A stretch of 64,000 bases of DNA from a virus: positions 47,828 to 111,827 of the IMG/VR virus record IMGVR_UViG_3300028392_000041. The stretch is one strand, 5' to 3'. A program made the position numbers and the translations under genes. This document shows, piece after piece, positions 1 to 64,000 of this stretch. The notes under the pieces are model-generated. The model saw only the letters and a list, made by a program, of their open reading frames with translations. It searched no databases and was not told the DNA's origin. Numbering within the stretch: position 1 is the first letter of the stretch; the number at the start of each line of letters is the position of its first letter.

Positions 1-760
1 ATGCGACAATAGCATTGACAGTTCCAGTAGCATTTGTTAAATTGCCAGTTGTCATTGCTTTAACTAATTCAGTACCACCTGTTGCTGCCATTTGATACGC
101 AGCAGTATCTTCAGCAGACCAGTCCATTTGATAACGAATACTTAACTGATTTGGAACATGAAGCGCAATTGCTTTCTTTAGTCGTTTCTGTTGTTTAGTT
201 AATTTTCCACCTGATAGTGCGCCAACAGCAGTTGCGCCAATACCACCAGCAATTAATGGACCAGCTGCACCAGCCATCGCTCCACCAACAACACTTTTAG
301 TTGCTACACTGGCAGCTGTAAATATACGAGAACTTCTTGATACATTTTTGATTCCACCAGCCATCTTTGCTTTTTCTGCTAACGATGATGCAATTTTTCC
401 AGGAGCAGCTACTGCTCCAGCAGCAGCACCTGCAGCGCCAAGGGCAATGGCTGATGGACCAGCTGTTCCAGCAATCGTTTGAGCGAGGTTATAATTATTT
501 GACGCAAGATCACCCTGCATTCTGGCAGGAACTAAAGAAGCATCAACAGTTGGTTCTTTATTGACTTTTAAAACTCTTGAATCTTCAGCTACATTAATGT
601 AGAAAATAACATAATTTCCACCATAAACTTGGTTATTAGAATATAAATCGCTTGGATATGAATATTGTTTAATATCATACTGCGATGGAGTAAATTCTGT
701 TGGTACTCCAGCTGCTCTTGGTGGGGCACTCTTAGTTGGTGTTGCTTGGGTATCTGCCAT
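1..760 (-). CDS. 48: Baseplate tail-tube cap protein, gp48-like (3' part outside window)
   Basis: Reading from ATG at 760 (complement) the frame stays open to the window edge, so only the first ~253 residues are seen. After a short polar N-terminus comes a YPSDLYSNNQVYGGNYVIFY-type segment that I associate with gp48 tube-cap proteins of marine T4-like phages, then an Ala/Gly-rich hydrophobic stretch (residues ~95-180). In T4, gp48 caps the hub and starts tube growth together with gp54, whose homologue lies just to the right on the other strand. The divergent gap to gp4 holds late-promoter-like elements. Family assignment is by recollection of the motif; that it is a virion protein is fairly safe. 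Confidence 0.6.
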   Translation of the reverse strand, partial: MADTQATPTKSAPPRAAGVPTEFTPSQYDIKQYSYPSDLYSNNQVYGGNYVIFYINVAEDSRVLKVNKEPTVDASLVPARMQGDLASNNYNLAQTIAGTAGPSAIALGAAGAAAGAVAAPGKIASSLAEKAKMAGGIKNVSRSSRIFTAASVATKSVVGGAMAGAAGPLIAGGIGATAVGALSGGKLTKQQKRLKKAIALHVPNQLSIRYQMDWSAEDTAAYQMAATGGTELVKAMTTGNLTNATGTVNAIVA

Positions 761-768
761 GTTTTTCT

Positions 769-776
769 CTAAATAG
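769..776 (+). promoter_or_regulatory. Late-promoter-like element CTAAATAG
   Basis: CTAAATAG lies 25 nt upstream of the gp4 start. It resembles the single -10-type element of T4 late promoters (TATAAATA), read by gp55-RNA polymerase. It would drive the plus-strand structural block. Confidence 0.45.
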
Positions 777-796
777 TAGATTAGATCGTTATAGTA

Positions 797-804
797 TATT
801 TATG
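797..804 (-). promoter_or_regulatory. Late-promoter-like element CATAAATA
   Basis: CATAAATA on the complement lies 36 nt upstream of the gp48-like start and is back to back with the plus-strand element at 769. A divergent late promoter pair would explain the strand switch between two structural genes. Confidence 0.4.
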
Positions 805-1236
805 TTCCACAAAAGAAAGTTTACACCAACAAACCCACAAAAATACTCTGGGGATCCAACAAACATAATTATGAGATCCAGCTGGGAAACCAAGTTTGCT
901 AACTGGTGTGATGTAAATCCAAGTATAGTTAAGTGGGTTTCAGAGGAAACTATTATCCCTTATCGTTGTGGCACAGATAACAAAATACATCGTTATTTCG
1001 TTGACTTTAAGATCGTTGTAAAAGAGTCAACTGGTAATCTTAAAACATATCTGGTTGAAATTAAACCATACAAACAGACAATTCCTCCTGTGTTTCCTGG
1101 ACGCCAAACTCAGCGTTATCTTCAAGAATCATTCGCTTATATCAAGAACCAGTCTAAATGGTCTGCAGCGACACAGTATGCAAAAGAGCGAGGTTGGGAG
1201 TTTATTAAACTGACGGAACATGAACTGGGACTATAA
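802..1236 (+). CDS. 4: Head completion nuclease, gp4-like
   Basis: 144 residues from ATG at 802; an upstream in-frame start at 736 would overlap the divergent gene and the promoter. The protein carries the gp4/gp50 signature: YSGDPTNIIMRSSWE, then WCDVNPSIVKWVSEE, then RYFVDFKI and LVEIKP. The acidic and lysine residues D-x-K and E-x-K form a TnsA-like PD-(D/E)XK core. In T4 this protein acts after DNA packaging, so that tails can join filled heads. First gene of the plus-strand late operon. Confidence 0.9.
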   Translation: MFHKRKFTPTNPQKYSGDPTNIIMRSSWETKFANWCDVNPSIVKWVSEETIIPYRCGTDNKIHRYFVDFKIVVKESTGNLKTYLVEIKPYKQTIPPVFPGRQTQRYLQESFAYIKNQSKWSAATQYAKERGWEFIKLTEHELGL

Positions 1237-1244
1237 ATATACTT

Positions 1245-1841
1245 ATGGCTACTAAATCTCAAATGCAGGATATCTTTGATAAGTATCGCTACGATCCTTC
1301 GATAGTGAAAAAGTCTAAGACTTGGTTCGAACAACAAGCACTGTTGTTGAGTAAGAAACGCATCACACCACAAATGGTGATTAATAATGACCCAGCAAAT
1401 GTAAAAAGCCCAAATGCTATTATGCCTGGAAAAATGTATATGTTTTTCTATGATCCAAAGCTGAAGGCAGAATTACCATACTACGATAAGTTTCCACTAG
1501 TGTTCCCATTTAGAAGAATGGAAGATGGGTTTATCGGTTTAAACATGCACTACCTTCCACATAGATTAAGAATTATGCTTATGGACAGGTTGATGATATT
1601 TGCAAACAATGACAAAATGGACGCTACAACAAAATTGCGTTACTCTTGGGCATTGATTGATGGTGTGGCTAAGTTTAATTTGGCCAAGCCATGTGTTAAA
1701 AGATATTTAACAAACCACTTAAAATCTCAGTTGGTAAATGTGCCAGCAGATGATTGGACAACAGCATTGATGCTTCCTGTAGAGAGATTTACTAAAGCAT
1801 CTAAAGAATATGTCTGGTCAGAATCTAGGAAAAAGATATGA
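1245..1841 (+). CDS. Conserved T4-like phage protein, probably structural
   Basis: 198 residues, starting 8 nt after gp4 and overlapping the next gene by 4 nt, so translationally coupled. The core motif GKMYMFFYDPKLKAELPYYD followed by FPLVFPF and GLNMHYLP is one I recognise as conserved in marine and freshwater T4-like phages without an assigned function. The position matches gp53 in the T4 order 4-53-5 and the length is similar, but I see no sequence likeness to T4 gp53, so I do not name it. Confidence 0.7.
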   Translation: MATKSQMQDIFDKYRYDPSIVKKSKTWFEQQALLLSKKRITPQMVINNDPANVKSPNAIMPGKMYMFFYDPKLKAELPYYDKFPLVFPFRRMEDGFIGLNMHYLPHRLRIMLMDRLMIFANNDKMDATTKLRYSWALIDGVAKFNLAKPCVKRYLTNHLKSQLVNVPADDWTTALMLPVERFTKASKEYVWSESRKKI

Positions 1842-2584
1842 AGATTAGCGATTTCGTTTCGTCTATGGGTAAAGGAATGGCAAGAACAAACAGATTTTCT
1901 GTTATTTTATCTATGCCAACTGTAGTTACTGGAGACGCAACTCCTGGAAGAACAGAATTAAAAAATTTACTACTGTTCTGCGACCAAGCCCAATTACCTG
2001 GACTTACAGTAAATGCAACACCAATTAGAATATTTGGCGAAGTAAGAGAAACACCTACAGAATATAATTACGAACCAATTACTCTTTCTTTTTATGTTGA
2101 CAGAAAAATGCACCTTAAAGCATGGTTCGATGATTGGATTAAAATGATTCAAAATGGAAGTCAAAGAACATTCAGATACTATGATGAATATATTTGCCCA
2201 CAAATGCAGATTCTAGTTCAAGATACAAAAGACAGATCAACATATCAAGTAAATCTGTATGAAGTTTGGCCAAAAAGTATTGGAGCAATTCAATTAGATT
2301 ATGCTTCTAAAGATATTATGAAGCTGTCTGTAACTCTACAGTATAAGTATTGGAGATATATTACAGTTGATGACACAAGAGAAAATATTAAAGAACAGTC
2401 TGAATTAAGTAAACTTACAGGAATTCCTGAAGAATATTTCTCTAAGTTTAATTCATTCCAAAATGATTTGTCTGGAGCAATTTCTTCTAGACTTAATAGT
2501 ACCGCACTGTTGGGTTGGATGAAAGGAACAGGTGGTGGTGTTAGTGCTGATCAATCATTAAGTGCTGGCGAAGAAATAGTTTAA
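1838..2584 (+). CDS. 54: Baseplate tail-tube initiator / tail-tube family protein (gp54/gp19-like)
   Basis: 248 residues. The N-terminus ARTNRFSVILSMPT, the central LLLFCDQAQLPGLTVNATPI and the following REXPTEYNYEPITLSFYVD pattern mark the T4 gp19-type tube fold, in which a beta-sandwich forms hexameric rings around the DNA channel. At 248 residues it is longer than a plain tube protein (~160) and has a Gly-rich C-terminal extension. With gp48 adjacent, gp54, the first ring on the baseplate, is the better call. The alternative is a second tube paralogue. Confidence 0.75.
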   Translation: MKISDFVSSMGKGMARTNRFSVILSMPTVVTGDATPGRTELKNLLLFCDQAQLPGLTVNATPIRIFGEVRETPTEYNYEPITLSFYVDRKMHLKAWFDDWIKMIQNGSQRTFRYYDEYICPQMQILVQDTKDRSTYQVNLYEVWPKSIGAIQLDYASKDIMKLSVTLQYKYWRYITVDDTRENIKEQSELSKLTGIPEEYFSKFNSFQNDLSGAISSRLNSTALLGWMKGTGGGVSADQSLSAGEEIV

Positions 2585-2599
2585 TTAAGGAGTATTAAA

Positions 2600-3118
2600 A
2601 TGGCAGAAGAAAAGAAAAAAGACGAAGATTGGATGCAAAAGAAATGGCGTCCAGCCATGGGGTGGATGTACATGGTTGTTTGTTTCTTTGATATGGTTAT
2701 CTTCCCAATTCTTTGGGCATTAGTACAAACAATTCAACACCAACAATTGGTTCAGTGGAATCCTTTAACACTTCAAGGTGCTGGTTTATTCCATGTCGCC
2801 ATGGGTGCTGTTTTAGGTATTGCTGCTTTTGGTCGTACTCAAGAGAAAATTGCAGGGAGCGCAACAAATGCCACACCAAGTACTACCCCAACACCAACGC
2901 CATCCTTTGGAGCAGGCATGCCTTCAGCACCTAGCCCAACGCAATCAGCAGGATTCGGTTCAGGTTTTAATTCCCCAACTCCAACAACAGCAGGTGGTTT
3001 CGGTGGAGCAGGAGTATCAACAACAACAGTAGCAAATGGTGGTGCTGGAACAGGATTTAATTTCGGAGCAGGATTACATCCTGATGATCCACCAACTCGT
3101 AATACTAGAAACGACTAA
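2600..3118 (+). CDS. Putative holin with proline/glycine-rich tail
   Basis: 172 residues preceded by AAGGAG. A charged N-terminus is followed by two hydrophobic segments (residues ~17-43 and ~57-78) linked by a short polar turn, then a long low-complexity T/P/G/A-rich cytoplasmic-type tail. WRPAMGWMYMVVCFFDM and LFHVAMGAVLGIAAFGR match a holin-like family common in T4-like phages, which would form the inner-membrane hole that frees the endolysin. It lies in the late operon between tail and terminase genes. Confidence 0.65.
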   Translation: MAEEKKKDEDWMQKKWRPAMGWMYMVVCFFDMVIFPILWALVQTIQHQQLVQWNPLTLQGAGLFHVAMGAVLGIAAFGRTQEKIAGSATNATPSTTPTPTPSFGAGMPSAPSPTQSAGFGSGFNSPTPTTAGGFGGAGVSTTTVANGGAGTGFNFGAGLHPDDPPTRNTRND

Positions 3119-3120
3119 TA

Positions 3121-3537
3121 ATGAAAATTGATGATAATTTGAGCGAAATCTTTAATATGACTCCGATTGAAAAGGTAACAGGTGAATTAATCGTTGCTGA
3201 AACTGGAGAAATTATAGAATCACAAGACCAAAAGATTGAATCTGATTATGATAAAACCAGAGCAAATCTTTTGGACTTATTGACCAAAGGTCAAGACGCA
3301 TTAACAACTGCTCTTGCTGTTGCAAAACAGTCTGAACATCCAAGAGCATTTGAAGTCGTTGGGAATTTAATGAAACAGGTTGCAGATATTAATAGTCAGC
3401 TTATGGAATTACATCAACAGAAACAGAAAATTGATGAACCAAAAGGTGGCGCAAAAACTGTAAATAATAATGCTATCTTTGTAGGTAGCACAAGCGAATT
3501 GAACAAATTGATTGATAAGATGAATAAGGGGAATTGA
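3121..3537 (+). CDS. 16: Small terminase subunit, gp16-like
   Basis: 138 residues. The central coiled-coil region (DYDKTRANLLDLLTKG ... HPRAFEVVGNLMKQVADIN) and the C-terminal NNNAIFVGSTSELNKLID closely parallel T4 gp16 (…NIQNATVFMGSPTELMDEI). The small subunit recognises DNA and regulates the gp17 packaging ATPase, which is not in this window. It starts 2 nt after the holin gene. Confidence 0.9.
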   Translation: MKIDDNLSEIFNMTPIEKVTGELIVAETGEIIESQDQKIESDYDKTRANLLDLLTKGQDALTTALAVAKQSEHPRAFEVVGNLMKQVADINSQLMELHQQKQKIDEPKGGAKTVNNNAIFVGSTSELNKLIDKMNKGN

Positions 3538-3540
3538 GTT

Positions 3541-4251
3541 ATGTCATTACCGATGATGAAGACACCATTATATTCTGTGAAGATTCCTTCTACAGAACAA
3601 AAAGTAACATTTAGACCATTTTTGGTCAGAGAAGAAAAAGCATTGTTGCTGGCACAGCAAAGCGAGAGTGTTGAGGTTATGACCAATACACTGAAAGAAA
3701 TTATTACAAACTGCGTTAGAGAAAAAATTAATATTGATTCTTTGGCAGTTTTTGATGTTGAATATTTGTTTACACAAATAAGAGCAAAGTCTGTGGGTGA
3801 AACTGTTGACTTAGTGTTTAATTGTCAGCACTGCGAACAAGAAAAAAATAAAGTTAAATTGTCTATTGATTTAACAACTATTGAAATAGTTAAAGATCCT
3901 AACCATACAAATAGAATACATCTATTTGATGAGTGTGGTGTAATGATGAGATATCCAAATCTAGAAACATTCAGAAAAGCGGATGGTAAAGAAGAAGATA
4001 TTAATGCTGTTATGGAGTTGGTTATTGACTGTATTGAGTCAATCTATAATGGCGATGAAGTATTTTATGCCAAAGAACAAACTAAAAAAGAATTAGAAGA
4101 TTTTGTAATGAATCTTACCAAAGAACAATTCGATAAAATTGAAGAATTTTTTGTTAGTATTCCAAAGTTTAAAAAAGTAATAGAATTTGACTGCCCAGCG
4201 TGTGGCGCACATAACGAAACAGCTCTGGAGGGAACAGCCAGTTTTTTTTAA
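3541..4251 (+). CDS. 26: Baseplate hub assembly protein gp26 (0-frame product)
   Basis: 236 residues. The family is the T4 baseplate gp26 type: an N-terminal beta domain, a CxxC pair (CQHC) near residue 97 and a second CPAC near residue 224, consistent with one zinc knuckle. It ends ...TASFF-stop on a run of eight T. In T4, gp26 and gp51 are needed for hub assembly and are not major virion parts. The stop lies directly after a T TTT TTT slippery heptamer; see the frameshift entry. By position, gp26 and gp26-51 look like the G/GT tail chaperone pair of other phages, upstream of a tape-measure-like gene. Confidence 0.85.
   Translation: MSLPMMKTPLYSVKIPSTEQKVTFRPFLVREEKALLLAQQSESVEVMTNTLKEIITNCVREKINIDSLAVFDVEYLFTQIRAKSVGETVDLVFNCQHCEQEKNKVKLSIDLTTIEIVKDPNHTNRIHLFDECGVMMRYPNLETFRKADGKEEDINAVMELVIDCIESIYNGDEVFYAKEQTKKELEDFVMNLTKEQFDKIEEFFVSIPKFKKVIEFDCPACGAHNETALEGTASFF
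4242..4248 (+). promoter_or_regulatory. -1 programmed frameshift slippery site T TTT TTT
   Basis: In the gp26 frame the sequence reads AGT TTT TTT TAA, giving the X XXY YYZ heptamer immediately before the stop. Five nt downstream begins an 11-bp perfect inverted repeat: AATCTCAGTCA at 4254-4264 and TGACTGAGATT at 4327-4337. Spacer and stem have the standard geometry of a -1 stimulator. Confidence 0.8.
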
Positions 4252-4430
4252 TAAATCTCAGTCATGAGTCGTTGGCCAATTACTATAAAACCAACTTCGC
4301 TCTGATGCAATATCACAAATATTCTCTGACTGAGATTGAAGATATGATTCCTTTCGAAAGAGAGATCTATGTTGCTATGCTGGTTGAATTCTTACAAGAA
4401 GAAAAACAAAGATTAGAGAGAAACAAGTAA
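4248..4430 (+). CDS. 51: gp51-like baseplate hub assembly extension, made by -1 frameshift from gp26
   Basis: The -1 frame stays open for 60 codons after the slip and reads LINLSHESLANYYKTNFALM, then YSLTEIEDMIPFEREIYV, a pattern I know from gp51-like proteins that follow gp26 in T4-like phages. The frame has no ATG before this conserved block (only a TTG at 4272, and the first ATG at ~4305), so independent initiation is unlikely. The expected product is a ~295-residue gp26-gp51 fusion made in a minor fraction. It ends 1 nt before the next ATG. Confidence 0.8.
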   Translation, partial: LINLSHESLANYYKTNFALMQYHKYSLTEIEDMIPFEREIYVAMLVEFLQEEKQRLERNK

Positions 4431-4431
4431 A

Positions 4432-6012
4432 ATGACAATGCAAGAACTTCTTAAGTTGCAAGCTGCGATGACAGAGAAAAACACTCTGTCCATCAATTTA
4501 AACACGCATGCAGCAAACGATCTAAAGGTTGATGTTAAGAAGTTATCTGAAGCGCAGGTCAAAGCAGCAAATGATGAAGAATACAAAAAGAAACGCGAAG
4601 AGCAAGTAACTGATAGTCTAAAGCAATTAAATGCGACAATTAAAGAAGCAATCAAAAATGGTCTTGGCGCAGCAACTGCATCAAGAATTGGTGAAAATGA
4701 TGAATCTAGACAAAATGTCGCTGGAGCAAATAGTAAATTAAGAGAATTAATGCTTGGTGGTAAAAAAGGCGACGAACAAGTACAAAGTATAACTGGTATT
4801 CGTGGTGCAATTGATAAGTGGCTTGGTAAAAGAGAAGAAAAAGCAGCACTTAAACAAGAGAAAAAAGAATTCGTTCAAGGTGCTCTTGGTAATGATAAGC
4901 GAGCAATTGCGTTAAAGAATCTAAAAGGCGAAGATTATGCTAAGGCTGACGCTGAGAAGAGATTCGAAGAAATTAAAGCAAAAGAAAAAGAAATAGCAGA
5001 AGCACAAAGAAGAGTTGATGCTTCTAAAGCAGCTGGATATGCTCCAAAGAAAAAAGATCTAGAAGCAGTGGACAAGGGAACAAAAGAACTTGCCACTATG
5101 GATCCAAGAATGAAGTCAACTCTAACTAGAACTGCTCAAGAAGAAGCGCAAGAGTTTGATAAGAAAGCGAAATTAGATACAGTAAAAGCACAAGGTGACG
5201 AAGTAACAATCGAGCGTGGTATTGGCAAGTCATTAATAGACTCGCTTGATGTTCAGAAACAACAGCTCGCAGCATTACAACAACTTGTTGAACTTGGTGG
5301 TTCTGGTGGAGGAAGTGGTAGTGCTTCTTCTGTTGCTGCAGATTTAGCAGAAGCTGCTGTAGACAGTGCTGGTAATGGTAAAGGTGGCAAAGGTAAAATG
5401 CTTGGTAAGGCAGGTAAATTTTTGGCCAGAAATGCTGGTAAGATAGGTGCTATCGGAGCAGTTGGTATGGGTGCTTATGAAGCATATAGTGGGTATAATG
5501 ATGCTGAGGAAGCAGTTCAGCGTGGTGAAATAACCAAAGAAGAAGGACAGGTTAAAAAAGGTGAGGCAGTTGGAGGTGGTGTTGGTGGCGCAGGTGGTGC
5601 ACTTGCTGGTGCTGCTGCAGGTGCTGCAATTGGTTCTGTCGTTCCTGTGGTTGGAACTGCCATCGGTGGTTTAATCGGTGGTGCTCTAGGATATTATGGT
5701 GGTTCAAAAGTTGGTACTGCTGTTGGTGGCGCAGGTGTTAAAGCAGCACAAGGATTCCAAGCTGGAGATACAGTTGCTTATGATGAGATGGGTAATCCTA
5801 TTGGATCTGCTCCTACATCCTCGGAGAAAATAGAAACTGGTTCTAAAACAAATGAATCATTAAAAGTTAAAACAAGCTCTGCTCCAACTGTTGTTAATGC
5901 TCCAACAACAATTAATAATAACGGTAGTAAGGGTGGTTCAGTTGACATTAGATCACCACTCCGTAATCAAGAATCAAGCGTAAATAGTTACATTTCCAAT
6001 CGCTACGCATAA
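4432..6012 (+). CDS. Probable tail tape-measure / baseplate hub protein (gp29-like)
   Basis: 526 residues. The N-terminal half is highly charged and helical (Lys/Glu-rich coiled coil, residues 40-260). Then come a Gly/Ser linker, a central Gly/Ala-rich hydrophobic region (residues ~370-440, GAGGALAGAAAGAAIG-type) and a C-terminus ending in RNQESSVNSYISNRYA. Helical body, membrane-like glycine region and position right behind the gp26/gp26-51 chaperone pair fit a tape-measure protein; T4 gp29 is 590 aa. No sequence match to T4 gp29 can be shown by eye. Last gene of the plus-strand operon, followed at once by a terminator. Confidence 0.55.
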   Translation: MTMQELLKLQAAMTEKNTLSINLNTHAANDLKVDVKKLSEAQVKAANDEEYKKKREEQVTDSLKQLNATIKEAIKNGLGAATASRIGENDESRQNVAGANSKLRELMLGGKKGDEQVQSITGIRGAIDKWLGKREEKAALKQEKKEFVQGALGNDKRAIALKNLKGEDYAKADAEKRFEEIKAKEKEIAEAQRRVDASKAAGYAPKKKDLEAVDKGTKELATMDPRMKSTLTRTAQEEAQEFDKKAKLDTVKAQGDEVTIERGIGKSLIDSLDVQKQQLAALQQLVELGGSGGGSGSASSVAADLAEAAVDSAGNGKGGKGKMLGKAGKFLARNAGKIGAIGAVGMGAYEAYSGYNDAEEAVQRGEITKEEGQVKKGEAVGGGVGGAGGALAGAAAGAAIGSVVPVVGTAIGGLIGGALGYYGGSKVGTAVGGAGVKAAQGFQAGDTVAYDEMGNPIGSAPTSSEKIETGSKTNESLKVKTSSAPTVVNAPTTINNNGSKGGSVDIRSPLRNQESSVNSYISNRYA

Positions 6013-6038
6013 AAAAAGGGATCCGAAGATCCCTTTTT
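6013..6038. terminator. Bidirectional rho-independent terminator
   Basis: AAAAAGGGATC-CGAA-GATCCCTTTTT: an 11-bp stem with a tetraloop (UUCG when read on the minus strand). It closes the plus-strand late operon and the minus-strand pqqA/gp32 unit. Confidence 0.9.
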
Positions 6039-6041
6039 CAT

Positions 6042-6113
6042 TTACTTGTTCATTACATACATTGTAACTTCGAACCCAAATCTCATTTCTGTAGCAGCTG
6101 GTTTAGTCCACAT
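6042..6113 (-). CDS. pqqA: PqqA, precursor peptide of pyrroloquinoline quinone
   Basis: A 23-residue ORF too short for normal gene calling. It begins MWTKPAATEMRF and ends GFEVTMYVMNK. The MWxKP start, the R-x-G-F-E-V-T-x-Y block with the two cross-linked residues Glu15 and Tyr19 (spacing E-V-T-M-Y), and the length of 23-24 residues are all hallmarks of PqqA. GGAG lies 6 nt before the ATG. In bacteria PqqE with PqqD joins Glu and Tyr of this peptide, and PqqF/B/C finish PQQ, the cofactor of methanol and glucose dehydrogenases. No other pqq gene is visible here, so the peptide would feed host enzymes. It sits between gp32 and the terminator, so it is probably co-transcribed with gp32. Confidence 0.9.
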   Translation of the reverse strand: MWTKPAATEMRFGFEVTMYVMNK

Positions 6114-6130
6114 AACAATCTCCAAAAGAT

Positions 6131-6179
6131 TGACAGCAAATCCTGTCACATTTACTTATAATATAAGAGCAGGATTTGC
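6131..6179 (-). promoter_or_regulatory. pqqA leader with two mutually exclusive hairpins
   Basis: Between the gp32 stop and the pqqA RBS, GCAAATCCTG and CAGGATTTGC form a 10-bp stem (6136-6145 with 6170-6179). TGACAG-GATTTG-CTGTCA (6131-6148) forms a 6-bp hairpin using the same bases. The large loop contains CTTATA-T-TATAAG. Only one stem can form at a time, which would suit translational control, an RNA-binding site or gp32 autoregulation. Structure seen; function inferred. Confidence 0.45.
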
Positions 6180-6212
6180 CTAAGTGAATCTATTAAACTC
6201 TACTAATGAAAA

Positions 6213-7142
6213 TTATGCTTCGTCAGCGATTTTCTGGAAGTAAGACATGACATCTTCGTCATCGTCATTAATCTCAGGTGCTTTAGAAACTGTTACTGGC
6301 TTAGATGCTACAGTAGTGGCAGTTGACTTTGGAGCAACATAATCATCATCTTCAGACAAGGCTGCAGCTGACTTAATAGGTGTTCCTTCACCATCTAACA
6401 CATCTGACAGTTTCTTAGTCAGTTCTTCAAAAGATTTGAAGTTTTTACGATCTAAGAACTCAGACAACTTGTAAGATTTGTTTAGAATCTCAACCATCTT
6501 TTCTTCATCACCAGATGCCAACTCAGTTGGATCCATAAAAGTGGATTGGTCATAATTAGCATAACCATCTACCTTACGCATACGCAACTTAAAGTCTGCG
6601 CCTTCGAATGGATCGAAGACATTAACTGGCTTCTCATCTTCAAAAGTCGGACGAGCTTTATCCATGATTTTATCAAAGATTTTCTTACCAAACTTAAACA
6701 AGCGAACTTGTCCTTCATTCTCTGGATGCTTTGGATCAGAAACGATCAAAACATTACAGATGTAAGATAACTTACGCTTTTGTTTACGAGCAATTTCCTT
6801 GTTGGCATCAGAACCAGAATTCCACAATTTAGAATTCAATTCACCGACAGGATCTTTCTCACCAAGAGTGGTAAGAGAGTTCTCGATATACCACTTACCA
6901 GTTGGACCCTGGAAGGAGTGGTTAAAGATACGAACCCATGGGAGTTCGTCACCTTCTACGCGAGGTAGAAAACGCAGTGTGGCTGTACCATTACCAGCCT
7001 TATCGGCTTCTAGTTTCCACATTCTGTCGTCTTGGTAGGATTTTTTGCCACCGCCAGATTCGGGGTTAGCAATTTTTTCGAATTCGGAAGTGATTTTACC
7101 GAAATCTGTGTTACGCATTTTGCGAAGTGCTTGAATGTCCAT
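6213..7142 (-). CDS. 32: Single-stranded DNA-binding protein gp32
   Basis: 309 residues (T4 gp32: 301). It has a basic N-terminal cooperativity region (MDIQALRKMRNTDFGKI), an OB-fold core with aromatic and charged residues (LRFLPRVEGDELPWVRIFNH) and a very acidic C-terminal tail rich in Asp (residues ~285-309) that contacts replication partners. Unlike T4 gp32, the zinc ligands are not obvious. It coats ssDNA in replication and recombination. Upstream lie gp59, which loads helicase onto gp32-coated DNA, and gp33. Confidence 0.93.
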   Translation of the reverse strand: MDIQALRKMRNTDFGKITSEFEKIANPESGGGKKSYQDDRMWKLEADKAGNGTATLRFLPRVEGDELPWVRIFNHSFQGPTGKWYIENSLTTLGEKDPVGELNSKLWNSGSDANKEIARKQKRKLSYICNVLIVSDPKHPENEGQVRLFKFGKKIFDKIMDKARPTFEDEKPVNVFDPFEGADFKLRMRKVDGYANYDQSTFMDPTELASGDEEKMVEILNKSYKLSEFLDRKNFKSFEELTKKLSDVLDGEGTPIKSAAALSEDDDYVAPKSTATTVASKPVTVSKAPEINDDDEDVMSYFQKIADEA

Positions 7143-7165
7143 CGTATTTCCTTTGTATAAATGTA

Positions 7166-7369
7166 TTAATATGTTTTTGTATTAGTATTATCGTCTTCAT
7201 CGTATGTTTCAAAATCATAATCTAAGTCTTGCTCATCATAATATTCTTCAACATAACTATTTAGTACTTTCATACCTTTACCTTTTTGGTTCTTGGAATG
7301 TTTAGTTTTTTTAAACTTACCAGTAACCTCTACTTCATCTTCGAAGTGAAGATCTATCTTGCGATTCAT
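7166..7369 (-). CDS. Small acidic hypothetical protein
   Basis: 67 residues between gp32 and gp59: a basic middle (KFKKTKHSKNQKGKG) and an Asp/Glu/Tyr-rich C-terminal half, probably disordered. It ends 23 nt before gp32 and starts 1 nt after gp59, so it belongs to the same operon. No recognised family. Confidence 0.6.
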   Translation of the reverse strand: MNRKIDLHFEDEVEVTGKFKKTKHSKNQKGKGMKVLNSYVEEYYDEQDLDYDFETYDEDDNTNTKTY

Positions 7370-7370
7370 A

Positions 7371-7982
7371 TCAGTGCAACTCTAAAATTTCCTGTTTAAA
7401 ATTCTCATAGACACGCAAGAGTCGTTCGGTATTAAACTTCACGAAACCCTTACATTTATCTATTCTACGGCATTCTTCTCCCAAAAGCAAATTTAATTGC
7501 GAAGGTATTCTTGCAATGTAATTCGTATAAGAATCTAAAATTACCATAGTTTCTATTGTGATATAACCACCGAGATATAATTTAAATAACTCAGGGAAAT
7601 CACTACCACTCTTTTCATATAGATGATTCTCAGATAAACCCTCTTTCTCTAGATGCAAGCAGATTGCATGTAAGTCGTTTTCAAAAACTTGTGACATACT
7701 TTCTTTTCGTTTATTCCAAGTACTTAAATTACGCTCACCCTCTCCTGGGTCATAGACAACTTCATTATTTCCGTAAGCAAAATTAGCAACAAAATATTGA
7801 ATCACATCCCTTTCGGTTGGAAACTTTCTTGCCAATTTTTCAAAGATAAACCTATCATTACGATTATAAAAAGTGTCTCGAGCACCTTTTACATGACCAC
7901 GATTGTTAAACACATTATACGCATTCGTAGTAAAGTGTAACTTCACAGCCATATAAAGTTTCCATACCTTATATCCGTCCAC
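7371..7982 (-). CDS. 59: Loader of gp41 helicase, gp59-like
   Basis: 203 residues (T4 gp59: 217). All-helical. The N-terminal YKVWKLYMAVKLHF and DRFIFEKLARKF correspond to T4 gp59 VYKLYLMIKQHM and KYFFQKLSEKY, and the C-terminal YITIETMVILDSYTNYI to NIISFETFILLDSFLNII. gp59 places the hexameric helicase on gp32-covered ssDNA at forks and recombination intermediates. The order gp33-gp59-gp32 supports the call. Confidence 0.9.
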   Translation of the reverse strand: MDGYKVWKLYMAVKLHFTTNAYNVFNNRGHVKGARDTFYNRNDRFIFEKLARKFPTERDVIQYFVANFAYGNNEVVYDPGEGERNLSTWNKRKESMSQVFENDLHAICLHLEKEGLSENHLYEKSGSDFPELFKLYLGGYITIETMVILDSYTNYIARIPSQLNLLLGEECRRIDKCKGFVKFNTERLLRVYENFKQEILELH

Positions 7983-8151
7983 GATTTAATTTCCTACAAT
8001 CAGTTCTCACTTCAATTGGGAAATCTGGAGAGATTTCCGCCAATCTACAATCATAAACTACTACGCCATGTTTAGGGATTGCTAAGAACATAGTTCCCCA
8101 AACCAGCGTAAAAGCAAAAATAACAGCAAGCGTCAATTTCAAATTAAACAT
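7969..8151 (-). CDS. Small signal-anchored membrane protein
   Basis: 60 residues when started at MFNLKLTLAV (8151); a start 10 codons upstream is possible but would lie deeper in gp33. One N-terminal hydrophobic segment (residues ~4-24) is followed by VVVYDCRLAEISPDFP and two Cys, probably periplasmic. It overlaps gp33 and gp59 by a few bases. A conserved phage hypothetical; function unknown. Confidence 0.6.
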   Translation of the reverse strand: MFNLKLTLAVIFAFTLVWGTMFLAIPKHGVVVYDCRLAEISPDFPIEVRTDCRKLNRGRI

Positions 8152-8383
8152 CAAGTTGTGCCGTTTTCGGTAGGTGTCCACTCTGTTGAAAATCCATCTT
8201 CATTTTTTCTTTGAGGGACTTGTTAATCAAAGATTTAATTTCTTCAGGGTCAATGAAGTTTTCCTTACAATATTCCAAGATAGCATCGACATGGGTACAC
8301 TTCTTGTCTCTTGCCAATTGTTCTATATAAAGAGAAAACGACTTTGAATCTTCAAATACTTTTAAGTTTGTTGATGTAGGCAT
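8144..8383 (-). CDS. 33: Late-promoter transcription coactivator, gp33-like
   Basis: 79 residues. SFSLYIEQLARDKKCTHVDA, ILEYCKENFIDPEEIKSLI and the C-terminal LPKTAQLDV fit the short gp33-type coactivators that bridge the sliding clamp (gp45) and RNA polymerase at late promoters. The 59-33 gene order is that of T4. The start lies inside the upstream gene (32-nt overlap); no better ATG is present. Confidence 0.75.
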   Translation of the reverse strand: MPTSTNLKVFEDSKSFSLYIEQLARDKKCTHVDAILEYCKENFIDPEEIKSLINKSLKEKMKMDFQQSGHLPKTAQLDV

Positions 8384-8633
8384 TTGCTGTTGTGATTACC
8401 TCGTTTAGTTCGCTATACTCTCGCGATTTTGATTTATAGAGTTTCCAAACTGGGGTATCAGTTTCTTCAGGATTCATTTTTCGGTCAAACATATCAAGAT
8501 ACTTGTCAAACCAACGATCCATTACTTTTCGTTGCTTAATCAAAGAAAGATGAATTTTCTCTAATGCTACGATATCTCTATCCATTGCGCAAAGGGAAAA
8601 CTTCTCTTGATACTCATATTTACTCAACTCCAT
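8352..8633 (-). CDS. Conserved hypothetical phage protein
   Basis: 93 residues, helical and charged. The start at 8633 is chosen because AAGGAG lies 7 nt upstream. The C-terminal VWKLYKSKSREYSELNEVI motif recurs in T4-like phages in my memory, without known role. First gene of the gp33-gp59-gp32 operon, 30 nt downstream of a strong promoter. Confidence 0.65.
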   Translation of the reverse strand: MELSKYEYQEKFSLCAMDRDIVALEKIHLSLIKQRKVMDRWFDKYLDMFDRKMNPEETDTPVWKLYKSKSREYSELNEVITTANAYINKLKSI

Positions 8634-8663
8634 CACAGGCTCCTTTTCTATAGTCCTAAGACT

Positions 8664-8692
8664 ATTATACCCTATTTACGAATTAATGTCAA
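8664..8692 (-). promoter_or_regulatory. Sigma70-type promoter for the gp33-gp59-gp32 operon
   Basis: TTGACA-TTAATTC-N10-TATAAT with a 17-nt spacer on the complement. It is identical over the whole core to the promoter at 42651. One of about 21 members of a shared early-promoter family. Confidence 0.85.
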
Positions 8693-8695
8693 GCA

Positions 8696-8929
8696 TTATT
8701 TTCGACCTGTAGGAGAGTCTCCATGCTTGGTTGCAGCGTATAGCATACACATAGTGCCTTGAGAGTCGTAGGCGCATTTAATTGCAACTGGGTCAACACC
8801 CTTTACAATACCATTTTCAATATTTGCAGACATGAGTCGGTCTTTTTGCAAATTATAGTATGCAATAGAACTAATCGCTGTCATCAAAACCACAGTCGTA
8901 CAAATTACAAATAAGTTTCTTTCAGTCAT
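8696..8929 (-). CDS. Small membrane protein
   Basis: 77 residues from MTERNLFVIC; GGATG ~9 nt upstream favours this start over one 39 nt earlier. One transmembrane helix near the N-terminus, then a polar domain with two Cys (KCAYDSQGTMC). Function unknown. Its end abuts the promoter at 8664. Confidence 0.6.
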   Translation of the reverse strand: MTERNLFVICTTVVLMTAISSIAYYNLQKDRLMSANIENGIVKGVDPVAIKCAYDSQGTMCMLYAATKHGDSPTGRK

Positions 8930-8951
8930 AATAAAACATCCTTTTATTTTG

Positions 8952-9125
8952 TTAATAAGATCCATCATCGATAACTATCCTTACTGTTAGTGGACCAACA
9001 GTGGCACAAATTACATGCCTTGCTGGATCCATATCATCTGGACCACGCACATCAAAATCAATTCTCCAGTGATATGGGTTTACCGCAAGCGAAATCCAAA
9101 CACCTGAATATTTTAACCAATTCAT
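8952..9125 (-). CDS. Small hypothetical protein
   Basis: 57 residues from MNWLKYSGVW, with AAGGAT 5 nt before the ATG; the start overlaps the stop of the ClpP-like gene (coupling). Beta-rich, one region PYHWRIDFDVRGPDD. No family recognised. Confidence 0.55.
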   Translation of the reverse strand: MNWLKYSGVWISLAVNPYHWRIDFDVRGPDDMDPARHVICATVGPLTVRIVIDDGSY

Positions 9126-9697
9126 TTTAAATCCTTTACTAAGTCGCATAGTCCAAGTTTCTGTGCTTCCTGAGCAGATAACCAAATATCCTGCGGAGGA
9201 AGAAGTGTTTCTCTAATTTTTGGTTCAGTTAAACCTGTCACTTTTTTATAGTGAGCAATCATTCGTTTTGTTGTCAAATCGAATTCTTTAACTGTCGCAA
9301 ATAACTCATGCTCTTTGCCAAACGCACCCCAAGAATATTGGTGCGATAAAATTGAAGTGTTCGGTGTAAGAATTCGTTGTCCTTTAGTTCCTGAAGCAAA
9401 GATCAATAGACCTGCCGAAGAAACCTGCCCCAAACCGATTGTTCGAATTGGAATAGAAGAACCACGCATCGTGTCAATAACTGCGAACGCAGCATTCAAA
9501 TCGCCACCTGGAGAGCAGATAATTAAATTTAACAACTCTGGTGTTTCAGCAGTGAAGTTTGATTCAAGTATCCATTCTACCAATGGTTTTACCGAAGAAA
9601 GGGAAACTTCTTCCATAAGAAGAAAGAATCCGTGAGTAGATTTATCACCCTCTTTGAGAAAATCTAAATTCAATTTTTGCATCATACTATTTGCCAT
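9122..9697 (-). CDS. clpP: ClpP-like serine protease
   Basis: 191 residues; GGAG 6 nt upstream fixes the ATG at 9697. The ClpP/crotonase fold is clear: the oxyanion strand CSPGGDLNAAFAV, catalytic Ser in GQVSSAGLLIFASG, His in SILSHQYSWGAF, Asp in PPQDIWLSAQEA. Length matches host ClpP (~195-200). T4-like phages of marine bacteria often carry such genes; whether it pairs with host ClpX/ClpA or serves as prohead-type protease is unknown. Confidence 0.88.
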   Translation of the reverse strand: MANSMMQKLNLDFLKEGDKSTHGFFLLMEEVSLSSVKPLVEWILESNFTAETPELLNLIICSPGGDLNAAFAVIDTMRGSSIPIRTIGLGQVSSAGLLIFASGTKGQRILTPNTSILSHQYSWGAFGKEHELFATVKEFDLTTKRMIAHYKKVTGLTEPKIRETLLPPQDIWLSAQEAQKLGLCDLVKDLK

Positions 9698-9708
9698 CAA
9701 TTACTCCA

Positions 9709-10248
9709 TTAGGGTTTATAAAAAATATGTCTACCAATCGTTACTGTTTTCTCTAATTTCCATCTAGGATTAACATAATCCGCATGATAAAATAAAGCAC
9801 CTTGAGTGTTATCTATCATATTACCATAGTTCATGTAAACATAAACTGCCACATCTTGCGCTTCTTTATAGACTTCTTTTTGTCTATCATTAAAATAATT
9901 AGTTTTATATAGCGATGTCATTTGCAATTTAGCATTACACCACCAAGAGAACTGACAAGTGTTTTGAGTTTTTTGTTTCACAACACTGCAAACAGAATCT
10001 TCAAATCCTTTATTAACTCTGTTCATTGTAACCAGCCCTACCGCAATCTTTCCATCTTTTGGTTCATAGGCTGATTCAAAATATATGTTGTCTGCCAAGC
10101 ATTCGACTTCTTTTTTAGCCGATGGGGTCAGATCTGAATAATCAATTCCACTTAACGGAATTACATTTTTACCATTTAAAGCAATCACTGGAGCAATAAT
10201 AATCAAACTTAGTATAGTTAATGTCGTATATAATATTTTCTTATGCAT
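9709..10248 (-). CDS. Exported cell-wall hydrolase, SleB family
   Basis: 179 residues preceded by AAGGAGATGTA. An N-terminal hydrophobic segment (residues 5-24) acts as signal or signal-anchor. The catalytic domain has the SleB/Hydrolase_2 pattern: ECLADNIYFES (Glu as the likely acid), KIAVGLVTMNRV, CQFSWWC and FYHADYVNPRW. SleB-type enzymes are lytic transglycosylases on peptidoglycan. A membrane-arrested form could act like a SAR endolysin, beside the GH19 endolysin at 12292. Confidence 0.82.
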   Translation of the reverse strand: MHKKILYTTLTILSLIIIAPVIALNGKNVIPLSGIDYSDLTPSAKKEVECLADNIYFESAYEPKDGKIAVGLVTMNRVNKGFEDSVCSVVKQKTQNTCQFSWWCNAKLQMTSLYKTNYFNDRQKEVYKEAQDVAVYVYMNYGNMIDNTQGALFYHADYVNPRWKLEKTVTIGRHIFYKP

Positions 10249-10272
10249 TACATCTCCTTAATGTGCAGAAGA

Positions 10273-10292
10273 AAGGTGTGCGAACACACCTT
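10273..10292 (-). terminator. Hairpin with UUCG loop
   Basis: On the minus strand AAGGTGTG-TTCG-CACACCTT, an 8-bp stem with UUCG tetraloop, followed by only a weak T run. It lies between the 10306 gene and the hydrolase; terminator or RNA-stabilising stem. Confidence 0.55.
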
Positions 10293-10305
10293 CCAATCCC
10301 ATTTA

Positions 10306-10578
10306 TCAGGTGGACTTTTTCGTAGTCTTAGTATCTAGGGGAATATTTGAAACAAAACCATTTAGGGTTTGAGCCTTTGCAATGATTTCAGTTTCTGATG
10401 GATAAGCTGGAAATCCTGGATGAACAGGCAACTCCCCACCATTGATTTTAGCAACTTCTAGTTGAGCATGCCAACTATTGCTAATTACTTCACGCTTACC
10501 GTAGTATTCATCGTTAAGCATGTCTTTCGCCATTTTTAAAAGTTCAAGGCGAATCTCGAACGGAGTCATGTTACTCAT
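10306..10578 (-). CDS. Conserved T4-like hypothetical protein
   Basis: 90 residues with AAGGA before the ATG. MTPFEIRLELLKMAKDML and WHAQLEVAKINGG are strongly conserved in T4-like phages of cyanobacteria and SAR11 as I remember them. Helical N-terminus, disordered Thr/Lys-rich tail. No known function. Confidence 0.75.
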   Translation of the reverse strand: MSNMTPFEIRLELLKMAKDMLNDEYYGKREVISNSWHAQLEVAKINGGELPVHPGFPAYPSETEIIAKAQTLNGFVSNIPLDTKTTKKST

Positions 10579-10666
10579 ATTAATTCCTTTGTGTGTTAAT
10601 GAGTTGTGTGTAATGACAGTTTTTTATATGGTTACTGCCACCATATCCCATCCCTGGGACATAATA

Positions 10667-10840
10667 TTATTTAGGTGCTTCTGCTTTTTTCTTTGGAGTT
10701 GGTTTAGGACTCTTTGGAGCAGCAGGACAATTACCTTTCTTGTCCTTTGTTACACAGTTCGTTTCTTCTTTCTTTGCTGGTTCAGCAGCAAAAGTTGAGA
10801 AAGAAAATGCTAAAGCAGTAAGTAAGATAATTGTCTTCAT
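10667..10840 (-). CDS. Small secreted Lys/Pro-rich protein
   Basis: 57 residues: signal peptide MKTIILLTALAFSFSTFAA, then a mature part with two Cys (NCVTKDKKGNC) and a Pro/Lys-rich tail. Probably periplasmic; role unknown. It lies between the beta-barrel gene and the 10306 gene. Confidence 0.6.
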   Translation of the reverse strand: MKTIILLTALAFSFSTFAAEPAKKEETNCVTKDKKGNCPAAPKSPKPTPKKKAEAPK

Positions 10841-10849
10841 AGTAATTCC

Positions 10850-11293
10850 TTAGAATGAATATTTCAAGCCAGCAATAACAGTACTACCATCTAAAGAACT
10901 AACTTTAGATTGTCCTGCTTGATAACGATAATCAGCAGTGAGAGCAACTTGTTTGCTTAATGGATAAGAAACACCAGCACCAACTAATGCAGCATAGCCA
11001 TCAGTTGTATTCTTTTGATCCAAGTAAGCAACTCCACCTTTAACTGCGATGGTCGCTGCACCAACTGTTGCAACATCATACGAACCAACTAAAGTGTACT
11101 TGTTCATGTCAGTTCCAGTTTTGTATTGATCAAATCCAGCAGTGATGCCTACTTTATCAAACTTCTGTCCAACAGTAATACCTACACCAGTACGATCTGT
11201 ATTGGCAGTATCGCGACTTGCGTTGATACCTAGTTCAACTGCTTGAACACCCATAGATGCCAATAATGCTGCGATTAAAATAACTTTTTTCAT
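10850..11293 (-). CDS. Outer-membrane beta-barrel protein
   Basis: 147 residues; AAGGGAATTAA upstream of the ATG. Cleavable signal peptide (MKKVILIAALLASMGVQA), then alternating amphipathic strands (VGITVGQKFDKVGITAGFD, YTLVGSYDV, VALTADYRYQAG) and a terminal Phe (GLKYSF), the BAM recognition signal. About eight strands are expected, like OmpA/OmpX/OmpW barrels. An encoded outer-membrane protein could alter the surface, for example by masking receptors. Located just downstream of the tmRNA terminator. Confidence 0.8.
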   Translation of the reverse strand: MKKVILIAALLASMGVQAVELGINASRDTANTDRTGVGITVGQKFDKVGITAGFDQYKTGTDMNKYTLVGSYDVATVGAATIAVKGGVAYLDQKNTTDGYAALVGAGVSYPLSKQVALTADYRYQAGQSKVSSLDGSTVIAGLKYSF

Positions 11294-11316
11294 TTAATTC
11301 CCTTTTTAAAAAATAT

Positions 11317-11347
11317 GGTAACTTATTCTGTTACGAGGAAAGTTACC
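11317..11347 (-). terminator. Rho-independent terminator of the tmRNA gene
   Basis: On the minus strand GGTAACTT-N15-AAGTTACC (8-bp perfect stem) followed by ATATTTTTT. Confidence 0.85.
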
Positions 11348-11605
11348 GAAACCCTAGTCAGCGATTAAGCTGCCAATGCGAACTGTGAGTCGTTTGCGTT
11401 TACTTTTGTTTAGTTTTAACATCTACTCTGATGGGTTGTCCACTTCTATACTTGTTACCCTGTCGAAACCTAGTCACCCCCATCAGAAGCACACCCATTA
11501 GAGCCCATAAAATGGTTTCTTTCATCTAACACATGCACTTCTGGTGGAGGTGGGGAGAATCGAACTCCCGTCCAGAATACTTTTCTAGTTGCTTCACACA
11601 ACCAT
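11348..11605 (-). ncRNA. ssrA: Circularly permuted (two-piece) tmRNA, tag ANDSQFALAA
   Basis: Read on the minus strand, the acceptor piece comes first: T-arm GGGAGTTCGATTCTCCC and an encoded CCA ending at 11542. A ~60-nt intervening segment follows. The coding piece begins GGGGGTG at 11481. GGGGGUG pairs over all 7 positions (one G-U) with CACCTCC of the acceptor piece, so the tRNA-like end is rebuilt from two pieces. The tag frame at 11397-11365 reads GCA AAC GAC TCA CAG TTC GCA TTG GCA GCT TAA. A GGGT...ACCC pairing upstream fits pseudoknot PK1, and D-loop-like CTAGGTTTCGACAG replaces the usual GGATTCGACGGG. It rescues stalled ribosomes with SmpB (host). No phage smpB is visible. The exact 5' end is inferred from the promoter. 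Confidence 0.9.
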
Positions 11606-11611
11606 TCACCT

Positions 11612-11640
11612 ATTATACATTATATATTTATTATAGTCAA
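11612..11640 (-). promoter_or_regulatory. Sigma70-type promoter of the tmRNA
   Basis: TTGACT-N17-TATAAT on the complement, placing the transcript start near 11605, just before the acceptor piece. Confidence 0.8.
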
Positions 11641-11641
11641 A

Positions 11642-12292
11642 TTAAATACCTTTTAATTGCAAATATTCTTTGCGAAGATCTTTAAAATGTCCAATCCATT
11701 CATTCCTACGCTCTTCAAACACTTGTGGGGTATAATTATCAACCCCAACTATAATTACAAGTCTATTAACAGGAATTCCTGTCAACTCCTCAAACATAAC
11801 TGCATATGCAGAAGTCTGCATAAAGTAACCATGAATCCAATCACGATTTTTAAGTTTAGATGATGTTTTAAAATCAATGATAGATAACCTACCTTTATAC
11901 TCAGCAATACAGTCAACAGTTCCTGCAACTTGTAGATGGTGAGAATAAAGCGGACTCTCTAACGCATGTATATTATCTATATTATTTAATTCTGGGACGA
12001 GACTTTTAAATAGGTGCGAATCAAAGAAATCTGGTTGAGTAGGTTCTCCACGCAAATAGGATTCGCAGAGGGAGTGAATTTTGGTTCCTCTTGATGCTGC
12101 TCTGGTGGAGATTTTGTTTGCTTCTTCTTCTCCGACTCTTTTTCGCCAATCAAGGATTCCCTGTTTTGAGTGCAATCCAGTAACTGTGGTAACGGAGGGA
12201 TAGGATTTACCCGAAGGTGTGCGGTATAACCTGCCTTCGGGACTATCGATACGCTCCAGTTTCGCAAATTCATGATCAATAAATGTTTTCAT
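11642..12292 (-). CDS. PD-(D/E)XK exonuclease
   Basis: 216 residues. Residues 108-150 carry the nuclease core: a Glu in HALESPLYS, Asp in VAGTVDCIAEY, then IIDFKTSSK (D-x-K). The N-terminal PSVTTVTG and the RGTKIHSLCESYL helix match the phage and mitochondrial MGME1-like exonuclease family. Likely role in DNA recombination or degradation of host DNA. It overlaps the endolysin gene by 1 nt. Confidence 0.82.
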   Translation of the reverse strand: MKTFIDHEFAKLERIDSPEGRLYRTPSGKSYPSVTTVTGLHSKQGILDWRKRVGEEEANKISTRAASRGTKIHSLCESYLRGEPTQPDFFDSHLFKSLVPELNNIDNIHALESPLYSHHLQVAGTVDCIAEYKGRLSIIDFKTSSKLKNRDWIHGYFMQTSAYAVMFEELTGIPVNRLVIIVGVDNYTPQVFEERRNEWIGHFKDLRKEYLQLKGI

Positions 12293-12912
12293 TATGTAAG
12301 TAAATTAATGCATTCCTCATAGTGTTTAATACGATCTTCAAGACCAATGTATCCACCATTAATCTTTTTAGTCATTAACTTAATATCACCATTGTCAGCT
12401 TGAACATTTAACTTGTTCGCATTCCAAAACCAAATTGCTGACATAAGAGCAAAGTCGCGATCAGCAGTTACCCAGTCAGGATTATCAACAACATTCTGCC
12501 AGTCATCAAACATCTCTTGAGCAAATTTAGTATAGTTCGCACGACCAGTCAACTGAATTGGTCCACGACCACGATATCTATATCCATCACCAGATTCTGG
12601 ACCACCATTACCCATGCGATTAGCATAGATCTTATTAGCAATCATTTCTGGATGACGAGCATAAGGTGTTGCAGATTCAATAGTAGGGAAATACTTCTTG
12701 AAAATACTGTTTAATCCTTGTGCGGAATAGTTTAGGTTTTCTTCAAACACAGTCCAACCACCAGACTCATGCCCACACTGAGCAAGAAATGCTGCGACAC
12801 GATGTGGTGTATTAATATCGTAAGTTGGAAACACATTATTCATTGCCTCAGCCCAGCCATCTGGATCTTGCGCTCTTGGAAATAAGTGTTTAAATTGATC
12901 TCCTGTAATCAT
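12292..12912 (-). CDS. Endolysin, chitinase-like GH19 family
   Basis: 206 residues. The GH19 fold is marked by AAFLAQCGHESGGWTVFEENL with the catalytic Glu, then YRYRGRGPIQLTGRANY and FALMSAIWFWNAN. No signal peptide, so it needs a holin (candidate at 2600) to reach peptidoglycan. GH19 enzymes in phages cleave the glycan strand. It overlaps phoH by 4 nt. Confidence 0.9.
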   Translation of the reverse strand: MITGDQFKHLFPRAQDPDGWAEAMNNVFPTYDINTPHRVAAFLAQCGHESGGWTVFEENLNYSAQGLNSIFKKYFPTIESATPYARHPEMIANKIYANRMGNGGPESGDGYRYRGRGPIQLTGRANYTKFAQEMFDDWQNVVDNPDWVTADRDFALMSAIWFWNANKLNVQADNGDIKLMTKKINGGYIGLEDRIKHYEECINLLT

Positions 12913-13676
12913 TTTCTGTCCTCGTAATCTTCGTATTTTAATTTAGCCAAGATATAATCTTTGACTAACGATGAGCGAACAATATCATTTACAGTAAATT
13001 CAATTCGAGTAAATGCCGACATATGTTGGGCAATATCAAAGAATTTAAGAATACCAGTAACATCGTTCTTTCTTTTATTTAGATCAGTTTGGCGATAGTC
13101 TCCACACCAAATAATCTTAGACATATGACCAACACGAGTCATAACTGTGTCAATTTCTTCATATGTCAAATTCTGCATCTCGTCAACAATAATAATAGCA
13201 TTGTCGAAAGACATACCACGGATGAAGGATGTAGAAATAAATTGAATATAACCTTGTTCTTCCAAACGATCCCAAGCATCCTTGCGGTCAAATAACTGAT
13301 GACAAATCTGACGATAAGGTTGTTCGTAGATTTCCATTTTCTCACCAACATCTCCTGGAAGATGACCAATCTCTCTAGATTGAACTGCTGAACGAACAAC
13401 AATAATCTTATTGAATGGATTTGATTTATCAAGCACTTCTTCTATTGCTTTATAAAGTGCGATAAAAGTTTTACCTGTTCCTGCTACACCATGAAGTGCT
13501 ACAAAATAATCACCACGCTTATACGCATCATAAAATAACTTTTGATTTTCAGTTAATGGTTGAAAAGTTTTTAAATTATCTAATCTTACTTTTAACTGAT
13601 TGCTTGCTATTGGCTTTGACTCACGAATTTCATTATTATCTTTTTCTACTACTGAAAGTGGCGATTTACGAGCCAT
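12909..13676 (-). CDS. phoH: PhoH-like ATPase
   Basis: 255 residues. Walker A GVAGTGKT, Walker B IIIVDE, plus IIWCGDYRQTD (sensor). The P-loop matches PhoH proteins found in most marine T4-like phages; a link to phosphate stress is by family history only, and RNA-related helicase activity is a live alternative. Confidence 0.92.
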   Translation of the reverse strand: MARKSPLSVVEKDNNEIRESKPIASNQLKVRLDNLKTFQPLTENQKLFYDAYKRGDYFVALHGVAGTGKTFIALYKAIEEVLDKSNPFNKIIVVRSAVQSREIGHLPGDVGEKMEIYEQPYRQICHQLFDRKDAWDRLEEQGYIQFISTSFIRGMSFDNAIIIVDEMQNLTYEEIDTVMTRVGHMSKIIWCGDYRQTDLNKRKNDVTGILKFFDIAQHMSAFTRIEFTVNDIVRSSLVKDYILAKLKYEDYEDRK

Positions 13677-13685
13677 TTAAATTCC

Positions 13686-13934
13686 TTAAATTTGTGAAGA
13701 TGTTTTATCGAAATCTGCGTAGGTAGTTTTCTCTTTAATTTTTTGTAGCACCTCCTTGAATCCTGAATCTTTTTTACGGACACCTAGTCGGACAGGATCA
13801 CCCATAGGAATAGGGGTGTCGTGGTATCTTTCGTGGGTTGGATTTGTTTCTTTGTACTGATCGTACTCTGAAATTTTCATAATAACATCAAAAATCTCGT
13901 CAGTTTCCGTATTACGGAATCTATATGTTGGCAT
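13686..13934 (-). CDS. Small FmdB-like phage protein without zinc ligands
   Basis: 82 residues from MPTYRFRNTETDE; AAGGAG 8 nt upstream decides this ATG. The MPTYxFxNTETGE opening recalls FmdB-type zinc-ribbon proteins, but no CxxC pair is present. A late-like element CATAAATAG lies 20 nt upstream. Function unknown. Confidence 0.65.
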   Translation of the reverse strand: MPTYRFRNTETDEIFDVIMKISEYDQYKETNPTHERYHDTPIPMGDPVRLGVRKKDSGFKEVLQKIKEKTTYADFDKTSSQI

Positions 13935-13953
13935 CGTAAAACTCCTTATAATT

Positions 13954-13962
13954 CTATTTATG
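13954..13962 (-). promoter_or_regulatory. Late-promoter-like element CATAAATAG
   Basis: T4-late-like octamer 20 nt before the start at 13934, overlapping the 3' end of the preceding gene. Confidence 0.4.
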
Positions 13963-14500
13963 AAACCCAAGATGGGGTTTCACGATTTTTCCAAGAGAAC
14001 ATGCGAGTTTTGTCGCCAAGGTAGTAGTTTTTGTAAGACTGGATAGAATCTCCAGCAACTTTGTAGTGGTCAGGCATGGCTGGAGTTGGTTCAGTCCAGT
14101 TTCCTTCAGGTAAATTCTTAGGAAAGTTATTTTTGAGGATCTGCATCAAACCAATCGATTCAACTTTATGAATTTTCCCATAACGATAGGAATACTCTTT
14201 ACAGAGTTCTTCAAGCATTTCTGCTAGCCACATATAATTAGCAGCAGATTGTCTTACCCAAATAGCAGAGGGATGATTAATATGAGTAGCACTGTACAGT
14301 AAATGCTCACGATCGTCTTCGATAATGTATTGCTTCCGTTTGCGACCAGACTGAGATAAACCAGTAACAAGAATGCCGTCAAGATAGCGGTGGGCAGTAG
14401 AAAGTAATTGTGCATATTCTAAAATCATCTTTACGCAATGTTTGTCGACATGCATTTTAGCGCATGCCGACGGATCGTTATGTAAGTAAAAAATATTCAT
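13958..14500 (-). CDS. Conserved phage protein, function uncertain
   Basis: 180 residues. MNIFYLHNDPSACAKMHVDK, then HCVKMILEYAQLLSTAHR, HPSAIWVRQS and a C-terminal MPDHYKV...YKNYYLGDKTRMFSWK. This family is widespread in large phages. Several conserved His and Lys suggest an enzyme. Some annotations compare it to pyrimidine-dimer glycosylases; I see no motif to prove that. It overlaps the nucleotidase gene by 4 nt. Confidence 0.65.
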   Translation of the reverse strand: MNIFYLHNDPSACAKMHVDKHCVKMILEYAQLLSTAHRYLDGILVTGLSQSGRKRKQYIIEDDREHLLYSATHINHPSAIWVRQSAANYMWLAEMLEELCKEYSYRYGKIHKVESIGLMQILKNNFPKNLPEGNWTEPTPAMPDHYKVAGDSIQSYKNYYLGDKTRMFSWKNRETPSWVS

Positions 14501-14973
14501 GATAAAAGTTTTATCGTTGAATCCAGTAATCGAATCGTTTCAGAAGAAGTAGTGTGTAAAATACCATGACCACCTGCTTCAACAAACGGACTAATACATC
14601 CAACAGAATCATCAATCAAAATTGAAGTAGGTGTTGCCCACTTCGCTTTTTCATCTTTACTTCTAGAAAAGTTTGCTCGGTAAGGAATGTTTTTCTCATT
14701 CAACCATTTAAGTTTCTGTGATTTCGCAGCCTCACCTTGTTCAGTTCGAAAAGTTCCCATTGATGTAAGAATCTCAATGTTGATTCCTTTCAGTTTTGCA
14801 ACATGGTTCAGCAATTCTTGAGTGTCACACATAAAGTCTAACTTCTCAAAAATACGATGTTCCATAACAGCTGATTGAAATTTCTTTCGATCTTCTTTCA
14901 ATGGGTCATATTTGGTGTATTCCTTGTTGAAATCAGCAAGGACACCATCCATATCTAAGTATAATGTAATCAT
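14497..14973 (-). CDS. HAD-type 5'(3')-deoxyribonucleotidase-like protein
   Basis: 158 residues when started at MITLYLDMDGVL (14973), just downstream of the promoter -10. HAD motif I DMDGVLADFN, motif II in EILTSMG, Lys in WLNEKNIPYRANFSRSKDEKA and the motif IV acidic pair ILIDDS. Fits the 5'-nucleotidase C group, which trims dNMP/NMP pools; it complements the MazG-like gene next door. Confidence 0.82.
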   Translation of the reverse strand: MITLYLDMDGVLADFNKEYTKYDPLKEDRKKFQSAVMEHRIFEKLDFMCDTQELLNHVAKLKGINIEILTSMGTFRTEQGEAAKSQKLKWLNEKNIPYRANFSRSKDEKAKWATPTSILIDDSVGCISPFVEAGGHGILHTTSSETIRLLDSTIKLLS

Positions 14974-14979
14974 AATATA

Positions 14980-15008
14980 ATTATACCCTAACATTGAATT
15001 AATGTCAA
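14980..15008 (-). promoter_or_regulatory. Sigma70-type promoter
   Basis: TTGACATTAATTC...TATAAT, 17-nt spacer, overlapping the last codons of the MazG-like gene and driving the nucleotidase unit. Confidence 0.82.
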
Positions 15009-15364
15009 GACTTTTTAATAAATTTGCTCAAATCAGGTTGAGTCCAGCCCTCTGGCTTCAAAATCTTACCATCTTCGCGACGAGTAACCTTACGAGTAGT
15101 AGGGTCAACTTTTGCCATATTGCTTCGAAGAACTTCATCCCACGCTTTTTGTACATCATAACCCTTCATGTGACAGAATCCAAGCGTAACCCAAATTAAG
15201 TCCATACAACCATCAAGCATTTCTACTTCATCACGATTCCAATGAGCATCAATAAACTCTTTGAATTCTTCTTCCATCAAAGACTTATATAATGCAGCAT
15301 TTTCAGGCGATGCTTTTTGATCGCATGCTTGTTGAAACATTAATACATCAAGTGGCATTCCCAT
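15005..15364 (-). CDS. MazG-like nucleotide pyrophosphohydrolase
   Basis: 119 residues, all-alpha NTP-PPase type: YKSLMEEEFKEFIDAH with the EExxE metal-binding helix and EMLDGCMDLIWVTLG with the E..D helix. Removes pyrophosphate from (d)NTPs; in phages proposed to clean nucleotide pools or lower ppGpp. A C-terminal tail after residue 80 carries VDPTTRKVTRRED. It overlaps the upstream gene by 1 nt. Confidence 0.8.
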   Translation of the reverse strand: MGMPLDVLMFQQACDQKASPENAALYKSLMEEEFKEFIDAHWNRDEVEMLDGCMDLIWVTLGFCHMKGYDVQKAWDEVLRSNMAKVDPTTRKVTRREDGKILKPEGWTQPDLSKFIKKS

Positions 15365-15642
15365 TATTTGTTCCTTTCGGTGTCAAAGAAAAACTCTGAA
15401 TGACTGATATCATCTTGTGGTGTTTCCCACTCTGGTACTCGCCACTCAGGTGCTTCACCATAATTTTCATCAGGAACATAATCTAGCGTTCCTTCTGGGA
15501 AATAACCTACTCCACGAATAAACAGATCAGTATTCTGAAGTACATCAGATATACCATCAGCTTCAAATTCATAGGTAACTTTAGATTCAACTTTACCAGT
15601 GTACCAATTTGTATGTTCAGCAATTAGTGTAAATTTTGGCAT
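15364..15642 (-). CDS. Conserved hypothetical phage protein
   Basis: 92 residues, acidic, with strands (FTLIAEHTNWYTGKVESKVT) and an Asp/Glu/Pro-rich C-terminus. No recognised domain. Tightly packed between the MazG-like gene and the AbrB-like gene. Confidence 0.65.
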   Translation of the reverse strand: MPKFTLIAEHTNWYTGKVESKVTYEFEADGISDVLQNTDLFIRGVGYFPEGTLDYVPDENYGEAPEWRVPEWETPQDDISHSEFFFDTERNK

Positions 15643-15643
15643 A

Positions 15644-16081
15644 TTAAAAACCTCTTCCTTCGCCTTCTTTTGTGAAAAATGCTCTTACCTTTTGTTCTTC
15701 AGTCCAACCATTAGTATAGTCATTATCTTCGTCGCATAATTTTAATGCGTCATCATGAGAAATTACACGATGAGAAACAATTGTCTCACCAATATCTAAC
15801 TGTGAAAACTCTTTAGCGTCTTGACAAGTTACATCATCAAGCGCATATTCAGGATGGTCAGCTGGTGCTTGAACCATGTAACGCATACGATACTGTTGAA
15901 CACACTCAACAAGAACCCAAACTTTATCTGATTTACTCAAAGTCCAACTCCCATCTCCATTATCTTTCCAATTAAGATCATCACCGATTTTCCAACCAGT
16001 GCCTTCAAGAATTTCGTCATTCAATTCAATAAAGAACTCTCCATCTTCATTTTCTTGAACTTCCAATGTATACTTACTCAT
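15644..16081 (-). CDS. Phage protein with AbrB-like N-terminal fold
   Basis: 145 residues from MSKYTLEVQENEDG; the upstream extension would run into the 16074 gene. Residues ~12-45 (FFIELNDEILEGTGWKIGDD and following) look like a SpoVT/AbrB swapped hairpin; the remainder (WVLVECVQQYRMRYMV...HPEYALDDV) is a conserved phage domain of unknown role. DNA binding is possible, not shown. Confidence 0.65.
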   Translation of the reverse strand: MSKYTLEVQENEDGEFFIELNDEILEGTGWKIGDDLNWKDNGDGSWTLSKSDKVWVLVECVQQYRMRYMVQAPADHPEYALDDVTCQDAKEFSQLDIGETIVSHRVISHDDALKLCDEDNDYTNGWTEEQKVRAFFTKEGEGRGF

Positions 16082-16409
16082 AATTAATCTCCAACCAATT
16101 TGTTTCTTCAGGTAGAATCTCAATTTTTCCACCTACTTTATAAAGTCTATCACTCATATTTTGAAGAATTCCAGTACCAAATCCACTGGCACCATATAAT
16201 CCTTTATTACATTCATAAACTGAACCACTGGATCCTTCAAAGAAGAAGCAATCTTCTTTTTCGGTTACCTTAGTAATACCTGAATTTAATTTCCAAGAAT
16301 CGCCTTCAAGATAACCACCATACCAACAAGCAAAAACTTTATAGACAGGTGGTGTATCTTTTCCAGTAATTTTGACAACCATCCATTTGTCAGGATTGTA
16401 ATCACTCAT
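16074..16409 (-). CDS. Conserved hypothetical phage protein
   Basis: 111 residues, beta-rich, with WKLNSGITKVTEKEDCFFFE. Member of a phage-only family by my recollection; role unknown. 4-nt overlap with the phosphoesterase gene. Confidence 0.65.
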   Translation of the reverse strand: MSDYNPDKWMVVKITGKDTPPVYKVFACWYGGYLEGDSWKLNSGITKVTEKEDCFFFEGSSGSVYECNKGLYGASGFGTGILQNMSDRLYKVGGKIEILPEETNWLEINYE

Positions 16410-17284
16410 ACTTCAACTACCTTTAACTCAAAACGATCAGCACGATCTTCGTAGTTGATGTAACCACGAGGATTACAAACAACACGACATTGTTTAATCA
16501 TGTAGTCAAAATCTTCATGAGTATGACCATGAGTCCACAATTTAATTCCTGGACGATCCATGATAAACTGATCCAACTGAGAATTATACGCACCATTCAT
16601 CAATTGATCATGTTTATAACGAGGATGCTCAGAACCTTTGCTTGGAGCATGATGAGTACAAACTACAACAGTCATCCAAGGTGGAGTCTCAGCGTAGGTG
16701 TCCTCAATAACTTTAAGCATTGCCTTGTGGTCTTCAACAACATGACGAGGTGAAAGAGTTGCTGGACGAATTTTAAACTTTGTAGTTTTATCGCCATTAT
16801 CGTTCTCACCCCAAACTCTGTAGTTGACCATTTCATTACTGTTCTCACAGATTTGAAAGTCATTCATGCGACGAGCAACATGATTCATGGTCATCTCATT
16901 TTCGCCATTCATGTCAGTCCAAAGAGTTCCACCAATAAAACGATAGTCGCCATGATCCCATACTTCTTTGTCCAAAACATGAATGTTCGGAAGGTAAGCA
17001 AGATTTTCTTTTAGAATACCCAGAGATTTTGCATAATCACCATGGTAGTGTTCATGATTGCCAGCGATATAAACAATATCATTAAACCGACTGCTACAAA
17101 GGCTGAAAAACTCGTGATAACGATTAGACTTAGCAGAGCCAACAAGGGTATCCCCAGTATTGGGAAGCAAATCACAAGCAGTGCAAATATCGCCAGATAG
17201 AATAAGGACTTCGGCATTTTGTGTGTTCTCAAGGTTAAGTTGTCCAAACTCTAAGTGGACATCGGAGCAAATAGCAATTTTCAT
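16406..17284 (-). CDS. Metallophosphoesterase
   Basis: 292 residues with all calcineurin-like motifs: SDVHLE, LSGDIC, YIAGNHEHY, VVVCTHHAP and WTHGHTHEDFDY. Two metals are expected. Substrate unknown; cyclic nucleotides, nucleic acid ends or phospholipids are possible. It has its own promoter 26 nt upstream. Confidence 0.88.
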   Translation of the reverse strand: MKIAICSDVHLEFGQLNLENTQNAEVLILSGDICTACDLLPNTGDTLVGSAKSNRYHEFFSLCSSRFNDIVYIAGNHEHYHGDYAKSLGILKENLAYLPNIHVLDKEVWDHGDYRFIGGTLWTDMNGENEMTMNHVARRMNDFQICENSNEMVNYRVWGENDNGDKTTKFKIRPATLSPRHVVEDHKAMLKVIEDTYAETPPWMTVVVCTHHAPSKGSEHPRYKHDQLMNGAYNSQLDQFIMDRPGIKLWTHGHTHEDFDYMIKQCRVVCNPRGYINYEDRADRFELKVVEV

Positions 17285-17309
17285 AGTAATTTCCTAACTT
17301 CATAACTCA

Positions 17310-17338
17310 ATTATACTTGATATTTGAATTAATGTCAA
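17310..17338 (-). promoter_or_regulatory. Sigma70-type promoter
   Basis: TTGACATTAATTC...TATAAT, 17-nt spacer, starts the metallophosphoesterase operon. Confidence 0.82.
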
Positions 17339-17339
17339 G

Positions 17340-17945
17340 TTATTTAAATGGGACTCCACCAACCCAAGCTACAAGACTGTAGCGAGTTCCTGCAGTTACA
17401 GGTTTGACACGATGCATAACATAACTAGGAAAGAAGAAAACAGAACCACGAGTTTTTTCCATGTTAAGTTCATCTCTGCCACCAGTCCAAATTTGCAACT
17501 CTCCGCCAGTGTATTGAGCTGGATCAGTCAGCTGAACAACCATCGAAAGTTTACGAACAGTTCCATAGAGAATTTTATCAATATGAAAGTCGTATTTACC
17601 ACCAGGAGGTTTATACTCAGTAAACTGCATGTTTTCCGTAAATCCAAACAAATCGAAATTGAAAAATTTAGAATTTACTTCTTGAACAACTCCAGCCAAT
17701 TTATCATATGCCCAACCCATATCATCTTGAGAACCGAGCCATGTAATATTACTATCACGAATAGTTGTGTCAACAACCCCATTACCATTACCACCAATTA
17801 AAGCTGGTTTAATGATTTTATTCAATCCAATCTGAATAATTTTATCACATTCTTCAGGCGTAAAAACATTATTGGCATATGCCCAGTTTTCAACATTATC
17901 AGGTTTAAAAGCCCATAGAGCTGAGCCAGTTGGTGTTTTATCCAT
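17340..17945 (-). CDS. 2-oxoglutarate/Fe(II)-dependent oxygenase (PKHD/PiuC type)
   Basis: 201 residues. Jelly-roll oxygenase with iron ligands H-x-D in YDFHIDKIL and distal His in FFPSYVMHRVKPVT; GTRYSLVAW supplies the Arg that holds 2-oxoglutarate. GGELQIWTGG is the usual strand before the lid. Such enzymes hydroxylate protein or small-molecule substrates; the target is unknown. One of eleven proteins of this fold in the window. Confidence 0.85.
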   Translation of the reverse strand: MDKTPTGSALWAFKPDNVENWAYANNVFTPEECDKIIQIGLNKIIKPALIGGNGNGVVDTTIRDSNITWLGSQDDMGWAYDKLAGVVQEVNSKFFNFDLFGFTENMQFTEYKPPGGKYDFHIDKILYGTVRKLSMVVQLTDPAQYTGGELQIWTGGRDELNMEKTRGSVFFFPSYVMHRVKPVTAGTRYSLVAWVGGVPFK

Positions 17946-18228
17946 GTAACATCCTTAGTAGTCCAATCATATCAATAGTAGTTAGTAACAGGTAGTTAGC
18001 CAGCATCCCAAAAGATTTCCGAGTATAAGCGCACCAAGCATAGATTGCACAACCAGTAATCCACACAGGATAAAGAGCAAGCAACGGAGGATTGGGTACT
18101 GTGATTGCCATTGTAAGAGAGCAAAAAATGCTAATAGCCCAAGCAAGCAACTCGAGAACGAAACGAAAACGATTTGAAGTCCAGTCATCTTTTATCCATT
18201 TTAGTGTAGGTCCAAAAATATCTAACAT
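17938..18228 (-). CDS. Small integral membrane protein
   Basis: 96 residues with three or four hydrophobic helices (residues ~22-42, 46-66, 75-93). Overlaps the oxygenase start by 8 nt. PnuC-like topology is possible but the protein is shorter; function unknown. Confidence 0.65.
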   Translation of the reverse strand: MLDIFGPTLKWIKDDWTSNRFRFVLELLAWAISIFCSLTMAITVPNPPLLALYPVWITGCAIYAWCAYTRKSFGMLANYLLLTTIDMIGLLRMLHG

Positions 18229-18231
18229 ATA

Positions 18232-18813
18232 TTATCCAAAATTAAATGCCATTGAAATTCTTTCATCATCTTCATCTTCAGTCAAATTTTGTTCAACATG
18301 ATGAGACAAGTAAGACGGAAATACAACAGTATTAATAACTGTCGGATCTATGTAGTAAGCCGACCAATTTCTATCATTTTGTACTCCTGGAAGCACAAAC
18401 TTAGAATTATCAGGTCGTTCAAACACAATATTTCCACTATTTTTTGGAACTTTAAAGTATACAGCTCCAGAGAAGAATGAAAATTGATGTGTATGACTTA
18501 CATTGTAATTATACCTCTTATTTACATTGAACCAAAAATTCAGCAAGTTCACTGGACGATCAATTCCATACACTTCATACAGTTTAACCATCTCATTACC
18601 AATTACATCAAAAATTGGGTTTACTACAGCCAGTTCACTACTTAGCGACTCAAACTTATAGGTCGGACTCTGCCATCCACCACGATTGCTAAATTCCAGA
18701 GATGGAGTTGAATCCTGTATTTCTTTGATTTTGGAAATTATTGGAGCAGGGTCAAATTCAATGTTCGTTGAAAATATAGATGTTCTAAAGGGAACATGTT
18801 CTTCAAATAACAT
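18232..18813 (-). CDS. 2-oxoglutarate/Fe(II) oxygenase-fold protein
   Basis: 193 residues of the phage 2OG-FeII_Oxy_5-like group: LNFWFNVNKRYNYNVSHTHQ with ligand His, SGAVYFKVPKNSG, then VVFPSYLSHHVEQN with the distal His and RISMAFNFG with the Arg. Substrate unknown. Confidence 0.8.
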   Translation of the reverse strand: MLFEEHVPFRTSIFSTNIEFDPAPIISKIKEIQDSTPSLEFSNRGGWQSPTYKFESLSSELAVVNPIFDVIGNEMVKLYEVYGIDRPVNLLNFWFNVNKRYNYNVSHTHQFSFFSGAVYFKVPKNSGNIVFERPDNSKFVLPGVQNDRNWSAYYIDPTVINTVVFPSYLSHHVEQNLTEDEDDERISMAFNFG

Positions 18814-19049
18814 TAGCGACCTCGACCAGTTGTCCTACGCACTTTTTTCTGTAGATTCTGAACAGCGGTCTTTACCAACTTCTTAGCCATCTTCACATTA
18901 CCAAATTTAACAGTCATTTCCTTCACTGCTTTCTTCTTTTCAGCTTTCAATGCCCTTGCTTCCTTTAGTCTAGTAAGAGAGTCCTTAAACTCACCCTCGA
19001 CTTCGCTGGATTTTTCTAAATCTGGATTTTTATCAGTTTCATTTGTCAT
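18813..19049 (-). CDS. Small highly charged protein
   Basis: 78 residues from MTNETDKN (AAGGA 8 nt upstream). Acidic N-terminus then a Lys/Arg-rich C-terminal half ending RRTTGRGR; coiled-coil and nucleic-acid binding are plausible. Shares 1 nt with the oxygenase start. Confidence 0.55.
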   Translation of the reverse strand: MTNETDKNPDLEKSSEVEGEFKDSLTRLKEARALKAEKKKAVKEMTVKFGNVKMAKKLVKTAVQNLQKKVRRTTGRGR

Positions 19050-19080
19050 TTCTTTTTCCTTTGTAGACACCCGACATCCT

Positions 19081-19110
19081 ATTATACCATAAATCGGTCT
19101 TGCAAGTCAA
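19081..19110 (-). promoter_or_regulatory. Sigma70-type promoter
   Basis: TTGACT-N18-TATAAT on the complement; spacer one base longer than most of the family. Confidence 0.65.
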
Positions 19111-19112
19111 GT

Positions 19113-19283
19113 TTATTTTTCCGACTTCTTGTAAGGGTTTTGTGGATCGCGAATTAGTACCACTGGAGTGACTTTTTCTACTAAAATGGTGTTTTCCGAG
19201 TTGATTTTCGTGTTGTAAGTCGTTGTACAGCCAAAAAGTACTACAAGAAGCATAAAAATCATAAAATATCGTATCAAAACCAC
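19113..19283 (-). CDS. Small lipoprotein (GTG start)
   Basis: 56 residues. A GTG at 19283 is preceded by GGAGG at 6-nt spacing, so it is preferred to internal ATGs. Signal sequence MVLIRYFMIFMLLVVLFGC ends in a lipobox; mature TTTYNTKINSENTILVEK. Overlaps the end of the next small gene. Confidence 0.6.
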   Translation of the reverse strand: MVLIRYFMIFMLLVVLFGCTTTYNTKINSENTILVEKVTPVVLIRDPQNPYKKSEK

Positions 19284-19387
19284 TTTCCACCTCCGTAAAC
19301 ACCGAATTTTCGCATGAAGCAAGTAAAAATGAGACCAAAAACGATCTCAAAAGTAAATAACCCCACTATGATATATAGAGCAATCAT
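19274..19387 (-). CDS. Tiny membrane protein
   Basis: 37 residues: one transmembrane helix (LYIIVGLFTFEIVFGLIFTC) and a basic tail ending KFGVYGGGKWF, a tail I have seen on tiny phage membrane proteins. Starts on the last base of the 19387 gene. Confidence 0.5.
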   Translation of the reverse strand: MIALYIIVGLFTFEIVFGLIFTCFMRKFGVYGGGKWF

Positions 19388-19650
19388 TACTCGCCACCAT
19401 AGTAGTCAATAATGAGGGATAGTGCTCTAATAAGTTTACCATTATTCACTACATCATCGGGATGTAACCAATAACCATCAGGATTCAGTTCATCCTTGGG
19501 ATTTTCAGCCCACGCATCTAATTCTGACTGTAGATAACGCTTGGCATCAATCAAATTTGCCCGAGTAAGTCCGTCTGCCACCTCATGAGGAATGACTAAA
19601 CCTCCAGAGGGATATAAGTGTTCGTTCTCAGTTTTAACTAATTTGTTCAT
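19387..19650 (-). CDS. Conserved hypothetical phage protein
   Basis: 87 residues with GLVIPHEVADGLTRANL and DGYWLHPDDVVNNGKLI. Acidic, helical. Start overlaps the upstream stop (ATGA). Unknown function. Confidence 0.6.
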   Translation of the reverse strand: MNKLVKTENEHLYPSGGLVIPHEVADGLTRANLIDAKRYLQSELDAWAENPKDELNPDGYWLHPDDVVNNGKLIRALSLIIDYYGGE

Positions 19651-19778
19651 GATAGTAAATCCACAATCGCTTTTATAGTGTTAATGTCAATATGCAGCTT
19701 AGATGCTATCTCAGCCACATCCCAATGCCGTTCCAGTAGTTCTTTCACAGCCATAACCAAATCATGTCGTGTATACAT
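19647..19778 (-). CDS. Small helix-turn-helix-like protein
   Basis: 43 residues: WDVAEIASKLHIDINTIKAI has the spacing of a helix-turn-helix. Promoter directly upstream at 19797. Could be a small regulator; unproven. Confidence 0.5.
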   Translation of the reverse strand: MYTRHDLVMAVKELLERHWDVAEIASKLHIDINTIKAIVDLLS

Positions 19779-19796
19779 AGTGTAGTCCTTTTAGTA

Positions 19797-19825
19797 ATTA
19801 TACACTAATAACGCTTTAAAGTCAA
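19797..19825 (-). promoter_or_regulatory. Sigma70-type promoter
   Basis: TTGACT-TTAAAGC...TATAAT, 17-nt spacer, drives the 19778-19113 group. Confidence 0.78.
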
Positions 19826-20018
19826 GTAAGCTGACAGGGTTTGCAGGTAAATTTTTGCAGGGCGATTTTTGAGACGGATTCGTTTGAAATCGGCTGAGGT
19901 ATGCAGTTGTATCTTGGAGATGTTAATTAAAGTTTCCTTTTGACTTGCATCGCCATAAGGTACTTAAAGGGGACCCGATCTCTAAAGCGAAAAGTCCACC
20001 CCAGCACAACAATCAATC
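19826..20018. other. Non-coding stretch between promoters
   Basis: No ORF with a start site is visible here. ATTTTTGCAGGGCGATTTTT resembles ATTTTTGCGGCGAGTTT in the gap near 20585, so the two gaps share a short repeat. Confidence 0.4.
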
Positions 20019-20047
20019 TTGACTTTAATCTCCGATCCTAGTATAAT
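20019..20047 (+). promoter_or_regulatory. Plus-strand sigma70-type promoter, antisense to the 20047 gene
   Basis: TTGACT-TTAATCTCCGATCCTAG-TATAAT, 17-nt spacer, same family as the minus-strand promoters but facing right into minus-strand genes. No plus-strand gene follows; an antisense RNA is the simplest reading. Confidence 0.55.
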
Positions 20048-20280
20048 TACCCCTTGACTTTCACAAATGTTCGGTGTCGCTTGTCGAACTGAATTCTGTT
20101 CTTAAACAACTTAACATCACGACCACTCTTGCCATAGGGAATAAACCCATAGAGCCACTGCTTATCAGGACTCAGGATATATGTGCCGTTCTTTATATAA
20201 GAATCGTCCCAAACAGTGGTCTCACGAAATACTACCATATCTTTAGTCATAGGTATCCTAGTGTATATAGAGCGAGCCAT
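20047..20280 (-). CDS. Hypothetical protein
   Basis: 77 residues, basic and beta-rich (TYILSPDKQWLYGFIPYGKSG). Overlaps the 20258 gene by 23 nt. No family recognised. Confidence 0.55.
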   Translation of the reverse strand: MARSIYTRIPMTKDMVVFRETTVWDDSYIKNGTYILSPDKQWLYGFIPYGKSGRDVKLFKNRIQFDKRHRTFVKVKG

Positions 20281-20449
20281 CAGCGTCGACTCGGTAGTTC
20301 AATGGTGTATCCTCAGGCCAATCCTTAGTCTGAAGCAGGACATCTCCCTTGACGACTTGGATATAGGTAGTGTCCTCGGTACATATAACGACCCCTGCAT
20401 AGACGACCTTTGCCTTGGCGACCTCACGACGAAACTGCTTCACTGACAT
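20258..20449 (-). CDS. Hypothetical protein
   Basis: 63 residues, mixed alpha/beta, with VVICTEDTTYIQVVKGDVLL. Own promoter upstream at 20481. Unknown. Confidence 0.55.
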   Translation of the reverse strand: MSVKQFRREVAKAKVVYAGVVICTEDTTYIQVVKGDVLLQTKDWPEDTPLNYRVDADGSLYIH

Positions 20450-20480
20450 ATAACGACCTTTCTCAACTGGGTATAATACA

Positions 20481-20510
20481 ATTATACCCCGAAATACCTA
20501 TTAAAGTAAA
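20481..20510 (-). promoter_or_regulatory. Sigma70-type promoter
   Basis: TTTACT-TTAATAGG...TATAAT, 18-nt spacer. Confidence 0.65.
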
Positions 20511-20663
20511 GGGAAATAATTTGGCAAAAGAGCGAGAAATTACTTGACTTTAATTCGTTTTTAGTGTCTGTCTGGACTGCGAATTTTTGCGGCGAGTTTC
20601 TGAATCGCAATAGGATTCTGATTTAGGTCAACGCAAGAGACCGAAATTTGCCGAGTGCGATCA

Positions 20664-20837
20664 CTACTCACAATAGTAGACTTTCAGTTCATTCCCCTGA
20701 TAATCGGTTATCCTGATTAATCCCTTACCCATGTAGCGGAGAAATTTCTCTATAAACCAACTAGGAATAGCGTGTTTAAATTCTATTCTTGGCGTAGTGC
20801 TTATAGCGATTGTTCCCTTATTGCTGTAGGTAATCAT
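20664..20837 (-). CDS. Small hypothetical protein
   Basis: 57 residues: ITYSNKGTIAISTTPRIEF, IPSWFIEKFLRYMGKG, ITDYQGNELKVYYCE. It begins 3 nt inside the preceding gene's end. Recognised only as a plausible coding ORF. Confidence 0.5.
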   Translation of the reverse strand: MITYSNKGTIAISTTPRIEFKHAIPSWFIEKFLRYMGKGLIRITDYQGNELKVYYCE

Positions 20838-21049
20838 TCTGACACCAGCTTTCTCTGAACAATATCATAGGTAACGAAGTCGCTGAATTCATCATCTATG
20901 TCTGCATCAGCGACCTCTTCCTCTGAGACATCATAGAAGTCACGGATTATGGCTATTTTCTCAGCCAAAGCCAGTGCGTGTGTTTCATATACACCGACTA
21001 CCGTAGTTCCGTCATCGGTTTCTTCAGTTAGAACATAGACATATTTCAT
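20834..21049 (-). CDS. Acidic hypothetical protein
   Basis: 71 residues, YVYVLTEETDDGTTVVGVYE then a run of Asp/Glu. 4-nt overlap with the upstream gene. Unknown. Confidence 0.55.
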   Translation of the reverse strand: MKYVYVLTEETDDGTTVVGVYETHALALAEKIAIIRDFYDVSEEEVADADIDDEFSDFVTYDIVQRKLVSE

Positions 21050-21219
21050 TTTCCGTCATCCCTTTGCTTTTCTTCTAAGCGATTAATCCTATATTTCAGT
21101 TCTTCCACCTGCATTGTGAGGTCTTTGATTGACTTCAGGAGAATTGTTTGTAGGTCAATTTCCACTGTGTCTGTGAACCTGTCATGGCTCATTGCCTTTT
21201 TTGATTGGAAACCTGTCAT
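21046..21219 (-). CDS. Small coiled-coil protein
   Basis: 57 residues from MTGFQSKKAM, starting 1 nt after the previous stop. The C-terminal half (LTMQVEELKYRINRLEEKQ) has heptads typical of a coiled coil. Confidence 0.55.
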   Translation of the reverse strand: MTGFQSKKAMSHDRFTDTVEIDLQTILLKSIKDLTMQVEELKYRINRLEEKQRDDGK

Positions 21220-21220
21220 T

Positions 21221-21475
21221 TTAACCCCAGTCTTTCTTGTCGCCGAATCGTTCGTTGAACTCATAACCCATTGCATAGGCACGAAGCTGAATCCCATGCA
21301 TATCTGTGGCTTCTACGCGATCACCATTATAGCTACCCTCAGGATACCAGTGTGGATCCATTGGGCGATGATAGTAGGAGTCAGCTGAACCCCTGTCGAA
21401 TGGTGAGCCATGTGAGCGATCAAAGATTTCGCCTTTGTACTCAATTGTGTTTCCGTCTTCAATAATTGCGTTCAT
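21221..21475 (-). CDS. Hypothetical protein
   Basis: 84 residues from MNAIIEDGNTIEYKGE with AAGGAT 5 nt upstream. A GSPFDRGSADSYYHRPMDPH segment and RAYAMGYEFNERFG are notable; unknown role. Confidence 0.6.
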   Translation of the reverse strand: MNAIIEDGNTIEYKGEIFDRSHGSPFDRGSADSYYHRPMDPHWYPEGSYNGDRVEATDMHGIQLRAYAMGYEFNERFGDKKDWG

Positions 21476-21507
21476 AAAAATCCTTCTCAAAAATCCAGTA
21501 AAAAAGG

Positions 21508-21606
21508 TCACAGCCCCATCAAGCGCAAGCGCAAGAGCTGTCCCAGAGTTGGTTTCAAACCCAACTTTTTGCGGAGCAATTGCCCCAGTGTTTTCTTTTG
21601 TTTCAT
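21508..21606 (-). CDS. Tiny basic protein with an internal repeat
   Basis: 32 residues with a strong RBS (GGGAGGTAGT-ATG). It contains TLGQLLRKKLGLKP followed by TLGQLLRLRLMG, a tandem imperfect repeat forming an amphipathic basic helix. Unknown function. Confidence 0.5.
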   Translation of the reverse strand: MKQKKTLGQLLRKKLGLKPTLGQLLRLRLMGL

Positions 21607-21625
21607 ACTACCTCCCTTGTTCTTA

Positions 21626-22552
21626 TTAAGCAGTCAACATGTAAGTAGCAAGATCTTTGTAGTCTTTGTTAGACGCACGGATTTTGCAGACAGCGATAAG
21701 GGTACGGAGGGAAATTTCCTTACACTCATCTTTGATTTCCTTAATCAAAGCAAGGGCATCTGCCTTAACAGAAGCATCGTACTCAGGCATGAATTCAGGG
21801 CTGGTAGCGATAAAGGACATGCGGTCTAACTTTTGGTCAGCAGTCATAGTCAGGTCAATCATCATTGAACGACTACGAATCGCTTGGTCGATGCCGTCCT
21901 GAGTCATGTTAGAAATAAAAATCACACGACCTGTGAATTCAAACGAACGAGGTAAGTCCTCATCACGCATGTCAGCATTCCAAGAGATAATACGCTTGCC
22001 GTAGGAATCTAGCGCACCCTTAAGAATATTCAAAGCAACAGGATCTTTGAGCACAGAGTCACAGTCGTCAAACACGATAATGCTGTTGTTGTTTTCAAAC
22101 AGCGAACGATACAAACCCTTAGCAGTTGAATAACCCTTGATTTGGGTGAAGCACTTGCGAGTGTTAATCACTGAACCGACTTGAAAGTCAGCGAGATTAG
22201 AGATGTCGGTGTAGCCAGCATCGTTAAGAGTTTTGGTTACGGTAAAAGTTTTACCGAGACCACCTTCACCTGTGATAACAGCGGATGGCTGTACGCCAGA
22301 CGCAACCATTTTCACAAGTTTCTCAACGAACTCAAAGCGAGTATTGATGCCAAACTTTTCGTCACGAGCAGTTTGTACTTCAACATCGGCAGCAACGATC
22401 TGGTCGTAGGTCAAATCCATACCTGTTTCCTGTTTATATCTCCACTCAATGTGGGATTTCTTAGTAGTTTTGAAGGGTTTAGCAGAACCGATTTGGCACA
22501 CATACTTACCAGAGGTTTTGTCGAATTTCACAGAGGTACGGATAGTAGTCAT
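21626..22552 (-). CDS. AAA+ ATPase
   Basis: 308 residues from MTTIRTSVKFDK (AAGGA 6 nt upstream). Walker A GEGGLGKTFTV near residue 96, Walker B SIIVFDDCD, sensor-1 RVIFISNMT and arginine region AIRSRSMMIDL. Family common in T4-like phages; resembles MoxR-like or clamp-loader-type remodellers. Single-gene unit with its own promoter. Confidence 0.82.
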   Translation of the reverse strand: MTTIRTSVKFDKTSGKYVCQIGSAKPFKTTKKSHIEWRYKQETGMDLTYDQIVAADVEVQTARDEKFGINTRFEFVEKLVKMVASGVQPSAVITGEGGLGKTFTVTKTLNDAGYTDISNLADFQVGSVINTRKCFTQIKGYSTAKGLYRSLFENNNSIIVFDDCDSVLKDPVALNILKGALDSYGKRIISWNADMRDEDLPRSFEFTGRVIFISNMTQDGIDQAIRSRSMMIDLTMTADQKLDRMSFIATSPEFMPEYDASVKADALALIKEIKDECKEISLRTLIAVCKIRASNKDYKDLATYMLTA

Positions 22553-22582
22553 TTGGTTTCCTTTTTTATTCATCATAGATCA

Positions 22583-22611
22583 ATTATACACGAGGTACGA
22601 ATTAAAGTAAA
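22583..22611 (-). promoter_or_regulatory. Sigma70-type promoter
   Basis: TTTACTTTAATTC...TATAAT, 17-nt spacer; preceded on the transcript side by hairpin 22627. Confidence 0.8.
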
Positions 22612-22616
22612 GCACT

Positions 22617-22800
22617 TTATTCCATACCCCTACGACCTGTAGGGTTATTCATGGCTGTCACACCAGAGTATGCAAGGGCGATAGCCAGACCAGCGATCAC
22701 TACCAAGGGTAGCAACTGTGCGTCTGTGGCATTGTCCAAACCACCTGCAACACCCATTAACACAAACAAACCAACGAAAGTACGGATAGATCCACGCATT
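22617..22800 (-). CDS. Small membrane protein
   Basis: 60 residues from MRGSIRTFVGLF. Two hydrophobic helices (residues ~6-22 and ~30-47). Its last codons (NNPTGRRGME) lie within the repeated palindrome at 22627. Confidence 0.55.
22627..22647. repeat. REP-like palindrome copy a
   Basis: ACCCCTAC-GACCT-GTAGGGTT; one of seven CCCTAC-N(3-6)-GTAGGG hairpins in the window. This one overlaps the gene's 3' end. Confidence 0.65.
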
Positions 22801-22830
22801 TTAAAACCCTTTTTTATCATCAATACAGTA

Positions 22831-22859
22831 AGTATACCTGTTTTCTGAATTAATGTAAA
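22831..22859 (-). promoter_or_regulatory. Sigma70-type promoter
   Basis: TTTACATTAATTC...TATACT, 17-nt spacer. Confidence 0.78.
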
Positions 22860-22872
22860 GCATTATTTTCAT

Positions 22873-22893
22873 ACCCCTACGACTGGTAGGGTT
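22873..22893. repeat. REP-like palindrome copy b
   Basis: CCCTAC-GACTG-GTAGGG, just after the stop of the 22892 gene and 15 nt before the next promoter; probable terminator. Confidence 0.65.
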
Positions 22894-23182
22894 ATTCCAT
22901 ACCCAGATTTGAGAACGAATCTTCGTTGCCTTCACGAGCATCGTACCTGCCGTTGCCAAGGTCAAGGGCATAGGACAACTCACGAATGTCCTCACATGTG
23001 TCAACGACCTCAAGGGACTCAACATCAACGACCTCACAATAGCAACCATCGATCACTACCGTATACTTGTCCTGATATTCAGCGATCAAGGGTACTGGGC
23101 TGGATACGCCAGCGAAGCCCATGCGGTCAAATTTTGTCATAACAGAAAATTCCAAGCCAGCCAAAAAGTCACGAGTAATCAT
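22892..23182 (-). CDS. Hypothetical protein
   Basis: 96 residues, acidic. SSPVPLIAEYQDKYTVVIDG and CEVVDVESLEVVDTCEDI form a beta-rich middle. No family recognised. Confidence 0.55.
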   Translation of the reverse strand: MITRDFLAGLEFSVMTKFDRMGFAGVSSPVPLIAEYQDKYTVVIDGCYCEVVDVESLEVVDTCEDIRELSYALDLGNGRYDAREGNEDSFSNLGME

Positions 23183-23193
23183 ATATTTTCCTA

Positions 23194-23400
23194 TTAAGCG
23201 ATTGTTGTTTTGCGTGGGAAGCCAGTAGCGAAACCACTGGTACCTGTTGATGCTGTGCGAGTAACTTTGCCACGCATAACCTGTTTGCGAGGGCGAATCT
23301 GGCGATCGCTGACTTCAACGACACCACCACGACGCAGGAATTCAGCCATCTGTACTTCAGACTCGGCACGGAGTTGGGATTTGGTTTTTGCTATAATCAT
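23194..23400 (-). CDS. Small basic hypothetical protein
   Basis: 68 residues from MIIAKTKSQLRAESEVQ (AAGGA upstream). Arg/Lys-rich, VSDRQIRPRKQVMRGKVTR; possible nucleic-acid binder. Confidence 0.5.
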   Translation of the reverse strand: MIIAKTKSQLRAESEVQMAEFLRRGGVVEVSDRQIRPRKQVMRGKVTRTASTGTSGFATGFPRKTTIA

Positions 23401-23429
23401 TTTTCTTCCTTTTTTCAAGTTTACAAGTA

Positions 23430-23458
23430 ATTATACATCCAAAGCGAATTAAAGTAAA
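23430..23458 (-). promoter_or_regulatory. Sigma70-type promoter
   Basis: TTTACTTTAATTC...TATAAT, 17-nt spacer. Confidence 0.8.
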
Positions 23459-23471
23459 GGACTATTTTAGT

Positions 23472-23492
23472 ACCCCTACCACTGGTAGGGTT
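23472..23492. repeat. REP-like palindrome copy c
   Basis: CCCTACC-ACT-GGTAGGG, directly after the stop of the GP88-like gene. Confidence 0.65.
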
Positions 23493-24231
23493 ATGCTGCC
23501 ATCATCATTACAGTGGGATATTTCACAAACCCACTGGTGTCCTTCTTGGCTTTGCCTTTGGCATACAACCCAACGATCACTCCCTTTGGGTCAAGGAAAC
23601 GCAGGTCAGACTCATCGCCATTAAATACTGTGCGACCATTATAGGTTTCAGGCATGGGCTGTGTTTTCTTCATACCAAAAACAGTAGCGACATTATAACC
23701 CTGCGCGATCGCTCCCAAAACATCAGCATCGTTGCCATCGGCAGCAGAGAAAGTCAGGTGGTAGTTATCGATGTGAGCAACTTTACGACCGAGGATTTTT
23801 GTGTAGTCATAAAATTGAACCTGCGGAAACAGTTGAAAAATATTTTTGCCTGTACCCATGATGCTATACTTTTCAAAAGACAGGTCACTGGTGCCGTTGA
23901 GACGAAACACTGGTGTCAAACCGAGTCGGGCTGACTGTTTGATTGCCAACTCAATGTCGTTGATGAGTTGGTGGAAAAATTCATCACGATTGCTGAAAAA
24001 CAACTGAGTCTTACGGATCCGTGCTTTCTGAATCGTGTTTGTCGTTTCGCCTTTCTTGAACATACCACCACGACCAGCTGTGTTCAAACAAGCAGAGGTG
24101 CAACCAGCAGTGCGCTTGGGGCAGGTTTCGTGACCTGACAGATTCGCAGGGGCGAGGTGAAGGATGTAGGTATTATAACCCTGCTTCATGCCTTTGAGGA
24201 TTTTTGGGTTTCCAGTGCTCAATAATTTCAT
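23491..24231 (-). CDS. GP88-like phage protein
   Basis: 246 residues. Starts LLSTGNPKILKG, then YILHLAPANLSGHETCPKRT, GCTSACLNTAGRGGM with three or four conserved Cys, and PVFRLNGTSDLSFEKY. This Cys-rich family occurs in phages and plasmids of many hosts. The Cys cluster may bind metal or an Fe-S cluster; no activity is known to me. Confidence 0.7.
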   Translation of the reverse strand: MKLLSTGNPKILKGMKQGYNTYILHLAPANLSGHETCPKRTAGCTSACLNTAGRGGMFKKGETTNTIQKARIRKTQLFFSNRDEFFHQLINDIELAIKQSARLGLTPVFRLNGTSDLSFEKYSIMGTGKNIFQLFPQVQFYDYTKILGRKVAHIDNYHLTFSAADGNDADVLGAIAQGYNVATVFGMKKTQPMPETYNGRTVFNGDESDLRFLDPKGVIVGLYAKGKAKKDTSGFVKYPTVMMMAA

Positions 24232-24248
24232 AATATATCCCTCTTCAA

Positions 24249-24614
24249 TTAAACAGTTGCGGTATCAAGATAACCATAAGGCAAACCAAACAAGAAGCAA
24301 GCGTAGTCACGATCGCCATTTGCATCAGCAGAGTCCATGAGCCAAGCGATTACTCGCTCACGATTGGTGCCTGTATGCATCAGGTTTAATACTTTGTCCT
24401 CAAACTTCGCGATCGCTACTTTCTCGTCTGCGATTCGCTGAGTTTCTTCACGCATGATGACTTCAGCCAAGAACTCAAATTCCTTCTCAAAGTCAGCCAG
24501 CGTCCACATGCTGGTGTCAATGCCACGAGGACGACTGCCGTAGGCATCTTTGTACATATCCCAGTACTGACATTGGGCTTGCTCAAGAGGGGACATTTCG
24601 TTCCAAGATTGCAT
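24249..24614 (-). CDS. Conserved hypothetical protein
   Basis: 121 residues from MQSWNEMSPLEQAQCQYWD (SD spacing favours this ATG over the one 6 nt upstream). Helical and acidic. No domain recognised. Confidence 0.6.
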   Translation of the reverse strand: MQSWNEMSPLEQAQCQYWDMYKDAYGSRPRGIDTSMWTLADFEKEFEFLAEVIMREETQRIADEKVAIAKFEDKVLNLMHTGTNRERVIAWLMDSADANGDRDYACFLFGLPYGYLDTATV

Positions 24615-24644
24615 TTTCATTTCCTTTTCTGATTCAATAGAGTA

Positions 24645-24673
24645 ATTATACAAGTATTTTGAATTAAAGTAAA
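24645..24673 (-). promoter_or_regulatory. Sigma70-type promoter
   Basis: TTTACTTTAATTC...TATAAT, 17-nt spacer. Confidence 0.8.
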
Positions 24674-24677
24674 GGGA

Positions 24678-24700
24678 AAACCCTTCACTCAGTAGGGTTA
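24678..24700. repeat. REP-like palindrome copy d (diverged)
   Basis: CCCTTC-ACTCA-GTAGGG with one mismatch, right after the 24698 gene's stop. Confidence 0.55.
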
Positions 24701-24859
24701 TTCAGTAGGAACGCCAGCCAAGCCAAAAATCTCAAGAACCCCACCAGTAGGGTAGTCAGAGGGCACAGTCACGGTAGCCAGATTATCATAAGCCAAACCC
24801 CAATTAGCAAAGGGACCAGCCACAACCATTTTATTAGCAGTATCAATAATATAAAACAT
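24698..24859 (-). CDS. Small hypothetical protein
   Basis: 53 residues; AGGAG 7 nt upstream. MFYIIDTANKMVVAGPF, then VTVPSDYPTGGVLEIFG. Single-gene unit between a promoter and hairpin d. Confidence 0.55.
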   Translation of the reverse strand: MFYIIDTANKMVVAGPFANWGLAYDNLATVTVPSDYPTGGVLEIFGLAGVPTE

Positions 24860-24883
24860 TCATTTCTCCTATTCAATAATACA

Positions 24884-24912
24884 ATTATACCTCGACTGTG
24901 AATTAATGTAAA
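24884..24912 (-). promoter_or_regulatory. Sigma70-type promoter
   Basis: TTTACATTAATTC...TATAAT, 17-nt spacer. Confidence 0.8.
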
Positions 24913-24953
24913 GGTCTTTTTATCGCTTGTAAGTCGTTGATTTCAAATGAGAA

Positions 24954-24975
24954 AAACCCACTGAAAAGTGGGTTT
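24954..24975 (-). terminator. Rho-independent terminator
   Basis: On the minus strand AAACCCACT-TTTC-AGTGGGTTT followed by TTTCTC; ends the 26.0-25.0 kb operon. Confidence 0.85.
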
Positions 24976-25025
24976 GAGGAAAAAACGGACTCTGTAGCGA
25001 GTTAAGCTACTTCATGGGGGTTTGC

Positions 25026-25259
25026 CTAGAAAGGCATGTTACCATCGATTTTGGTGATGCGTAGCGATAACTCTCGGCTGTCTGATACTTGTCTGCTCTC
25101 TAGTCGGTCTAGCCTGTGTTGTAGTGAGATTGTGCGAACAGCCAACAGAACCAAAGCGATCACTACCAGCGTAAAGGTCAAACCCCAGCCAGCGATAATG
25201 CCGTAGGTCAACATCCACAAATTATCTACTGTGTCTGTTAATAATCTAATTGTGTTCAT
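25026..25259 (-). CDS. Small membrane protein with coiled coil
   Basis: 77 residues: one strong transmembrane helix (WGLTFTLVVIALVLLAV) and a heptad region (QHRLDRLESRQVSDS). Start overlaps the upstream stop. Confidence 0.55.
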   Translation of the reverse strand: MNTIRLLTDTVDNLWMLTYGIIAGWGLTFTLVVIALVLLAVRTISLQHRLDRLESRQVSDSRELSLRITKIDGNMPF

Positions 25260-25396
25260 CGTGTGAACTTTCTAATGATTGTGTGCCAATAGTAGCGGAA
25301 ACTACGAATAACTATCCAATCAAAAATGTCATTGGACCATCCGACTTCTTTTGGCATGTTACCGTATGCCTTTTCGATTGTGTCCTTTTGTGTCAT
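25256..25396 (-). CDS. Tiny hypothetical protein
   Basis: 46 residues: MTQKDTIEKAYGNMPKEVGW, then SNDIFDWIVIRSFRYYWH. ATGA overlap downstream and 4-nt overlap upstream support translation. Confidence 0.5.
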   Translation of the reverse strand: MTQKDTIEKAYGNMPKEVGWSNDIFDWIVIRSFRYYWHTIIRKFTR

Positions 25397-25734
25397 TGTC
25401 CGTCTTTCGTTTCCCAGATTGCGTTGTCCGCAACGAATTGGTTGTTTGGTAGTGATCGTTCAGGAATAACATTATAGTCATCCCAATTCTTTTCTTTCAT
25501 TGCTGGTTCAGCTCTTGCCTTTGACGCAAACTTACCCATCTCTGATATAATCCATCTGCTCTGTTCAGCTACAGGGCTGTCGGACTTCAAAAATTCTGTT
25601 TGTTTCTTTGACTTTTCCATGCGTTCTTTTTGTGAGAACACACGATGGTTGCCGCAACTACGACAACAATATGGACCACGCTTCTTATGTAGTGTTCCGC
25701 AGTGAGGACACTGCTTTTCGCGATAGCCAGCCAT
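25393..25734 (-). CDS. Zinc-ribbon protein
   Basis: 113 residues from MAGYREKQCPHCG. CPHC and CCRSC pairs within the first 30 residues form a zinc ribbon; the rest is helical and charged. Possibly nucleic-acid binding. Confidence 0.6.
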   Translation of the reverse strand: MAGYREKQCPHCGTLHKKRGPYCCRSCGNHRVFSQKERMEKSKKQTEFLKSDSPVAEQSRWIISEMGKFASKARAEPAMKEKNWDDYNVIPERSLPNNQFVADNAIWETKDGQ

Positions 25735-25916
25735 TACACAATGTCCTTTGTTGCTTTCCAATCATCCCATGGACATTTCTCTGGATTCCAAAATTCACAC
25801 TCACAAACATATCTACCTGCGTTATGACTTTCGTTACGCATAAACCCATGTGGCGCATCAGGATGTGGGTTACACTTTGATGCTTCTTCTCTGTCCTCAG
25901 TTGTGAAAGTAGTCAT
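25734..25916 (-). CDS. Small Cys/His-rich hypothetical protein
   Basis: 60 residues with three Cys and three His in KCNPHPDAPHGFM and VCECEFWNPEKC; a small metal site is possible. Ends on the next gene's start. Confidence 0.5.
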   Translation of the reverse strand: MTTFTTEDREEASKCNPHPDAPHGFMRNESHNAGRYVCECEFWNPEKCPWDDWKATKDIV

Positions 25917-26074
25917 AGTGGATAATTTCTTTTTTTGGCAAATTCTTCTGCTTCTTCATGCGAGCAAAGTTTATCTTCTTTAGCCCATGTTAGCGCTTGT
26001 TCTTCGCTATCGAAATATGGGCTGATAACACCACTGCCTTCTTCGCGAACCCAGAAGTAGGTATATGTGCTCAT
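25913..26074 (-). CDS. Small hypothetical protein (paralogue of the 27295 gene)
   Basis: 53 residues from MSTYTYFWVREEGSG; a GTG at 26104 is an alternative. YFWV...SPYFDSEEQALTWAKED parallels YWVQ...PPYFNSKQEAYDWADQN of the 27295 gene, so the two appear related by duplication. Confidence 0.5.
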   Translation of the reverse strand: MSTYTYFWVREEGSGVISPYFDSEEQALTWAKEDKLCSHEEAEEFAKKRNYPL

Positions 26075-26084
26075 GCCAGCATCT

Positions 26085-26279
26085 CTATACTTTATCAGCT
26101 TCACCTTGTGTTCCTGTTACACGCATTCGGTCTTCAACTATTTTAAATGCTTCATCTTCAAGTTCAGCATCCTGAATTTCTTTAGGACTTTTCTTAAAGA
26201 TGTTGTCCCAACGATTATCAAATTCTTCTTTGCTTATACTATATGGTCTTGGCGTAGACCCTTTACCACCATCAGACAT
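26085..26279 (-). CDS. Conserved small phage protein
   Basis: 64 residues beginning MSDGGKGSTPRPYSISKEEF, a phrase I recognise in many phage proteins of unknown role. Confidence 0.6.
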   Translation of the reverse strand: MSDGGKGSTPRPYSISKEEFDNRWDNIFKKSPKEIQDAELEDEAFKIVEDRMRVTGTQGEADKV

Positions 26280-26546
26280 TTAATCCTCCAATACAGCTAC
26301 AATATTGTCTTCGTCAACGATAACCCTTTGGGCATCACCAATCTTTACTACCTGTGCTTTGCTCCACTCAAGCATAATAACATCACCTACTTTTACCAGT
26401 GTTACTTTTGGTCCGATTGCGAGTACTGTTCCCTGCTTTGAGTCTCGGTTGCTTGTCGTTCCGTCCAGAATGATTCCGCTTTCCGTTGTCTGTTCCGCTT
26501 TGTTTTCTGCTACTAGGACTTTCTTTTTCAGTGGTGTCACTATCAT
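26280..26546 (-). CDS. groES: GroES-like co-chaperonin
   Basis: 88 residues. Cpn10 features: N-terminal PLKKKVLVAENKAEQTTESG leading into the mobile loop, GTVLAIGPKV, KVGDVIMLEW and C-terminal IVDEDNIVAVLED. Works with host GroEL, as T4 gp31 does for major capsid folding. The mobile loop (GIILDGTTSNRD) is not of the usual IVL type. The start lies inside the upstream gene's frame. Confidence 0.82.
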   Translation of the reverse strand: MIVTPLKKKVLVAENKAEQTTESGIILDGTTSNRDSKQGTVLAIGPKVTLVKVGDVIMLEWSKAQVVKIGDAQRVIVDEDNIVAVLED

Positions 26547-26724
26547 ATGCTTGCGCCTTATTATATTGTTGTTGAGTAATTTCTTTATACTTATATGATT
26601 CAATCCAGAATATGCTGGCTTGAAAGTCTAGCATTGATTTTAAATTGTAACCACGACAATTAATCTTGTGTTTGAATCCATCTTTCCAAACAACATCAAT
26701 CTGATAGTAGTTATCTCTTACCAA
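26383..26724 (-). CDS. Conserved phage protein with a C-terminus overprinting groES
   Basis: 113 residues. The first ~60 (DNYYQIDVVWKDGFKHKINC ... WIESYKYKEITQQQYNKA) look like a known short phage protein. The remaining ~50 are Ser/Lys/Arg/Asn-rich and overlap groES by 164 nt in another frame. Loss of an original stop is the likely cause. Confidence 0.55.
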   Translation of the reverse strand: MVRDNYYQIDVVWKDGFKHKINCRGYNLKSMLDFQASIFWIESYKYKEITQQQYNKAQAYDSDTTEKESPSSRKQSGTDNGKRNHSGRNDKQPRLKAGNSTRNRTKSNTGKSR

Positions 26725-26924
26725 CTATCTACTCCTGTTATCTCAGTAGTAAATGTTCCATTCAAATCATCTTGACTGAATGGAACAGCAGCAGTCAGTC
26801 TATAACCGATACCATTTCCTGTGTCTCGTGTTAGTGTGACCATCGTTGCTTCAGGAAATTTCTCAAGGATCTCTTTGAGTTTATCAATTTCATCAGTGAA
26901 TAGGGGGATAGTTACTGTTGTCAT
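26718..26924 (-). CDS. Small hypothetical protein
   Basis: 68 residues from MTTVTIPLFTDEIDKLKEIL; chosen because the ATG overlaps the upstream stop (ATGA). ATMVTLTRDTGNGIGYRLTA is beta-rich. Confidence 0.55.
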   Translation of the reverse strand: MTTVTIPLFTDEIDKLKEILEKFPEATMVTLTRDTGNGIGYRLTAAVPFSQDDLNGTFTTEITGVDSW

Positions 26925-26998
26925 GCCATAATCCATGCGTATATGATTTCAAATAATACATCAACAGGAAGATTTTCTTGTGGGATTGGATGTACCAT
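26921..26998 (-). CDS. Possible 25-residue peptide
   Basis: VHPIPQENLPVDVLFEIIY and a short C-terminus. ATGA overlap with the next gene is the only support. Confidence 0.3.
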   Translation of the reverse strand: MVHPIPQENLPVDVLFEIIYAWIMA

Positions 26999-26999
26999 A

Positions 27000-27113
27000 T
27001 TAATCTTCGTCAGTTGCAGGTGTGTTCTTACAGTGTCGCACAAAGGCAGTAGCTGCAACAACTGCTCCAAGTATAACACCGATAAGTAATGCGATTAGAA
27101 TTTCTTGAGTCAT
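27000..27113 (-). CDS. Tiny membrane protein
   Basis: 37 residues: one helix (ILIALLIGVILGAVVAATAF), then a short charged tail. First gene after the promoter at 27135. Confidence 0.5.
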   Translation of the reverse strand: MTQEILIALLIGVILGAVVAATAFVRHCKNTPATDED

Positions 27114-27134
27114 ATCATTTCCTTATATTATATC

Positions 27135-27163
27135 ATTATATCTTAAGACTGCGGGATTGTCAA
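27135..27163 (-). promoter_or_regulatory. Sigma70-type promoter
   Basis: TTGACA-N17-TATAAT without the usual TTAATTC extension; overlaps the 3' end of the 27143 gene. Confidence 0.78.
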
Positions 27164-27295
27164 CTCCCGTGATTTGTAATATTTGTACATTCTTACAAAA
27201 GATGCGAATCGAAGTGGCTCATGCTCGAAATTTGGCAACTCACCAAAATGTTCGAGCATCGCATTATAAAATTGGATTGCTTCTTCGTCTGTCAC
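27143..27295 (-). CDS. Small conserved phage protein (GTG start)
   Basis: 50 residues starting at GTG 27295: TDEEAIQFYNAMLEHFGELP and NFEHEPLRFASFVRMYKYYK. This short protein recurs in phages in my memory. The GTG shares bases with the upstream TAG. Confidence 0.6.
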   Translation of the reverse strand: MTDEEAIQFYNAMLEHFGELPNFEHEPLRFASFVRMYKYYKSRELTIPQS

Positions 27296-27462
27296 TAATA
27301 CTTATACCCATTCTGGTCAGCCCAATCATATGCTTCTTGTTTTGAATTGAAGTATGGTGGACCAACTCGTTGTGTCGGATCATTAATTTGAACCCAATAA
27401 AAAATTAAAATTTTTGGACCTGGATCTTTGTATGTTACGAGTTTAATCGTTGCAACAGCCAT
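27295..27462 (-). CDS. Small hypothetical protein (paralogue of the 25913 gene)
   Basis: 55 residues: VATIKLVTYKDPGPKI, FYWVQINDPTQRVGPPYFNS, KQEAYDWADQ. See the 25913 gene for likeness. RBS GGAG precedes the ATG. Confidence 0.5.
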   Translation of the reverse strand: MAVATIKLVTYKDPGPKILIFYWVQINDPTQRVGPPYFNSKQEAYDWADQNGYKY

Positions 27463-27463
27463 G

Positions 27464-27715
27464 TTATTCTCCTAACCATTCTAACAATTCTTTTTCTTGT
27501 AGCATACCAGAGATTCGTTTAATTTCTTTTTCTTCTTTATCAACCATAATCAGTGTTGGTACTGATCTAACATTAAAGTTTGCTGACATGAACACATTAT
27601 TATCAATATCAACTTCTTCAATTGGCATTGTGATTTTATCACCAGCACCTTTGATTACCATTGATAAACCTTGACATGGACCACACCATGCTGCTTGAAA
27701 TTTTAATACTTTCAT
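27464..27715 (-). CDS. trxA: Thioredoxin
   Basis: 83 residues; short thioredoxin fold with active site AAWCGPCQG, NVRSVPTLIMVDK (cis-Pro) and ISGMLQEKELLEWL. Could reduce NrdA (58522) or supply reducing power to the neighbouring oxygenase/halogenase island. Overlaps the next gene by 4 nt. Confidence 0.85.
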   Translation of the reverse strand: MKVLKFQAAWCGPCQGLSMVIKGAGDKITMPIEEVDIDNNVFMSANFNVRSVPTLIMVDKEEKEIKRISGMLQEKELLEWLGE

Positions 27716-28314
27716 AGTTTTCCTTTAAATGTAAAATTCATTGATATACTTATTCTATTTTCAGTACTCATGTTTGTGTCAACCATGTGTTGCAAATTAG
27801 ATCTAAAAATTACTAAATTGCATTCTTCTGGTACAATATGATATGTGCTATAAGAAGCATCAGTAGCTGTAACAACAGGTAGTGGAAACATATTACTAAA
27901 TGCTTCATGACTTTTGAATCTAATACTACCACAATTTTTTGGTGCTTTCACATAATAAGCACAACTAAAGTGGCTCGAGTCGTGGTTATGATACTCTTGA
28001 AAATTTCCTTTCTCCGAGACATTTACCCATCCATTTACTCTCTCAAAGATTTCGGTTTCAACTCCAAATAATTTTGAAAATTTAATTACTTCAGATTTAC
28101 ACGCAGAAACAAAAGAAGATGCCATTGGGTCTTTAGTGATATCATACTTATTTACAGTTGAATATGTGTTACAGTTCCATACATCATCAGCTTTGATTGT
28201 GTTTTTTAATTCAATTGATTTTGTTTCAACTTTTCTGTTAAATTCAGAAAATTGAGATAATCTCGCAACATGAATCAATGTTGGAAACAATGGTATAATT
28301 GATGACTGTGTCAT
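27712..28314 (-). CDS. 2-oxoglutarate/Fe(II) oxygenase-fold protein
   Basis: 200 residues, 2OG-FeII_Oxy_5-like. GWVNVSEKGNFQEYHNHDSS with ligand His, CAYYVKAPKNCGSIRF, then VIFRSNLQHMVDTN with distal His and RISISMNFTF. Substrate unknown. Confidence 0.8.
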   Translation of the reverse strand: MTQSSIIPLFPTLIHVARLSQFSEFNRKVETKSIELKNTIKADDVWNCNTYSTVNKYDITKDPMASSFVSACKSEVIKFSKLFGVETEIFERVNGWVNVSEKGNFQEYHNHDSSHFSCAYYVKAPKNCGSIRFKSHEAFSNMFPLPVVTATDASYSTYHIVPEECNLVIFRSNLQHMVDTNMSTENRISISMNFTFKGKL

Positions 28315-29069
28315 TTTTTAAAACCAAATGGACATTTCTTCGGAAAGAACTTATCTTTGAAGAATTTAACTGTGGCTTGCGCCATTGTGTAGTTTTGTTC
28401 CATATTATTATTGCTCACAAAATGTTTTAATGCAACGCAAGATTCAACAGTTTTACGCATATCATCAGTAAACTCTGTTCTTATCATGTTTACTTTTTTA
28501 TTGTTGTGTGGAGTAAACCTTAGATACATGAGCGGATCTCCTCTCTTGAACACAATAGGTTTAGATGGATCTTTGATTTCGCCACCAAAGTGTACTGGTC
28601 TGATCCACTTTGAAATATCAAACTGCCCTGTCAGTATTCTCATGTTATCAATATTGTCTTCAGTACCAACTTCCATGTTTGGTACTAACATTTCCATAAG
28701 ACAAGACTCTTTTGTAACAAACAAATAGTTATACCCAAGAGTAAACATATAAAATGTTTTATTGTCTTCTTCTTTAAAATGTACGAAATTGTCATAGAAT
28801 TTCTGCCCCATTCTATTCGTCTGAATGAATTTCTTTCCATGAACATCAACACCAGTTGTAATTGTTACATCAACAGGAGATTTTATGACAAATGTATTTT
28901 TATAATAATCTTGAACAACTGGACACTTTAAAAATGTGCTATCCCTTTGAGAAGCAATTCTTTTAAATGCTGGCTCTGGTTCAAACCAAGCAAGGTTTTC
29001 CCATGTTGGGTCATTTCCATCCTTGTTCATGACTGGTGTCCAGTAAATATCAACAGGTTTGTTAAACAT
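28311..29069 (-). CDS. Conserved protein of the oxygenase island, function unknown
   Basis: 252 residues from MFNKPVDIYWTPV; upstream ATGs lie within the neighbouring oxygenase. Beta-rich: WFEPEPAFKRIASQRDSTFL, CPVVQDYYKNTFVIKSPVDV, HFGGEIKDPSKPIVFKRGDP. Reminds me of proteins that accompany phage oxygenases; I cannot name a catalytic motif. Confidence 0.65.
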   Translation of the reverse strand: MFNKPVDIYWTPVMNKDGNDPTWENLAWFEPEPAFKRIASQRDSTFLKCPVVQDYYKNTFVIKSPVDVTITTGVDVHGKKFIQTNRMGQKFYDNFVHFKEEDNKTFYMFTLGYNYLFVTKESCLMEMLVPNMEVGTEDNIDNMRILTGQFDISKWIRPVHFGGEIKDPSKPIVFKRGDPLMYLRFTPHNNKKVNMIRTEFTDDMRKTVESCVALKHFVSNNNMEQNYTMAQATVKFFKDKFFPKKCPFGFKK

Positions 29070-29655
29070 TCGATAATCCAAGTATAGGTCTTTTATCAAA
29101 TTTAAAATCAGCGTAAATTCCATTGGCATCAACATAGTGCAGAAACACCTGTATTTGTTTCTTACCATTATATTGGTTTCTCCAATGTTTTAGTTTATCT
29201 CCACTATAAACAACCATTGTTCCAACTGGTAATACTAAAGCACTTGTCGCACCAGCAAGATTTTCCATCCAAATTTCCCATGGTCCAGTTTCATCAACTT
29301 CTATGGTAATGGTAGCTGAGTATTGGCAAGATGGTCTGTCAGTGTGTGCTGCCATCGTTGCTTCATTATAGTAAATTCTACTATAAGAATAGGCTGGGTA
29401 TAATGTTTTACCTGTTACTTGTTCAATGATTGGCTGTAGTTGAATTAACAGTGCTTCAGTTGCAATGGCGCCATACCAAGCAAAAGATTTATCCACTTGT
29501 CTGTCTCCGAATGCATATTTATTATTTTGATCTGCGTTTTTTGTGAAATATACTAAATCTTTTACCAACTCCAATTCAATTGCCAAATGTTCAGCTGTTT
29601 GTTTACTGAGTGCTTCATGAACAACTTCGTAACCAAGTTCATCAAATGTTTTCAT
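29062..29655 (-). CDS. 2-oxoglutarate/Fe(II) oxygenase (P4H-like)
   Basis: 197 residues. Iron ligands H-x-D in MAAHTDRPSCQYS and His in GDKLKHWRNQY; YSRIYYNEATM is the strand before. VDETGPWEIWMENL fills the lid region. Prolyl-hydroxylase-like in layout; substrate unknown. Confidence 0.82.
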   Translation of the reverse strand: MKTFDELGYEVVHEALSKQTAEHLAIELELVKDLVYFTKNADQNNKYAFGDRQVDKSFAWYGAIATEALLIQLQPIIEQVTGKTLYPAYSYSRIYYNEATMAAHTDRPSCQYSATITIEVDETGPWEIWMENLAGATSALVLPVGTMVVYSGDKLKHWRNQYNGKKQIQVFLHYVDANGIYADFKFDKRPILGLSNV

Positions 29656-30251
29656 TTTGTTTTTTCAATAAAATTAAAATTAATGACAACTCTTCTATCA
29701 GTATCCACTGGATTGGTGCTAGAGTGATATTGCCAACCATCAAAAATAACCATCTTATTTGCTTTTGGTGTTACTGTTTCTTTTACAGTTACATTTTTGT
29801 TTAACACAGTATTATAATATATTTGAGATTGATTTTCAGTCAAATCGCCACCAATATCTTTAAACATCTCATTATAAAACAATGTGTCGCCATCGCTGTC
29901 ATTTACATAAATCAATCCAGTTTTATGTGGAAATGGCCAATCAACATGTGGTGTATCGATATGATATTTTTCTTTTGATGTTATCATCCCAAGTCTAATT
30001 CTAATTAATGTTTCAACTTCAATATTTTGTGCGTCAAGAGCAGTTAAAATTGCTGTAAATAGTGGAGAGCATAAGTCCGATGTTGGCTTACCATCATGAA
30101 CAGCATGCATAAAACTGTAATTATATTTGTCGTATTTTTCTCCATTTTCGTAGGCAGTTTTTCCATAGTACCAAGGAAGATATCGATCCATAATTTTATC
30201 TTCAAGATATTTAAATGTTGAAGGACTAAAAGCATTCTCAACAATAATCAT
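29652..30251 (-). CDS. 2-oxoglutarate/Fe(II) oxygenase
   Basis: 199 residues from MIIVENAFSPSTF. H-x-D in TPHVDWPFPHK, distal His in FDGWQYHSSTNPV, Arg in DRRVVINFNF. LIYVNDSDGDTLFYNE is the typical strand. Similar in order to the protein at 31993. Confidence 0.82.
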   Translation of the reverse strand: MIIVENAFSPSTFKYLEDKIMDRYLPWYYGKTAYENGEKYDKYNYSFMHAVHDGKPTSDLCSPLFTAILTALDAQNIEVETLIRIRLGMITSKEKYHIDTPHVDWPFPHKTGLIYVNDSDGDTLFYNEMFKDIGGDLTENQSQIYYNTVLNKNVTVKETVTPKANKMVIFDGWQYHSSTNPVDTDRRVVINFNFIEKTK

Positions 30252-30252
30252 T

Positions 30253-30798
30253 TTATACTCTTTCAAATTTAATGTTAAACTCTAGAGCAACTTTATCTGT
30301 TTCTGATTTATTTTCTTCTTCCCCACGAGGTAACCAAGCAGGAAACAAAATAAGTTTACCAACTTCTGGAGTGAATCCAACATCATACTGATAAGAAGTT
30401 GGGTACCAGTTTCTTGAATTCACGAATGGATTTTCAACAAAAAACATTCCGTCGTTTCCTGTTGTTTTAAAATAATAAACACCAGAAATATCTGCTTCTT
30501 GTTCAGAAGAATATGACTCAACCTTTTCTCCTGGTTTAACTACACGGAATGAACTCATGTATCCAAAACTTAATGGCTTTTCTGGTTTAAATCCAATGTC
30601 AGATTTTATTTCTTTTAAATAGGAAAAAACATGCGTCATAGCATGTAATCTAAAATTATTAAGAGAATGTTGATCAATAATATTACCAGAAAAATCGTTT
30701 GAGTCGTACGCATCAGAAAGTTCTTTCTGAACAACACCAAGGAACTCATTATCAATTCTTGATGTATATATTTGTGTACCAAACCAATTGTCAATCAT
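30253..30798 (-). CDS. Degenerate oxygenase-fold protein lacking iron ligands
   Basis: 181 residues. The fold landmarks of the 2OG-FeII_Oxy_5 group remain (SSFRVVKPGEKVESYSSEQE, ADISGVYYFKTTG, LILFPAWLPRGEEENKS, VALEFNIKF). However, the ligand H-x-H is replaced by Ser/Glu and the distal His by Arg/Gly. Probably non-catalytic: a substrate-binding partner, or a decayed copy. Confidence 0.65.
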   Translation of the reverse strand: MIDNWFGTQIYTSRIDNEFLGVVQKELSDAYDSNDFSGNIIDQHSLNNFRLHAMTHVFSYLKEIKSDIGFKPEKPLSFGYMSSFRVVKPGEKVESYSSEQEADISGVYYFKTTGNDGMFFVENPFVNSRNWYPTSYQYDVGFTPEVGKLILFPAWLPRGEEENKSETDKVALEFNIKFERV

Positions 30799-30806
30799 AG
30801 CATTTC

Positions 30807-32000
30807 CTATTTAAAATAATTATATCCGAAGTTTGTATCTAATGTTACCAGATGTCTAGGCGACCAACCCCATGTTGGTTCAAGTGCCCAAAGTTTGTTT
30901 CTTGTATATCTCTGCATAACAGGGCGAATCTCTAAAAATTCTTTACACTTAAACAATTTCTCTGACTCTGATTTAATAACTCTCTGCCAAAATGGTGTAT
31001 CATAAACAGAACCACCATGGTAATGATATGATATCATGTTAGCAATTCCCTCTGCTGTTCTAACAAAATCTGCGTTGGCTTTCTCTTTATTGGTGTTACC
31101 CAATATGTAGTCGAATGCCAATCGATTGATTCTGTCGTATAGGAATCCAGAGTTTGCAAACAATGGTTCCATAAACGCAGCAGAGTTGCCATTCTTAATT
31201 ATTCTTTTGCCAATAAACTCTTTTTTCCAGTAGAAGTTAAAAGTATACTCTATTTTCTGTAGTTCGTCAAGTGGAACATCAATTTCTTTTGCAAAATTTT
31301 CTCTGGCTTGTTCAACTGTTGTATCATTGTCATTAAACAAGTAACCATAACTGGTTCTGCTCAGAAGAGGAATAGTAAACATCCAGCCATCCTTGGTTGC
31401 TGTATGTCCAGTCCATGTTGGTTCATATTTTGTTGCGATAACAGTTTTCTTGTTGTGCACCAAAGCATGGTTCACTGGCGCATCAGTTATAACAGTATAT
31501 CCTTCATAAGATTTCGGAAATCCAGTACAATCAATAACATACTCAAATTGATGTTCAACTCCATTGATTTTCATAGTAACATAATCATCACTATCAACCA
31601 TGTCTGTTACAGTTCCAGTAATTTCTTTAAATTTTTGACCCCAAAGTTTAGGGAATCGCTCAAACGCAAATTCTTTTAATTTAAATGTATTAAGGTGTAT
31701 TGCTGCTGTTCCATTTAATAGTGGATTCTTAAACTCATTACCACGCCAGTTCTTATAGTGTGTTCCATATTTTAATGTTCCATCTAACAATTCTGAATCG
31801 CGAATTAAATCAAAATCTAAACCCCATTCTATCGCATTCGTAAATGTTGGGTTGGTGCTTTCACCAATCCCGACGATGGGAATATTATTATCGTAGATTG
31901 AAGTAATTTCCCAGTCTTCGTTTAACCAAGAAAGAAAATGACATAGTGCCTGAATACCTGCGGTGCCAATCCCAATTACTGCCAGTTTTCTGTTATACAT
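30807..32000 (-). CDS. Flavin-dependent halogenase (tryptophan-halogenase family)
   Basis: 397 residues. N-terminal FAD site GIGTAGIQAL; family motif VGIGESTNPTFTNAIEWGLD; LKYGTHYKNW carries the Lys expected to bind HOX; WMFTIPLLSRTSYGYLF replaces the classical WxWxIP; C-terminal FMEPLFANSGFLYDRI. Shorter than bacterial tryptophan halogenases (~500-540) and close in size and context to the cyanophage halogenase VirX1, which is known to iodinate varied substrates. Needs a flavin reductase, presumably host. Flanked on both sides by 2OG oxygenases. Confidence 0.87.
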   Translation of the reverse strand: MYNRKLAVIGIGTAGIQALCHFLSWLNEDWEITSIYDNNIPIVGIGESTNPTFTNAIEWGLDFDLIRDSELLDGTLKYGTHYKNWRGNEFKNPLLNGTAAIHLNTFKLKEFAFERFPKLWGQKFKEITGTVTDMVDSDDYVTMKINGVEHQFEYVIDCTGFPKSYEGYTVITDAPVNHALVHNKKTVIATKYEPTWTGHTATKDGWMFTIPLLSRTSYGYLFNDNDTTVEQARENFAKEIDVPLDELQKIEYTFNFYWKKEFIGKRIIKNGNSAAFMEPLFANSGFLYDRINRLAFDYILGNTNKEKANADFVRTAEGIANMISYHYHGGSVYDTPFWQRVIKSESEKLFKCKEFLEIRPVMQRYTRNKLWALEPTWGWSPRHLVTLDTNFGYNYFK

Positions 32001-32586
32001 GTAATCCCTTAATTGTCATTACATCGATGTTTATAATACATCGAACATTATTTTTAGGTTGTTCCGCTGTATGATACATACTACCATCAAACAAAACAAC
32101 CCTACCTTGTTTCGGTGTTATTCTTTGAACTAAATCGTGATCTTCTATACTACATCCAGTTTCTAAAACACCATTCTCTTTATACTTAGATGAAATTAAA
32201 GTATCACCATCAGAATCAAACACATAGTATAAAATAACTAGATGATCGATATGCGTGTCTATGTGTAAATCGTCCAGCTTCTTTGGAAGAAAATCTTGAT
32301 TTAATGGGAGTTGAAGAAACGATCTTGCCCTTAGAACGGAAGATGTTTGAATTCCTGCTTGCTCGCAACCATAATGCACCAGAGGAGCAAAGAAATTCCA
32401 ATGTGGACTACAGACAGTACCATTTTCGGCAACAAAAACATGCCTAAATCCAGGAGAATTATTGATAACTTTCGTTGGGTCAGTTATGTCGTGAGTATAG
32501 TACCAACCAAACTCATTACTTCTTACGAGCTGTTTTATGTGCTCTTGATACGATACTGGGATAAAATTGTCAATTATTTTAATCAT
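31993..32586 (-). CDS. 2-oxoglutarate/Fe(II) oxygenase
   Basis: 197 residues. H-x-D in DLHIDTHIDHLVIL, distal His in LFDGSMYHTAEQP, Arg in NNVRCIINID. YYVFDSDGDTLISSKY as in the 29652 protein. Overlaps the halogenase start by 8 nt, so both are made together. Confidence 0.82.
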   Translation of the reverse strand: MIKIIDNFIPVSYQEHIKQLVRSNEFGWYYTHDITDPTKVINNSPGFRHVFVAENGTVCSPHWNFFAPLVHYGCEQAGIQTSSVLRARSFLQLPLNQDFLPKKLDDLHIDTHIDHLVILYYVFDSDGDTLISSKYKENGVLETGCSIEDHDLVQRITPKQGRVVLFDGSMYHTAEQPKNNVRCIINIDVMTIKGLHV

Positions 32587-32589
32587 TAG

Positions 32590-33156
32590 TCATTCAACAT
32601 AATTAAGCCAACCAGTAATTATATATTTTTCCTGAGTTGGTGAAGTAATTCCTCTGTGAGTAAATGTCCAATCTGCTGGCCAAATCAATGTTAAACCTTT
32701 TTCTGGTTTAATTTTTATTTTTTGATGGAAAAATTCTGTTTCTCCTCCATCAGTAACAGTATTTAGATATGTCATAAAGACCAAATGTCTTGAACAATGT
32801 GGTTCTTTAGTTTTTGCTCGTTCAGTATGCCAAGCAACGAACCCTTCATTTGGTTTATAGTGTTGTACATTTGCTGCTTGTATAACTTTGAACGGAGAAT
32901 AGTGATTACAAAATGGATATTCTTTTATATACTCATCAATAGATTTTTGTAAATAATTACTATATTCTTTTATTATATCACCACTGAGCATTACATCAGT
33001 GCTTTGTTTAATCGACTTGTCAACACCAGCAGTAACTTTTCCAGGTAACTTATCTGGACTGTCTTTATGAAATTTAATAAGTTGGTCTATAAGAGTAGTA
33101 TCGTTGTACCAGCCACCAATAAAATTATAAAGTTGATTTACTGAATGTGAAAGCAT
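32590..33156 (-). CDS. 2-oxoglutarate/Fe(II) oxygenase (prolyl-4-hydroxylase-like)
   Basis: 188 residues. FVAWHTERAKTKEPHCSRHL has H-x-E in place of H-x-D, followed by VFMTYLNTVTDGGETEFFHQ, WPADWTFTHRGITSPT with distal His and Lys in EKYIITGWL. The order is that of PKHD/prolyl hydroxylases of cyanophages. Confidence 0.82.
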   Translation of the reverse strand: MLSHSVNQLYNFIGGWYNDTTLIDQLIKFHKDSPDKLPGKVTAGVDKSIKQSTDVMLSGDIIKEYSNYLQKSIDEYIKEYPFCNHYSPFKVIQAANVQHYKPNEGFVAWHTERAKTKEPHCSRHLVFMTYLNTVTDGGETEFFHQKIKIKPEKGLTLIWPADWTFTHRGITSPTQEKYIITGWLNYVE

Positions 33157-33164
33157 AATATATT

Positions 33165-33238
33165 TGGTTGCGGAGGGCGGAATCGAACCACCAACTGAAG
33201 CATATGAAACTTCTGAGATACCGTTTCTCTACTCCGCG
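33165..33238 (-). tRNA. tRNA-Met(CAT), initiator-like
   Basis: Anticodon loop TTCATAT. The acceptor CGCGGAG/CTCCGCA leaves position 1 (C) unpaired with A72, the hallmark of bacterial initiator tRNA, and matches E. coli tRNA-fMet at both ends. The anticodon stem GAAGT/GCTTC lacks the three G-C pairs of true initiators. CCA encoded. Confidence 0.85.
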
Positions 33239-33243
33239 ATTGT

Positions 33244-33516
33244 TTAATATAATTTTTCAGGTAATTGTTGAGAACGAATCTGCTTGCGCCATCTTGCCTT
33301 TGCTCTACCCTTTGCCAACTTTCTTTGAATAGATGGTTTAAGATATTCCTGACGATCGCGAAGTTCTTGCAATAGACCATTCGCTTCAATCTTACGCTTG
33401 AACAGACGCAGTGCTTGTTCAAATCTACCATCTTGAACTTCTACCTTACTGCCATCGTAGCGTTTCTCTCGATGTTTACCTCTGCCGTATTCTTTTTGCC
33501 TTTGCGGTATTGTCAA
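33244..33516 (-). CDS. rpsU: Ribosomal protein bS21 homologue
   Basis: 90 residues. KVEVQDGRFEQALRLFKRKI, EANGLLQELRDRQEYLKPS and a basic C-terminal helix AKGRAKARWRKQ reproduce bS21. Host bS21 (~70 aa) binds near the anti-Shine-Dalgarno of 16S rRNA and affects start selection; a phage copy could bias ribosomes to phage mRNAs. About 20 extra residues at the N-terminus. It sits between two tRNA genes. Confidence 0.88.
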   Translation of the reverse strand: MTIPQRQKEYGRGKHREKRYDGSKVEVQDGRFEQALRLFKRKIEANGLLQELRDRQEYLKPSIQRKLAKGRAKARWRKQIRSQQLPEKLY

Positions 33517-33534
33517 ACTATTCTCCTAAAATTT

Positions 33535-33610
33535 TGGTGCCCCTCGACAGATTCGAACTGCCGACCTTCGCATTACTAATGCGCTGCTCTACCAACTGAG
33601 CCAGAGGGGC
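33535..33610 (-). tRNA. tRNA-Thr(AGT)
   Basis: Cloverleaf with GCCCCTC/GAGGGGC acceptor, CCA encoded, anticodon loop TTAGTAA. The rest of the arm equals that of bacterial tRNA-Thr. Confidence 0.9.
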
Positions 33611-33618
33611 GAGTAAAG

Positions 33619-33626
33619 TATTTATA
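33619..33626 (-). promoter_or_regulatory. Late-promoter-like TATAAATA
   Basis: Exact T4 late consensus on the complement, 8 nt before the tRNA-Thr 5' end. It could drive late synthesis of bS21 and the last two tRNAs. Confidence 0.4.
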
Positions 33627-34251
33627 CGATTCTCATTGTGTTTATTGAACACTTAGTAAGCGCATAATTAAAACTTAATGAAATCCTACACTCATCTGTA
33701 TCTGTTGTAAATCTATCAGTACAATGTTCTAACCAACTGGGAAACAGAAGCATCAAAGCGAACTCTGGTTTGTATTTCCATGCCCTGTATGAGATTGGGG
33801 ATTCTTTTATAAAATTTCCATGCTGCATCATTTTTGCTGGTCTTGGATCTATAAAAGATATATCGCCTATATCTTTGTCAGCTGGAACATTTAAGTAAAC
33901 AACACCTGATAAAAATGAATTTGGGTGTTGATGTGTTCTGTGTCCATTTCCAGTATTTCCAATTTGAGAATTACTCCACATACAAGAAAGACTCAAAGAA
34001 TTTTGTTCTAGTCCCAATGCTTCTGTTGAGAATGATTGAACTTCATTATCAATGTGTTTAACTAATTCTTTAAATTGTGATAGTGTGTTTAGATTATCTT
34101 TGGTGCTTCCTGATAAACTTTTAGAAAGAGATTCTTTATCAAGAAGTTTTTGAACTTCTTGTTTTGCAGTTGAACATACACTATGATCTAGATTCGAGAT
34201 CCCAATAGGTGTAGCAAATAAATTATCAACTCTTCTATGCATAATATTCAA
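33622..34251 (-). CDS. 2-oxoglutarate/Fe(II) oxygenase-fold protein
   Basis: 209 residues, 2OG-FeII_Oxy_5-like. GNGHRTHQHPNSFLSGVVYL with ligand His residues, LLFPSWLEHCTDRF with distal His, ECRISLSFNYAL with Arg. Embedded in the tRNA cluster. Confidence 0.8.
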   Translation of the reverse strand: MNIMHRRVDNLFATPIGISNLDHSVCSTAKQEVQKLLDKESLSKSLSGSTKDNLNTLSQFKELVKHIDNEVQSFSTEALGLEQNSLSLSCMWSNSQIGNTGNGHRTHQHPNSFLSGVVYLNVPADKDIGDISFIDPRPAKMMQHGNFIKESPISYRAWKYKPEFALMLLFPSWLEHCTDRFTTDTDECRISLSFNYALTKCSINTMRIV

Positions 34252-34252
34252 T

Positions 34253-34397
34253 TAGTTTAGTGCTATCGTGCCGATTTGCCAAAAATGTAGCTAACACTGG
34301 CGAGCGAGTGGCAGTTATATCAGACAGTGTCAGTCGCACCCTAACTGTCGAGTAGTCATAGCGTCCTATGACGATTACCTTGATAACACTAAACTAA
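34253..34397 (-). ncRNA. Structured RNA directly 3' of tRNA-Gly(TCC)
   Basis: Starting right after the tRNA-Gly CCA, TTAGTTTAGTGTTATC pairs with GATAGCACTAAACTAA at the far end (16 bp, one G-U). Inside are GTCATAG-GACG-CTATGAC (7 bp), GACAGT...ACTGTC (6 bp) and smaller stems. No ORF. Strand inferred from the tRNA operon. Confidence 0.6.
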
Positions 34398-34471
34398 TGG
34401 AGCGGGATATCAGAATCGAACTGATGACGAAAGATTGGAAATCTCTAGTTTTGCCATTAAACTAATCCCGC
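34398..34471 (-). tRNA. tRNA-Gly(TCC)
   Basis: GCGGGAT/ATCCCGC acceptor, anticodon loop TTTCCAA, CCA encoded. Confidence 0.92.
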
Positions 34472-34714
34472 AAATGCTTCCTGTCCGTCGTGGTAATTAT
34501 AGTACATCAGGATTTAGTTGGTTGTCTCTCATATCCATCACGCATACCCTCCACCCACTCGCCACGGACAGAACTCTCGTGTTGCCAACGCTGGTTAGGT
34601 CGACCCATGATTTTACTCATGCCCTATTCAAAGGGAGAACCATCCTACTGATAGCCAATCAGTTTCTCTCATGCGGATCACATTAGCAGTGGTTAGCTGC
34701 GAGCCCATATAGTA
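34472..34714 (-). other. Transcribed, structured gap with a doubtful 37-codon ORF
   Basis: Downstream of promoter 34715. It contains hairpins CTGAT-TGGCT-ATCAG and CATGA-GTAAAA-TCATG and a long-range CTGTCCGT/CGGACAG pairing. An ORF at 34620-34507 (start MSKIMGRPNQRWQHE, end ERQPTKS) has no convincing RBS. Either a small gene with structured leader or another RNA. Confidence 0.4.
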
Positions 34715-34743
34715 ATTATACCCGACTTATACTAAAATGTCAA
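34715..34743 (-). promoter_or_regulatory. Sigma70-type promoter inside the tRNA cluster
   Basis: TTGACA-N17-TATAAT on the complement. Confidence 0.8.
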
Positions 34744-34759
34744 ATCGAATGCAATTATT

Positions 34760-34835
34760 TGGAGTAGGTGACAGGAATCGAACCTGCATTATTCAGATTT
34801 GCAATCTGCTGCCTAGCCATTCAGCGCACACCTAC
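34760..34835 (-). tRNA. tRNA-Cys(GCA)
   Basis: GTAGGTG/CACCTAC acceptor, anticodon loop TTGCAAA. The 5' end overlaps the HNH gene stop by 4 nt. Confidence 0.92.
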
Positions 34836-35386
34836 ATTAACCTTACTCTGCTGTGTTTAGGAACACCCGATAACAAGTAATCCATTTGATCAGCAAGAAT
34901 TTGTCTGTTTTCTAAAATCATTCTTTCGTAGTGGTTTGGTTCGTACGGAACATATAAAAGTTCCATATTTGCTTTCTCTAGTGACTTGCTACCTTTTTTG
35001 GCATTGCACTTCAAACAAGCAGTAACCACATTCATCCAGATATTCAGACCACCCTTTGAAACAGGATGAATATGATCTCTAGACAAATGACCAGAACCAT
35101 GTACATCACCGCAGTAAGCGCACATGTGTCTGTCTCTACCGAACAATGTTTTGTTTGTTAGAACAACTTTACCAATTCTTTCGATAGAGGTATTACCTTT
35201 TACGGCAATGATTGATTTAGTTTCTAGTACTGACTGTGTCCCATCGTTACGGTAGCCACCACGGTATGTCGCGATAGTTTCACCAAGCGACCAAACAACT
35301 TGGTCTTTGGCGTGGTAACAAATTGCATCATCAAAATTTACCCATGCTCTTGGTAAACCTGATGAGTCCAGTGCTAGAACATTCAT
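34832..35386 (-). CDS. HNH endonuclease
   Basis: 184 residues. Zinc-type HNH: CAYCG, LSRDHIHPVSKGG (the catalytic DH), NIWMNVVTACLKCN with the final Cys pair. The N-terminal domain ALDSSGLPRAWVNFDDAICY is shared with cyanobacterial and phage HNH proteins. Possibly a free-standing mobile endonuclease in the tRNA cluster. Confidence 0.85.
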   Translation of the reverse strand: MNVLALDSSGLPRAWVNFDDAICYHAKDQVVWSLGETIATYRGGYRNDGTQSVLETKSIIAVKGNTSIERIGKVVLTNKTLFGRDRHMCAYCGDVHGSGHLSRDHIHPVSKGGLNIWMNVVTACLKCNAKKGSKSLEKANMELLYVPYEPNHYERMILENRQILADQMDYLLSGVPKHSRVRLM

Positions 35387-35407
35387 ATCATTCCCTTTCT
35401 TGTTCTA

Positions 35408-35415
35408 CTATTTAG
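35408..35415 (-). promoter_or_regulatory. Late-promoter-like element CTAAATAG
   Basis: 22 nt upstream of the HNH start. Confidence 0.4.
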
Positions 35416-35417
35416 AT

Positions 35418-35494
35418 TGGTGTCCCCCAAGGGATTCGAACCCTCATCTTATCAATTATGAGTTGACAGCATTGACCAGTTATGCTAAAGGAAC
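35418..35494 (-). tRNA. tRNA with CAT anticodon (Met elongator or Ile2)
   Basis: Anticodon loop CTCATAA, which both elongator tRNA-Met and lysidine-modified tRNA-Ile2 use. Acceptor GTTCCTT/GGGGGAC has several G-U pairs. Confidence 0.85.
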
Positions 35495-35496
35495 AT

Positions 35497-35573
35497 TGGT
35501 GCGGATACCGAGACTCGAACTCGGAGAACTCAGATTTTAAGTCTGATATGTATACCAATTCCATCATATCCGC
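35497..35573 (-). tRNA. tRNA-Leu(TAA)
   Basis: GCGGATA/TATCCGC acceptor, anticodon loop CTTAAAA, CCA encoded. Confidence 0.9.
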
Positions 35574-35578
35574 AAACT

Positions 35579-35653
35579 TGGTGCCCCGAGAGGGAATTGA
35601 ACCCCCATAATGACTTTAGAAGAATCATGTCCTATCCATTGAACGATCGGGGC
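35579..35653 (-). tRNA. tRNA-Arg(TCT)
   Basis: GCCCCGA/TCGGGGC acceptor, anticodon loop CTTCTAA. Confidence 0.9.
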
Positions 35654-35660
35654 AATACAC

Positions 35661-35750
35661 TGGTGGAAGATCAGGGAGTCGAACCCTGTGAGCGTATTAC
35701 TACACTCTACGGATTAGCAATCCGCTGCATTACCATCCTGCCCATCTTCC
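35661..35750 (-). tRNA. tRNA-Ser(GCT)
   Basis: 90 nt with long variable arm, anticodon loop TTGCTAA. Confidence 0.92.
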
Positions 35751-35755
35751 TAACT

Positions 35756-35829
35756 TGGCATCCCAGCAGGGACTTGAACCCCGACTAATAGTTTTGGAGA
35801 CTATCGTGCTGCCATTACACTACTGAGAT
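35756..35829 (-). tRNA. tRNA-Trp(CCA)
   Basis: ATCTCAG/CTGGGAT acceptor, anticodon loop CTCCAAA, G73. Confidence 0.9.
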
Positions 35830-35834
35830 ATATT

Positions 35835-35908
35835 TGGTGCCCCATGACAGAATCGAACTGCCGTAACCTGATTACAAAACAGGTGTAATACCATTATACT
35901 AATAGGGC
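35835..35908 (-). tRNA. tRNA-Thr(TGT)
   Basis: Anticodon loop TTTGTAA, CCA encoded. Confidence 0.88.
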
Positions 35909-35916
35909 AAAAATTT

Positions 35917-35991
35917 TGGTGGAGGATGGGAGGATCGAACTCCCACTTCATGCTTGCAAAGCACATGTGCTCCCATTATCACTAATCCCCC
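35917..35991 (-). tRNA. tRNA-Ala(TGC)
   Basis: GGGGGAT/ATCCTCC acceptor, anticodon loop TTTGCAA. The G3-U70 position is present as G-T in the third pair, the alanine identity element. Confidence 0.9.
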
Positions 35992-35997
35992 AAAACA

Positions 35998-36074
<77 letters not shown>

Positions 36075-36082
36075 AATAAAAC

Positions 36083-36157
36083 TGGCTCCGAAGGCAGGGA
36101 TCGAACCTGCGACCAATTGATTAACAGTCAACTGCACTACCGCTGTGCTACTTCGGA
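36083..36157 (-). tRNA. tRNA-Asn(GTT)
   Basis: TCCGAAG/CTTCGGA acceptor, anticodon loop CTGTTAA. Confidence 0.92.
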
Positions 36158-36163
36158 ATATAC

Positions 36164-36238
36164 TGGAGCAGGATATCGGATTTGAACCGATGACATTTTC
36201 GTTGGCAACGAAACATTCTACCACTGAATTAATCCTGC
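36164..36238 (-). tRNA. tRNA-Gly(GCC)
   Basis: GCAGGAT/ATCCTGC acceptor, anticodon loop TTGCCAA. Confidence 0.92.
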
Positions 36239-36247
36239 ATAAAAACT

Positions 36248-36322
36248 TGGTACCTTGTGACAGATTCGAACTGCCGACCTTCTCCGTGTAAAAGAGACAT
36301 TCTACCACTGAAATAACAAGGC
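36248..36322 (-). tRNA. tRNA-Val(TAC)
   Basis: GCCTTGT/ACAAGGT acceptor, anticodon loop TTTACAC. Confidence 0.9.
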
Positions 36323-36325
36323 ATT

Positions 36326-36402
36326 TGGTACCGAGGGTGGGACTCGAACCCACAAGATTTAGTTTCTAAGACTAACATGTATACCAATTCCATCACCTCG
36401 GC
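36326..36402 (-). tRNA. tRNA-Leu(TAG)
   Basis: GCCGAGG/CCTCGGT acceptor, anticodon loop CTTAGAA. Confidence 0.9.
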
Positions 36403-36410
36403 ATTAACTA

Positions 36411-36488
36411 TGGTACCCCACCCCTGATTCGAACAGGGATACCTCTTCCTTTTGAGAGAAGCGACTTTACCAATTTGTCCAGTGGGGC
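36411..36488 (-). tRNA. tRNA-Leu(CAA)
   Basis: GCCCCAC/GTGGGGT acceptor, anticodon loop CTCAAAA. Confidence 0.9.
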
Positions 36489-36490
36489 AC

Positions 36491-36565
36491 TGGTACTCGG
36501 TGATGGTTACGATCCATCTACAGCTGCCTTATCAAGACAGTACCTCACCATTCGGTCTACCGAGT
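36491..36565 (-). tRNA. tRNA-Ile(GAT)
   Basis: ACTCGGT/ACCGAGT acceptor, anticodon loop TTGATAA. The T-loop reads ATCGTAA, so positions 54 and 58 are A and T in place of the usual T54-A58. Confidence 0.85.
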
Positions 36566-36571
36566 ATAATA

Positions 36572-36660
36572 TGGAGGAAGGATGGTAGAATCGAACTCCA
36601 TGCGCTTTCGCACACCTTCTGCTTTCAAAACAGAGTCCAGCCCAGCTGAATTAACCTTCC
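36572..36660 (-). tRNA. tRNA-Ser(TGA)
   Basis: 89 nt with long variable arm, anticodon loop TTTGAAA. Confidence 0.92.
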
Positions 36661-36665
36661 GTATC

Positions 36666-36741
36666 TGGTAGTGATAGTAGGATTCGAACCTACGATAACT
36701 TGCGTATGAAGCAAGCGCATTACCACTTTGCTATATCACTA
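36666..36741 (-). tRNA. tRNA-Met(CAT)
   Basis: TAGTGAT/ATCACTA acceptor, anticodon loop TTCATAC, stem CTTGC/GCAAG. Probably the elongator. Confidence 0.88.
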
Positions 36742-36750
36742 AAAACTTTT

Positions 36751-36824
36751 TGGGGTGACTAGTGGGAGTTGAACCCACACGAAGAGAATCACAATCTCTG
36801 ATGCTACCATTACATCATAGTCAC
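36751..36824 (-). tRNA. tRNA-His(GTG)
   Basis: GTGACTA/TAGTCAC acceptor with C73, anticodon loop TTGTGAT. No encoded G-1 (the base before is T). Confidence 0.9.
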
Positions 36825-36837
36825 ACCAAAAAGTTCT

Positions 36838-36911
36838 TGGTAGGGGCACAGAGAATCGAACTCTGATTTGTTGGTTAAAAGCCGACTACTTTTCCGTTAA
36901 GTTATACCCCC
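36838..36911 (-). tRNA. tRNA-Lys(TTT)
   Basis: GGGGGTA/TGCCCCT acceptor, anticodon loop CTTTTAA. Its 5' part also encodes the end of the 36886 ORF. Confidence 0.88.
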
Positions 36912-37026
36912 GAATCTTATCTAACCTGCGCAATGCTTTGTTTGTTTTGCGATGCGCACCAGCTTTTCTAAACAATGCCAGAACAACGAACTGGTTGCGT
37001 TGCTTGGCGATCATCTTTCGCTTCAT
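36886..37026 (-). CDS. Small basic protein overlapping tRNA-Lys
   Basis: 46 residues with AGGAG 7 nt before the ATG. MKRKMIAKQRNQFVVLALFR then KAGAHRKTNKALRRLDK. The C-terminus reads into the tRNA-Lys gene by 26 nt. Strongly basic; RNA binding would be a guess. Confidence 0.6.
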   Translation of the reverse strand: MKRKMIAKQRNQFVVLALFRKAGAHRKTNKALRRLDKIRGYNLTEK

Positions 37027-37044
37027 CGTTCTTCTCCTAAAAAT

Positions 37045-37120
37045 TGGTACCCCATAAAGGAATCGAACCTCTACCTCTGCGTTCGTAGCACAGTATGATT
37101 ATCCATTTCACCAATGGGGC
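37045..37120 (-). tRNA. tRNA-Arg(ACG)
   Basis: GCCCCAT/ATGGGGT acceptor, anticodon loop CTACGAA; needs A34-to-inosine editing by host TadA. Confidence 0.9.
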
Positions 37121-37126
37121 ATAATA

Positions 37127-37202
37127 TGGTACCGAGAGTAGGACTTGAACCTACCACACCTTGTGCTTCAAACAAGTGCTCTACCAGATGAGCTACCTCG
37201 GC
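37127..37202 (-). tRNA. tRNA-Phe(GAA)
   Basis: GCCGAGG/CTCGGT acceptor, anticodon loop TTGAAGC. Confidence 0.9.
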
Positions 37203-37210
37203 AAAAATTT

Positions 37211-37285
37211 TGGCGACTCGTAGGGGAATCGAACCCCTGTATCCTGTTAGACAGACAGGTATAATGACCATTATATGAACGAGCC
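37211..37285 (-). tRNA. tRNA-Asp(GTC)
   Basis: GGCTCGT/ACGAGTC acceptor, anticodon loop CTGTCTA. Confidence 0.9.
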
Positions 37286-37292
37286 AAAAAAC

Positions 37293-37381
37293 TGGTGGAA
37301 GTGGTAGGATTCGAACCTACAGCGTTTCTTATGTGGCGGATTTACAGTCCGTTGCCTTCAACCAATTCAGCACACACTTCC
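37293..37381 (-). tRNA. tRNA-Tyr(GTA)
   Basis: 89 nt with long variable arm, anticodon loop CTGTAAA. Confidence 0.92.
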
Positions 37382-37388
37382 AAAACTT

Positions 37389-37464
37389 TGGTACACCATG
37401 GGGGAATCGAACCCCTCCTTTTGTCTGTGAAAGAGACATGTCCTAACCGATAGACGAATGGTGC
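37389..37464 (-). tRNA. tRNA-Glu(TTC)
   Basis: GCACCAT/ATGGTGT acceptor, anticodon loop CTTTCAC. Confidence 0.9.
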
Positions 37465-37703
37465 ATATACCAAACTAAAATACACTGGGATGATCAGCAA
37501 CAACCATCACCCGATGGCTAACCACGCTGTCGTCCAGCGATTGGTCGCTTCTCACATTACATTCCAACTTTCTCCAGCGTGACCACCGTATCCGTCTTAC
37601 GACTTCGTTTCCATCTTTCGTGTAATCTAGCGAGCGATACTCCGTCGAGTATCCTGAACTCCTAGATCACCTACTGGTTTTGGTAACCCAATGTATTTTA
37701 GTT
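37465..37703 (-). ncRNA. Structured RNA between tRNA-Gln and tRNA-Glu
   Basis: About 240 nt without an ORF. The ends form a 15-bp perfect stem (CCAAACTAAAATACA with its complement at 37692-37706, using the CCA of tRNA-Gln), extended by TGGG/CCCA after a C-A mismatch. Inside: GATACTC-GACG-GAGTATC, CCATC-GGGT-GATGG, CACGCTG/CAGCGTG and ATCTAG/CTAGAT. Strand inferred from the flanking tRNAs. Confidence 0.6.
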
Positions 37704-37777
37704 TGGCAGGGGTACTTGGAATCGAACCAAGAACGACGGAATCAAAATCCGTTGTGATACCACTTCACTATACCCCA
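37704..37777 (-). tRNA. tRNA-Gln(TTG)
   Basis: TGGGGTA/TACCCCT acceptor, anticodon loop TTTTGAT. First tRNA of the operon. Confidence 0.9.
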
Positions 37778-37812
37778 ACAACTATCGCGAAATTTTTAAA
37801 GAGCAGGATTGA

Positions 37813-37841
37813 ATTATACATCGAAACGAAATATAAGTCAA
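37813..37841 (-). promoter_or_regulatory. Sigma70-type promoter of the tRNA operon
   Basis: TTGACT-N17-TATAAT on the complement, ~30 nt upstream of tRNA-Gln. Confidence 0.85.
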
Positions 37842-37846
37842 TCAAT

Positions 37847-37868
37847 AACCCTACAAATTAGTAGGGTA
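37847..37868. repeat. REP-like palindrome copy e
   Basis: CCCTAC-AAATTA-GTAGGG, between terminator 37877 and promoter 37813. Confidence 0.65.
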
Positions 37869-37876
37869 TAAAACAA

Positions 37877-37909
37877 AAAACCCTCGGGACTTTCATCTCC
37901 GAGGGTTTT
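37877..37909 (-). terminator. Rho-independent terminator
   Basis: Minus strand AAAACCCTCGG-N11-CCGAGGGTTTT then TTG; 11-bp stem. Insulates the tRNA operon from upstream transcription. Confidence 0.9.
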
Positions 37910-37934
37910 GGTAAATAAATTTGTAGTCTAAGAC

Positions 37935-38060
37935 TTACTTACCAAAACCCCCTGAATCATTCTCAATCGCATATCCTAATGATGATACTGTGCGTGAGCA
38001 TGTCCAGCCACTAAACAGTGGGAGCGGATGCTTCTGCATGGATATCGATCTTAGTAACAT
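37935..38060 (-). CDS. Possible 41-residue protein, single-gene unit
   Basis: MLLRSISMQKHPLPLFSGWT, then CSRTVSSLGYAIENDSGGFG and Lys. AGGA lies 12 nt before the ATG. It is framed by its own promoter (38122) and terminator (37877), which favours a real product, protein or RNA. Confidence 0.5.
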   Translation of the reverse strand: MLLRSISMQKHPLPLFSGWTCSRTVSSLGYAIENDSGGFGK

Positions 38061-38110
38061 TTGAAAATTTATTCCTTGAAAATTTGATAAGAACCTAAGT
38101 CCTTATCGTT

Positions 38111-38118
38111 TATTTATA
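38111..38118 (-). promoter_or_regulatory. Late-promoter-like TATAAATA
   Basis: Exact TATAAATA on the complement just below the sigma70-type -10 at 38122; the unit may be read early and late. Confidence 0.35.
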
Positions 38119-38121
38119 GTA

Positions 38122-38150
38122 ATTATACACTCAATTTGATTAAATGTCAA
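38122..38150 (-). promoter_or_regulatory. Sigma70-type promoter
   Basis: TTGACATTTAATC...TATAAT, 17-nt spacer, overlapping the dCMP deaminase 3' end. Confidence 0.8.
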
Positions 38151-38574
38151 TCTTTTTTACATTTATTTTGCAACTATTCAGAAAATTAATTCCGTCTTCA
38201 TCACGATACGCATCACGATAATAGACTGTGTTTATTCCTGCGCCATGAACCAACTTAGCGCAATGAATACAGGGAGCATGGGTGCAGAATAGAGTACTAC
38301 CATTGCCACTTTCTCCATCACGAGCCAACTTGAGTATAGCATTTGCTTCAGCATGAATAACCTCATCTTTCGTTTTCAAAACAACAGTATCATCAGACAA
38401 CTGAACCACATTCTCGCATTCATTTGTCCAACCAGCTGGCATACCATTGTAACCAATCGAGATAATACGATTATCCTTGACTACGACAGCCCCAACTTTC
38501 AATCGCTTCGCTGAAGACAACTGAGCAAATCGTTCAGCTGTATCCATGAAGGCATCAACCCACTTCTGTTTCAA
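38140..38574 (-). CDS. cd: dCMP deaminase
   Basis: 144 residues. Zinc site HAEANAILK (His and catalytic Glu) and TLFCTHAPCIHCAKL (PCxxC); AVVVKDNRIISIGYNG before. Makes dUMP from dCMP, feeding ThyX (60336) for dTMP. T4 cd is 193 aa; this is the short form. 4-nt overlap upstream. Confidence 0.92.
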   Translation of the reverse strand: MKQKWVDAFMDTAERFAQLSSAKRLKVGAVVVKDNRIISIGYNGMPAGWTNECENVVQLSDDTVVLKTKDEVIHAEANAILKLARDGESGNGSTLFCTHAPCIHCAKLVHGAGINTVYYRDAYRDEDGINFLNSCKINVKKIDI

Positions 38575-38789
38575 TGTACTACCTCTTCAGTTTTCTTCAT
38601 TGGTTGGTTAGAAATCTCAGAACACAATGTTCTAAAATCTTCACCAGCACCAAGTGAGTCACAAAGCAACATCATTCGAGCCAACATCACTGCGCTCATG
38701 CTCAAGGCACTCATCTTATGTTGTTCTGCCCATGTAATCATTGTTCCGTCAATTTTCATTGACAATGCAATCAAATCTTCATCAGTCAT
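38571..38789 (-). CDS. Conserved phage hypothetical protein
   Basis: 72 residues from MTDEDLIALSMKIDG; this ATG overlaps the upstream stop (ATGA). Helical, Met-rich (SALSMSAVMLARMMLL). Known only as a T4-like phage protein. Confidence 0.6.
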   Translation of the reverse strand: MTDEDLIALSMKIDGTMITWAEQHKMSALSMSAVMLARMMLLCDSLGAGEDFRTLCSEISNQPMKKTEEVVH

Positions 38790-38935
38790 TTGTGTTTTCC
38801 CATCCACTGCATTAGTATATCTCGTGCTTGGTGTTTAGTCAAACCAAACTCTTGCTGAAGATAAGGTGCTGCGCCAAACATGTTGGTGACACCACTCTTA
38901 CGCAATTGTTCCAAATAATCAAAATACTGTTTCAT
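38786..38935 (-). CDS. Small conserved phage protein
   Basis: 49 residues: MKQYFDYLEQLRKSGVTNMF, then PYLQQEFGLTKHQARDILMQ. The second half has an HTH-like pattern. Overlaps both neighbours by 4 nt. Confidence 0.55.
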   Translation of the reverse strand: MKQYFDYLEQLRKSGVTNMFGAAPYLQQEFGLTKHQARDILMQWMGKHK

Positions 38936-39189
38936 TTCGCCATTACCTTTCCAAGTAAAGATTTTGCTTCATCAAAATTATCCAACTTTGCTTCAATCTC
39001 AAGCATCTCTGCTTTCAGTTTCAATTCACGAGAGTATGCGTCAAGCAATTGCTGAGCATAAACTCTGTCGTCTTCATCAGACTGTTCCCAGAATGCAGTA
39101 AAGTCATCGCCTTTGGTATTCAACAGAAACTCTAAATTATCGCGATCCCAATCGCTGGTAATAAACCCTTTGAATCCTGACTGTATCAT
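38932..39189 (-). CDS. Hypothetical phage protein
   Basis: 85 residues; GFKGFITSDWDRDNLEFLL, then a charged coiled coil. Unknown. Confidence 0.58.
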   Translation of the reverse strand: MIQSGFKGFITSDWDRDNLEFLLNTKGDDFTAFWEQSDEDDRVYAQQLLDAYSRELKLKAEMLEIEAKLDNFDEAKSLLGKVMAK

Positions 39190-39470
39190 ACTGTTTCCTT
39201 AAAAATGTTAGACCATGTCAACAACTTATTCAGCTTCTCATTTTTCGCTGTCATTACAGCTGACTCACGGACAATCCCATTGTCAATAAGCAAGTCAATC
39301 ATGCACATTAAATCGCCAACTTCTTCTTCAAGATGTTCCCGATTTGTCAAACCCTTGTATTTGTCTGCGGTACCAAACCGAAACACTTTACTAATCGCCT
39401 GAGTTACCTCGGCACATTCTTCTTGCGTAATCAGAAGGATTTCCTTCTGCACTTCATTCATTTCATTCAT
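39186..39470 (-). CDS. MazG-like nucleotide pyrophosphohydrolase (second copy)
   Basis: 94 residues from MNEMNEVQKEILL. ITQEECAEVTQAISKVFRFG holds the ExxE helix and LEEEVGDLMCMIDLLID the E..D helix, the MazG core. Next to dCMP deaminase, consistent with dNTP pool control. Confidence 0.8.
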   Translation of the reverse strand: MNEMNEVQKEILLITQEECAEVTQAISKVFRFGTADKYKGLTNREHLEEEVGDLMCMIDLLIDNGIVRESAVMTAKNEKLNKLLTWSNIFKETV

Positions 39471-39660
39471 CAATACCATATTCACTTTCTTCATCATAAA
39501 CTACAAAAACATCATCTTCAAATTCGTCATTCTGTTCGACTGCATCATAAACCATTTCCAATGGAACATCAAGGATCGCCGAGACGGAGATAGGTTTCAA
39601 CCCTTCGTCAAGTAAATCCATAATTTTCGCATGTAAATCTGCAACTTGCTCTTGTGTCAT
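39463..39660 (-). CDS. Small acidic phage protein
   Basis: 65 residues. GLKPISVSAILDVPLEMVYD has an HTH-like pattern; the C-terminus is very acidic. Confidence 0.58.
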   Translation of the reverse strand: MTQEQVADLHAKIMDLLDEGLKPISVSAILDVPLEMVYDAVEQNDEFEDDVFVVYDEESEYGIDE

Positions 39661-39848
39661 ACTGGTTCCTCAATTTTTACAAGATTACCAACTCGCTCAT
39701 CCCAGCGTTGTTGAACAATTTCGTTCACCCATTCAACTGGACAACCCAAGTCATCGGCAATTTCTTGACAAGATTTGTAGTTGTGTGGACCACGAAATGT
39801 GTCAAGCGAGTAGTGGATATTTTCCCAAAGATCTTTCATCGCAGCCAT
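39657..39848 (-). CDS. Small hypothetical protein, HTH-like
   Basis: 63 residues: YKSCQEIADDLGCPVEWVNE resembles a helix-turn-helix. ATGA overlaps. Confidence 0.55.
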   Translation of the reverse strand: MAAMKDLWENIHYSLDTFRGPHNYKSCQEIADDLGCPVEWVNEIVQQRWDERVGNLVKIEEPV

Positions 39849-39850
39849 GA

Positions 39851-40087
39851 TTAAACCCTTTCTTCCATTTTTGCTTCCATAATTTCACCAAGGATAAACT
39901 TCGCAACATTCATCTGTTTACGAATATCTTCCTTGCTGAACCCATACTCAAGCATATGCTGGCAGTCAGACATTATACCCATCACAACCATTTCAAGACC
40001 AGACAACTTAGCAGTGATGCTATTCATGTACTGTTCGCGAATGTCAGACTCAGGCATGCCGTAGCAGTTCTTTTCAAATTCAGTCAT
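39851..40087 (-). CDS. Hypothetical protein
   Basis: 78 residues from MTEFEKNCYGMPESDIREQY, AAGGA 8 nt upstream. Helical. First gene after promoter 40118. Confidence 0.58.
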   Translation of the reverse strand: MTEFEKNCYGMPESDIREQYMNSITAKLSGLEMVVMGIMSDCQHMLEYGFSKEDIRKQMNVAKFILGEIMEAKMEERV

Positions 40088-40117
40088 TTTCAGTTCCTTT
40101 TTAATCATCATAAGATA

Positions 40118-40146
40118 ATTATACTTGATTTCTGAATTAATGTAAA
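40118..40146 (-). promoter_or_regulatory. Sigma70-type promoter
   Basis: TTTACATTAATTC...TATAAT, 17-nt spacer; starts the operon running to dCMP deaminase. Confidence 0.82.
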
Positions 40147-40159
40147 GCACTATCGTGAA

Positions 40160-40182
40160 AAACCCTACACTCGGTAGGGTTA
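40160..40182 (-). repeat. REP-like palindrome copy f, terminator-like
   Basis: ACCCTAC-CGAGT-GTAGGGTTTTT on the minus strand. The T run makes this copy a convincing terminator for the 40214 gene. Confidence 0.72.
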
Positions 40183-40213
40183 ATAAAAATGGTTTAAAAA
40201 CAAAGACTTAGGA

Positions 40214-40636
40214 CTACTTTTTGGCTGGTTTTTCCGTTTTTGGGATGAAACCATTGTCCTCAGCCCACTTTTTAGTGAGTTTTGGGTAAAGTTTGTTGAG
40301 TTTTTGGTCTTTGATTGCAATAAGCATTCTGGCTTCGTCTTCATGGATACCTTCCATAAGTCCAACGAACATCTGCTCACGCTGAAGTTGTTTCAAGTCA
40401 GCACGACAAAACACATAGAATCTACGCAATTCTGTGTATAGGTTTGTTGGTGTCATACCCAATGGCTCAGCTGATGTTTTGTATGGTGGTTCACCATCAG
40501 GCAACAACCATTTTTTATCGGGCATATACGCATACTCAAAAATAATTTTAAGTGCTGGGATACGATCCTTGAACTTGTCAAGATTCTTTGGGTCTGCATT
40601 CATAGCAGACAAAATTTCTGTTAGTGGCTGTGCCAT
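40214..40636 (-). CDS. Conserved T4-like phage protein (DUF6433-like)
   Basis: 140 residues, helical: LTEILSAMNADPKNLDKFKD, IIFEYAYMPDKKWLLP, MTPTNLYTELRRFYVFCRAD. Found beside RNase H in T4-like phages; role unknown. Confidence 0.68.
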   Translation of the reverse strand: MAQPLTEILSAMNADPKNLDKFKDRIPALKIIFEYAYMPDKKWLLPDGEPPYKTSAEPLGMTPTNLYTELRRFYVFCRADLKQLQREQMFVGLMEGIHEDEARMLIAIKDQKLNKLYPKLTKKWAEDNGFIPKTEKPAKK

Positions 40637-40637
40637 T

Positions 40638-41510
40638 TTAAAACTCCTCTATTTCGTCAAGTAACAACCGACATCTGTTGGCAATGAGATAATTCATAAT
40701 TGCCATCTTGTCGCCTTTTGGTTTAATACTTAGGTATGTATCAAGGATCACTTTCTTAATGTCATCAGGAATGTGATCAAAGTTTACCAAAATCTGATTG
40801 CGTTGCCAGTTGCGTCTTTCTTCATCATTGCGACAAGCAATAAATCCATCAGCCATAAACTCAGCCAATCGTTTAGAGGACACAGGTGTCTGCCGACTAC
40901 CAACAACAAAACAATCATCTTTACTCAGAATATTTGGAATACCATCACCAGTATCACCCTTAACAATGTGAGTAATATAGTTTTCATGAATCTCAGACTT
41001 CTTGGCAGTAATCATCTTACGCAAGAGAGGGCTGTACTGTTTAACATTGTCAAACTTATGCAACTGTTTAAAGTCTTTGTCGCTTGAAACAATCATCACA
41101 TTTTCATTGAACCCAAACTCTTGAGTCTGTTGTGTCAGAACCGCAATGATGTCATCAGCTTCGCACTGGTCAAGATGCATAACTTTGTATGGAAAGAACT
41201 CAATCAGTTCCTCACGAATTTTACTTAGCGTGTCAAAAATCATGCCCCAATCTAGATCGGATGCGTCACGATTTTTCTTGCGACTTGCTTTGTAGTGTTC
41301 AAAGTACTGACGACGCCAGTAGTTACGCCCATCACAAGCAATGACAATATCACCATAGTCTTTACCATACTTTTTCTTGTATGATTTGATGGTTGATAGA
41401 GTCGCATGGCGAATCAAGTCAGTTGTTTGTTTAGCATCGCCTGACATCAGTTCCTTCTTGAAGGATAGGATGTTAGCAAGGGAAACCTGCGAATAGTCAA
41501 TTAGAATCAT
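40638..41510 (-). CDS. rnh: RNase H / 5'-3' exonuclease (T4 Rnh-like)
   Basis: 290 residues (T4: 305). FEN-type nuclease acidic sites: MILIDYSQVSLANIL, IVIACDGRNYWRRQ, DQCEADDIIAVLT, MIVSSDKDFKQL and KGDTGDGIPNI. Removes RNA primers of Okazaki fragments. Works with gp32, ligase and primase in this window. Confidence 0.92.
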   Translation of the reverse strand: MILIDYSQVSLANILSFKKELMSGDAKQTTDLIRHATLSTIKSYKKKYGKDYGDIVIACDGRNYWRRQYFEHYKASRKKNRDASDLDWGMIFDTLSKIREELIEFFPYKVMHLDQCEADDIIAVLTQQTQEFGFNENVMIVSSDKDFKQLHKFDNVKQYSPLLRKMITAKKSEIHENYITHIVKGDTGDGIPNILSKDDCFVVGSRQTPVSSKRLAEFMADGFIACRNDEERRNWQRNQILVNFDHIPDDIKKVILDTYLSIKPKGDKMAIMNYLIANRCRLLLDEIEEF

Positions 41511-41511
41511 T

Positions 41512-42624
41512 TTAAAATACTTTCAACAGGATACATTCTTCATTCACACGACCATTAACAGCAGCCTGTTTAGTGGTCAACGCTTTAAAAGCAGCAGACA
41601 GTGGACGCTTGCCCATCGCAGCATAATCTTTTACCAACTCTGGCTTACGCAATGTTTTGCTACCAGAAGTCGTTACTTCATAACCAATAATCGTAGTGCC
41701 CTTAACACTCAAACCCTTCGCATCGTTGGCACGATAGACCTGAAGTTTCTTGTACTTAGTATTATACACCCACAGTTCTTGACTGTTGATGATAGTCGTC
41801 GCAAGCACAGACTTGATGCCAAACTCAGGGAATTCCTTCATGAACTTCATCTTCTCAACCAACTTACCAGCTGGTTTCTCTTTACGAAGTCTTGGTGCTC
41901 GAGTTGCTTTGGCAACCTGAACTTGAAGACCACACGCTTCGCCGATAGACTTATACAAAGCAAGCATGTTTTTGATCTTTGTTTTCTTGAGGTGACTATA
42001 ACCTTCGTTGAGTTGTTCGTCATTACCTTCAAGGACTTCTTCCAACTCAGCAATCGTTTTGTCAAACAGAGGTGCGATAAGTTTAGCAACTGGTCCACTG
42101 ATTTGATAGTGTTTCAATTCTTTGACAGCATCGAACTTTTTATCCTCAAGGACAAAGTCGTCAATCATACCTTCGAATTCACCTGCCATCTCGCGAGCCT
42201 TTTCCATCATGCGCTCTTGAATAGAGATGACATTGCTTGCTGCTTTCTCAGCCTTTTCTTCATCAGACACAACAACCACTGCTGGCGCAACTGTGTCTGT
42301 CAGTTTCTTGATGGCATTGGTAAGATATAATTCCTCTTTCTCTTCCAACTCTGAACCACCATCTTTAAGACGAGCAAGGATACCAGCGTGACGGAAAAGT
42401 TTCTCGTCAAGTTTGTTCAACTGCACAGCCAGTTTCTTGTCGGTCTTAGCAATGTGACTTAGTAGCCATTTCTTTTTATCTTTGTCATCATGACTCGAGT
42501 TGTAAAAATTCAAGGCAATAATGAGATCACGCTTGTATGATTCAGGTCGGAGTTGTTGCTCCGACCCTTTCGCCATGCGTTCTGCTTTAGCAATAATCTC
42601 GTTTCGTTTAGCTGTTGTAGCCAT
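41512..42624 (-). CDS. Conserved phage protein, unknown function
   Basis: 370 residues, mostly helical and charged with coiled-coil stretches (residues 60-140 and 190-230); the C-terminal ~120 look beta-rich (ELWVYNTKYKKLQVYRAN, GTTIIGYEVTTSGS). Common in marine T4-like phages, in my memory without function. AGGAG-type RBS and own promoter. Confidence 0.68.
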   Translation of the reverse strand: MATTAKRNEIIAKAERMAKGSEQQLRPESYKRDLIIALNFYNSSHDDKDKKKWLLSHIAKTDKKLAVQLNKLDEKLFRHAGILARLKDGGSELEEKEELYLTNAIKKLTDTVAPAVVVVSDEEKAEKAASNVISIQERMMEKAREMAGEFEGMIDDFVLEDKKFDAVKELKHYQISGPVAKLIAPLFDKTIAELEEVLEGNDEQLNEGYSHLKKTKIKNMLALYKSIGEACGLQVQVAKATRAPRLRKEKPAGKLVEKMKFMKEFPEFGIKSVLATTIINSQELWVYNTKYKKLQVYRANDAKGLSVKGTTIIGYEVTTSGSKTLRKPELVKDYAAMGKRPLSAAFKALTTKQAAVNGRVNEECILLKVF

Positions 42625-42650
42625 AGGGTATTCTCCTCAGTTAAGTATTA

Positions 42651-42679
42651 ATTATACCCTATTTACGAATTAATGTCAA
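42651..42679 (-). promoter_or_regulatory. Sigma70-type promoter
   Basis: TTGACATTAATTC...TATAAT, identical over the core to 8664. Confidence 0.85.
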
Positions 42680-42682
42680 GCA

Positions 42683-42871
42683 TTATTTTTTGAACGACAA
42701 CCCAGTGGATCCACCGACTACACCACCGAGGATCAGCGCAGCCATCCAAGTGTCTAGTGTCAGTGGAATATTCAACACAGGGAATAATGTGTTCAATGAC
42801 CAAATTGTTGCAACTGGGGCAAGAATTATTAGAGCAACAATAACTACAAGTGCGATTCCGATTTTACCCAT
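42683..42871 (-). CDS. Small membrane protein
   Basis: 62 residues from MGKIGIALVVIVAL; AGGAG 7 nt upstream. Two hydrophobic helices separated by PVLNIPLTLDT, ending GGSTGLSFKK. Overlaps dsbA by 8 nt. Confidence 0.6.
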   Translation of the reverse strand: MGKIGIALVVIVALIILAPVATIWSLNTLFPVLNIPLTLDTWMAALILGGVVGGSTGLSFKK

Positions 42872-43133
42872 TGTTTTTCTCCTGAACGATTGTTTCATAC
42901 AAGTCTTCAAACTCTTCATGCTCCGCTACTTCTTGAGTGTAGTTTTGCTTATGATATACCCTTGCCATACGAGCAAGGGTTTTCTTTGGAAGTAAAAATT
43001 TCTCTGACATATCCTTGATTGTTTCGCGAATCAAATCACGCTCTGCTTCAATGCGAGTCATTGATCCACTAATTTCAGCAAGTAATTTCTTAATCTTTAA
43101 ACGATCTTCTGGACTAGATACTGATTGTGTCAT
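42864..43133 (-). CDS. dsbA: Late-transcription dsDNA-binding protein, DsbA-like
   Basis: 89 residues (T4 DsbA: 89). Helical; KKTLARMARVYHKQNYTQEV and FEDLYETIV correspond to T4 MFNRLLALYHKDN...VELYDTVF. T4 DsbA binds late promoters beside gp33/gp55. ATGA overlap with the upstream stop. Confidence 0.78.
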   Translation of the reverse strand: MTQSVSSPEDRLKIKKLLAEISGSMTRIEAERDLIRETIKDMSEKFLLPKKTLARMARVYHKQNYTQEVAEHEEFEDLYETIVQEKNNG

Positions 43134-43462
43134 ACTGTTCCCCATTCAATGCGAGTAATATTACCAGTGTTAAAAGAACGCCACTCTTGTTTCTCTAAAT
43201 CAAATGCAGCAACTGCATCACCTGTCGGTGTTGAACCAGTACCCTTCGGTTGCTTGTCAGCAGGAATCAAGTCATATTGTTTAGTACACTTCATAACACG
43301 ACTCGTACCATCTTTCTTGGTGAAGGTTACAGTAATTGTGCTTTCGCTGAGATAACCACGCAGATATTCAGCGAACTCTGGTTCTTTCATAATTGCTTCT
43401 GGATCTACACCAGATGCTTTTGCTAGTTGAATAAAATCAATCCCACTGTTACTTGATACCAT
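43130..43462 (-). CDS. Phage protein with WYL_2/Sm-like fold
   Basis: 110 residues from MVSSNSGIDF (GAGG 6 nt upstream). STITVTFTKKDGTSRVMKCT and EWRSFNTGNITRIEWG are the two beta blocks of the phage WYL_2 (Sm-like) family. Possible nucleic-acid contact. Confidence 0.68.
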   Translation of the reverse strand: MVSSNSGIDFIQLAKASGVDPEAIMKEPEFAEYLRGYLSESTITVTFTKKDGTSRVMKCTKQYDLIPADKQPKGTGSTPTGDAVAAFDLEKQEWRSFNTGNITRIEWGTV

Positions 43463-43703
43463 AACGAACCTCACCTATGTTTTGAAAAAATTTACAAAAT
43501 TGTAGAAACATTGCTGTATCTAAATTAAATCGAATATCAGATAGCATTTCTGTATCTTGTTTTGTTTCTGAATCTAGAATTTTACGCTTGATAAGAATTT
43601 CATGAAGATCATATTTCTTATCATGCATATGTTCTATTCTAATTTGATAGTCTTCGCTGATATCTAACTCAGCATAAGACTTTACGCTTTGACTAATCGG
43701 CAT
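43449..43703 (-). CDS. Hypothetical phage protein
   Basis: 84 residues from MPISQSVKSYAEL. DYQIRIEHMHDKKYDLHEIL. No domain recognised; overlaps both neighbours. Confidence 0.58.
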   Translation of the reverse strand: MPISQSVKSYAELDISEDYQIRIEHMHDKKYDLHEILIKRKILDSETKQDTEMLSDIRFNLDTAMFLQFCKFFQNIGEVRYGIK

Positions 43704-43914
43704 CACAGGGTATCACTTTCACTTTAATAAAATCACCATCACCATTCTCTACTGGTTCAGCAGATACTAGGATTGGGTGGTTGGTTCCATAGGCTGGCCA
43801 GTTCTTTTTAAGAACATAACCTTCGATAAATTCTCTCTTCACTGTCAGTGTCAGTGTATCTGTTACTGGTTGTTTAGATTGTAGCAAAGCTGGCACCTTT
43901 CTATCATAAGCCAT
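43693..43914 (-). CDS. Hypothetical phage protein
   Basis: 73 residues, beta-rich: TDTLTLTVKREFIEGYVLKK, then GDFIKVKVIPCDAD. Unknown. Confidence 0.58.
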   Translation of the reverse strand: MAYDRKVPALLQSKQPVTDTLTLTVKREFIEGYVLKKNWPAYGTNHPILVSAEPVENGDGDFIKVKVIPCDAD

Positions 43915-43917
43915 TAT

Positions 43918-44280
43918 TCAATTTTCCTGTTCAAATTCGGTAAGAGATTTTTCTAATGACTTTCGGGCAACTCTAAGACCATATTCCATTTCATAAAGTC
44001 TTCGATTTTGCCGATCCATTTTCTTTCGTTGATCAGACATATCGTCCATCATCTGCTCAAGATCTTTCTTGAACACATCCCAAACTGCTTGTACAGGTTT
44101 TACTGTATACCACTCACCATCGATAAGGGTATATCCATTTTTCTCACGCAACTCATCGGTCCAATTTTTACCCATGATATATGATGGAGCAGATTCTTTG
44201 TATGATTTGAATCCTGAGCCAACGATAAGGTCGTCAATCTTTTGGAAGATATCTGGTAATTGGTCTTTACTATACAACAT
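43918..44280 (-). CDS. Hypothetical coiled-coil protein
   Basis: 120 residues from MLYSKDQLPDIFQKI (AAGGGG 6 nt upstream decides). GYTLIDGEWYTVKPVQAVWD, then a C-terminal coiled coil (residues 75-120). Confidence 0.6.
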   Translation of the reverse strand: MLYSKDQLPDIFQKIDDLIVGSGFKSYKESAPSYIMGKNWTDELREKNGYTLIDGEWYTVKPVQAVWDVFKKDLEQMMDDMSDQRKKMDRQNRRLYEMEYGLRVARKSLEKSLTEFEQEN

Positions 44281-44809
44281 CTTCATCCCCTTCATCAGAT
44301 TCGTACTGTTCTTCTTTACCCATCATTGCTGCGTGAATATCACACAGAGTTGTATGCCAACCATCAGTATATGTTTTTCCTGGAGAACCACACTGTTCAC
44401 AAGTACGATAACTCATTGACTCTGCAAAACTAATGTAGCTGTAGTGTTTATCAGTTGCAGCTTGAACATAGAATCGAAGTCCACCGAATTTCTCTTTTAC
44501 TTGAACAGCAACTGGAACTTTCAATGTTTCTTCATCGAGTTTAGTTTTGGCTGTATCAATAGATTCTTGTGTTACTGTTTTTGTTCCATAAAGAACATTA
44601 CCAACACCAACTTCTACAAGATGGTCGTAACGACTTTTTGCTCCACGATATTCAGAAGTCAATAAACCACAAAGAGTATCAATAATATTATACCAGCCAT
44701 CACCATGTGAGAATCCCCAACACATAGCTGTGTTCTGCATGTTCTCATTACGATCTTTAAAGATCAGCGGATACTTTGCACAGAGTGCTTCATCTAATTC
44801 TTTTCTCAT
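44270..44809 (-). CDS. Conserved phage protein with zinc-ribbon C-terminus
   Basis: 179 residues from MRKELDEALCAKYP. CWGFSHGDGWYNIIDTLC in the N-terminal half, EKFGGLRFYVQAATDKHY, then CEQCGSPGKTYTDGWHTTLC, a four-ligand zinc site. Known from phages and prophages; role unknown. Confidence 0.68.
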   Translation of the reverse strand: MRKELDEALCAKYPLIFKDRNENMQNTAMCWGFSHGDGWYNIIDTLCGLLTSEYRGAKSRYDHLVEVGVGNVLYGTKTVTQESIDTAKTKLDEETLKVPVAVQVKEKFGGLRFYVQAATDKHYSYISFAESMSYRTCEQCGSPGKTYTDGWHTTLCDIHAAMMGKEEQYESDEGDEDVV

Positions 44810-45171
44810 GACCAAGTCCTATGATCTTCAGCTACATGTTCAAGTCCATCGTACTCATGGATGTGCCATTTGACATCATCTGGAATATCCAAGATTGCTA
44901 GTTCTGATGCCCAACCCCATGAGTCTTTGCCCAACTCTTCAATCACAGCAATCAAATCTGGATCATTGCGCTGTTCATAGAACTCATACTCACTTAGGTA
45001 TGTCGCATCAGATTGTGGACTACCTGCTTTGTAGTAGTCTGAATCATTTCCACGAATTGGATACTTGGCTGGCACTTTATCAAATGCAATACCCTTGCGT
45101 TCAAGCAATTTCTCGAATGCGATATTTGAGATACCGAATCCACCAAAACATCTATTAATTACTACTTTCAT
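44806..45171 (-). CDS. Conserved hypothetical phage protein
   Basis: 121 residues. VVINRCFGGFGISNIAFEKL is a conserved opening in many phage genomes. Acidic C-terminus with WHIHEYDGLEHVAED. Unknown. Confidence 0.65.
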   Translation of the reverse strand: MKVVINRCFGGFGISNIAFEKLLERKGIAFDKVPAKYPIRGNDSDYYKAGSPQSDATYLSEYEFYEQRNDPDLIAVIEELGKDSWGWASELAILDIPDDVKWHIHEYDGLEHVAEDHRTWS

Positions 45172-45647
45172 ACTTCATCCTTGTTTTCTTCAACCCACTC
45201 TTCATGCCATGTCATTAGATCTGCATAGTCAACAACATCTTCAGGCAACGATTCGATGCTTTCGCGATCGCTGATGTCATAGTCATAATAGTCATCGTAG
45301 CCATCTTCGAATTTACCAACGAATCCCATACCACTTTCCCAGTAGTATGCTCTAACATCATAGCCACCTTCTTCAACCATGAATTCATACAAAATTGTAG
45401 GAGGTGCCCAAGCAGAGTCAAAGGAAATCCAAATAGTGTTATCGTCTTCACGATTCCAGTCATGAACCGATGCATCCCATTTGGTGCCCCAATTATTAAC
45501 CGACCATTCATATTGCCACTCACCACTAGGATTTGGGCGAATAGCATTAAACAATTGTTTCGAGTCAGAGTTTAGAGCAGCTTCGATAACATCGATCTTC
45601 TCTTTATCGGCAGTAATCGTCACAGAATTATCACACCAGTTTGGCAT
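45168..45647 (-). CDS. Ferredoxin-like-fold phage protein (YubB/Api92-like)
   Basis: 159 residues beginning MPNWCDNSVTITADKEKI, the MPNWC hallmark of YubB/DUF1281-like proteins. WGTKWDASVHDW and AWAPPTILYEFM follow; very acidic end. Occurs on phages and plasmids; function unknown. Confidence 0.75.
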   Translation of the reverse strand: MPNWCDNSVTITADKEKIDVIEAALNSDSKQLFNAIRPNPSGEWQYEWSVNNWGTKWDASVHDWNREDDNTIWISFDSAWAPPTILYEFMVEEGGYDVRAYYWESGMGFVGKFEDGYDDYYDYDISDRESIESLPEDVVDYADLMTWHEEWVEENKDEV

Positions 45648-45677
45648 AGCATTTCCTTTTAATTAATCTATAGAACT

Positions 45678-45706
45678 ATTATACTTGAAGTTTGAATTTT
45701 CGTCAA
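45678..45706 (-). promoter_or_regulatory. Sigma70-type promoter
   Basis: TTGACG-AAAATTC...TATAAT, 17-nt spacer. Confidence 0.78.
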
Positions 45707-45707
45707 A

Positions 45708-46247
45708 TCAGTTTGCAAATAATAGGTCAAGTCCTTTTGGTTTTGCATTTTCTTTCATCAGTTTTATCTCTTCAACAAAATGCTCATTCTCCAACAAAAC
45801 TCTTGCGTTCATTAGAAACTCATTTCTTGTCCACTCACCCTTACTAATATTAACATCTGTACGACAAAGAACAATGTTATCATATACATAACCCTTTGAA
45901 GAATCTATACGATCAACTGATACATTTGTTTTACAAGGAACATTGTTTTCGTCGTTTTGAAATAATGTCATGGGTTGTTTTGTATAAGCACATAATCCTT
46001 TTTGAATTATCCAAAGATTTCTAATCATTTTTGCTTCAAGATCAAACTCAATACCCTCACCCTTTCTACGCTGTTTCGCAGAACTTTTCATAGAAGGCAA
46101 TCTTTCTTGTGAGAAAAACCTTTCAATCTCATCAGCACTGGGGAATGCTCCAACATAGTAAGAAGATCTTCGTTGTGCATTATGATCACGCTTATACAGC
46201 TGTCTATCTGTTAATTCTACAACTTCATCATCAAACAATGTGTTCAT
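45708..46247 (-). CDS. HNH-like / EndoVII-like endonuclease
   Basis: 179 residues. CAYTKQPMTLFQND, VSVDRIDSSKGYVYDNIVLC with Asp-Arg-x-Asp and Asn, TDVNISKGEW. This is the layout of HNH/endonuclease VII nucleases with divergent metal ligands. Could be mobile or a replication-junction enzyme. 4-nt overlap with the ligase gene. Confidence 0.68.
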   Translation of the reverse strand: MNTLFDDEVVELTDRQLYKRDHNAQRRSSYYVGAFPSADEIERFFSQERLPSMKSSAKQRRKGEGIEFDLEAKMIRNLWIIQKGLCAYTKQPMTLFQNDENNVPCKTNVSVDRIDSSKGYVYDNIVLCRTDVNISKGEWTRNEFLMNARVLLENEHFVEEIKLMKENAKPKGLDLLFAN

Positions 46248-47554
46248 TTTATTTCCTTAGAATTATCCGCACGATCTTTGTCTTCCCGTAGTTCGACAAA
46301 TACTGGGAGGAACAAACTTTCTTCGCCAGTTTTATTTTTAATCCTAGCATTGTATTTGATAGCGACAATCTTCCCAAGAAGATTTTTCTCTTTATACGAT
46401 TTGCGATGCGTGTCATTGAATCCACTTCCTACATTAACTTTAACGATACCATCGGCAGACTCACATATTATTGCACCCAGCCAATCAGGTTTCTTTTTGT
46501 GTGGCTCAGTTCCAACAATTTTCAAATCACATTCGAGTTCGCCTTTGAACTTAATTTGGTGTTTTGCTCGTTTATCTTCCCAAACACCTGAGCCATCTTT
46601 CAAGATAATACCTTCTAAACCCTGCGCAAGATATCCCTCAAAAATTTCTGTTGCTTCTTCAAGCGTATTTACAACATCACTGGTAACTATCCAGATTTTC
46701 TTTTCGGTTTTAAATGGAACAACATCTAGAATTGCTTTCAATTTAGAAAACCTACGAGAGTAGGGTGTATCGCAGTATGAATCTTCAAACAAAACATAGG
46801 GAACAGCATCCCATACTGAAGCATGAACCATGTCTGCTTCTTTCGCTGAGATAGTTCCCTTAACAGCCTTGTTTAAAATTCCATTACCTGTTTGACGATC
46901 CATAAATTGACAACCATCAGGATCCATTACCATTAACTCACCATCAAATACCATGTCTGATCCAGCAGCAATGGCAATAAACTGATCTTTCAAGTCTGTA
47001 TCTAACAAGATTTCTTTACCATTACGACTGCGGAATTCACAAGTTTCGTTTTTGACGATAGCATTAAATCTCATACCATCCATCTTCAACTGCGCATAGG
47101 CAGGGAATTTGATTTTATCAACCAACTTCTGCTCGTATCCTGAACACAACATAACAGGATATTCTTTGATGAGTCCTGGCCAAACAGCATTCGCTGTCGA
47201 GATAGAAACACCACACATCAAATCTTTCTTAATGATACGCTCAAGCACCTTTGCGTCATCAGCTGAAACCAACTCAAGCACTTCGGTCAGCTTATCAATG
47301 GCAGCATTGCCAGTGACCAAACGATTACACAACTGATAGAGATACGGAAACGCATCTTTCAAATTAAGATTTACGCTTGTATGATTTGGTTTATATGCAG
47401 GAATCTTACGCTGATAAAAATTCGTGAAGGGATCTAACGCCAAAGAAATAACTTGACGCAGAACAACATCGTTGACATTTGTTTTCAGTGTGTCAAGTTT
47501 AAAGTTGCGAGAATTATCCGCAGCCAACTCATTAAAAAATTTGTTTAGATTCAC
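46244..47554 (-). CDS. 30: ATP-dependent DNA ligase (T4 gp30-like)
   Basis: 436 residues (T4: 487). Nucleotidyltransferase motif I AQLKMDGMRFNA with the adenylated Lys, motif III VFDGELMVMD, motif IV LEGIILKDGSGVW and motif V HQIKFKGELECDLKI, then an OB domain. Seals Okazaki fragments and recombination nicks. Confidence 0.93.
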   Translation of the reverse strand: MNLNKFFNELAADNSRNFKLDTLKTNVNDVVLRQVISLALDPFTNFYQRKIPAYKPNHTSVNLNLKDAFPYLYQLCNRLVTGNAAIDKLTEVLELVSADDAKVLERIIKKDLMCGVSISTANAVWPGLIKEYPVMLCSGYEQKLVDKIKFPAYAQLKMDGMRFNAIVKNETCEFRSRNGKEILLDTDLKDQFIAIAAGSDMVFDGELMVMDPDGCQFMDRQTGNGILNKAVKGTISAKEADMVHASVWDAVPYVLFEDSYCDTPYSRRFSKLKAILDVVPFKTEKKIWIVTSDVVNTLEEATEIFEGYLAQGLEGIILKDGSGVWEDKRAKHQIKFKGELECDLKIVGTEPHKKKPDWLGAIICESADGIVKVNVGSGFNDTHRKSYKEKNLLGKIVAIKYNARIKNKTGEESLFLPVFVELREDKDRADNSKEIK

Positions 47555-47555
47555 A

Positions 47556-47909
47556 TTAACCCCTTCTCATTGTCGCAATCGCAACTGCTTCTTCATCACT
47601 AAAAATTGGAACGGCATTGCTTTTATGCATGGTACCGATACCTTTTACCTTTGTACCTGTATAAACAGGGTTTGGCTTTTTGAAACATGGTGCGCCAGTA
47701 AAAGGAAGACTCGGAATCTTAGGTGTCTCACGACAAGCAGGTTTCCCGAGGAAGTCTGACTCACTGAGTTTCTGGTGCTTTTGTGGAGCAGTCGAAGTCT
47801 TTGTGGCATACTTCTTTAACATGTTTTCCCAGTCCTCACGCAACTTGCGTGCTTTGGCATCTGGCTTACGCTTTTTTGATTTTCCTAAATTTGTATGAAG
47901 CATTTGCAT
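47556..47909 (-). CDS. Conserved phage hypothetical protein
   Basis: 117 residues. Basic N-terminal half; the C-terminus GTKVKGIGTMHKSNAVPIFS then DEEAVAIATMRRG is highly conserved in phages in my memory. One nt from the ligase start. Unknown function. Confidence 0.65.
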   Translation of the reverse strand: MQMLHTNLGKSKKRKPDAKARKLREDWENMLKKYATKTSTAPQKHQKLSESDFLGKPACRETPKIPSLPFTGAPCFKKPNPVYTGTKVKGIGTMHKSNAVPIFSDEEAVAIATMRRG

Positions 47910-47941
47910 AAAAATTCCTTACTTTTTCAAGTCGATAGAAT

Positions 47942-47970
47942 AATTATACCGCATTTATGAATTAATAGCA
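47942..47970 (-). promoter_or_regulatory. Sigma70-type promoter
   Basis: TTGCTATTAATTC...TATAAT, 17-nt spacer, for the ligase operon. Confidence 0.78.
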
Positions 47971-47973
47971 AGC

Positions 47974-48000
47974 AAAAAAATGCCCCACGCTGGGTGGGGC
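47974..48000 (-). terminator. Rho-independent terminator
   Basis: Minus strand GCCCCAC-CCAGC-GTGGGGC followed by ATTTTTTTG; ends the 53.7-48.0 kb operon. Confidence 0.9.
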
Positions 48001-48016
48001 TTGCAGGATGATAGAT

Positions 48017-48039
48017 AACCCTTTACTCTGTAGGGGTAT
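48017..48039. repeat. REP-like palindrome copy g (diverged)
   Basis: ACCCTTTACTCTGTAGGGGT, imperfect; overlaps the stop of the 48023 gene. Confidence 0.5.
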
Positions 48040-48202
48040 CCCTTTTTGATCCTTTTTCGTGTCTTGGTGGTGCCTTTTTAGACTCCATCTCAGCATCTAC
48101 CATAAGACGCAAGAATGCTCCACGGACATGTGGGTCAACAAAACTTGCAGCCATACGCTTTGCAGTTTTGCTTAATTTAAAATTCTTGTCAGGTTTATTC
48201 AT
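48023..48202 (-). CDS. Small conserved phage protein
   Basis: 59 residues: KPDKNFKLSKTAKRMAASFV, then DPHVRGAFLRLMVDAEME. Basic. I recall close relatives in other T4-like phages. RBS GGAG. Confidence 0.58.
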   Translation of the reverse strand: MNKPDKNFKLSKTAKRMAASFVDPHVRGAFLRLMVDAEMESKKAPPRHEKGSKRDTPTE

Positions 48203-48853
48203 TTAATTCTCCGTAAGTTCATTTACAAAATTCAACAGTAAGTCATGGTGTCGACCACCATTATAGTATTTATGTATGTATTGCCATGGTTTCTGAAACC
48301 AGTACTCAGGTGCTTCAGGATGACAGCCAATTAATCCTATCCTACCTTGTATGATTGCCATAGGATCATTGTTTGCGTAGCGAGCAATTACTTTAAATTT
48401 TTCTTCATCACCGATTAGTGCACAACCATCATAGAAGTACATATCTTCTTGTTGATTGTTCCATGTTACTGAAGCTACTGTTCCGTAGCTTCTTTTTATG
48501 TCAGCATTTGATTGCTTTATATATTGAACAGGATTGACATCATCAAGTATATCGAAGTAACGCTTTCCAGCCCAATAAGCACCCATGCAAATGCCAAGGT
48601 AATGGCCACCACTCTCCAAAAATCTGGCGACTCGATTCGATCTGGTTCTAGTGAAGAAATTAGGATATGAGTCGCTATCCCCAATCCCGCCAGGAAAAGC
48701 AATAACATCAAGATTGTGAAAGAAATTATCATCATCTAACTCCTTCTCTTCGAATATTCTTATCTGATACTCAGAAGATAACGCATGCACCATTGCATAT
48801 GCACAATCCTCGGAACACTCTGGATGGCGCATAAACAAAGATATGCGTTTCAT
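48203..48853 (-). CDS. Class-I glutamine-amidotransferase-like protein (BPL_N type)
   Basis: 216 residues. Nucleophile elbow GGHYLGICMGAYWAG with Cys, AFPGGIGDSDSYPN and GCHPEAPEYWF with the catalytic His-x-Glu. Matches the amidotransferase-like N-terminal domain of some biotin-protein ligases. Adjacent to a glycosyltransferase and an LpxH-like gene, so a role in envelope modification is possible. Confidence 0.72.
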   Translation of the reverse strand: MKRISLFMRHPECSEDCAYAMVHALSSEYQIRIFEEKELDDDNFFHNLDVIAFPGGIGDSDSYPNFFTRTRSNRVARFLESGGHYLGICMGAYWAGKRYFDILDDVNPVQYIKQSNADIKRSYGTVASVTWNNQQEDMYFYDGCALIGDEEKFKVIARYANNDPMAIIQGRIGLIGCHPEAPEYWFQKPWQYIHKYYNGGRHHDLLLNFVNELTEN

Positions 48854-49845
48854 GTTAGATTTTCTTTAAAGATTTTCCAAGCATTGTCCCATGTCCAACG
48901 CTGACTACCTTCTAACACTTTCTCTCTGTCTAATTGCATACACATAAAAACTGCATCTGCTAAATTTTCATCCATATATCCAGTAACACCATCATCAATA
49001 ACATCCTTTGGTCCATCGCATGGGAATGCTGCAACTGGAGTACCACAAGCCATCGCTTCGATCATTACAATGCCAAATGTTTCCCATTGACTAGGAAATA
49101 CAAACACATCAGCATTCGCATAGTACTGAGCCAACGCTTTGCCTGTTTTAAACCCAGTGAAGATTACCTCTGGATATTGTTTCTTGTATGTTTCGAGCAT
49201 TGGACCATCACCAACCATAATCTTAGTGGCTCCTGGATATTCCATTTCAAAGAATTTCTCAAGATTCTTTTCTTTACTAACACGGGCAACGCAAACAAGT
49301 ATAGGTTTACCAGCTACTGTTTCGCCACGATATGATGGATTAAATATTTCTCTATCAACACCACGAGTCCAAGGAACAACATCTCCATCAAACCCATGGT
49401 CTTTTAAATCTTTTACCATAGTATCAGTAGTGGTTAAAACTTTACCACTGTGTTTATGAAACCATTTAACAAATCGCCATGTTATAAATTCAGGAATCCC
49501 AAAAAGGGTTTTAAGTCCTTCAGGAAACTTAGTATGATAAGCAGTATTGTGCCTAATATTACATTTTGAAAGATATGCTCTAGCCCACAAACCCAGAGGA
49601 CCTTCTGTGGCGATGTGGATATAATCTGGATTGATCGCCTTAATCTTCTTGCCCACTGCCCACGGAAAGGTAATCTTGACTTCGTTGTAGCGAGGGCAAT
49701 CAACATAACGGAACCTGCTGGGATCAAGATAATCAACAGTATAACCATCCCGAACCGCACATGCTTCAATATTTTTGTAGGTCGTAACGACACCATTTAT
49801 TTGATCGGGTAGATTATCTGTTACAATTAAAATCTTTTTTGTCAT
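48850..49845 (-). CDS. Glycosyltransferase family 4
   Basis: 331 residues, GT-B fold. N-terminal VTDNLPDQINGVVTTYKN, middle YHTKFPEGLKTLFGIPEFI, C-terminal LVCVARVSKEKNLEKFFEM, MVGDGPML, FPSQWETFGIVMIEAMACGT (E-x7-E). Close in pattern to PimB/DGDG-synthase-like lipid glycosyltransferases. Its partner is the LpxH-like enzyme upstream. Confidence 0.85.
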   Translation of the reverse strand: MTKKILIVTDNLPDQINGVVTTYKNIEACAVRDGYTVDYLDPSRFRYVDCPRYNEVKITFPWAVGKKIKAINPDYIHIATEGPLGLWARAYLSKCNIRHNTAYHTKFPEGLKTLFGIPEFITWRFVKWFHKHSGKVLTTTDTMVKDLKDHGFDGDVVPWTRGVDREIFNPSYRGETVAGKPILVCVARVSKEKNLEKFFEMEYPGATKIMVGDGPMLETYKKQYPEVIFTGFKTGKALAQYYANADVFVFPSQWETFGIVMIEAMACGTPVAAFPCDGPKDVIDDGVTGYMDENLADAVFMCMQLDREKVLEGSQRWTWDNAWKIFKENLT

Positions 49846-49973
49846 TTAATTACTTGAGTATGCTTATGCTTTAGTGACTTCTTTAATGCTTTCAACCATA
49901 ATTTCTTTTCTTTTACTACATCATGATTGATACACGCTTGATACATTTTCTTTATTATTTTCTGAACTTTCAT
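49842..49973 (-). CDS. Small basic protein
   Basis: 43 residues: MKVQKIIKKMYQACINHDVV, then Lys-rich KLWLKALKKSLKHKHTQ. AAAGGAGAACGATA precedes the ATG. Overlaps 53 nt of the LpxH-like gene and 4 nt of the glycosyltransferase. Confidence 0.5.
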   Translation of the reverse strand: MKVQKIIKKMYQACINHDVVKEKKLWLKALKKSLKHKHTQVIK

Positions 49974-50721
49974 TATCGTTCTCCTTTGTCCATGTTACTA
50001 TCTCCCATTTTCCATCATGATGTTCAACGAGAGCAGTACAAGATTCAACCCAATCACCATCATTCATATAAATGATGCCATCTATTTCTTTAATCTCAGC
50101 ATGGTGGATATGTCCACAAATGACTCCATCAAACCCACGCTTCTTACAATATTTTGCTATGTTAGTTTCAAACTGAAACATAAAGTCAGATGCTTTCTTT
50201 ACTTTATGTTTTAGATATTTAGATAACGACCAGTAACCGAATCCAAATTTATGACGCATCCAATTAAATCTGCTGTTCCAGTCAAGGACTAAGTCATATA
50301 ATTTATCACCAAGAAATGCCAGCCATGGAGCAAGTCTTGTAATTCCATCAAACAAATCGCCATGCGTTATTAGATAGTGTTTACCATCTGCTCCGATATG
50401 TTCTGTTTGATTTTGTATTTCAATCAGACCAAAAGAAAATCCGTAAGGGATCATTGGTCTTAAGAATTCATCATGATTTCCTGCAACATAAACAACTCTT
50501 GTTCCTCGCTTGGCATGACCAAGAATGCGACGAACCACATTAGTATGTGATTGTTTCCATCTCCACTTATTCTGCTGGATTTTCCAAGCATCAATTATAT
50601 CACCAACGAGATATAGAGTCTCACAGGTGTTATGTTTTAGAAAATTATTTAACTTATCAGCTTGGCAATCACGAGTTCCTAAGTGTACATCACTTATGAA
50701 AATCGTGCGGTATTTCATCAT
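49921..50721 (-). CDS. LpxH-like UDP-2,3-diacylglucosamine diphosphatase family phosphoesterase
   Basis: 266 residues. Metal motifs SDVHLGTRD, LVGDIIDAW, VVYVAGNHDEF, LITHGDLFD, VICGHIHHAEI. The helical cap between residues ~120-180 (FLGDKLYDLVLDWNSRFNWM) is typical of LpxH-type enzymes. With the GT4 it resembles bacterial gene pairs in membrane-lipid remodelling. Ends in a disordered Asn/Glu tail. Confidence 0.8.
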   Translation of the reverse strand: MMKYRTIFISDVHLGTRDCQADKLNNFLKHNTCETLYLVGDIIDAWKIQQNKWRWKQSHTNVVRRILGHAKRGTRVVYVAGNHDEFLRPMIPYGFSFGLIEIQNQTEHIGADGKHYLITHGDLFDGITRLAPWLAFLGDKLYDLVLDWNSRFNWMRHKFGFGYWSLSKYLKHKVKKASDFMFQFETNIAKYCKKRGFDGVICGHIHHAEIKEIDGIIYMNDGDWVESCTALVEHHDGKWEIVTWTKENDNESSENNKENVSSVYQS

Positions 50722-50948
50722 ACCACCATTGATATCGCAGTTGCTGCAGAGACGATATAACGAAATGCTTGTTCGTCAGTTGATAACTCTTGAGCAGCTT
50801 TTACTTCTGCTACTTGCTGAACCAAGAATTGATAATCTTCTAAAGTTAAGTCACCAGCTTCATACTGTTCGCGAAGAACTAACAGTTCATTTGCTAGTGC
50901 TGCTGCTGGTCCGCCCATTCCTGCTACTTCTCTTAATTCTTCTAACAT
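50718..50948 (-). CDS. Conserved small phage protein
   Basis: 76 residues from MLEELREVAGMGGPAAALAN; SD GGAAG. LVLREQYEAGDLTLEDYQFL is strongly conserved in related phages as I recall. C-terminal hydrophobic helix (YIVSAATAISMVV). Unknown. Confidence 0.6.
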   Translation of the reverse strand: MLEELREVAGMGGPAAALANELLVLREQYEAGDLTLEDYQFLVQQVAEVKAAQELSTDEQAFRYIVSAATAISMVV

Positions 50949-51307
50949 TATCTTCCCTTCCATGCATCAACTACAACATCGATGCGTGTCTTGTTAATTT
51001 TAAGGATGCTTTCGCAGAATAATTTATTATCAGATTTTTTTGCTTTACCGATTGCTTCTTCTAACTGAGCAATTGATTGCGCTTGTGGATCTTTTCTTAA
51101 TTCAGTATACACTTTAAGATGTTGAATTTTAGTTTCAGCATCTGTCCAGTTTTTATCATCACAGCTCAACTTGTCAACAGATAATTTTACAGAGACCACT
51201 TGATCAAACATAACTGGATCGTGTGGCTTTGGCCACAGTGCAGAAATAGCCATAACTGAACAACCATTTAAACACAGAACCACTAAGAGTAGTATAAATT
51301 TTTTCAT
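50948..51307 (-). CDS. Lipoprotein
   Basis: 119 residues. Signal MKKFILLLVVLCLNG with lipobox Cys16, then a helical periplasmic part with two further Cys. Overlaps iscA by 4 nt. Function unknown. Confidence 0.7.
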   Translation of the reverse strand: MKKFILLLVVLCLNGCSVMAISALWPKPHDPVMFDQVVSVKLSVDKLSCDDKNWTDAETKIQHLKVYTELRKDPQAQSIAQLEEAIGKAKKSDNKLFCESILKINKTRIDVVVDAWKGR

Positions 51308-51615
51308 ACACTAAATGAACTACCACAACCGCAAGTAGATTTTGCATTAGGGTTTGATATAACAAACTGTGAACCTTTTAGTTTATCACTGGTAAAATCA
51401 ATAGTAGCATTGTCAAAGTAAGTCATACTTAAAGCATCAATTAAAAGGTTGTCAATGACAAAATCATCTTCTTCTTTGTTTTCTTCGATAGTAAATCCAT
51501 AATTAAAACCAGAGCATCCTCCACCAGAGATAAATGCTCTTACATATTTTCCATTCGGTTCATCCATAAGGATTTCATCGAGTTGTTTCTTTGCGGATTC
51601 TGTTACATTAATCAT
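51304..51615 (-). CDS. iscA: A-type Fe-S carrier protein, IscA/ErpA-like
   Basis: 103 residues from MINVTESAKKQLDE. The three conserved Cys are in SGGGCSGFNYGF and STCGCGSSF. Carries Fe-S clusters from IscU to apo-proteins. Translationally coupled to iscU (8-nt overlap). Confidence 0.9.
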   Translation of the reverse strand: MINVTESAKKQLDEILMDEPNGKYVRAFISGGGCSGFNYGFTIEENKEEDDFVIDNLLIDALSMTYFDNATIDFTSDKLKGSQFVISNPNAKSTCGCGSSFSV

Positions 51616-51997
51616 GGCAGGCACACTTTAATTGATAGTCGTGAATGGCTGCTTTAATTGCATCTTCTGCGAGTATAGAGCAGTGAATCTTAACTGGGGG
51701 TAATGCTAGTTCTTCGGCAATCTGAGAGTTGCGTAAATTAACAGCATCGTTAATATGCATCCCCTTAACCCACTCTGTAACCAGCGACGAACTGGCGATT
51801 GCTGAACCACAGCCATATGTCTTGAACTTAGCATCTCTAATAATACCATCTTCATCTACCTTTATTTGTAGTTTCATTACATCACCACATGCTGGTGCGC
51901 CAACCATACCAGTGCCAACTGTTGGATCGTTTTTATCTAAAGAACCCACATTTCGTGGATTTTCATAGTGGTCGATTACTTTGTTTGAGTATGCCAT
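51608..51997 (-). CDS. iscU: Fe-S cluster scaffold protein IscU
   Basis: 129 residues, normal length. All three cluster Cys: GAPACGDVMKLQI, YGCGSAIASSS, KIHCSILAED; the LPPVK motif (in ELALPPVKIHC) that binds HscA is intact. Starts NKVIDHYENPRNVGSLD as host IscU. No iscS, hscA or fdx nearby, so sulphur and chaperones come from the host. Could serve Fe-S proteins of phage or host during infection. Confidence 0.93.
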   Translation of the reverse strand: MAYSNKVIDHYENPRNVGSLDKNDPTVGTGMVGAPACGDVMKLQIKVDEDGIIRDAKFKTYGCGSAIASSSLVTEWVKGMHINDAVNLRNSQIAEELALPPVKIHCSILAEDAIKAAIHDYQLKCACHD

Positions 51998-52827
51998 TAT
52001 TCTTCAGCCTGTGCGCCACACTTGGCACGCTTGGCTTTAGTTAGTGCTCCGTAATCAACTGTCCATTCTTTTCCTGGAGTCAATTCTACAGCACCTTTTG
52101 GATATGAGTATTGGACTCCTGCTGCTTGCTGAATGGCAGCAACTGGCATACGAAACTTAGTTAAATCGTTACCTAAATTTGGATATGGTGCAACATGAGG
52201 AAATGACCAACCAGCGATTTCTTTAGTTTGATTATTGATAACAATCTTATAAAAACCATGCGGAACAACTACACCATTACCGATACGATTGTCAGTTGTG
52301 TTATATAATCCACCGACATATACTGTGTATGATTGGTTGCGTTGAACAGCCCAACCACGAACTGAAGTTTCTAATAGTTTCCAAATACCACGATTAAGAG
52401 AACCTGCTTGTGGGCTCATGTTAGTCATTAAGAATGATTCAAATTCTACTTGAGTATCCCATGACAAATCCCCATCAGGTGCCATATGTCCTTTATCGTA
52501 ACCAGTTCCAGCATAGTCAGCAGGAACAGCACCATTAGGAACAAACTGATTAGTGGCAAAAGCATTAGTGCGAGCCACACAACCCAACGCATTATTAGGA
52601 AGTAATTCATAAGTTACAAACCTTGGTAGTTTGGCAGGGGCATCATAACCAACTAGATATGCTTGTTGGCATAGTGGCTGAACACCTTGTGATTGAGGAA
52701 ATCCGTATGGCGCATGAACTTGACACTGTTGAATTGGGAATGGTGCTCGTTGAGTCCAAGCATATGCTGTTACGCAGTTGCTTAGACCAGCCATTGTCAA
52801 TACAAATAATACCAATAATTTTTTCAT
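51997..52827 (-). CDS. Secreted DNA/RNA non-specific endonuclease (EndA/NucA family)
   Basis: 276 residues. Signal peptide to about residue 23 (AYA-W). Catalytic motif YDKGHMAPDGDL (DRGH variant, His base), NMSPQAGSLNRGIW with the metal-binding Asn, and paired Cys suited to the periplasm. May degrade host or competing DNA outside the cytoplasm. Shares one base with iscU. Confidence 0.85.
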   Translation of the reverse strand: MKKLLVLFVLTMAGLSNCVTAYAWTQRAPFPIQQCQVHAPYGFPQSQGVQPLCQQAYLVGYDAPAKLPRFVTYELLPNNALGCVARTNAFATNQFVPNGAVPADYAGTGYDKGHMAPDGDLSWDTQVEFESFLMTNMSPQAGSLNRGIWKLLETSVRGWAVQRNQSYTVYVGGLYNTTDNRIGNGVVVPHGFYKIVINNQTKEIAGWSFPHVAPYPNLGNDLTKFRMPVAAIQQAAGVQYSYPKGAVELTPGKEWTVDYGALTKAKRAKCGAQAEE

Positions 52828-52835
52828 TGTGTTCC

Positions 52836-52925
52836 TTAATGTACAATCTTAACTTGGTGTTCTAGCCATATCAAGAATGTGGTAACTACAAGAGTTACAA
52901 TTAAAACGAATTGCGCTAGTCTCAT
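52836..52925 (-). CDS. Tiny membrane protein
   Basis: 29 residues: one helix FVLIVTLVVTTFLIW and a short tail. ATGA overlap with the upstream stop. Confidence 0.45.
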   Translation of the reverse strand: MRLAQFVLIVTLVVTTFLIWLEHQVKIVH

Positions 52926-53353
52926 ATTTTATACAATTTTAAAAAGTATGTTATTAATGCTGCTACAGTCATACACCAACAAAGAACATCAAGTTGTTTA
53001 TGTCGATCAATATCCATAGCAGTTAATTCTGCTTGACGCTCTTTTTCTATAAGAGCCTTTTCTGCTTCAACTTTAGCCCAAGCATCTTTCCCGTACTTAC
53101 GAATCGTGTCAGCTTTTAGTTTAGCAAGTTCTTGCTCATGTCTATATTTAGATTCAAATTTCTCAACTGCTTTAACTTCTAGTGATGCTTTGCGAGCAGC
53201 CTCAGATAACTTTGCTGTAACACGAGCCTTGTGCTCTTTCTGTATTGTTGCTTCCATATCAGCTTGTTGGTCGGAAACAACAGAACCAAGTTCTTTACCT
53301 ATTTTCTGCGCTTCTTTTAGCGTAGTTGCAGCAGCCTTAACTCCATCGAGCAT
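52922..53353 (-). CDS. Coiled-coil protein with C-terminal membrane anchor
   Basis: 143 residues: Ala/Lys/Glu-rich coiled coil to ~120, then LDVLCWCMTVAALITYFLKL as anchor. Neighbours share this type of layout. Unknown, possibly virion-associated. Confidence 0.6.
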   Translation of the reverse strand: MLDGVKAAATTLKEAQKIGKELGSVVSDQQADMEATIQKEHKARVTAKLSEAARKASLEVKAVEKFESKYRHEQELAKLKADTIRKYGKDAWAKVEAEKALIEKERQAELTAMDIDRHKQLDVLCWCMTVAALITYFLKLYKI

Positions 53354-53357
53354 TTAC

Positions 53358-53735
53358 TTACTTCTTACCAGCAGTATTACTTTGTTTTTCTTTGTACTTT
53401 TCTAACTCTTGAACACGCCATACTAATGTGTCCAGTACTGCTTTGTTGGCACCGCTTCTTGATAGTGCTTCTGTGTTAGCCTGCATAAAGTCTTGGCGTA
53501 GTTTTTCACGAGCCAGTTCAGCACCCATGTTTGGTGCTTGTTTGTTGTCTGATGTCACTACCAACTGCATCTTGCTTTCGAGAATGGTCAACTGATGATT
53601 GACACTAGACAAAGCGTTCATCAAGTATACCACACAGGCAAACATGATGGGTAGCACAGCGAATGTTACCTTTTCGATCAGTGCGCCCTTGGCTTCGCCA
53701 GCACTAATTTTATCTTTGATTTGTTCCATTTCCAT
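53358..53735 (-). CDS. Membrane protein with coiled coil
   Basis: 125 residues. One transmembrane helix (residues ~22-42), then helical NHQLTILESKMQLVV and TLVWRVQELEKYKEK. A late-like GATAAATAG lies ~45 nt upstream. Unknown. Confidence 0.6.
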   Translation of the reverse strand: MEMEQIKDKISAGEAKGALIEKVTFAVLPIMFACVVYLMNALSSVNHQLTILESKMQLVVTSDNKQAPNMGAELAREKLRQDFMQANTEALSRSGANKAVLDTLVWRVQELEKYKEKQSNTAGKK

Positions 53736-53782
53736 TTTAGTCTTCCTTTTTATTTTTATTATTAGACTTACGGCTCTTCTAT

Positions 53783-54553
53783 TTATCTTCCTACATAGTG
53801 CTTGGGCTCTGCTTCCATTCTTCGTTGCTTTTCAGTTTTAGGAACAAAATCAGTTCCCAACTGTGGATACTTTTGTATTCTGTCTTGTACCACAAACCAC
53901 ATTATAATCATAGTAAAAACAAGTATTGCGATTAGCATTCCAAACCATCTGGCAAATGCTTTTAAATTCTTAACTAGTTTGGCATGTTCTCTATCATGCT
54001 GCATTTGTATCTGAATATGACGCTTTAGTGCTTCAGACTGTCTCGCATTTATTATCTTAGATTGCTGTAATACTTCTGTCCAGAGCGCACCCAACTCAGG
54101 TGGACTTTGATATATCATTACCTCACGCAACTCAACTTCCATCTGCTCAAGTTTCTTTTTCATCAAGACTCTTTGTAAAGCACGCTTACCCACAGAATCA
54201 TCACCTGTGTATAAATCATATGATCGTTTTTCTTCAGCTTCAAATACTGCTATACACTTTGCTTGATTGTCAAAGAAAGCACCAAGATGTTGACCCAACT
54301 CGAAATAAACATCACCTGAATCTTTCTTGTTTAGTTCTTTTACTCTGGCTTTTTCTTCATTAAACTGTTTGACTGCTGCAGGTGGTGGTGTCTTTCCTTT
54401 TTCTGCATACATACCATGGAACTGTGCGTCCAGATCTTTGAGCACTTCCCGTATATCTCCAGCAGCACCTTTGATATCTTTGTATAATTTACATCCAGCT
54501 TTGATTGCAGAAACTGCTCCATTGGCCAGCGCAAAAAGGGTGAGGGGATCCAC
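53783..54553 (-). CDS. Conserved phage membrane protein
   Basis: 256 residues. MDPLTLFALANGAVSAIKAG, KDIKGAAGDIREVLKDLDAQ, long helices and one transmembrane segment (residues ~205-225, MLIAILVFTMIIMWFVV). Present in T4-like marine phages in my memory, possibly structural. The CTAAATAG element upstream suggests late expression. Confidence 0.65.
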   Translation of the reverse strand: MDPLTLFALANGAVSAIKAGCKLYKDIKGAAGDIREVLKDLDAQFHGMYAEKGKTPPPAAVKQFNEEKARVKELNKKDSGDVYFELGQHLGAFFDNQAKCIAVFEAEEKRSYDLYTGDDSVGKRALQRVLMKKKLEQMEVELREVMIYQSPPELGALWTEVLQQSKIINARQSEALKRHIQIQMQHDREHAKLVKNLKAFARWFGMLIAILVFTMIIMWFVVQDRIQKYPQLGTDFVPKTEKQRRMEAEPKHYVGR

Positions 54554-54590
54554 TGCATTCTCCTAGACCCATTATAGTTGTTATTATCAA

Positions 54591-54598
54591 CTATTTAG
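54591..54598 (-). promoter_or_regulatory. Late-promoter-like element CTAAATAG
   Basis: 38 nt upstream of the 53783-54553 gene. Confidence 0.4.
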
Positions 54599-54610
54599 TT
54601 GCATATCGGT

Positions 54611-55786
54611 TTATGAATCCCTTAGAACTGCTTTTGGAGATGAATCTTTATTGCTCCAGTCCACGATAAAGTCTGGGTGAACTGGAGTCATGACACGACC
54701 AGCGGAATCTAATTCAATTTCCTGATGATCGTTTGGTGGAGGATTTATAGACCAATCAGTTTTTTGAACTTCTGCGCTATCCACTGGTGCGGTAGAATCG
54801 TCGACTTTGACGGTGACTCCTGCGCTGGTACTGTTTTCTGAAGGTCGTTGTTCCACACTTGGGGTACTGGTTGGCTCTGGACTACCAAATCTTCTGAAGA
54901 ATCGTTCTTTAATTCTGTTGATGGTGTTGGTGTCTTCTTCGTAGTGGTTTTCTTCGCTGGCGATTTTGTTTTCGATGCTGGCTTCGCTGCAGTCGTTTTC
55001 TTCGCTGCTGGTTTCTTTGGTTGAACTACCATTTTGTTCTCCTTCTTTTTTAAGTGGGATACTGGCTGCCATTAAAAGCAAGACTGCCAGTGGATCAAAA
55101 ACTATAACGATCATAATAATTACAATACGAACAGCCTTTTCCAAGATTCCTTGGTCTGGGTTGTCTCCGTATAATAATGCTGCGATATATTTAATTGGAC
55201 CAACTTCTGCTTCAACTTTTCTTAGTTCTGAAGCAATCGGTGCTCGTTCTTCATTTAATTTAGCAATCTTACCTTGAGCAGAGCCAATATCATTCAGTAA
55301 ATTAGTGCGTTCTTTCTGTTGACTCTTTCTAATTTGTAAAGATCTTTCAGCACCCTTACTATCATCGGATCTTGCCATTGTCTGATCAACAACAGCATCC
55401 ATTTGTTTAAGTTGTGCCCTTGCTGCATCAATGTTTTCTTTTTCTGTTTTGATTTTCTCATCATAGATCGCCAACTTAGAAGCAACATCTCCTGTTGGAA
55501 CTGCTTGATCTAAGTGTGCCTTTGATAGATAACCAAAGATACCCATGGATGTTAAAGTCATGAGAATGACTAATGCTACAACAAAGTAGCTACGCATTAG
55601 TATTGGAATTTGATTCCAACTGCGATAGATCCATGAAGCAACAACTAACTTAGCAAACTCCAGCACGCTACCCATTACAACAATAGGTATAACTGCAGCT
55701 GCAAAGATTGATGCCAATCCAGCAATTGAATAGTATGCTGCCACTGCTGATAAACAGACGGCAGTAAAGTATAGTAAATATGTCAT
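54611..55786 (-). CDS. Large phage membrane protein
   Basis: 391 residues. Three N-terminal transmembrane helices (residues ~3-22, 27-50, 65-88), a periplasmic or cytoplasmic coiled coil (~105-190), a fourth helix (~218-240, VIIMIVIVFDPLAVLLLMAA), then a long acidic disordered tail ending DSAGRVMTPVHPDFIVDWSN. The tail region also carries another open frame (54745-55032). Function unknown; perhaps a lysis or superinfection factor. Confidence 0.65.
   Translation of the reverse strand: MTYLLYFTAVCLSAVAAYYSIAGLASIFAAAVIPIVVMGSVLEFAKLVVASWIYRSWNQIPILMRSYFVVALVILMTLTSMGIFGYLSKAHLDQAVPTGDVASKLAIYDEKIKTEKENIDAARAQLKQMDAVVDQTMARSDDSKGAERSLQIRKSQQKERTNLLNDIGSAQGKIAKLNEERAPIASELRKVEAEVGPIKYIAALLYGDNPDQGILEKAVRIVIIMIVIVFDPLAVLLLMAASIPLKKEGEQNGSSTKETSSEENDCSEASIENKIASEENHYEEDTNTINRIKERFFRRFGSPEPTSTPSVEQRPSENSTSAGVTVKVDDSTAPVDSAEVQKTDWSINPPPNDHQEIELDSAGRVMTPVHPDFIVDWSNKDSSPKAVLRDS
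54745..55032 (-). CDS. Lys/Ala/Pro-rich protein in alternative frame (nested)
   Basis: 95 residues in the +1 frame of the membrane protein gene. AAGGAG lies 6 nt before its ATG. VVQPKKPAAKKTTAAKPASK then TKSPAKKTTTKKTPTPS resembles histone-H1-like tails; the C-terminus is WIAQKFKKLIGL. The frame is also open upstream through LKKKENK, so a frameshift fusion is possible. Purine-rich repeats can mimic such frames, hence moderate confidence. Confidence 0.4.
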   Translation of the reverse strand: MVVQPKKPAAKKTTAAKPASKTKSPAKKTTTKKTPTPSTELKNDSSEDLVVQSQPVPQVWNNDLQKTVPAQESPSKSTILPHQWIAQKFKKLIGL

Positions 55787-56208
55787 AACTTTCCTCTGAT
55801 ATGAGAACCATGAACCCTTACACTGATTTGACCATTGTAATAATCCATTGATTCTAACACTCTTCTAGTAAATTGTTCTCTGGCTTCAATGTATGAACAT
55901 TCAGCTTTTGATTTACAAAAGAAAAGAATCTCTCTCTTGAAGTTCTCTTTTCCGAGTTCTTCAACATCCTTATTCAATTCAATACTAGAACCATAATAAT
56001 CCATCCAGTCTGAGTCAATCTTCGACTTGATTTTCTTTTTCTTTTTTGTGCCGTTTTTCAACTTAACCATTCGATAGGTTGTTTTGGAAAACTTGGCTAA
56101 TTTCTTACCAATATACTTACGGCTGTTGGTCAGATTTGTTATTTCATAAACAAATCCAACGCAATCTTCAGGCAACTCTTCGACAACATTATTTTTATAA
56201 ATCCACAT
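55783..56208 (-). CDS. GIY-YIG-like endonuclease
   Basis: 141 residues. VGFVYEITNLTNSRKYIGKK is a GIY-YIG core with GFV for GIY; Arg and Glu follow in KENFKREILFF and CSYIEAREQF. Basic insert KNGTKKKKKIKSK. Similar nucleases are free-standing homing enzymes, but this type is widespread in T4-like phages. Confidence 0.75.
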   Translation of the reverse strand: MWIYKNNVVEELPEDCVGFVYEITNLTNSRKYIGKKLAKFSKTTYRMVKLKNGTKKKKKIKSKIDSDWMDYYGSSIELNKDVEELGKENFKREILFFCKSKAECSYIEAREQFTRRVLESMDYYNGQISVRVHGSHIRGKL

Positions 56209-56219
56209 AGTAGATTTAT

Positions 56220-56369
56220 TTAGTCGTCTTCTTCTAAGTCCTCTTCTTCGAAAATGTCACCAGAACATACAGGACAGTACACAATATCTTCCAAGTGTGT
56301 ATCAGATCCTTTTATAATAATCTTTCCTTCAGCACCGCATTCTTCGCATTCGAAATGTTTCGTTGTCAT
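56220..56369 (-). CDS. Small zinc-ribbon protein
   Basis: 49 residues: CEECGAEGKIIIKG then YCPVCSGDIFEEED. Two CxxC pairs form a zinc ribbon; acidic tail. Common in T4-like phages. Confidence 0.65.
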   Translation of the reverse strand: MTTKHFECEECGAEGKIIIKGSDTHLEDIVYCPVCSGDIFEEEDLEEDD

Positions 56370-56373
56370 CTTT

Positions 56374-56919
56374 TTACCTAAAATTTGGACCTTCTATCCA
56401 AAGGGATAATGTTTTTCTTACTCCCTTTGTTACGGGAGTTACTCTATGCTGTATATAAGATGGAAATATTAACACAGTTCCAGCAGTTCTCAATTCATTA
56501 ATTGGTCTTGGTTTGTTTATAAAAAACTCTAAATCTCCACCTTCATAATTTGATGATAAAGAAACAACAACTGTTAATTTACTATCTTTAGTTGGATGAG
56601 TATCCATCGCATCACCATGCCAGTCGTACTGTCCAGCATATTTAGAATCATAAACATTATAATTTATTGTATTTGTAGATCCAAAGTCATCAACATCAAA
56701 CTTAAATTCTGTTTCGTTTGTTTTTAAAACTAATATTTTTAGATTACTTAAATAATGCTGCGCTTTTGGCCAAGGTATAAGTTTTGTGTTTGCGCTTTTT
56801 GTAACATTGGCAGGAACATCAATAAGTTGTGGATGGGCATCTCTGTCTAGGTATTGACATATCTTCAAACATTCTTCTTCAGTAAAAAAAGATGTAAAAC
56901 ATATTGCTTCTTTTCTCAT
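56374..56919 (-). CDS. 2-oxoglutarate/Fe(II) oxygenase (PKHD type)
   Basis: 181 residues. Ligands H-x-D in YDWHGDAMDTH and His in FPSYIQHRVTPVTKGVR, with Arg in KTLSLWIEG. YEGGDLEFFINKP is the strand between. Close in plan to the 17340 enzyme. Confidence 0.85.
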   Translation of the reverse strand: MRKEAICFTSFFTEEECLKICQYLDRDAHPQLIDVPANVTKSANTKLIPWPKAQHYLSNLKILVLKTNETEFKFDVDDFGSTNTINYNVYDSKYAGQYDWHGDAMDTHPTKDSKLTVVVSLSSNYEGGDLEFFINKPRPINELRTAGTVLIFPSYIQHRVTPVTKGVRKTLSLWIEGPNFR

Positions 56920-57528
56920 TTAAATTCCCGAATCAAATAGTATATTACCAGCAATTGAAATTCTAACATCATCTGATGTATAAAATGGATAAACACAATG
57001 AATTAAAGAAGCAGGAAACATAATCATTGTTCCTTCCATTTCTTTAGTAAATTTAATTGAGTCGATTAAAGGTGTTCCGATTATTGATTGATATACAAAC
57101 TGAAATGTTCCTGCAGTGCCACCATTTGGATTTTCAATTTTATGTTCATATGGTATATTTACCCAAACAACATAAGCTGCGATTCCACTGTGGAAATGAT
57201 TTGGAATAAATTCATGTTTATTTTGTAAATTTACCCATGTACTGCCATTAACAACTTCAAGTTTTTTACTATTAAGTTGTGATGCGTTTGTTACATTAAA
57301 ATAAGAATCGTATTGATTAAACATATTAACAGCATAACCATCTAATTCTTTTTTATTTTGTTCAAGCGGATAATGTTTAGCAACTCCATTGCCAGTTAAT
57401 CCAGAAATAAATTCCTGTTTATTTGAACTTTTTATTTCTTCACATTCTGTTTTTAATTTAGAGAACAACTCTTGTGGAAGTTTTTCTTTAACAAAACCAA
57501 AATTATTTAATGTATTAAATTCTATCAC
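56920..57528 (-). CDS. 2-oxoglutarate/Fe(II) oxygenase-fold protein
   Basis: 202 residues. HEFIPNHFHSGIAAYVVWVN with ligand His residues, MIMFPASLIHCVYPF with distal His and DVRISIAGNIL with Arg. Between NrdB and another oxygenase. Confidence 0.8.
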   Translation of the reverse strand: MIEFNTLNNFGFVKEKLPQELFSKLKTECEEIKSSNKQEFISGLTGNGVAKHYPLEQNKKELDGYAVNMFNQYDSYFNVTNASQLNSKKLEVVNGSTWVNLQNKHEFIPNHFHSGIAAYVVWVNIPYEHKIENPNGGTAGTFQFVYQSIIGTPLIDSIKFTKEMEGTMIMFPASLIHCVYPFYTSDDVRISIAGNILFDSGI

Positions 57529-58517
57529 GCAGCCTTACCCCAAACATCTCCCCAGTCTCCAGACAATGCGCCTTTGGCATAGTCAGTCACACGATTCTCA
57601 AAGAAGTTGCCGTGTACTGGTGCGTTAATCATTTCCTCAACCCATGGTAGTGGGTTCTTCTTTACCTTAAAGATTCCCTTCATGCCAAGAGAGATAAGAC
57701 GACGATCGGCAATATAACGAATGTATTGTTTAACATCAGCTGCAGATAATTCTCTCATATCAGCACCTTGATAGCAAAGATCAATAAACTTATCTTCTAA
57801 TTCTACCATGCGTTCAGCGATTGTGTAGATTTTACCTTTTAGTTCATCGTTCCAAATTTCATTGTTTTCTTTTACATATTCTTTAAATAAACGAATCATC
57901 GACTCAGCATGCATTGTTTCATCAACAATTGACCAAGTAACAATTTGACCCATACCTTTCATTAATCCGTGACGAGGAAAATTAAGCAACATGATAAAAG
58001 AACTAAAAAGCTGCATCCCTTCAGTAAAGGCACTGAAAACAGCAATATGCTCAGCAGTGCTAGCGATAGTACCATTCCTGCTAGAAAGATCAAGTACATA
58101 GTCATGTTTATCCTTCATCTCTTGGTATTCCAAGAATTGATTGTAAGTAGATTCTGGTAAACCCAGCGTTTCAATCAGATGAGAATATGCAGCAATGTGT
58201 AATGCTTCACGAGCTGCGAATCCCATCAACATCATACGAACTTCAGGCTGAGGGAAATAAGGTAGATAATTGTTAACATAGCCACCAGCAACATCAATAT
58301 CACCTTGGGTAAAGAATCTAAAGATGTTTGTGAGGAATAATTTTTCTTCATTTGTTAATTTCTTTTTCCAATCTTTTACATCTTCTGCCATTGGTACTTC
58401 TGAGTGTAACCAGTGCGCTTGTTCATGTTTCAACCAAGCATCATATGCCCATGGGTAGTTAAATGGTTTAAAGTGATTGCGTGTATCAGTTAGTCTTGTT
58501 TTTGTTTTAGTTATCAT
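57525..58517 (-). CDS. nrdB: Ribonucleotide reductase class I beta subunit
   Basis: 330 residues from MITKTKTRLTDTRN. Di-iron ligands in FTQGDIDVAGGYVNN, REALHIAAYSHLIE and FTEGMQLFSSF / IVDETMHAESM, the NrdB helix bundle. C-terminal NFFENRVTDYAKG leads to the alpha-binding tail. Starts 4 nt after nrdA. Confidence 0.93.
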   Translation of the reverse strand: MITKTKTRLTDTRNHFKPFNYPWAYDAWLKHEQAHWLHSEVPMAEDVKDWKKKLTNEEKLFLTNIFRFFTQGDIDVAGGYVNNYLPYFPQPEVRMMLMGFAAREALHIAAYSHLIETLGLPESTYNQFLEYQEMKDKHDYVLDLSSRNGTIASTAEHIAVFSAFTEGMQLFSSFIMLLNFPRHGLMKGMGQIVTWSIVDETMHAESMIRLFKEYVKENNEIWNDELKGKIYTIAERMVELEDKFIDLCYQGADMRELSAADVKQYIRYIADRRLISLGMKGIFKVKKNPLPWVEEMINAPVHGNFFENRVTDYAKGALSGDWGDVWGKAA

Positions 58518-58521
58518 TTTT

Positions 58522-60312
58522 TTATCCCTCGCATGCCAAACATTCATTGCCTTCCGTCAGGTCATGCAAATTGATTTCTTTAATAATTTCACGCTCAATA
58601 CGCTTAGAAACTTTATCAGCTTTAGCAATCTTATCGCTACGACAATAGTAAAGAGTCTTCAGCTTTTGTTTCCATGCCATGAAGTGAACAGCGTGTATGT
58701 ATTTAATGTGGCTGTCGGGTCGAAAGAAAAGATTGACTGATTGGGCTTGGTCAATGAATTCTTGTCTGTCAGAAGCATGTTGGATGAGCCATCGTTGGTC
58801 AATTTCCATACTTGTTTTGAATACATCTCTTGTCCATTCGTCCAAGGATTCCATATGTTGTACGGATCCGTCATTGGCAATGATACTGGACCAAATTTCA
58901 TTATATTCACTTTCATCTTTCGCTTTATCCTTAATAATTTTATCGAGATAACGATTCTTGTTTAGGTGAGAACCCGATAGAGTATCCTGGCGATAAGCAT
59001 TGGCACGATAAGGTTCAATAGAAGGACTAGTATTGCCCATAAGAATGGAAGAAGAAGCATTGGGAGCAATAGCCATAAGATGACTAAACCTATTCCCAGT
59101 ACCCACTGCATCAGGTGCTTCACCCCTCTCCAATCCAAGTTGTTTATTAGCGACATCTAATTTCTCTCTTATAGTTTTAAAGATGTTTTTATTTCTACCA
59201 ACTGCTAATGATGATTCCCACGGCAAGTTGTTTCGTTGTAGATAAGCATGCCAACCCAAAGCACCGATGCCAATGCTGCGCTCACGACTGGCAGAATACC
59301 TTGCACGCTCAATGGAGGTAGGCGCATTAGAAATAAAATACTCCAAAACATTGTCGAGCATTTCAGCAATATCACGAAGGAAGTCAGGATGGTCTTTCCA
59401 CTCATCATAGTACTCCAAGTTTAGTGAGGATAAACAACAAACAGCAGTGCGTTTTTCATTTGTTGGTAAAATAATTTCTGAACAAAGATTTGATTGATTA
59501 ATTTTTAGACCAAGATCTTTAAGATGCTGTGGCATCTTGCGATTAGATTCATCAATAAAGTGTAGGTATGGCTCACCAGTCATCATACGCATCTCAAGCA
59601 GTTTCTGCCAGAGTTCTTTTGCTGATACTGTCTCACGAACTTCTTTAGATGCTGGGTCAACAAGTGGCCAAGAGTCGTCAAAGTTTGGATCAATCATTGA
59701 CTGTTCAATAATTTCCATAAAACGATCAGGAATATTAATTCCATGATGCATATTCAGAGTGCGCATATTTTGATCGCCTGTCGGCTTGCGCATCTCTAGA
59801 AAATTTATAATATCTGGGTGATCAATAGATAAGTAAGCAGCATAACTACCACGACGGGTGCGACCTTGACGATATGCCAAACTAGATGCGTCATATATTT
59901 TGAGGTGAGGCATAACGCCAGTACTTTTATCATCAGCCGAACGAATACCAAAGCCAATCCCAACACCACCGCCCAACATACTAAGCCAATTTGTTTCAGA
60001 TAGATTATCAACTAGACCCTCCGCTGTATCTTCAATATAATTAAGGAAACATGATATAGGCAAGCCACGCTTACTACGACCAAAACTGAGAATGGGAGTA
60101 GAATAACTGAGCCAATGTTTACTACTGTATTCATATAATCGTTGCGCATGTTCAGGGTTGCTCCCAAATGTTTTAGACACAAAGGCAAATCGCTCTTGCG
60201 GACTTACCTCATCATCCTTCATGTAACTTTCTTTTAATCTTATTTTTCCTAACTCGTCGAATAAACTATCTCGTGTGTAATCAACCTGAATGCCATGCAC
60301 TTCGTCTGCCAT
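58522..60312 (-). CDS. nrdA: Ribonucleotide reductase class I alpha subunit
   Basis: 596 residues, shorter than E. coli NrdA (761) because the ATP-cone is missing, so dATP control is probably lost. Substrate-site motifs: STPILSFGRSKRGLPISCFL, MLGGGVGIGFGIR, INQSNLCSEIILP (NxCxE), AVCCLSSLNLE. C-terminal CLACEG provides the thiol pair reduced by thioredoxin. Makes dNDPs for phage DNA. Confidence 0.94.
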   Translation of the reverse strand: MADEVHGIQVDYTRDSLFDELGKIRLKESYMKDDEVSPQERFAFVSKTFGSNPEHAQRLYEYSSKHWLSYSTPILSFGRSKRGLPISCFLNYIEDTAEGLVDNLSETNWLSMLGGGVGIGFGIRSADDKSTGVMPHLKIYDASSLAYRQGRTRRGSYAAYLSIDHPDIINFLEMRKPTGDQNMRTLNMHHGINIPDRFMEIIEQSMIDPNFDDSWPLVDPASKEVRETVSAKELWQKLLEMRMMTGEPYLHFIDESNRKMPQHLKDLGLKINQSNLCSEIILPTNEKRTAVCCLSSLNLEYYDEWKDHPDFLRDIAEMLDNVLEYFISNAPTSIERARYSASRERSIGIGALGWHAYLQRNNLPWESSLAVGRNKNIFKTIREKLDVANKQLGLERGEAPDAVGTGNRFSHLMAIAPNASSSILMGNTSPSIEPYRANAYRQDTLSGSHLNKNRYLDKIIKDKAKDESEYNEIWSSIIANDGSVQHMESLDEWTRDVFKTSMEIDQRWLIQHASDRQEFIDQAQSVNLFFRPDSHIKYIHAVHFMAWKQKLKTLYYCRSDKIAKADKVSKRIEREIIKEINLHDLTEGNECLACEG

Positions 60313-60335
60313 TTAATACTCCAATTATATTCTTG

Positions 60336-60989
60336 TTATTCTACAAACTCAGTAGTCATTGGAAACACTTCGGCAATAACCTTGGCACATTCCTTTGCTA
60401 CTAACTGATGTTCCTTTTGAGTGCCATTAGCACTGCGTAATTCTATAAAGTGAATCCAACTTCTTAAAGTTCCATTCATATATAAGCGAGAAACAGTTAG
60501 TCCTTCTGGTAGAACTGCTCTTGCTTGTTCCTTCGCGATCCCATTTTGAATTGCCCACTCATAGGCACTCTTGGCAGACTCTAATACTTTTTCCTGCTGT
60601 GTTTCCCAAAACGCTTGAAGTGCGAGATTCTCTGTCTCGATGCTGTTTTGTCTATTTTTAGGATCTTGAAGTCTTGCTTCTCGTAGTACAAAATCTAATT
60701 CCTTTGTTGGATCAGCGTAACGCTGACTAAACTCTTGAAAAGAAAACGAACGATGGCGCAAGATCTGCCTTGCTATATCGCGAGTAGTTTCAATCTCTAA
60801 ACACATAGAAACCATCTCCAATGGTGACCAGTGTTTATTCTTAATTAAATAACGAATTAACTTCTCTGATGTATCTGTGTTGTTTTGATTACTAGGATTA
60901 GAAACTCTTGCGCAAAAGGCAATTAAATCCGTAGTGTTTTGTTCTGGCTCGCATGATTTAGAATAACCAATTAACTTTACTTTCAACAT
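60336..60989 (-). CDS. thyX: Flavin-dependent thymidylate synthase ThyX
   Basis: 217 residues from MLKVKLIGYSKSCE (GGAG just upstream; an ATG 9 nt earlier is possible). Signature RHRSFSFQEFSQRYAD, then ARAVLPEGLTVSRLYMNGT and WIHFIELRSAN. Converts dUMP to dTMP with methylene-THF and NADPH; follows dCMP deaminase in the pathway. Confidence 0.93.
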   Translation of the reverse strand: MLKVKLIGYSKSCEPEQNTTDLIAFCARVSNPSNQNNTDTSEKLIRYLIKNKHWSPLEMVSMCLEIETTRDIARQILRHRSFSFQEFSQRYADPTKELDFVLREARLQDPKNRQNSIETENLALQAFWETQQEKVLESAKSAYEWAIQNGIAKEQARAVLPEGLTVSRLYMNGTLRSWIHFIELRSANGTQKEHQLVAKECAKVIAEVFPMTTEFVE

Positions 60990-61987
60990 TTTCTCCATTC
61001 TGTGAATCTTAACTTCGCTTCCATGCCAGTGAAGGTATTTCTATTTATGAGATCTAGAATTTGAGCAGGAGTTCTTCCTGATAAAATCATTTCATTAATA
61101 TCTTTCTCTACCACAGTATCTGGATACATAACTACATTATACCCCTTGTCAATGTACTTAGCAAGTTGCTTTGTAATCTCTTTGCTTCGGGGTTCATTAT
61201 CCATTACGATCGTTGCATTAGTAAGCAACTGCCTAATAGTAGGGGTATCAAAACTGCTTCCTGATACAGCGATTGCGTTCGGAAGAAAAAGAGAGTCAAT
61301 CGGTCCCTCAACAACAAATATTCGTTTAGAATAATCAATTCTTTCAAGTCCATATATTTTCTCCTCATTCTCATCAATCTTGATGGTATAATACTTAGGT
61401 TCTTCCTTACCGAATGCCCTACCTTGAAACGCAATTACTTTACCATGCGAATTAAAGTAAGGGATGACTAACCTTGGATGCTCATCATTAATAGGTTCAG
61501 GAAACTTTGGTGTTATGCTATTAACATATGCCTTAAACTTCGGTGAGAAGTAAAGCAGGTTCCACTTATCCTTGGGTATATTTCGATTAGCAACATACTG
61601 TACTGCAGGGTGGTCGTCTCTCATTCTATCGATGCGAGATAGTTCATCAAGAACTGAGTCATCAAGATCTAACTCAACTGTCGGTGGAAGTACTTCAGCA
61701 ATGTCTTTGTGGTCATTATATCTTGTTGCGCCATTTTTATATCGCTCAACAACATACTCATCATATAGGTTTGAATCAATATACTTTATTAGATTGCCAA
61801 TGTTTGTGCTGTATCCGCACTTATGACACTTCACAAGTAAGTCTTGTTTAAATTTGTAGATGTATCCTCTTGCTTTACGAGGATTCTTTTTAGAATCACC
61901 ACAGATGGGGCAACTGTAGTTCCAAAGATAGTCGTTCTTCTTTGCAAAGTTGCGCAATCTCGTGCCTAACAAAGATGCGTATTTCAT
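60983..61987 (-). CDS. 61: DNA primase, T4 gp61-like
   Basis: 334 residues from MKYASLLGTRL. N-terminal zinc finger CPICGDSKKN ... CHKCGYS, TOPRIM domain with EGPIDSLFLP and DNEPRSKEI. Makes RNA primers with the gp41 helicase. Overlaps thyX slightly. Confidence 0.88.
   Translation of the reverse strand: MKYASLLGTRLRNFAKKNDYLWNYSCPICGDSKKNPRKARGYIYKFKQDLLVKCHKCGYSTNIGNLIKYIDSNLYDEYVVERYKNGATRYNDHKDIAEVLPPTVELDLDDSVLDELSRIDRMRDDHPAVQYVANRNIPKDKWNLLYFSPKFKAYVNSITPKFPEPINDEHPRLVIPYFNSHGKVIAFQGRAFGKEEPKYYTIKIDENEEKIYGLERIDYSKRIFVVEGPIDSLFLPNAIAVSGSSFDTPTIRQLLTNATIVMDNEPRSKEITKQLAKYIDKGYNVVMYPDTVVEKDINEMILSGRTPAQILDLINRNTFTGMEAKLRFTEWRKC
61041..61049 (-). promoter_or_regulatory. Late-promoter-like element CATAAATAG
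   Basis: Inside the 3' end of the primase gene, ~50 nt upstream of thyX. A weak call because thyX is expected to be early. Confidence 0.25.
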
Positions 61988-62008
61988 GTCAATATGTAGC
62001 ATAATATA

Positions 62009-62037
62009 ATTATACCTTAAAACAAATAAAAAAGCAA
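62009..62037 (-). promoter_or_regulatory. Sigma70-type promoter for primase-thyX-nrd
   Basis: TTGCTT-N17-TATAAT on the complement, -35 within the terminator hairpin. Confidence 0.72.
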
Positions 62038-62053
62038 GCCCAAGAGCTTGCTT
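62032..62053 (-). terminator. Rho-independent terminator
   Basis: Minus strand AAGCAAGC-TCTTGG-GCTTGCTT followed by TTTTA; ends the 64-62 kb operon. Confidence 0.85.
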
Positions 62054-62071
62054 TTGCGAAGCGATTACAGC

Positions 62072-62398
62072 TTACTTCAAAAATTTAGCAAAGAAATCTA
62101 GGTGACCCATTAGGTAACCAACAACGATTGCACCACCGACAATCATCCACTTCCAGCGTTCAAGAAGATCAATCCTGCTACCAAGACCATCGATTTTCTT
62201 GCTCATTACTGCATGTTGTTCTTCATCACTTTTTGCCAAGTCGTCAATCTTGCGATCGATGTGATCGGTGATCTCACGATTACCCGTGGTAATACGAGAA
62301 TGGAGTTCTTTGATGTCTTGTTTCACGGCAGCAACATCTTCCTTAATGCCTTCTACTTGTGCTTCCAATTTAGCAATCCTCTCAATATCTATTGCCAT
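62072..62398 (-). CDS. Coiled-coil protein with C-terminal membrane helix
   Basis: 108 residues: heptads over residues 1-80 (LEAQVEGIKEDVAAVKQDI), then WMIVGGAIVVGYLMGHL. Follows the spanin pair; a lysis-related membrane protein is plausible. Confidence 0.62.
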   Translation of the reverse strand: MAIDIERIAKLEAQVEGIKEDVAAVKQDIKELHSRITTGNREITDHIDRKIDDLAKSDEEQHAVMSKKIDGLGSRIDLLERWKWMIVGGAIVVGYLMGHLDFFAKFLK

Positions 62399-62399
62399 T

Positions 62400-62663
62400 T
62401 TATTTTACACTCTCAAATATTTGTTTTTGTGAATTATACCATTCAATCCAAGTATCAACTTTGGCTTTACATTCATGGTATTCCGAATAGTTTTCCGTCA
62501 CAATTTTCAATACTTCGCTCAACTTTGTTGTTGGTTCAGTTTGTTTTAAATCAGCACATACCGTAATGAGTTCTTTTGGAACCTCAGGGAAATTTCTTTT
62601 AACTGGCGCAGTCCCAGCGCATCCAGTCAATACTAACATACTTATGAGTAGGAGTTTTTTCAT
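62400..62663 (-). CDS. Outer-membrane lipoprotein, Rz1-like o-spanin
   Basis: 87 residues: signal MKKLLLISMLVLTG with lipobox Cys15, then PVKRNFPEVPKELITVCADL and HECKAKVDTWIEWYNSQKQI. Pairs with the inner-membrane protein upstream to fuse the two membranes at lysis. Confidence 0.75.
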   Translation of the reverse strand: MKKLLLISMLVLTGCAGTAPVKRNFPEVPKELITVCADLKQTEPTTKLSEVLKIVTENYSEYHECKAKVDTWIEWYNSQKQIFESVK

Positions 62664-63103
62664 TTCTTAACTCCCTTTGCTGCATCATTAAGAATGTCCA
62701 ATGCTTCTGGAATTACTTCACATTTTGCATCCATTTTTGCAGCTACTTCGACAATTTGTTTTTCAATTACTATTTGTTTTTCTTTAACAACTTTAACTCT
62801 ATCAACATAGACAGTTTTAATTTGTGTATTTGTATTCTTAGAATCGACTTCAGCTTTGGCAACTTTAGTTTCTAACTGAGAAACTTTATCACGCCAAGCC
62901 ATTTCAGTGGAGTATCCGCCATAAAAATAAACACCAGCAACTGCTATCAGTGTTCCAAGTATTCTTACTGGTTCACGATAAGGTATTGCTGGTGGCAATA
63001 AATTCAAAAAGAATGATGCAATGTATAATCCAACCCCTGCGAGCATAATAGCATAAACAGCAAGATGCAAAATTGCATCAGGAACAAAGGATAACATCCA
63101 CAT
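62660..63103 (-). CDS. Inner-membrane i-spanin-like protein
   Basis: 147 residues: two or three N-terminal hydrophobic segments (residues ~10-65), then a periplasmic coiled coil (KVSQLETKVAKAEVDSKNTN, EKQIVIEKQIVEVAAKMDAK). 4-nt overlap with the lipoprotein, as in Rz/Rz1 pairs, though Rz usually has a single helix. Confidence 0.68.
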   Translation of the reverse strand: MWMLSFVPDAILHLAVYAIMLAGVGLYIASFFLNLLPPAIPYREPVRILGTLIAVAGVYFYGGYSTEMAWRDKVSQLETKVAKAEVDSKNTNTQIKTVYVDRVKVVKEKQIVIEKQIVEVAAKMDAKCEVIPEALDILNDAAKGVKK

Positions 63104-63654
63104 TATTTAATCTCTAAAGGTACGCTACGACGAGTCATGCCTGCGATTACGCCAGCTTGACCTTTTTGATATTTCTTAATATCTTTCTTACCAATTTTTG
63201 GTTCATTAGTTGAAACAGCAGCACCAGTTGCATTGGCAACTCCACCTTCGCCATCTTCTGCGATTTGTTTCAATACTTTTTCGAGTAGTATTTCTTCTTC
63301 AACTAAAGTAACTTTATCAAGTCTATGAACCAAATTTCTAAATTGCTGTTCAGAAACAAAAGCTGTTTTAGTTTCTACTTTTTCTTTAACGAAGTAGTAA
63401 GCAGCAACCAAATTTTTCAAATTTGATTCGCCACCTGGAAGTTTATTGATCAATCTTTTCAAATTGAAAATCAAGCGAGTAAGATAGTTGAATGCATCTT
63501 TCTCTGCTTGAGTCTTTAAATCTTTTGCGTGCTTTAACAGTTTACCCTTGGCATCTACTATACCAAGTCTGTAGGCATCTGTCTTATCAAAAGGTGTGAC
63601 TAACATATACAGCAACTTTGCTGCAATTATGTTGTCCATTAAAGCTGATGCCAT
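63103..63654 (-). CDS. Conserved T4-like phage protein
   Basis: 183 residues. ALMDNIIAAKLLYMLVTPFD, LIFNLKRLINKLPGGESNLK and a C-terminal KYQKGQAGVIAGMTRRSVPL are conserved in marine T4-like phages in my memory. Helical; virion or head role suspected, not shown. Confidence 0.68.
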   Translation of the reverse strand: MASALMDNIIAAKLLYMLVTPFDKTDAYRLGIVDAKGKLLKHAKDLKTQAEKDAFNYLTRLIFNLKRLINKLPGGESNLKNLVAAYYFVKEKVETKTAFVSEQQFRNLVHRLDKVTLVEEEILLEKVLKQIAEDGEGGVANATGAAVSTNEPKIGKKDIKKYQKGQAGVIAGMTRRSVPLEIK

Positions 63655-63990
63655 TTATATCTTCCTTAGTGCATTAATAATATTTTCGTCAAGAGATATA
63701 TCAGAAGTCCTAATACCATACTGTGGTACTGACTCAGGCATTCTCTCAAGATAAACAAGGAATGTTACAAGAACATCCCAATACTTTTCATCAATCTTAT
63801 AAAACAACATATTAGTGGCTGCATCGCCGAATACATTGTAGAGTACTATAATGTGATTAAGGATCAACCTCTCTCGAAGTTCATCCGACTGCTTATATCT
63901 TGTAATAAGTTTCTTCAGATAAAGAAATATCCTTAGATCCTTGTCGAATTCTTCTATGTTATGACACTGCGGATTATCGTAGTGGTGCAT
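63655..63990 (-). CDS. Conserved T4-like phage protein
   Basis: 111 residues. MHHYDNPQCHNIEEFDKDLR, ELRERLILNHIIVLYNVFGD and the end LDENIINALRKI form a helical family found in T4-like phages. Function unknown. Directly upstream of and adjacent to the 63103 gene. Confidence 0.68.
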   Translation of the reverse strand: MHHYDNPQCHNIEEFDKDLRIFLYLKKLITRYKQSDELRERLILNHIIVLYNVFGDAATNMLFYKIDEKYWDVLVTFLVYLERMPESVPQYGIRTSDISLDENIINALRKI

Positions 63991-64000
63991 AGCATAAACT

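Follow-up and report, generated by a model that had tools for sequence, protein, structure and literature searches.

PqqA is the peptide precursor of the cofactor PQQ, and one PqqA is consumed for each PQQ made. Members of the Methylophilaceae carry 3-12 copies of pqqA, with the other pqq genes usually single (PMC4109929), and in Methylovorus MP688 the supply of PqqA is cited as the rate-determining factor (PMC11317620). Viral PqqA has also been described: Coutinho et al. 2020 (PMC7678222) found it, alongside a methanol dehydrogenase, in a T4-like methylophage from Lake Baikal, and viral pqqA, pqqE, and pqqD are reported from reservoir sediments (PMC13188868); the passages found of the Melnitz and MEP401/402 papers make no mention of a phage pqqA. 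A phage PqqA had been reported before the gene described here (PMC7678222). Viral PqqA itself is already known; what goes beyond it is the breadth of its distribution, its cassette, a promoter element shared with the host, and a covarying RNA.

Set against the closest described systems, the pqqA of this T4-like virus compares as follows: i) like other members of PF08042 and TIGR02107 it has the expected length, the W-x-x-P start, the GFEVTMY core, and the E-x3-Y spacing, and identical peptides occur in Methylophilaceae, but it is phage-encoded and solitary, viral loci lack pqqB, and its use as an enzyme substrate is predicted; ii) like the Baikal methylophages VP_266 and VP_139 (PMC7678222) the virus is T4-like, encodes PqqA, and has a predicted Methylophilaceae host, but a viral methanol dehydrogenase is present there and in neither this record nor 49 of 50 other pqqA-bearing viral records, and the promoter element, cassette insertion, and breadth do not appear in the passages found of the Baikal paper; iii) like the multiple orphan pqqA genes described in Methylophilaceae (PMC4109929; Methylovorus MP688) it stands alone behind the same upstream element at the same spacing, but those genes are chromosomal, and phages mostly have only the promoter-proximal copy of the element, the window having two degenerate copies; and iv) like the auxiliary metabolic genes psbA and phoH it is a gene of host type whose presumed role is to sustain a limiting step during infection, but its product is not an enzyme; it is the substrate that a cofactor pathway uses up.

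A PqqA gene inside a viral genome

The window analyzed here covers 64,000 nucleotides of a linear IMG/VR virus record 111,827 bp long, and its features are collected in the table below. The original prediction placed a 23-codon PqqA ORF between gp32 and a terminator without stating the strand; the ORF exists at that position but is encoded by the minus strand, reading from 6113 to 6042, and not by the plus strand. The accompanying details were recovered as described: the GGAG ribosome binding site 6 nt from the ATG (6123-6120), the flanking gp32 (phrog_224) and terminator, and the Glu/Tyr spacing, in the form of E15 and Y19, with three residues between them, which are the presumed cross-linking pair. 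In profile searches the peptide reached 42.4 bits against a curated cut-off of 21.1 for PF08042 (Pfam PqqA) and 40.4 bits against 20 for TIGR02107, about twice the threshold in both cases, and with two curated profiles and identity to Methylophilaceae PqqA in agreement, the predicted product of the window ORF is a genuine PqqA. It is the single PqqA match in the whole record; PHROGs contained no match to it at E up to 1.

Table. Features of the pqqA cassette, and loci with the upstream RNA
Feature	Position in window	Strand	Basis
pqqA, 23-codon ORF, MWTKPAATEMRFGFEVTMYVMNK followed by stop	6042..6113	-	PF08042 and TIGR02107 profiles, purifying selection in relatives
Shine-Dalgarno GGAG, 6 nt 5' of pqqA ATG	6120..6123	-	sequence
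pqqA cis-element copy 1, GCATAATTTTCATTAG, degenerate, overlaps gp32 stop codon	6203..6218	-	11.3 bits, viral PWM
pqqA cis-element copy 2, TAATAGATTCACTTAG, degenerate	6180..6195	-	7.2 bits, viral PWM
-10 region TATATTATAAG	6155..6165	-	-35/-10 pairing, element spacing
10-bp perfect inverted repeat GCAAATCCTG...CAGGATTTGC around -10	6136..6179	-	also in sibling cassette L290
gp32 single-stranded DNA-binding protein, gene before pqqA	6213..7142	-	phrog_224 E=6.7e-106
bidirectional intrinsic terminator, cassette end	6013..6038	.	11-bp stem and T-run
RNA-bearing host loci: L145, L142, L223, L378, L382-L396			
RNA-bearing phage loci: L033, L035, L036, L040, L043, L064, L067, L068, L069, L083, L115, L118, L257, L263, L266			

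Relatives were collected by two pattern scans of IMG/VR. The first, using a back-translated GFEVTMY pattern, matched at least 120 contigs, and 120 of 120 among the matches listed contain a PqqA ORF, so the window ORF is not a chance occurrence. The second used a pattern over the N-terminal half only, leaving the core residues free, and found at least 121 ORFs including the window's; E15 and Y19 are kept in 121 of 121 (among the matches listed). Besides the window's contig, at least 157 IMG/VR contigs among the matches listed carry pqqA, a Shine-Dalgarno-like motif is present in all 157 viral upstream regions checked, and the presumed cross-linking pair is invariant across 137 distinct viral DNA sequences. 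Viral pqqA relatives are under strong purifying selection, with dN/dS of 0.02-0.09 (0.087 overall for the 137 distinct sequences, and 0.022 for codons 13-23, unconstrained by the second pattern, in 83 distinct sequences). Identical 23-residue peptides are common in Methylophilaceae chromosomes among the matches listed.

A tblastn search of 50,697 annotated phage records returned 12 matches: nine Methylophilales phage isolates (Venkman, P19250A, MEP301, MEP401, MEP402, and four Melnitz strains), a single environmental podovirus, and a bacterial pqqA-E cluster present in two records. By name and classification, with no tree behind the grouping, the isolates form five types: Kyanoviridae Melnitz, Zobellviridae MEP401/402, Venkman, P19250A, and MEP301; MEP431-434 are taxonomy entries outside the 12 matches and may be missing from the collection or may lack pqqA. 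The original prediction that so short a gene would be missed in phage annotations proved right for every isolate record examined, and in the Melnitz and environmental podovirus annotations a hypothetical ORF on the wrong strand overlaps pqqA. The two Acinetobacter "phage" records were rejected as misfiled, the pqqA-E cluster in them being bacterial; CAKLQF020000010.1 (108210, "Acinetobacter phage MD-2021a") carries ppk and pqqABCDE and is apparently bacterial DNA. Nor was a pqqB motif found in any of 158 viral pqqA loci (among the matches listed), and we reject the reading of the viral contigs as bacterial DNA on that ground.

The neighborhood of the gene varies. A search for pqqA next to gp32 in related viral contigs, proposed with the original prediction, showed the two genes adjoining in only 1 of 80 gp32 relatives, and we reject pqqA as a constant gp32 neighbor. 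The immediate neighbors of pqqA form 111 combinations over 158 viral loci (among the matches listed). Absence of the ORF from close relatives, named in the original prediction as evidence against it, is thus partly what we see, but because the ORF is missing beside gp32 in 79 of 80 relatives, including one (L289) whose gp32 is 98% identical and whose gp32 stop is followed directly by the terminator, we attribute the difference to gain or loss of a cassette and not to an artefact. The insert is about 170 bp in the window and in a 91% relative (97.7% identity over 175 bp between them); in the window it comprises two pqqA upstream elements, the -10, the ribosome binding site, and the ORF; the terminator at its end is shared with a converging gene at 4432-6012. 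The window pqqA is set inside the virus genome, with gp32 on one side and a phage gene on the other, and since it is present at the gp32 site in only one of the 80 relatives it is dispensable.

A promoter element common to phage and host pqqA

Host and phage upstream regions, taken as separate sets for motif discovery, yielded an element common to both, TMATGAWWWTCMTKAG. The host 16-mer TcATGAattTcaTtAG exceeds 8 bits in 104 of 112 host regions and the closely similar phage 16-mer, TaATGaTTTTc.ttAt, in 101 of 123 phage regions (both among the matches listed); scores in shuffled sets were more than 10-fold lower. As a guard against over-fitting, the matrix from each set was used to search the other: the viral matrix finds the element in 103 of 113 host loci, a 172-fold enrichment over the rest of the same contigs, and the host matrix finds it in 49 of 154 viral loci (85-fold). 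From the upstream copy in hosts it is 23 bp to a second copy and most often 44 bp to the -10 hexamer; the single phage copy is followed by the -10 at 21 bp. The Melnitz copy is strong (19-21 bits), and a -10 follows at a similar distance.

Both copies in the window are degenerate, but they are 23 bp apart, the commonest host spacing. A -35-like TTCACT (6183-6188) lies inside copy 2 and pairs with TATATT (6160-6165) across a 17-nt spacer, and TATAAG/ATAAGT lies about 21 bp after copy 2, which is the host and phage spacing. The composite of two sites and a -10 ranks first among 225,476 positions (both strands, whole record), and none of 3000 first-order shuffled upstreams reaches its score. It scores 12.7 with the host-site matrix against 4.9 for the next position; with a leave-one-out viral matrix the margin is small (14.3 against 14.1). 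We conclude that the window pqqA has a host-type promoter architecture. No report of a promoter element of this kind for PQQ control appeared in the freely available literature searched.

A covarying RNA in OM43-type hosts and phages

Outside the window, a two-helix RNA of 58 positions is common to 13 phage and 6 host pqqA upstream regions, and comprises helix 1 (6 bp), an internal loop (CUCAA / UGAUCUG), helix 2 (6 bp), and a variable hairpin. Changes on both sides occur in 8 of 12 pairs, giving 43 such cells against 12.6 in shuffles, although the cells are not independent because the host rows are close kin; the covariation score is 0.546 against 0.271 in shuffles, and none of 500 shuffles scores as high. 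A covariance model added two phage copies, L068 and L263, both upstream of pqqA, bringing the RNA to about 15 phage contigs besides the marine (OM43-type) hosts; it lies roughly 70-95 nt before pqqA. It is found in 23 of 187 Methylophilaceae genomes, all of 0.7-1.4 Mb and with exactly one copy each, and each of the 23 copies is followed after about 80-95 nt by two tandem pqqA genes; a search of 300 genomes from the order gave only two matches, both already in the 187-genome set. No Rfam family matched the RNA at gathering score, and no report of it appeared in the freely available literature searched.

As a working hypothesis, this structure suggests a candidate riboswitch or other cis-regulator. 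The element (R1) has no match in the window or in the other pieces of the virus record (G000), and no known RNA family reaches gathering score at the window pqqA site or at the other pqqA loci, a scan of 5900-6400 giving sub-threshold matches only. The record of one RNA-bearing phage locus, L043 (72,356 bp), has a 628-residue PQQ alcohol dehydrogenase frame as well as pqqA and the upstream RNA.

Host, proposed role, and alternatives

The host of this T4-like phage is most likely a member of the Methylophilaceae, to which the peptide, the promoter element, the pqqA-bearing isolates, and a betaproteobacterial-type tmRNA in the window all point. PqqA was found in 185 of 187 Methylophilaceae genomes, mostly in several copies and up to 12. 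The tmRNA (11274-11660, minus strand) scores with betaproteobacterial and permuted Rfam models and has the predicted tag ANDSQFALAA; the Melnitz tmRNA is two-piece with alphaproteobacterial kin, and that of the window may differ in origin. The window also holds 27 tRNA genes (33165-37777, minus strand) and, by eye, adjoining IscA-like and IscU-like iron-sulphur assembly ORFs (51304-51997, minus strand); two FAD-dependent halogenase-like ORFs, likewise by eye, lie among oxygenase-like ORFs at 30807-32000 (minus strand) and at 18666-19787 of G000.

In such a host, the peptide would be made during infection from its own host-recognized promoter, by read-through from gp32, or both; host PqqD and PqqE would cross-link E15 and Y19; and host PqqB, PqqC, and peptidases would complete PQQ. 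Because one PqqA is used per PQQ and PqqA is reported to be rate-determining in Methylovorus, an extra copy could sustain PQQ, and with it methanol dehydrogenase and the energy supply, as host gene expression falls. Methanol dehydrogenase is the enzyme that would be concerned in a methylotroph; the glucose dehydrogenase also named in the original prediction drops out. We consider it likely that the window carries a genuine PqqA on a T4-like phage, in a promoter-bearing cassette, that supplies substrate to host PqqE, PqqD, PqqB, and PqqC. Such a role fits the multiple host copies of pqqA, the reported PqqA rate limitation, purifying selection, and the host-type promoter; the degeneracy of both window element copies, the small leave-one-out margin, the dispensability of the gene at this site, and the absence from the record of a recognizable PQQ alcohol dehydrogenase count against it, and the host assignment is indirect. 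The increase of PQQ in infected cells is something we infer, and that newly made PQQ would help within a single infection is an assumption, given that the existing dehydrogenase already holds PQQ.

Enzymatic partners for the peptide were sought in the virus. No PQQ alcohol dehydrogenase or methanol dehydrogenase was recognizable in this record, which is a fragment, and methanol dehydrogenase was rejected as a pqqA partner here; it was found in 1 of 50 other pqqA-bearing viral records tested. A phage PqqE was likewise rejected: a radical-SAM protein encoded at 21521-22969 of G000 falls below the equivalog cut-offs listed and is nearest to other peptide maturases, best those of PapB/geopeptide type, with PqqE outside the best 25 families. 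This radical-SAM/SPASM peptide-maturase-like protein, a Cys-rich 139-residue protein (CNNGNC...CNNCSNC), and a B12-type radical-SAM protein are encoded together (21521-24974 of G000; L123) amid structural-looking genes, possibly as a phage peptide-modification system.

Other readings of the same gene must be weighed. The peptide could be a decoy or inhibitor that occupies host PqqD and PqqE, with less PQQ or a diverted radical-SAM enzyme as the outcome, and binding too would need a conserved sequence; a decoy need not have both cross-linking residues, however, whereas every viral copy retains E15 and Y19, the phage peptide often matches the host's substrate exactly, and the hosts themselves multiply pqqA, which makes a decoy very unlikely. 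No better placed is a function of PqqA other than PQQ supply that the phage exploits, such as lanthanide handling: PMC11317620 offers lanthanide uptake as a suggestion for orphan PqqA copies, but the precursor role of PqqA is established and the cross-linking pair is conserved. Passenger host DNA, brought in by recombination and of no benefit to the phage, would account for presence or absence among close relatives and for the resemblance of the cassette to host upstream DNA; against this, dN/dS is 0.02-0.09 across viral copies, the gene recurs in five isolate methylophage types and 111 gene contexts (among the matches listed), and deletion pressure on the genomes would erode a 69-bp ORF that was neutral, and we find such carriage highly improbable. 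A chance ORF or a misfiled bacterial sequence, for which one could cite only the 23-codon length, has a negligible probability given the 42-bit profile score, the gp32, tail, and terminase-like genes in the window, and the absence of pqqB from 158 viral pqqA loci (among the matches listed), the single bacterial case found having stood out by its pqqABCDE cluster.

More tentatively, and at somewhat short of an even chance, we suggest that a portable pqqA occurs broadly in methylotroph phages and is plugged into the host PQQ circuit through a host promoter element and a host activator, with further control in marine OM43-type hosts and their phages by the structured RNA, possibly a riboswitch for PQQ or a related signal.

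A 69-bp gene missed by annotation is common to all five isolate types matched, at differing genome positions. In lakes and coastal seas methanol oxidation carries a substantial one-carbon flux, which phages would influence if they prop up PQQ supply. Should the portable pqqA reading hold true, phages would commonly exert control over methanol oxidation through cofactor supply. The promoter element and covarying RNA offer direct handles on PQQ control in Methylophilaceae.

Follow-up and report, generated by a model that had tools for sequence, protein, structure and literature searches.

The 64,000-nucleotide stretch of viral DNA analyzed here (the window; part of the 111,827-base IMG/VR virus record IMGVR_UViG_3300028392_000041) carries a structured noncoding RNA, designated RNA B, between two tRNA genes. 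RNA B represents a real and previously uncatalogued family, found in dozens of phages that have not been cultivated, giant ones among them, and its conserved fold is strongly supported by covariation. Our main reading, to which we assign a probability of about 0.6, is that RNA B is a stable noncoding RNA derived from a polycistronic tRNA precursor, freed at its terminal stalk and acting in trans. The RNA and its immediate surroundings are organized as follows (window coordinates):

37704..37777, minus strand: tRNA-Gln(TTG), called by ARAGORN; its CCA is the base of the stalk
37470..37706, minus strand: RNA B, structured noncoding RNA of 237 nt, with significant fold, 47-member alignment and covariation
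37687..37706, minus strand: 5' arm of stalk P1 (inverted repeat), beginning with the CCA of tRNA-Gln
37470..37489, minus strand: 3' arm of stalk P1, ending in UGG
37636..37653, minus strand: 7-bp hairpin capped by GACG (loop 37646..37643), helix backed by covariation
37525..37539, minus strand: second hairpin with loop GACGA (loop 37534..37530), backed by covariation
37574..37677, minus strand: proposed helix P3, CCAGU (37677..37673) with GCUGG (37578..37574), invariant in all relatives
37389..37464, minus strand: tRNA-Glu(TTC), called by ARAGORN, 5 nt past the stalk

RNA B fills the gap from tRNA-Gln to tRNA-Glu, and its first three bases are the CCA of tRNA-Gln. The sequence-only reading had placed a structured RNA of about 240 nt on the 3' end of tRNA-Gln; its coordinates proved right, with RNA B running from 37706 to 37470 on the minus strand. 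The minimum free energy of this strand was −92.2 kcal/mol, compared to −61.3 (sd 4.1) for shuffled sequences (z = −7.49; none of 200 shuffles as low). The plus strand of the same stretch also gave a fold signal (z = −6.19), because inverted repeats fold in both orientations. All 27 tRNAs called in the window by ARAGORN, as well as one permuted tmRNA, lie on the minus strand; RNA B was therefore assigned to this strand and a plus-strand reading was dropped. The perfect 15-bp terminal stem that had been proposed to include the tRNA CCA was recovered as 15 Watson-Crick pairs counted from the CCA end, within a P1 stalk of 20 bp that continues with one U-G pair and four more pairs. RNA B was also considered as a coding gene and rejected as such: the copies share no long closed ATG frame (median 23 aa, maximum 57) and differ in length by single bases.

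Several other features of the tRNA array were recorded. A tRNA missed by ARAGORN lies at 36576-36660 (minus strand); it scored 40.6 bits with the Rfam tRNA-Sec model (cut-off 47) and by eye resembles a tRNA-Ser with anticodon TGA. A small reading frame is located at 36912-37040 (minus strand), between tRNA-Arg and tRNA-Lys, in a gap of similar length in the window and in two other loci (L008 and L132). Near the array, 30807-32000 (minus strand) encodes a tryptophan-halogenase-like protein (phrog_2928, E = 1.8e-68).

Loci of relatives were obtained by a dCMP-deaminase search (80 loci) and by three pattern scans (4, 28 and 82 viral stretches, overlapping). A profile search of these IMG/VR phage loci identified 52 distinct copies of RNA B, 47 of them full length, including that of the window; the alignment comprised these 47, and the five partial copies were left out. 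Full copies are 215–267 nt long, with a minimum pairwise identity of 39% and a median of 63% (52–86% between the window copy and the others). The B-bearing contigs include two of 331,654 and 352,754 bases. The window phage encodes proteins with matches to the ribonucleotide reductase, ATP-dependent DNA ligase and dCMP deaminase families. Among the matches listed, the closest named ligases (∼40% identity) were those of Vibrio phage nt-1 and similar records, and of Synechococcus phage BUCT-ZZ01.

The core of RNA B is constant and comprises CCAGUAGG together with the GMCG and GACG loops. The loop of the 7-bp hairpin is GACG in 37 of the 47 copies and GCCG in the other 10, while that of the second hairpin is GACG plus one base in all 47. 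Many B loci were chosen via patterns taken from conserved core strings (one scan, yielding 4 stretches, used the GACG hairpin itself), so that conservation of these strings is there partly by construction. The string CCAGUAGG was invariant in the first 14 aligned copies, 12 of which had been found via the neighboring protein, in the dCMP-deaminase search.

The consensus structure of B was written by hand from RNAalifold output and inspection, and was scored on the MAFFT alignment. The input to RNAalifold comprised 44 of the 47 rows, with L113, L131 and L137 omitted because their 3' parts align badly. In the MAFFT alignment 89.3% of the cells pair, and changes on both sides were found in 49 of the 69 pairs, compared to 36.6 (sd 2.0) in shuffles, none of 500 as high, and 20–24 when the structure was slid along the alignment. 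The covariation score was 0.396, against 0.177 for shuffled and at most 0.100 for slid controls; the slid control favors the structure somewhat, since the structure was derived from the same sequences, whereas the breadth of pair types (e.g., GC, AU, UA and CG at one hairpin pair) is independent of this bias. A model-fitted alignment, which leans to the structure and whose 50 rows include one weak 89-nt match consisting mostly of stalk, gave 93.8% paired cells, 54 of 69 pairs changed on both sides and a score of 0.474. Within the MAFFT alignment, both-side changes occurred in 12 of 18 pairs of the P1 stalk and in 4 of 5 pairs of the second hairpin, in which 100% of the cells are paired; helix P3 is unproven because it is invariant in all relatives. 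The suggestion that such RNAs form a family is thus strongly supported for B by covariation across 47 full-length copies.

An Rfam search, for example against phage RNAs near tRNAs, had been proposed as a check. With Rfam 15, the window at gathering score returned tRNA and tmRNA families only, region 34200-37710 at E ≤ 10 returned nothing overlapping RNA B or the second RNA described below (RNA A), and five further B-bearing loci at gathering score returned tRNA only. A tmRNA would be recognized by a tRNA-like domain and a tag reading frame; B gave no tmRNA match. These searches also bear on the idea of B as a ribozyme, or as a mobile, intron-like element that has inserted behind tRNA genes. 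B does occur behind different tRNAs, as do some of the cassette interiors described below, but it is placed after the CCA and not inside a gene, and neither self-cleaving ribozymes nor group I/II introns matched it at E ≤ 10 in the window. Undescribed catalysts are conceivable. As a whole, we consider a ribozyme or intron-like identity of B very improbable.

Searches of named phages and bacteria were likewise negative within their scope. A covariance model built from B (R1) found no B in the whole T4 record at E ≤ 0.1, and B was not found by model in the records of T4, KVP40, BUCT-ZZ01, XacN1 and Aeh1. In blastn, one IMG/VR copy of B had no match in named phages, and the window copy gave only matches of 22–24 nt (E 0.2–9); BLAST of a 1301-nt stretch around the B of L110 returned tRNA-sized matches among the best 20 of 60 records. 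A pattern scan of bacterial genomes gave 14 stretches, none of them a B. With strict filters and no positive control, none of 296 Burkholderiales genomes yielded a B, nor did the single Limnohabitans genome searched. A survey of open-access literature by title and start of abstract returned no description of RNA B or of CCA-anchored stalks.

Among the 52 copies, 39 are located directly behind a tRNA (Glu in 31 cases, Gln in 6, Ile in 2), all 39 with the same geometry; four have a tRNA-Cys 36–38 nt upstream and nine have no called tRNA upstream. The attachment to tRNA-Gln described in the sequence-only reading thus applies to the window; across the relatives, the upstream tRNA is mostly tRNA-Glu. 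As for the nine copies with no called tRNA, one (L152) starts at an apparent tRNA end, two (L103 and L107) are preceded by a terminator-like stretch, and in six (L099, L110, L111, L126, L129 and L161) the preceding leader is promoter-like and, in most of them, also boxA-like.

The second RNA of the window is also placed directly behind a tRNA:

34246..34401, minus strand: RNA A, directly behind tRNA-Gly(TCC); fold z = −4.63, 26-member alignment and covariation

RNA A was gathered with its own profile, which gave 24 full-length distinct copies and partial matches in large-phage loci; 26 sequences were aligned. Both-side changes were found in 33 of 51 pairs (shuffles 21.1, 0/500 as high; slid 3–10), and the pair-type count was not above that of shuffles (159/500). 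The hairpin loop is GACG in 19 of the 26. In the 28 A loci listed, A follows a called tRNA in 9, an uncalled tRNA-like end in 2 and RNA B directly in 13, while 4, all from large phages, show neither. The 7-bp GACG-capped hairpin and the position right after a tRNA, noted from the sequence for both RNAs, are indeed common to A and B in the window. Their description as two RNAs of one type is not supported as homology: over the window at E ≤ 1, R1 matched B alone and not A, there was no cross match between the two RNAs, and the comparison of folds from which a common core had been sought revealed that the folds differ. A common A/B fold was therefore rejected. A and B are two families of the same architecture, with a CCA-anchored stalk, a GACG hairpin and a place behind a tRNA.

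Ahead of tRNA-Gly and RNA A, region 34480-34743 (minus strand) has a 12/12 promoter match, with a leader and then a small reading frame behind it. A candidate third RNA at 34472-34759 was rejected because shuffled sequences fold about as well (z = −0.27); the stretch holds the small frame behind the strong promoter match.

The end of the closing helix in A and B tends to follow the neighboring CCA, with exceptions. B copies directly behind a tRNA end in UGG in 35 of 38 readable cases (one of the 39 is cut; the exceptions are L023, L112 and L132), and the same end is present in 8 of the 9 A copies that follow a called tRNA; only the window A differs, with UGA. When A lies behind B, the UGG end occurs in 0 of 13 copies and most pair GGUAUUAG with CUAAUAUC instead. 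For B with no tRNA in front, the stalk end is CUA/UAG in five contigs, whereas L103 and L107, with no called tRNA in front, have CCA/UGG; in the large-phage contigs of this type, the B core is kept behind a promoter-like sequence and boxA-like leader, and the stalk sequence is different, with no CCA. Many A and B copies are kin by descent, so these counts do not represent independent events.

Sequences resembling transcription signals precede tRNA-Gln in the window:

37813..37841, minus strand: sigma-70-like promoter TTGACT-17-TATAAT before tRNA-Gln, matching 11/12 consensus positions (consensus match only)
37793..37805, minus strand: boxA-like leader TGCTCTTTAAAAA, identified by sequence

The fetched phage loci contain the motif G[CT]TCTTTAAAAA at 28 distinct sites, 27 of which have a tRNA start within 320 nt downstream (tRNA-Gln at 20 of these 27); the leaders are probably homologous, so the 27 sites are not independent. 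Five scrambled versions of the motif gave 3 sites, none near a tRNA. In the window operon B has an early position, just after these promoter-like and boxA-like sequences, and it is also early in the large-phage contigs, as would be expected if it were a cis-acting transcription element, for example an antitermination RNA carrying polymerase through a long tRNA operon. In most relatives, though, B is located mid-operon behind Cys and Glu tRNAs, and A occurs behind B and elsewhere; we regard this role as improbable.

The stalk design is wider than A and B, as these phages carry many other short and variable RNAs on similar stalks behind the CCA ends of tRNAs. In the fetched loci, whose choice enriched the sample of tRNA ends, a stem near the CCA with a score of at least 13 was found at 122 of 1369 distinct tRNA 3' ends, compared to 2 with shuffled downstream sequence. 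A set of 116 stems (score ≥12, start within 2 nt) comprised 35 B, 9 A, 9 that enclose the next tRNA and 63 other RNAs of 66–217 nt, of which 60 start with CCA and end with TGG. The 9 enclosing stems are of the extended tRNA-His acceptor type. In the window, the flanks of tRNA-His (36738-36841) lengthen its acceptor stem by ∼10 bp and its CCA pairs with an upstream UGG, as in several relatives.

A scan for a single stalk form with 28–58 nt inside gave at least 120 stretches, with at least 128 instances, at least 104 distinct interiors and at least 77 clusters. Among the matches listed, 82 of 128 small-cassette instances lie behind a called tRNA, most commonly Lys(ttt) (53). The interiors as a whole are weakly structured (mean z = −0.49 over 161 distinct ones). 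In one cassette cluster (L195, L238, L241, L247 and L276), the interior looks structured by eye, with compensatory changes, behind different tRNAs.

The permuted tmRNA of the window, a gene separate from B, also carries a stalk:

11274-11634, minus strand: permuted tmRNA, best match beta_tmRNA, tag ANDSQFALAA
11484..11543, minus strand: CCA-anchored stem of the tmRNA spacer; by itself it folds no more stably than shuffled sequence (z = −1.46)

The best match to a betaproteobacterial model hints at the host. Eight distinct permuted tmRNAs were present in the loci, and 5 of the 6 readable spacers, including that of the window, form a stem at the CCA or 1–2 bases inside it.

As the same stalk surrounds unrelated interiors, the stalk alone is no sign of a functional cargo. 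Its presence around such diverse interiors and in the tmRNA spacers would suit a role of B as a mere intervening spacer, a folding and cleavage element that aids maturation of the flanking tRNAs in cis and is then degraded, as is the permuted tmRNA spacer. Against this, the interiors of B and A are conserved in both sequence and fold, with many compensatory changes, in B down to 39% identity, and B is kept with no tRNA in front in several large-phage contigs. We judge the spacer role unlikely, although it is the strongest competitor of a trans-acting RNA B.

A further possibility is that stalked RNAs serve as decoys or shields against host defenses that act on tRNAs, some of them at the CCA end: Cas12a3 cleaves the tRNA CCA end (PMC12851939) and toxSAS enzymes pyrophosphorylate it (PMC11559606). 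A T-arm-like motif occurs in 9 of the 161 distinct cassette interiors (shuffled mean 0.015), in one because the interior spans a whole tRNA. Yet B has no tRNA-like match, and any masking would be temporary, since mature tRNAs must expose the CCA. Such a decoy or shield function appears improbable.

In 11 tRNA regions of named phages, 5 of 134 tRNA ends had stems with a score of at least 13, compared to 1 in shuffles, and only the stem of Serratia phage CHI14 starts at the CCA. CHI14 is a cultured T4-like phage with the same kind of stalk behind tRNA-Gln; in an alignment of 8 phages around it, inspected by eye, 4 have a stem that starts at the CCA, and in the other 4 it begins 7 nt further on. 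No CCA-anchored stalk was seen in the T4 RNA D/C region (tRNA-Arg).

The nearest known kinds are the RNAs of phage tRNA islands, and we therefore describe B as a new family of that kind with a distinct architecture. GOLLD and ROOL are complex phage noncoding RNAs of function not yet established, often found near tRNA islands; both are among the Rfam families, with a ROOL copy of 659 nt and GOLLD often over 800 nt (PMC12286853). B resembles them as a complex noncoding RNA near phage tRNAs, but at ∼240 nt (215–267 nt across copies) it is below the ∼600–800 nt or more of these RNAs, which form multimeric cages; it has no Rfam match, and the CCA of a tRNA is part of its closing helix. A position directly behind a tRNA in a phage tRNA cluster is likewise found for T4 RNA C and RNA D (species 1 and 2 RNA), whose roles are given as unknown (PMC3014915, PMC9697503, PMC12685909). 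They are small stable RNAs, as B would be; unlike B, they have neither an R1 match nor a CCA-anchored stalk at tRNA-Arg.

Two processing systems offer parallels to the stalk. Transcripts of permuted tmRNA are cut into two pieces by tRNA-processing enzymes (PMC11915505); as with B, a segment runs from a CCA end to the 5' end of the next RNA, with a similar stalk in these phages, but this short spacer is not retained in the mature RNA, while B has a large conserved core. In pre-rRNA, active 30S subunits require a leader-trailer helix of over 17 bp; RNase III acts in this helix, which also matters independently of RNase III (PMC10250234). There, too, a boxA leader precedes a structured RNA that is enclosed by a long terminal helix, although the product is a ribosomal RNA and not a tRNA-flanked RNA.

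On the main reading, RNA B would be transcribed as one unit with the tRNAs in a polycistronic precursor, in which the CCA of the upstream tRNA forms the first three stalk pairs, so that this tRNA end would be masked until the precursor is cut. RNase P, the usual enzyme for tRNA 5' ends, would free that of tRNA-Glu. Together with a cut at the base of the stalk, for which RNase III and a tRNA 3' nuclease are candidates, this would release tRNA-Gln, RNA B and tRNA-Glu. The stalk would thus act as an excision and folding element, and the released, stalk-capped RNA B may act in trans through its conserved core and GACG-capped hairpins. Excision of B at the stalk is suggested by analogy with the permuted tmRNA (PMC11915505) and pre-rRNA helix (PMC10250234) precedents.

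More tentatively, and with less confidence than for B itself, a modular CCA-stalk RNA system can be envisaged. Noncoding RNAs ranging from variable cassettes of ∼66 nt to the conserved A and B would lie behind the CCA ends of tRNAs or tmRNA acceptors, with exchangeable helices masking the CCA until a specific cut. A single processing event would then mature the tRNA and release a phage RNA effector, and the interiors would diversify like cargo.

That phage tRNA clusters give rise to stable RNAs of no assigned role, T4 RNA C and D among them, has long been known. RNA B extends this list by a compact, well-supported family for which there are now a consensus structure and a search model, along with a testable rule, namely that the helix end tracks the neighboring CCA. 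The same kind of stalk in the cultured phage CHI14 makes the processing question accessible in a laboratory phage. Should the stalk prove to be an excision element, this would account for the presence of other RNAs in tRNA arrays, link them to permuted tmRNA and pre-rRNA processing, and provide a route to many more phage RNAs.
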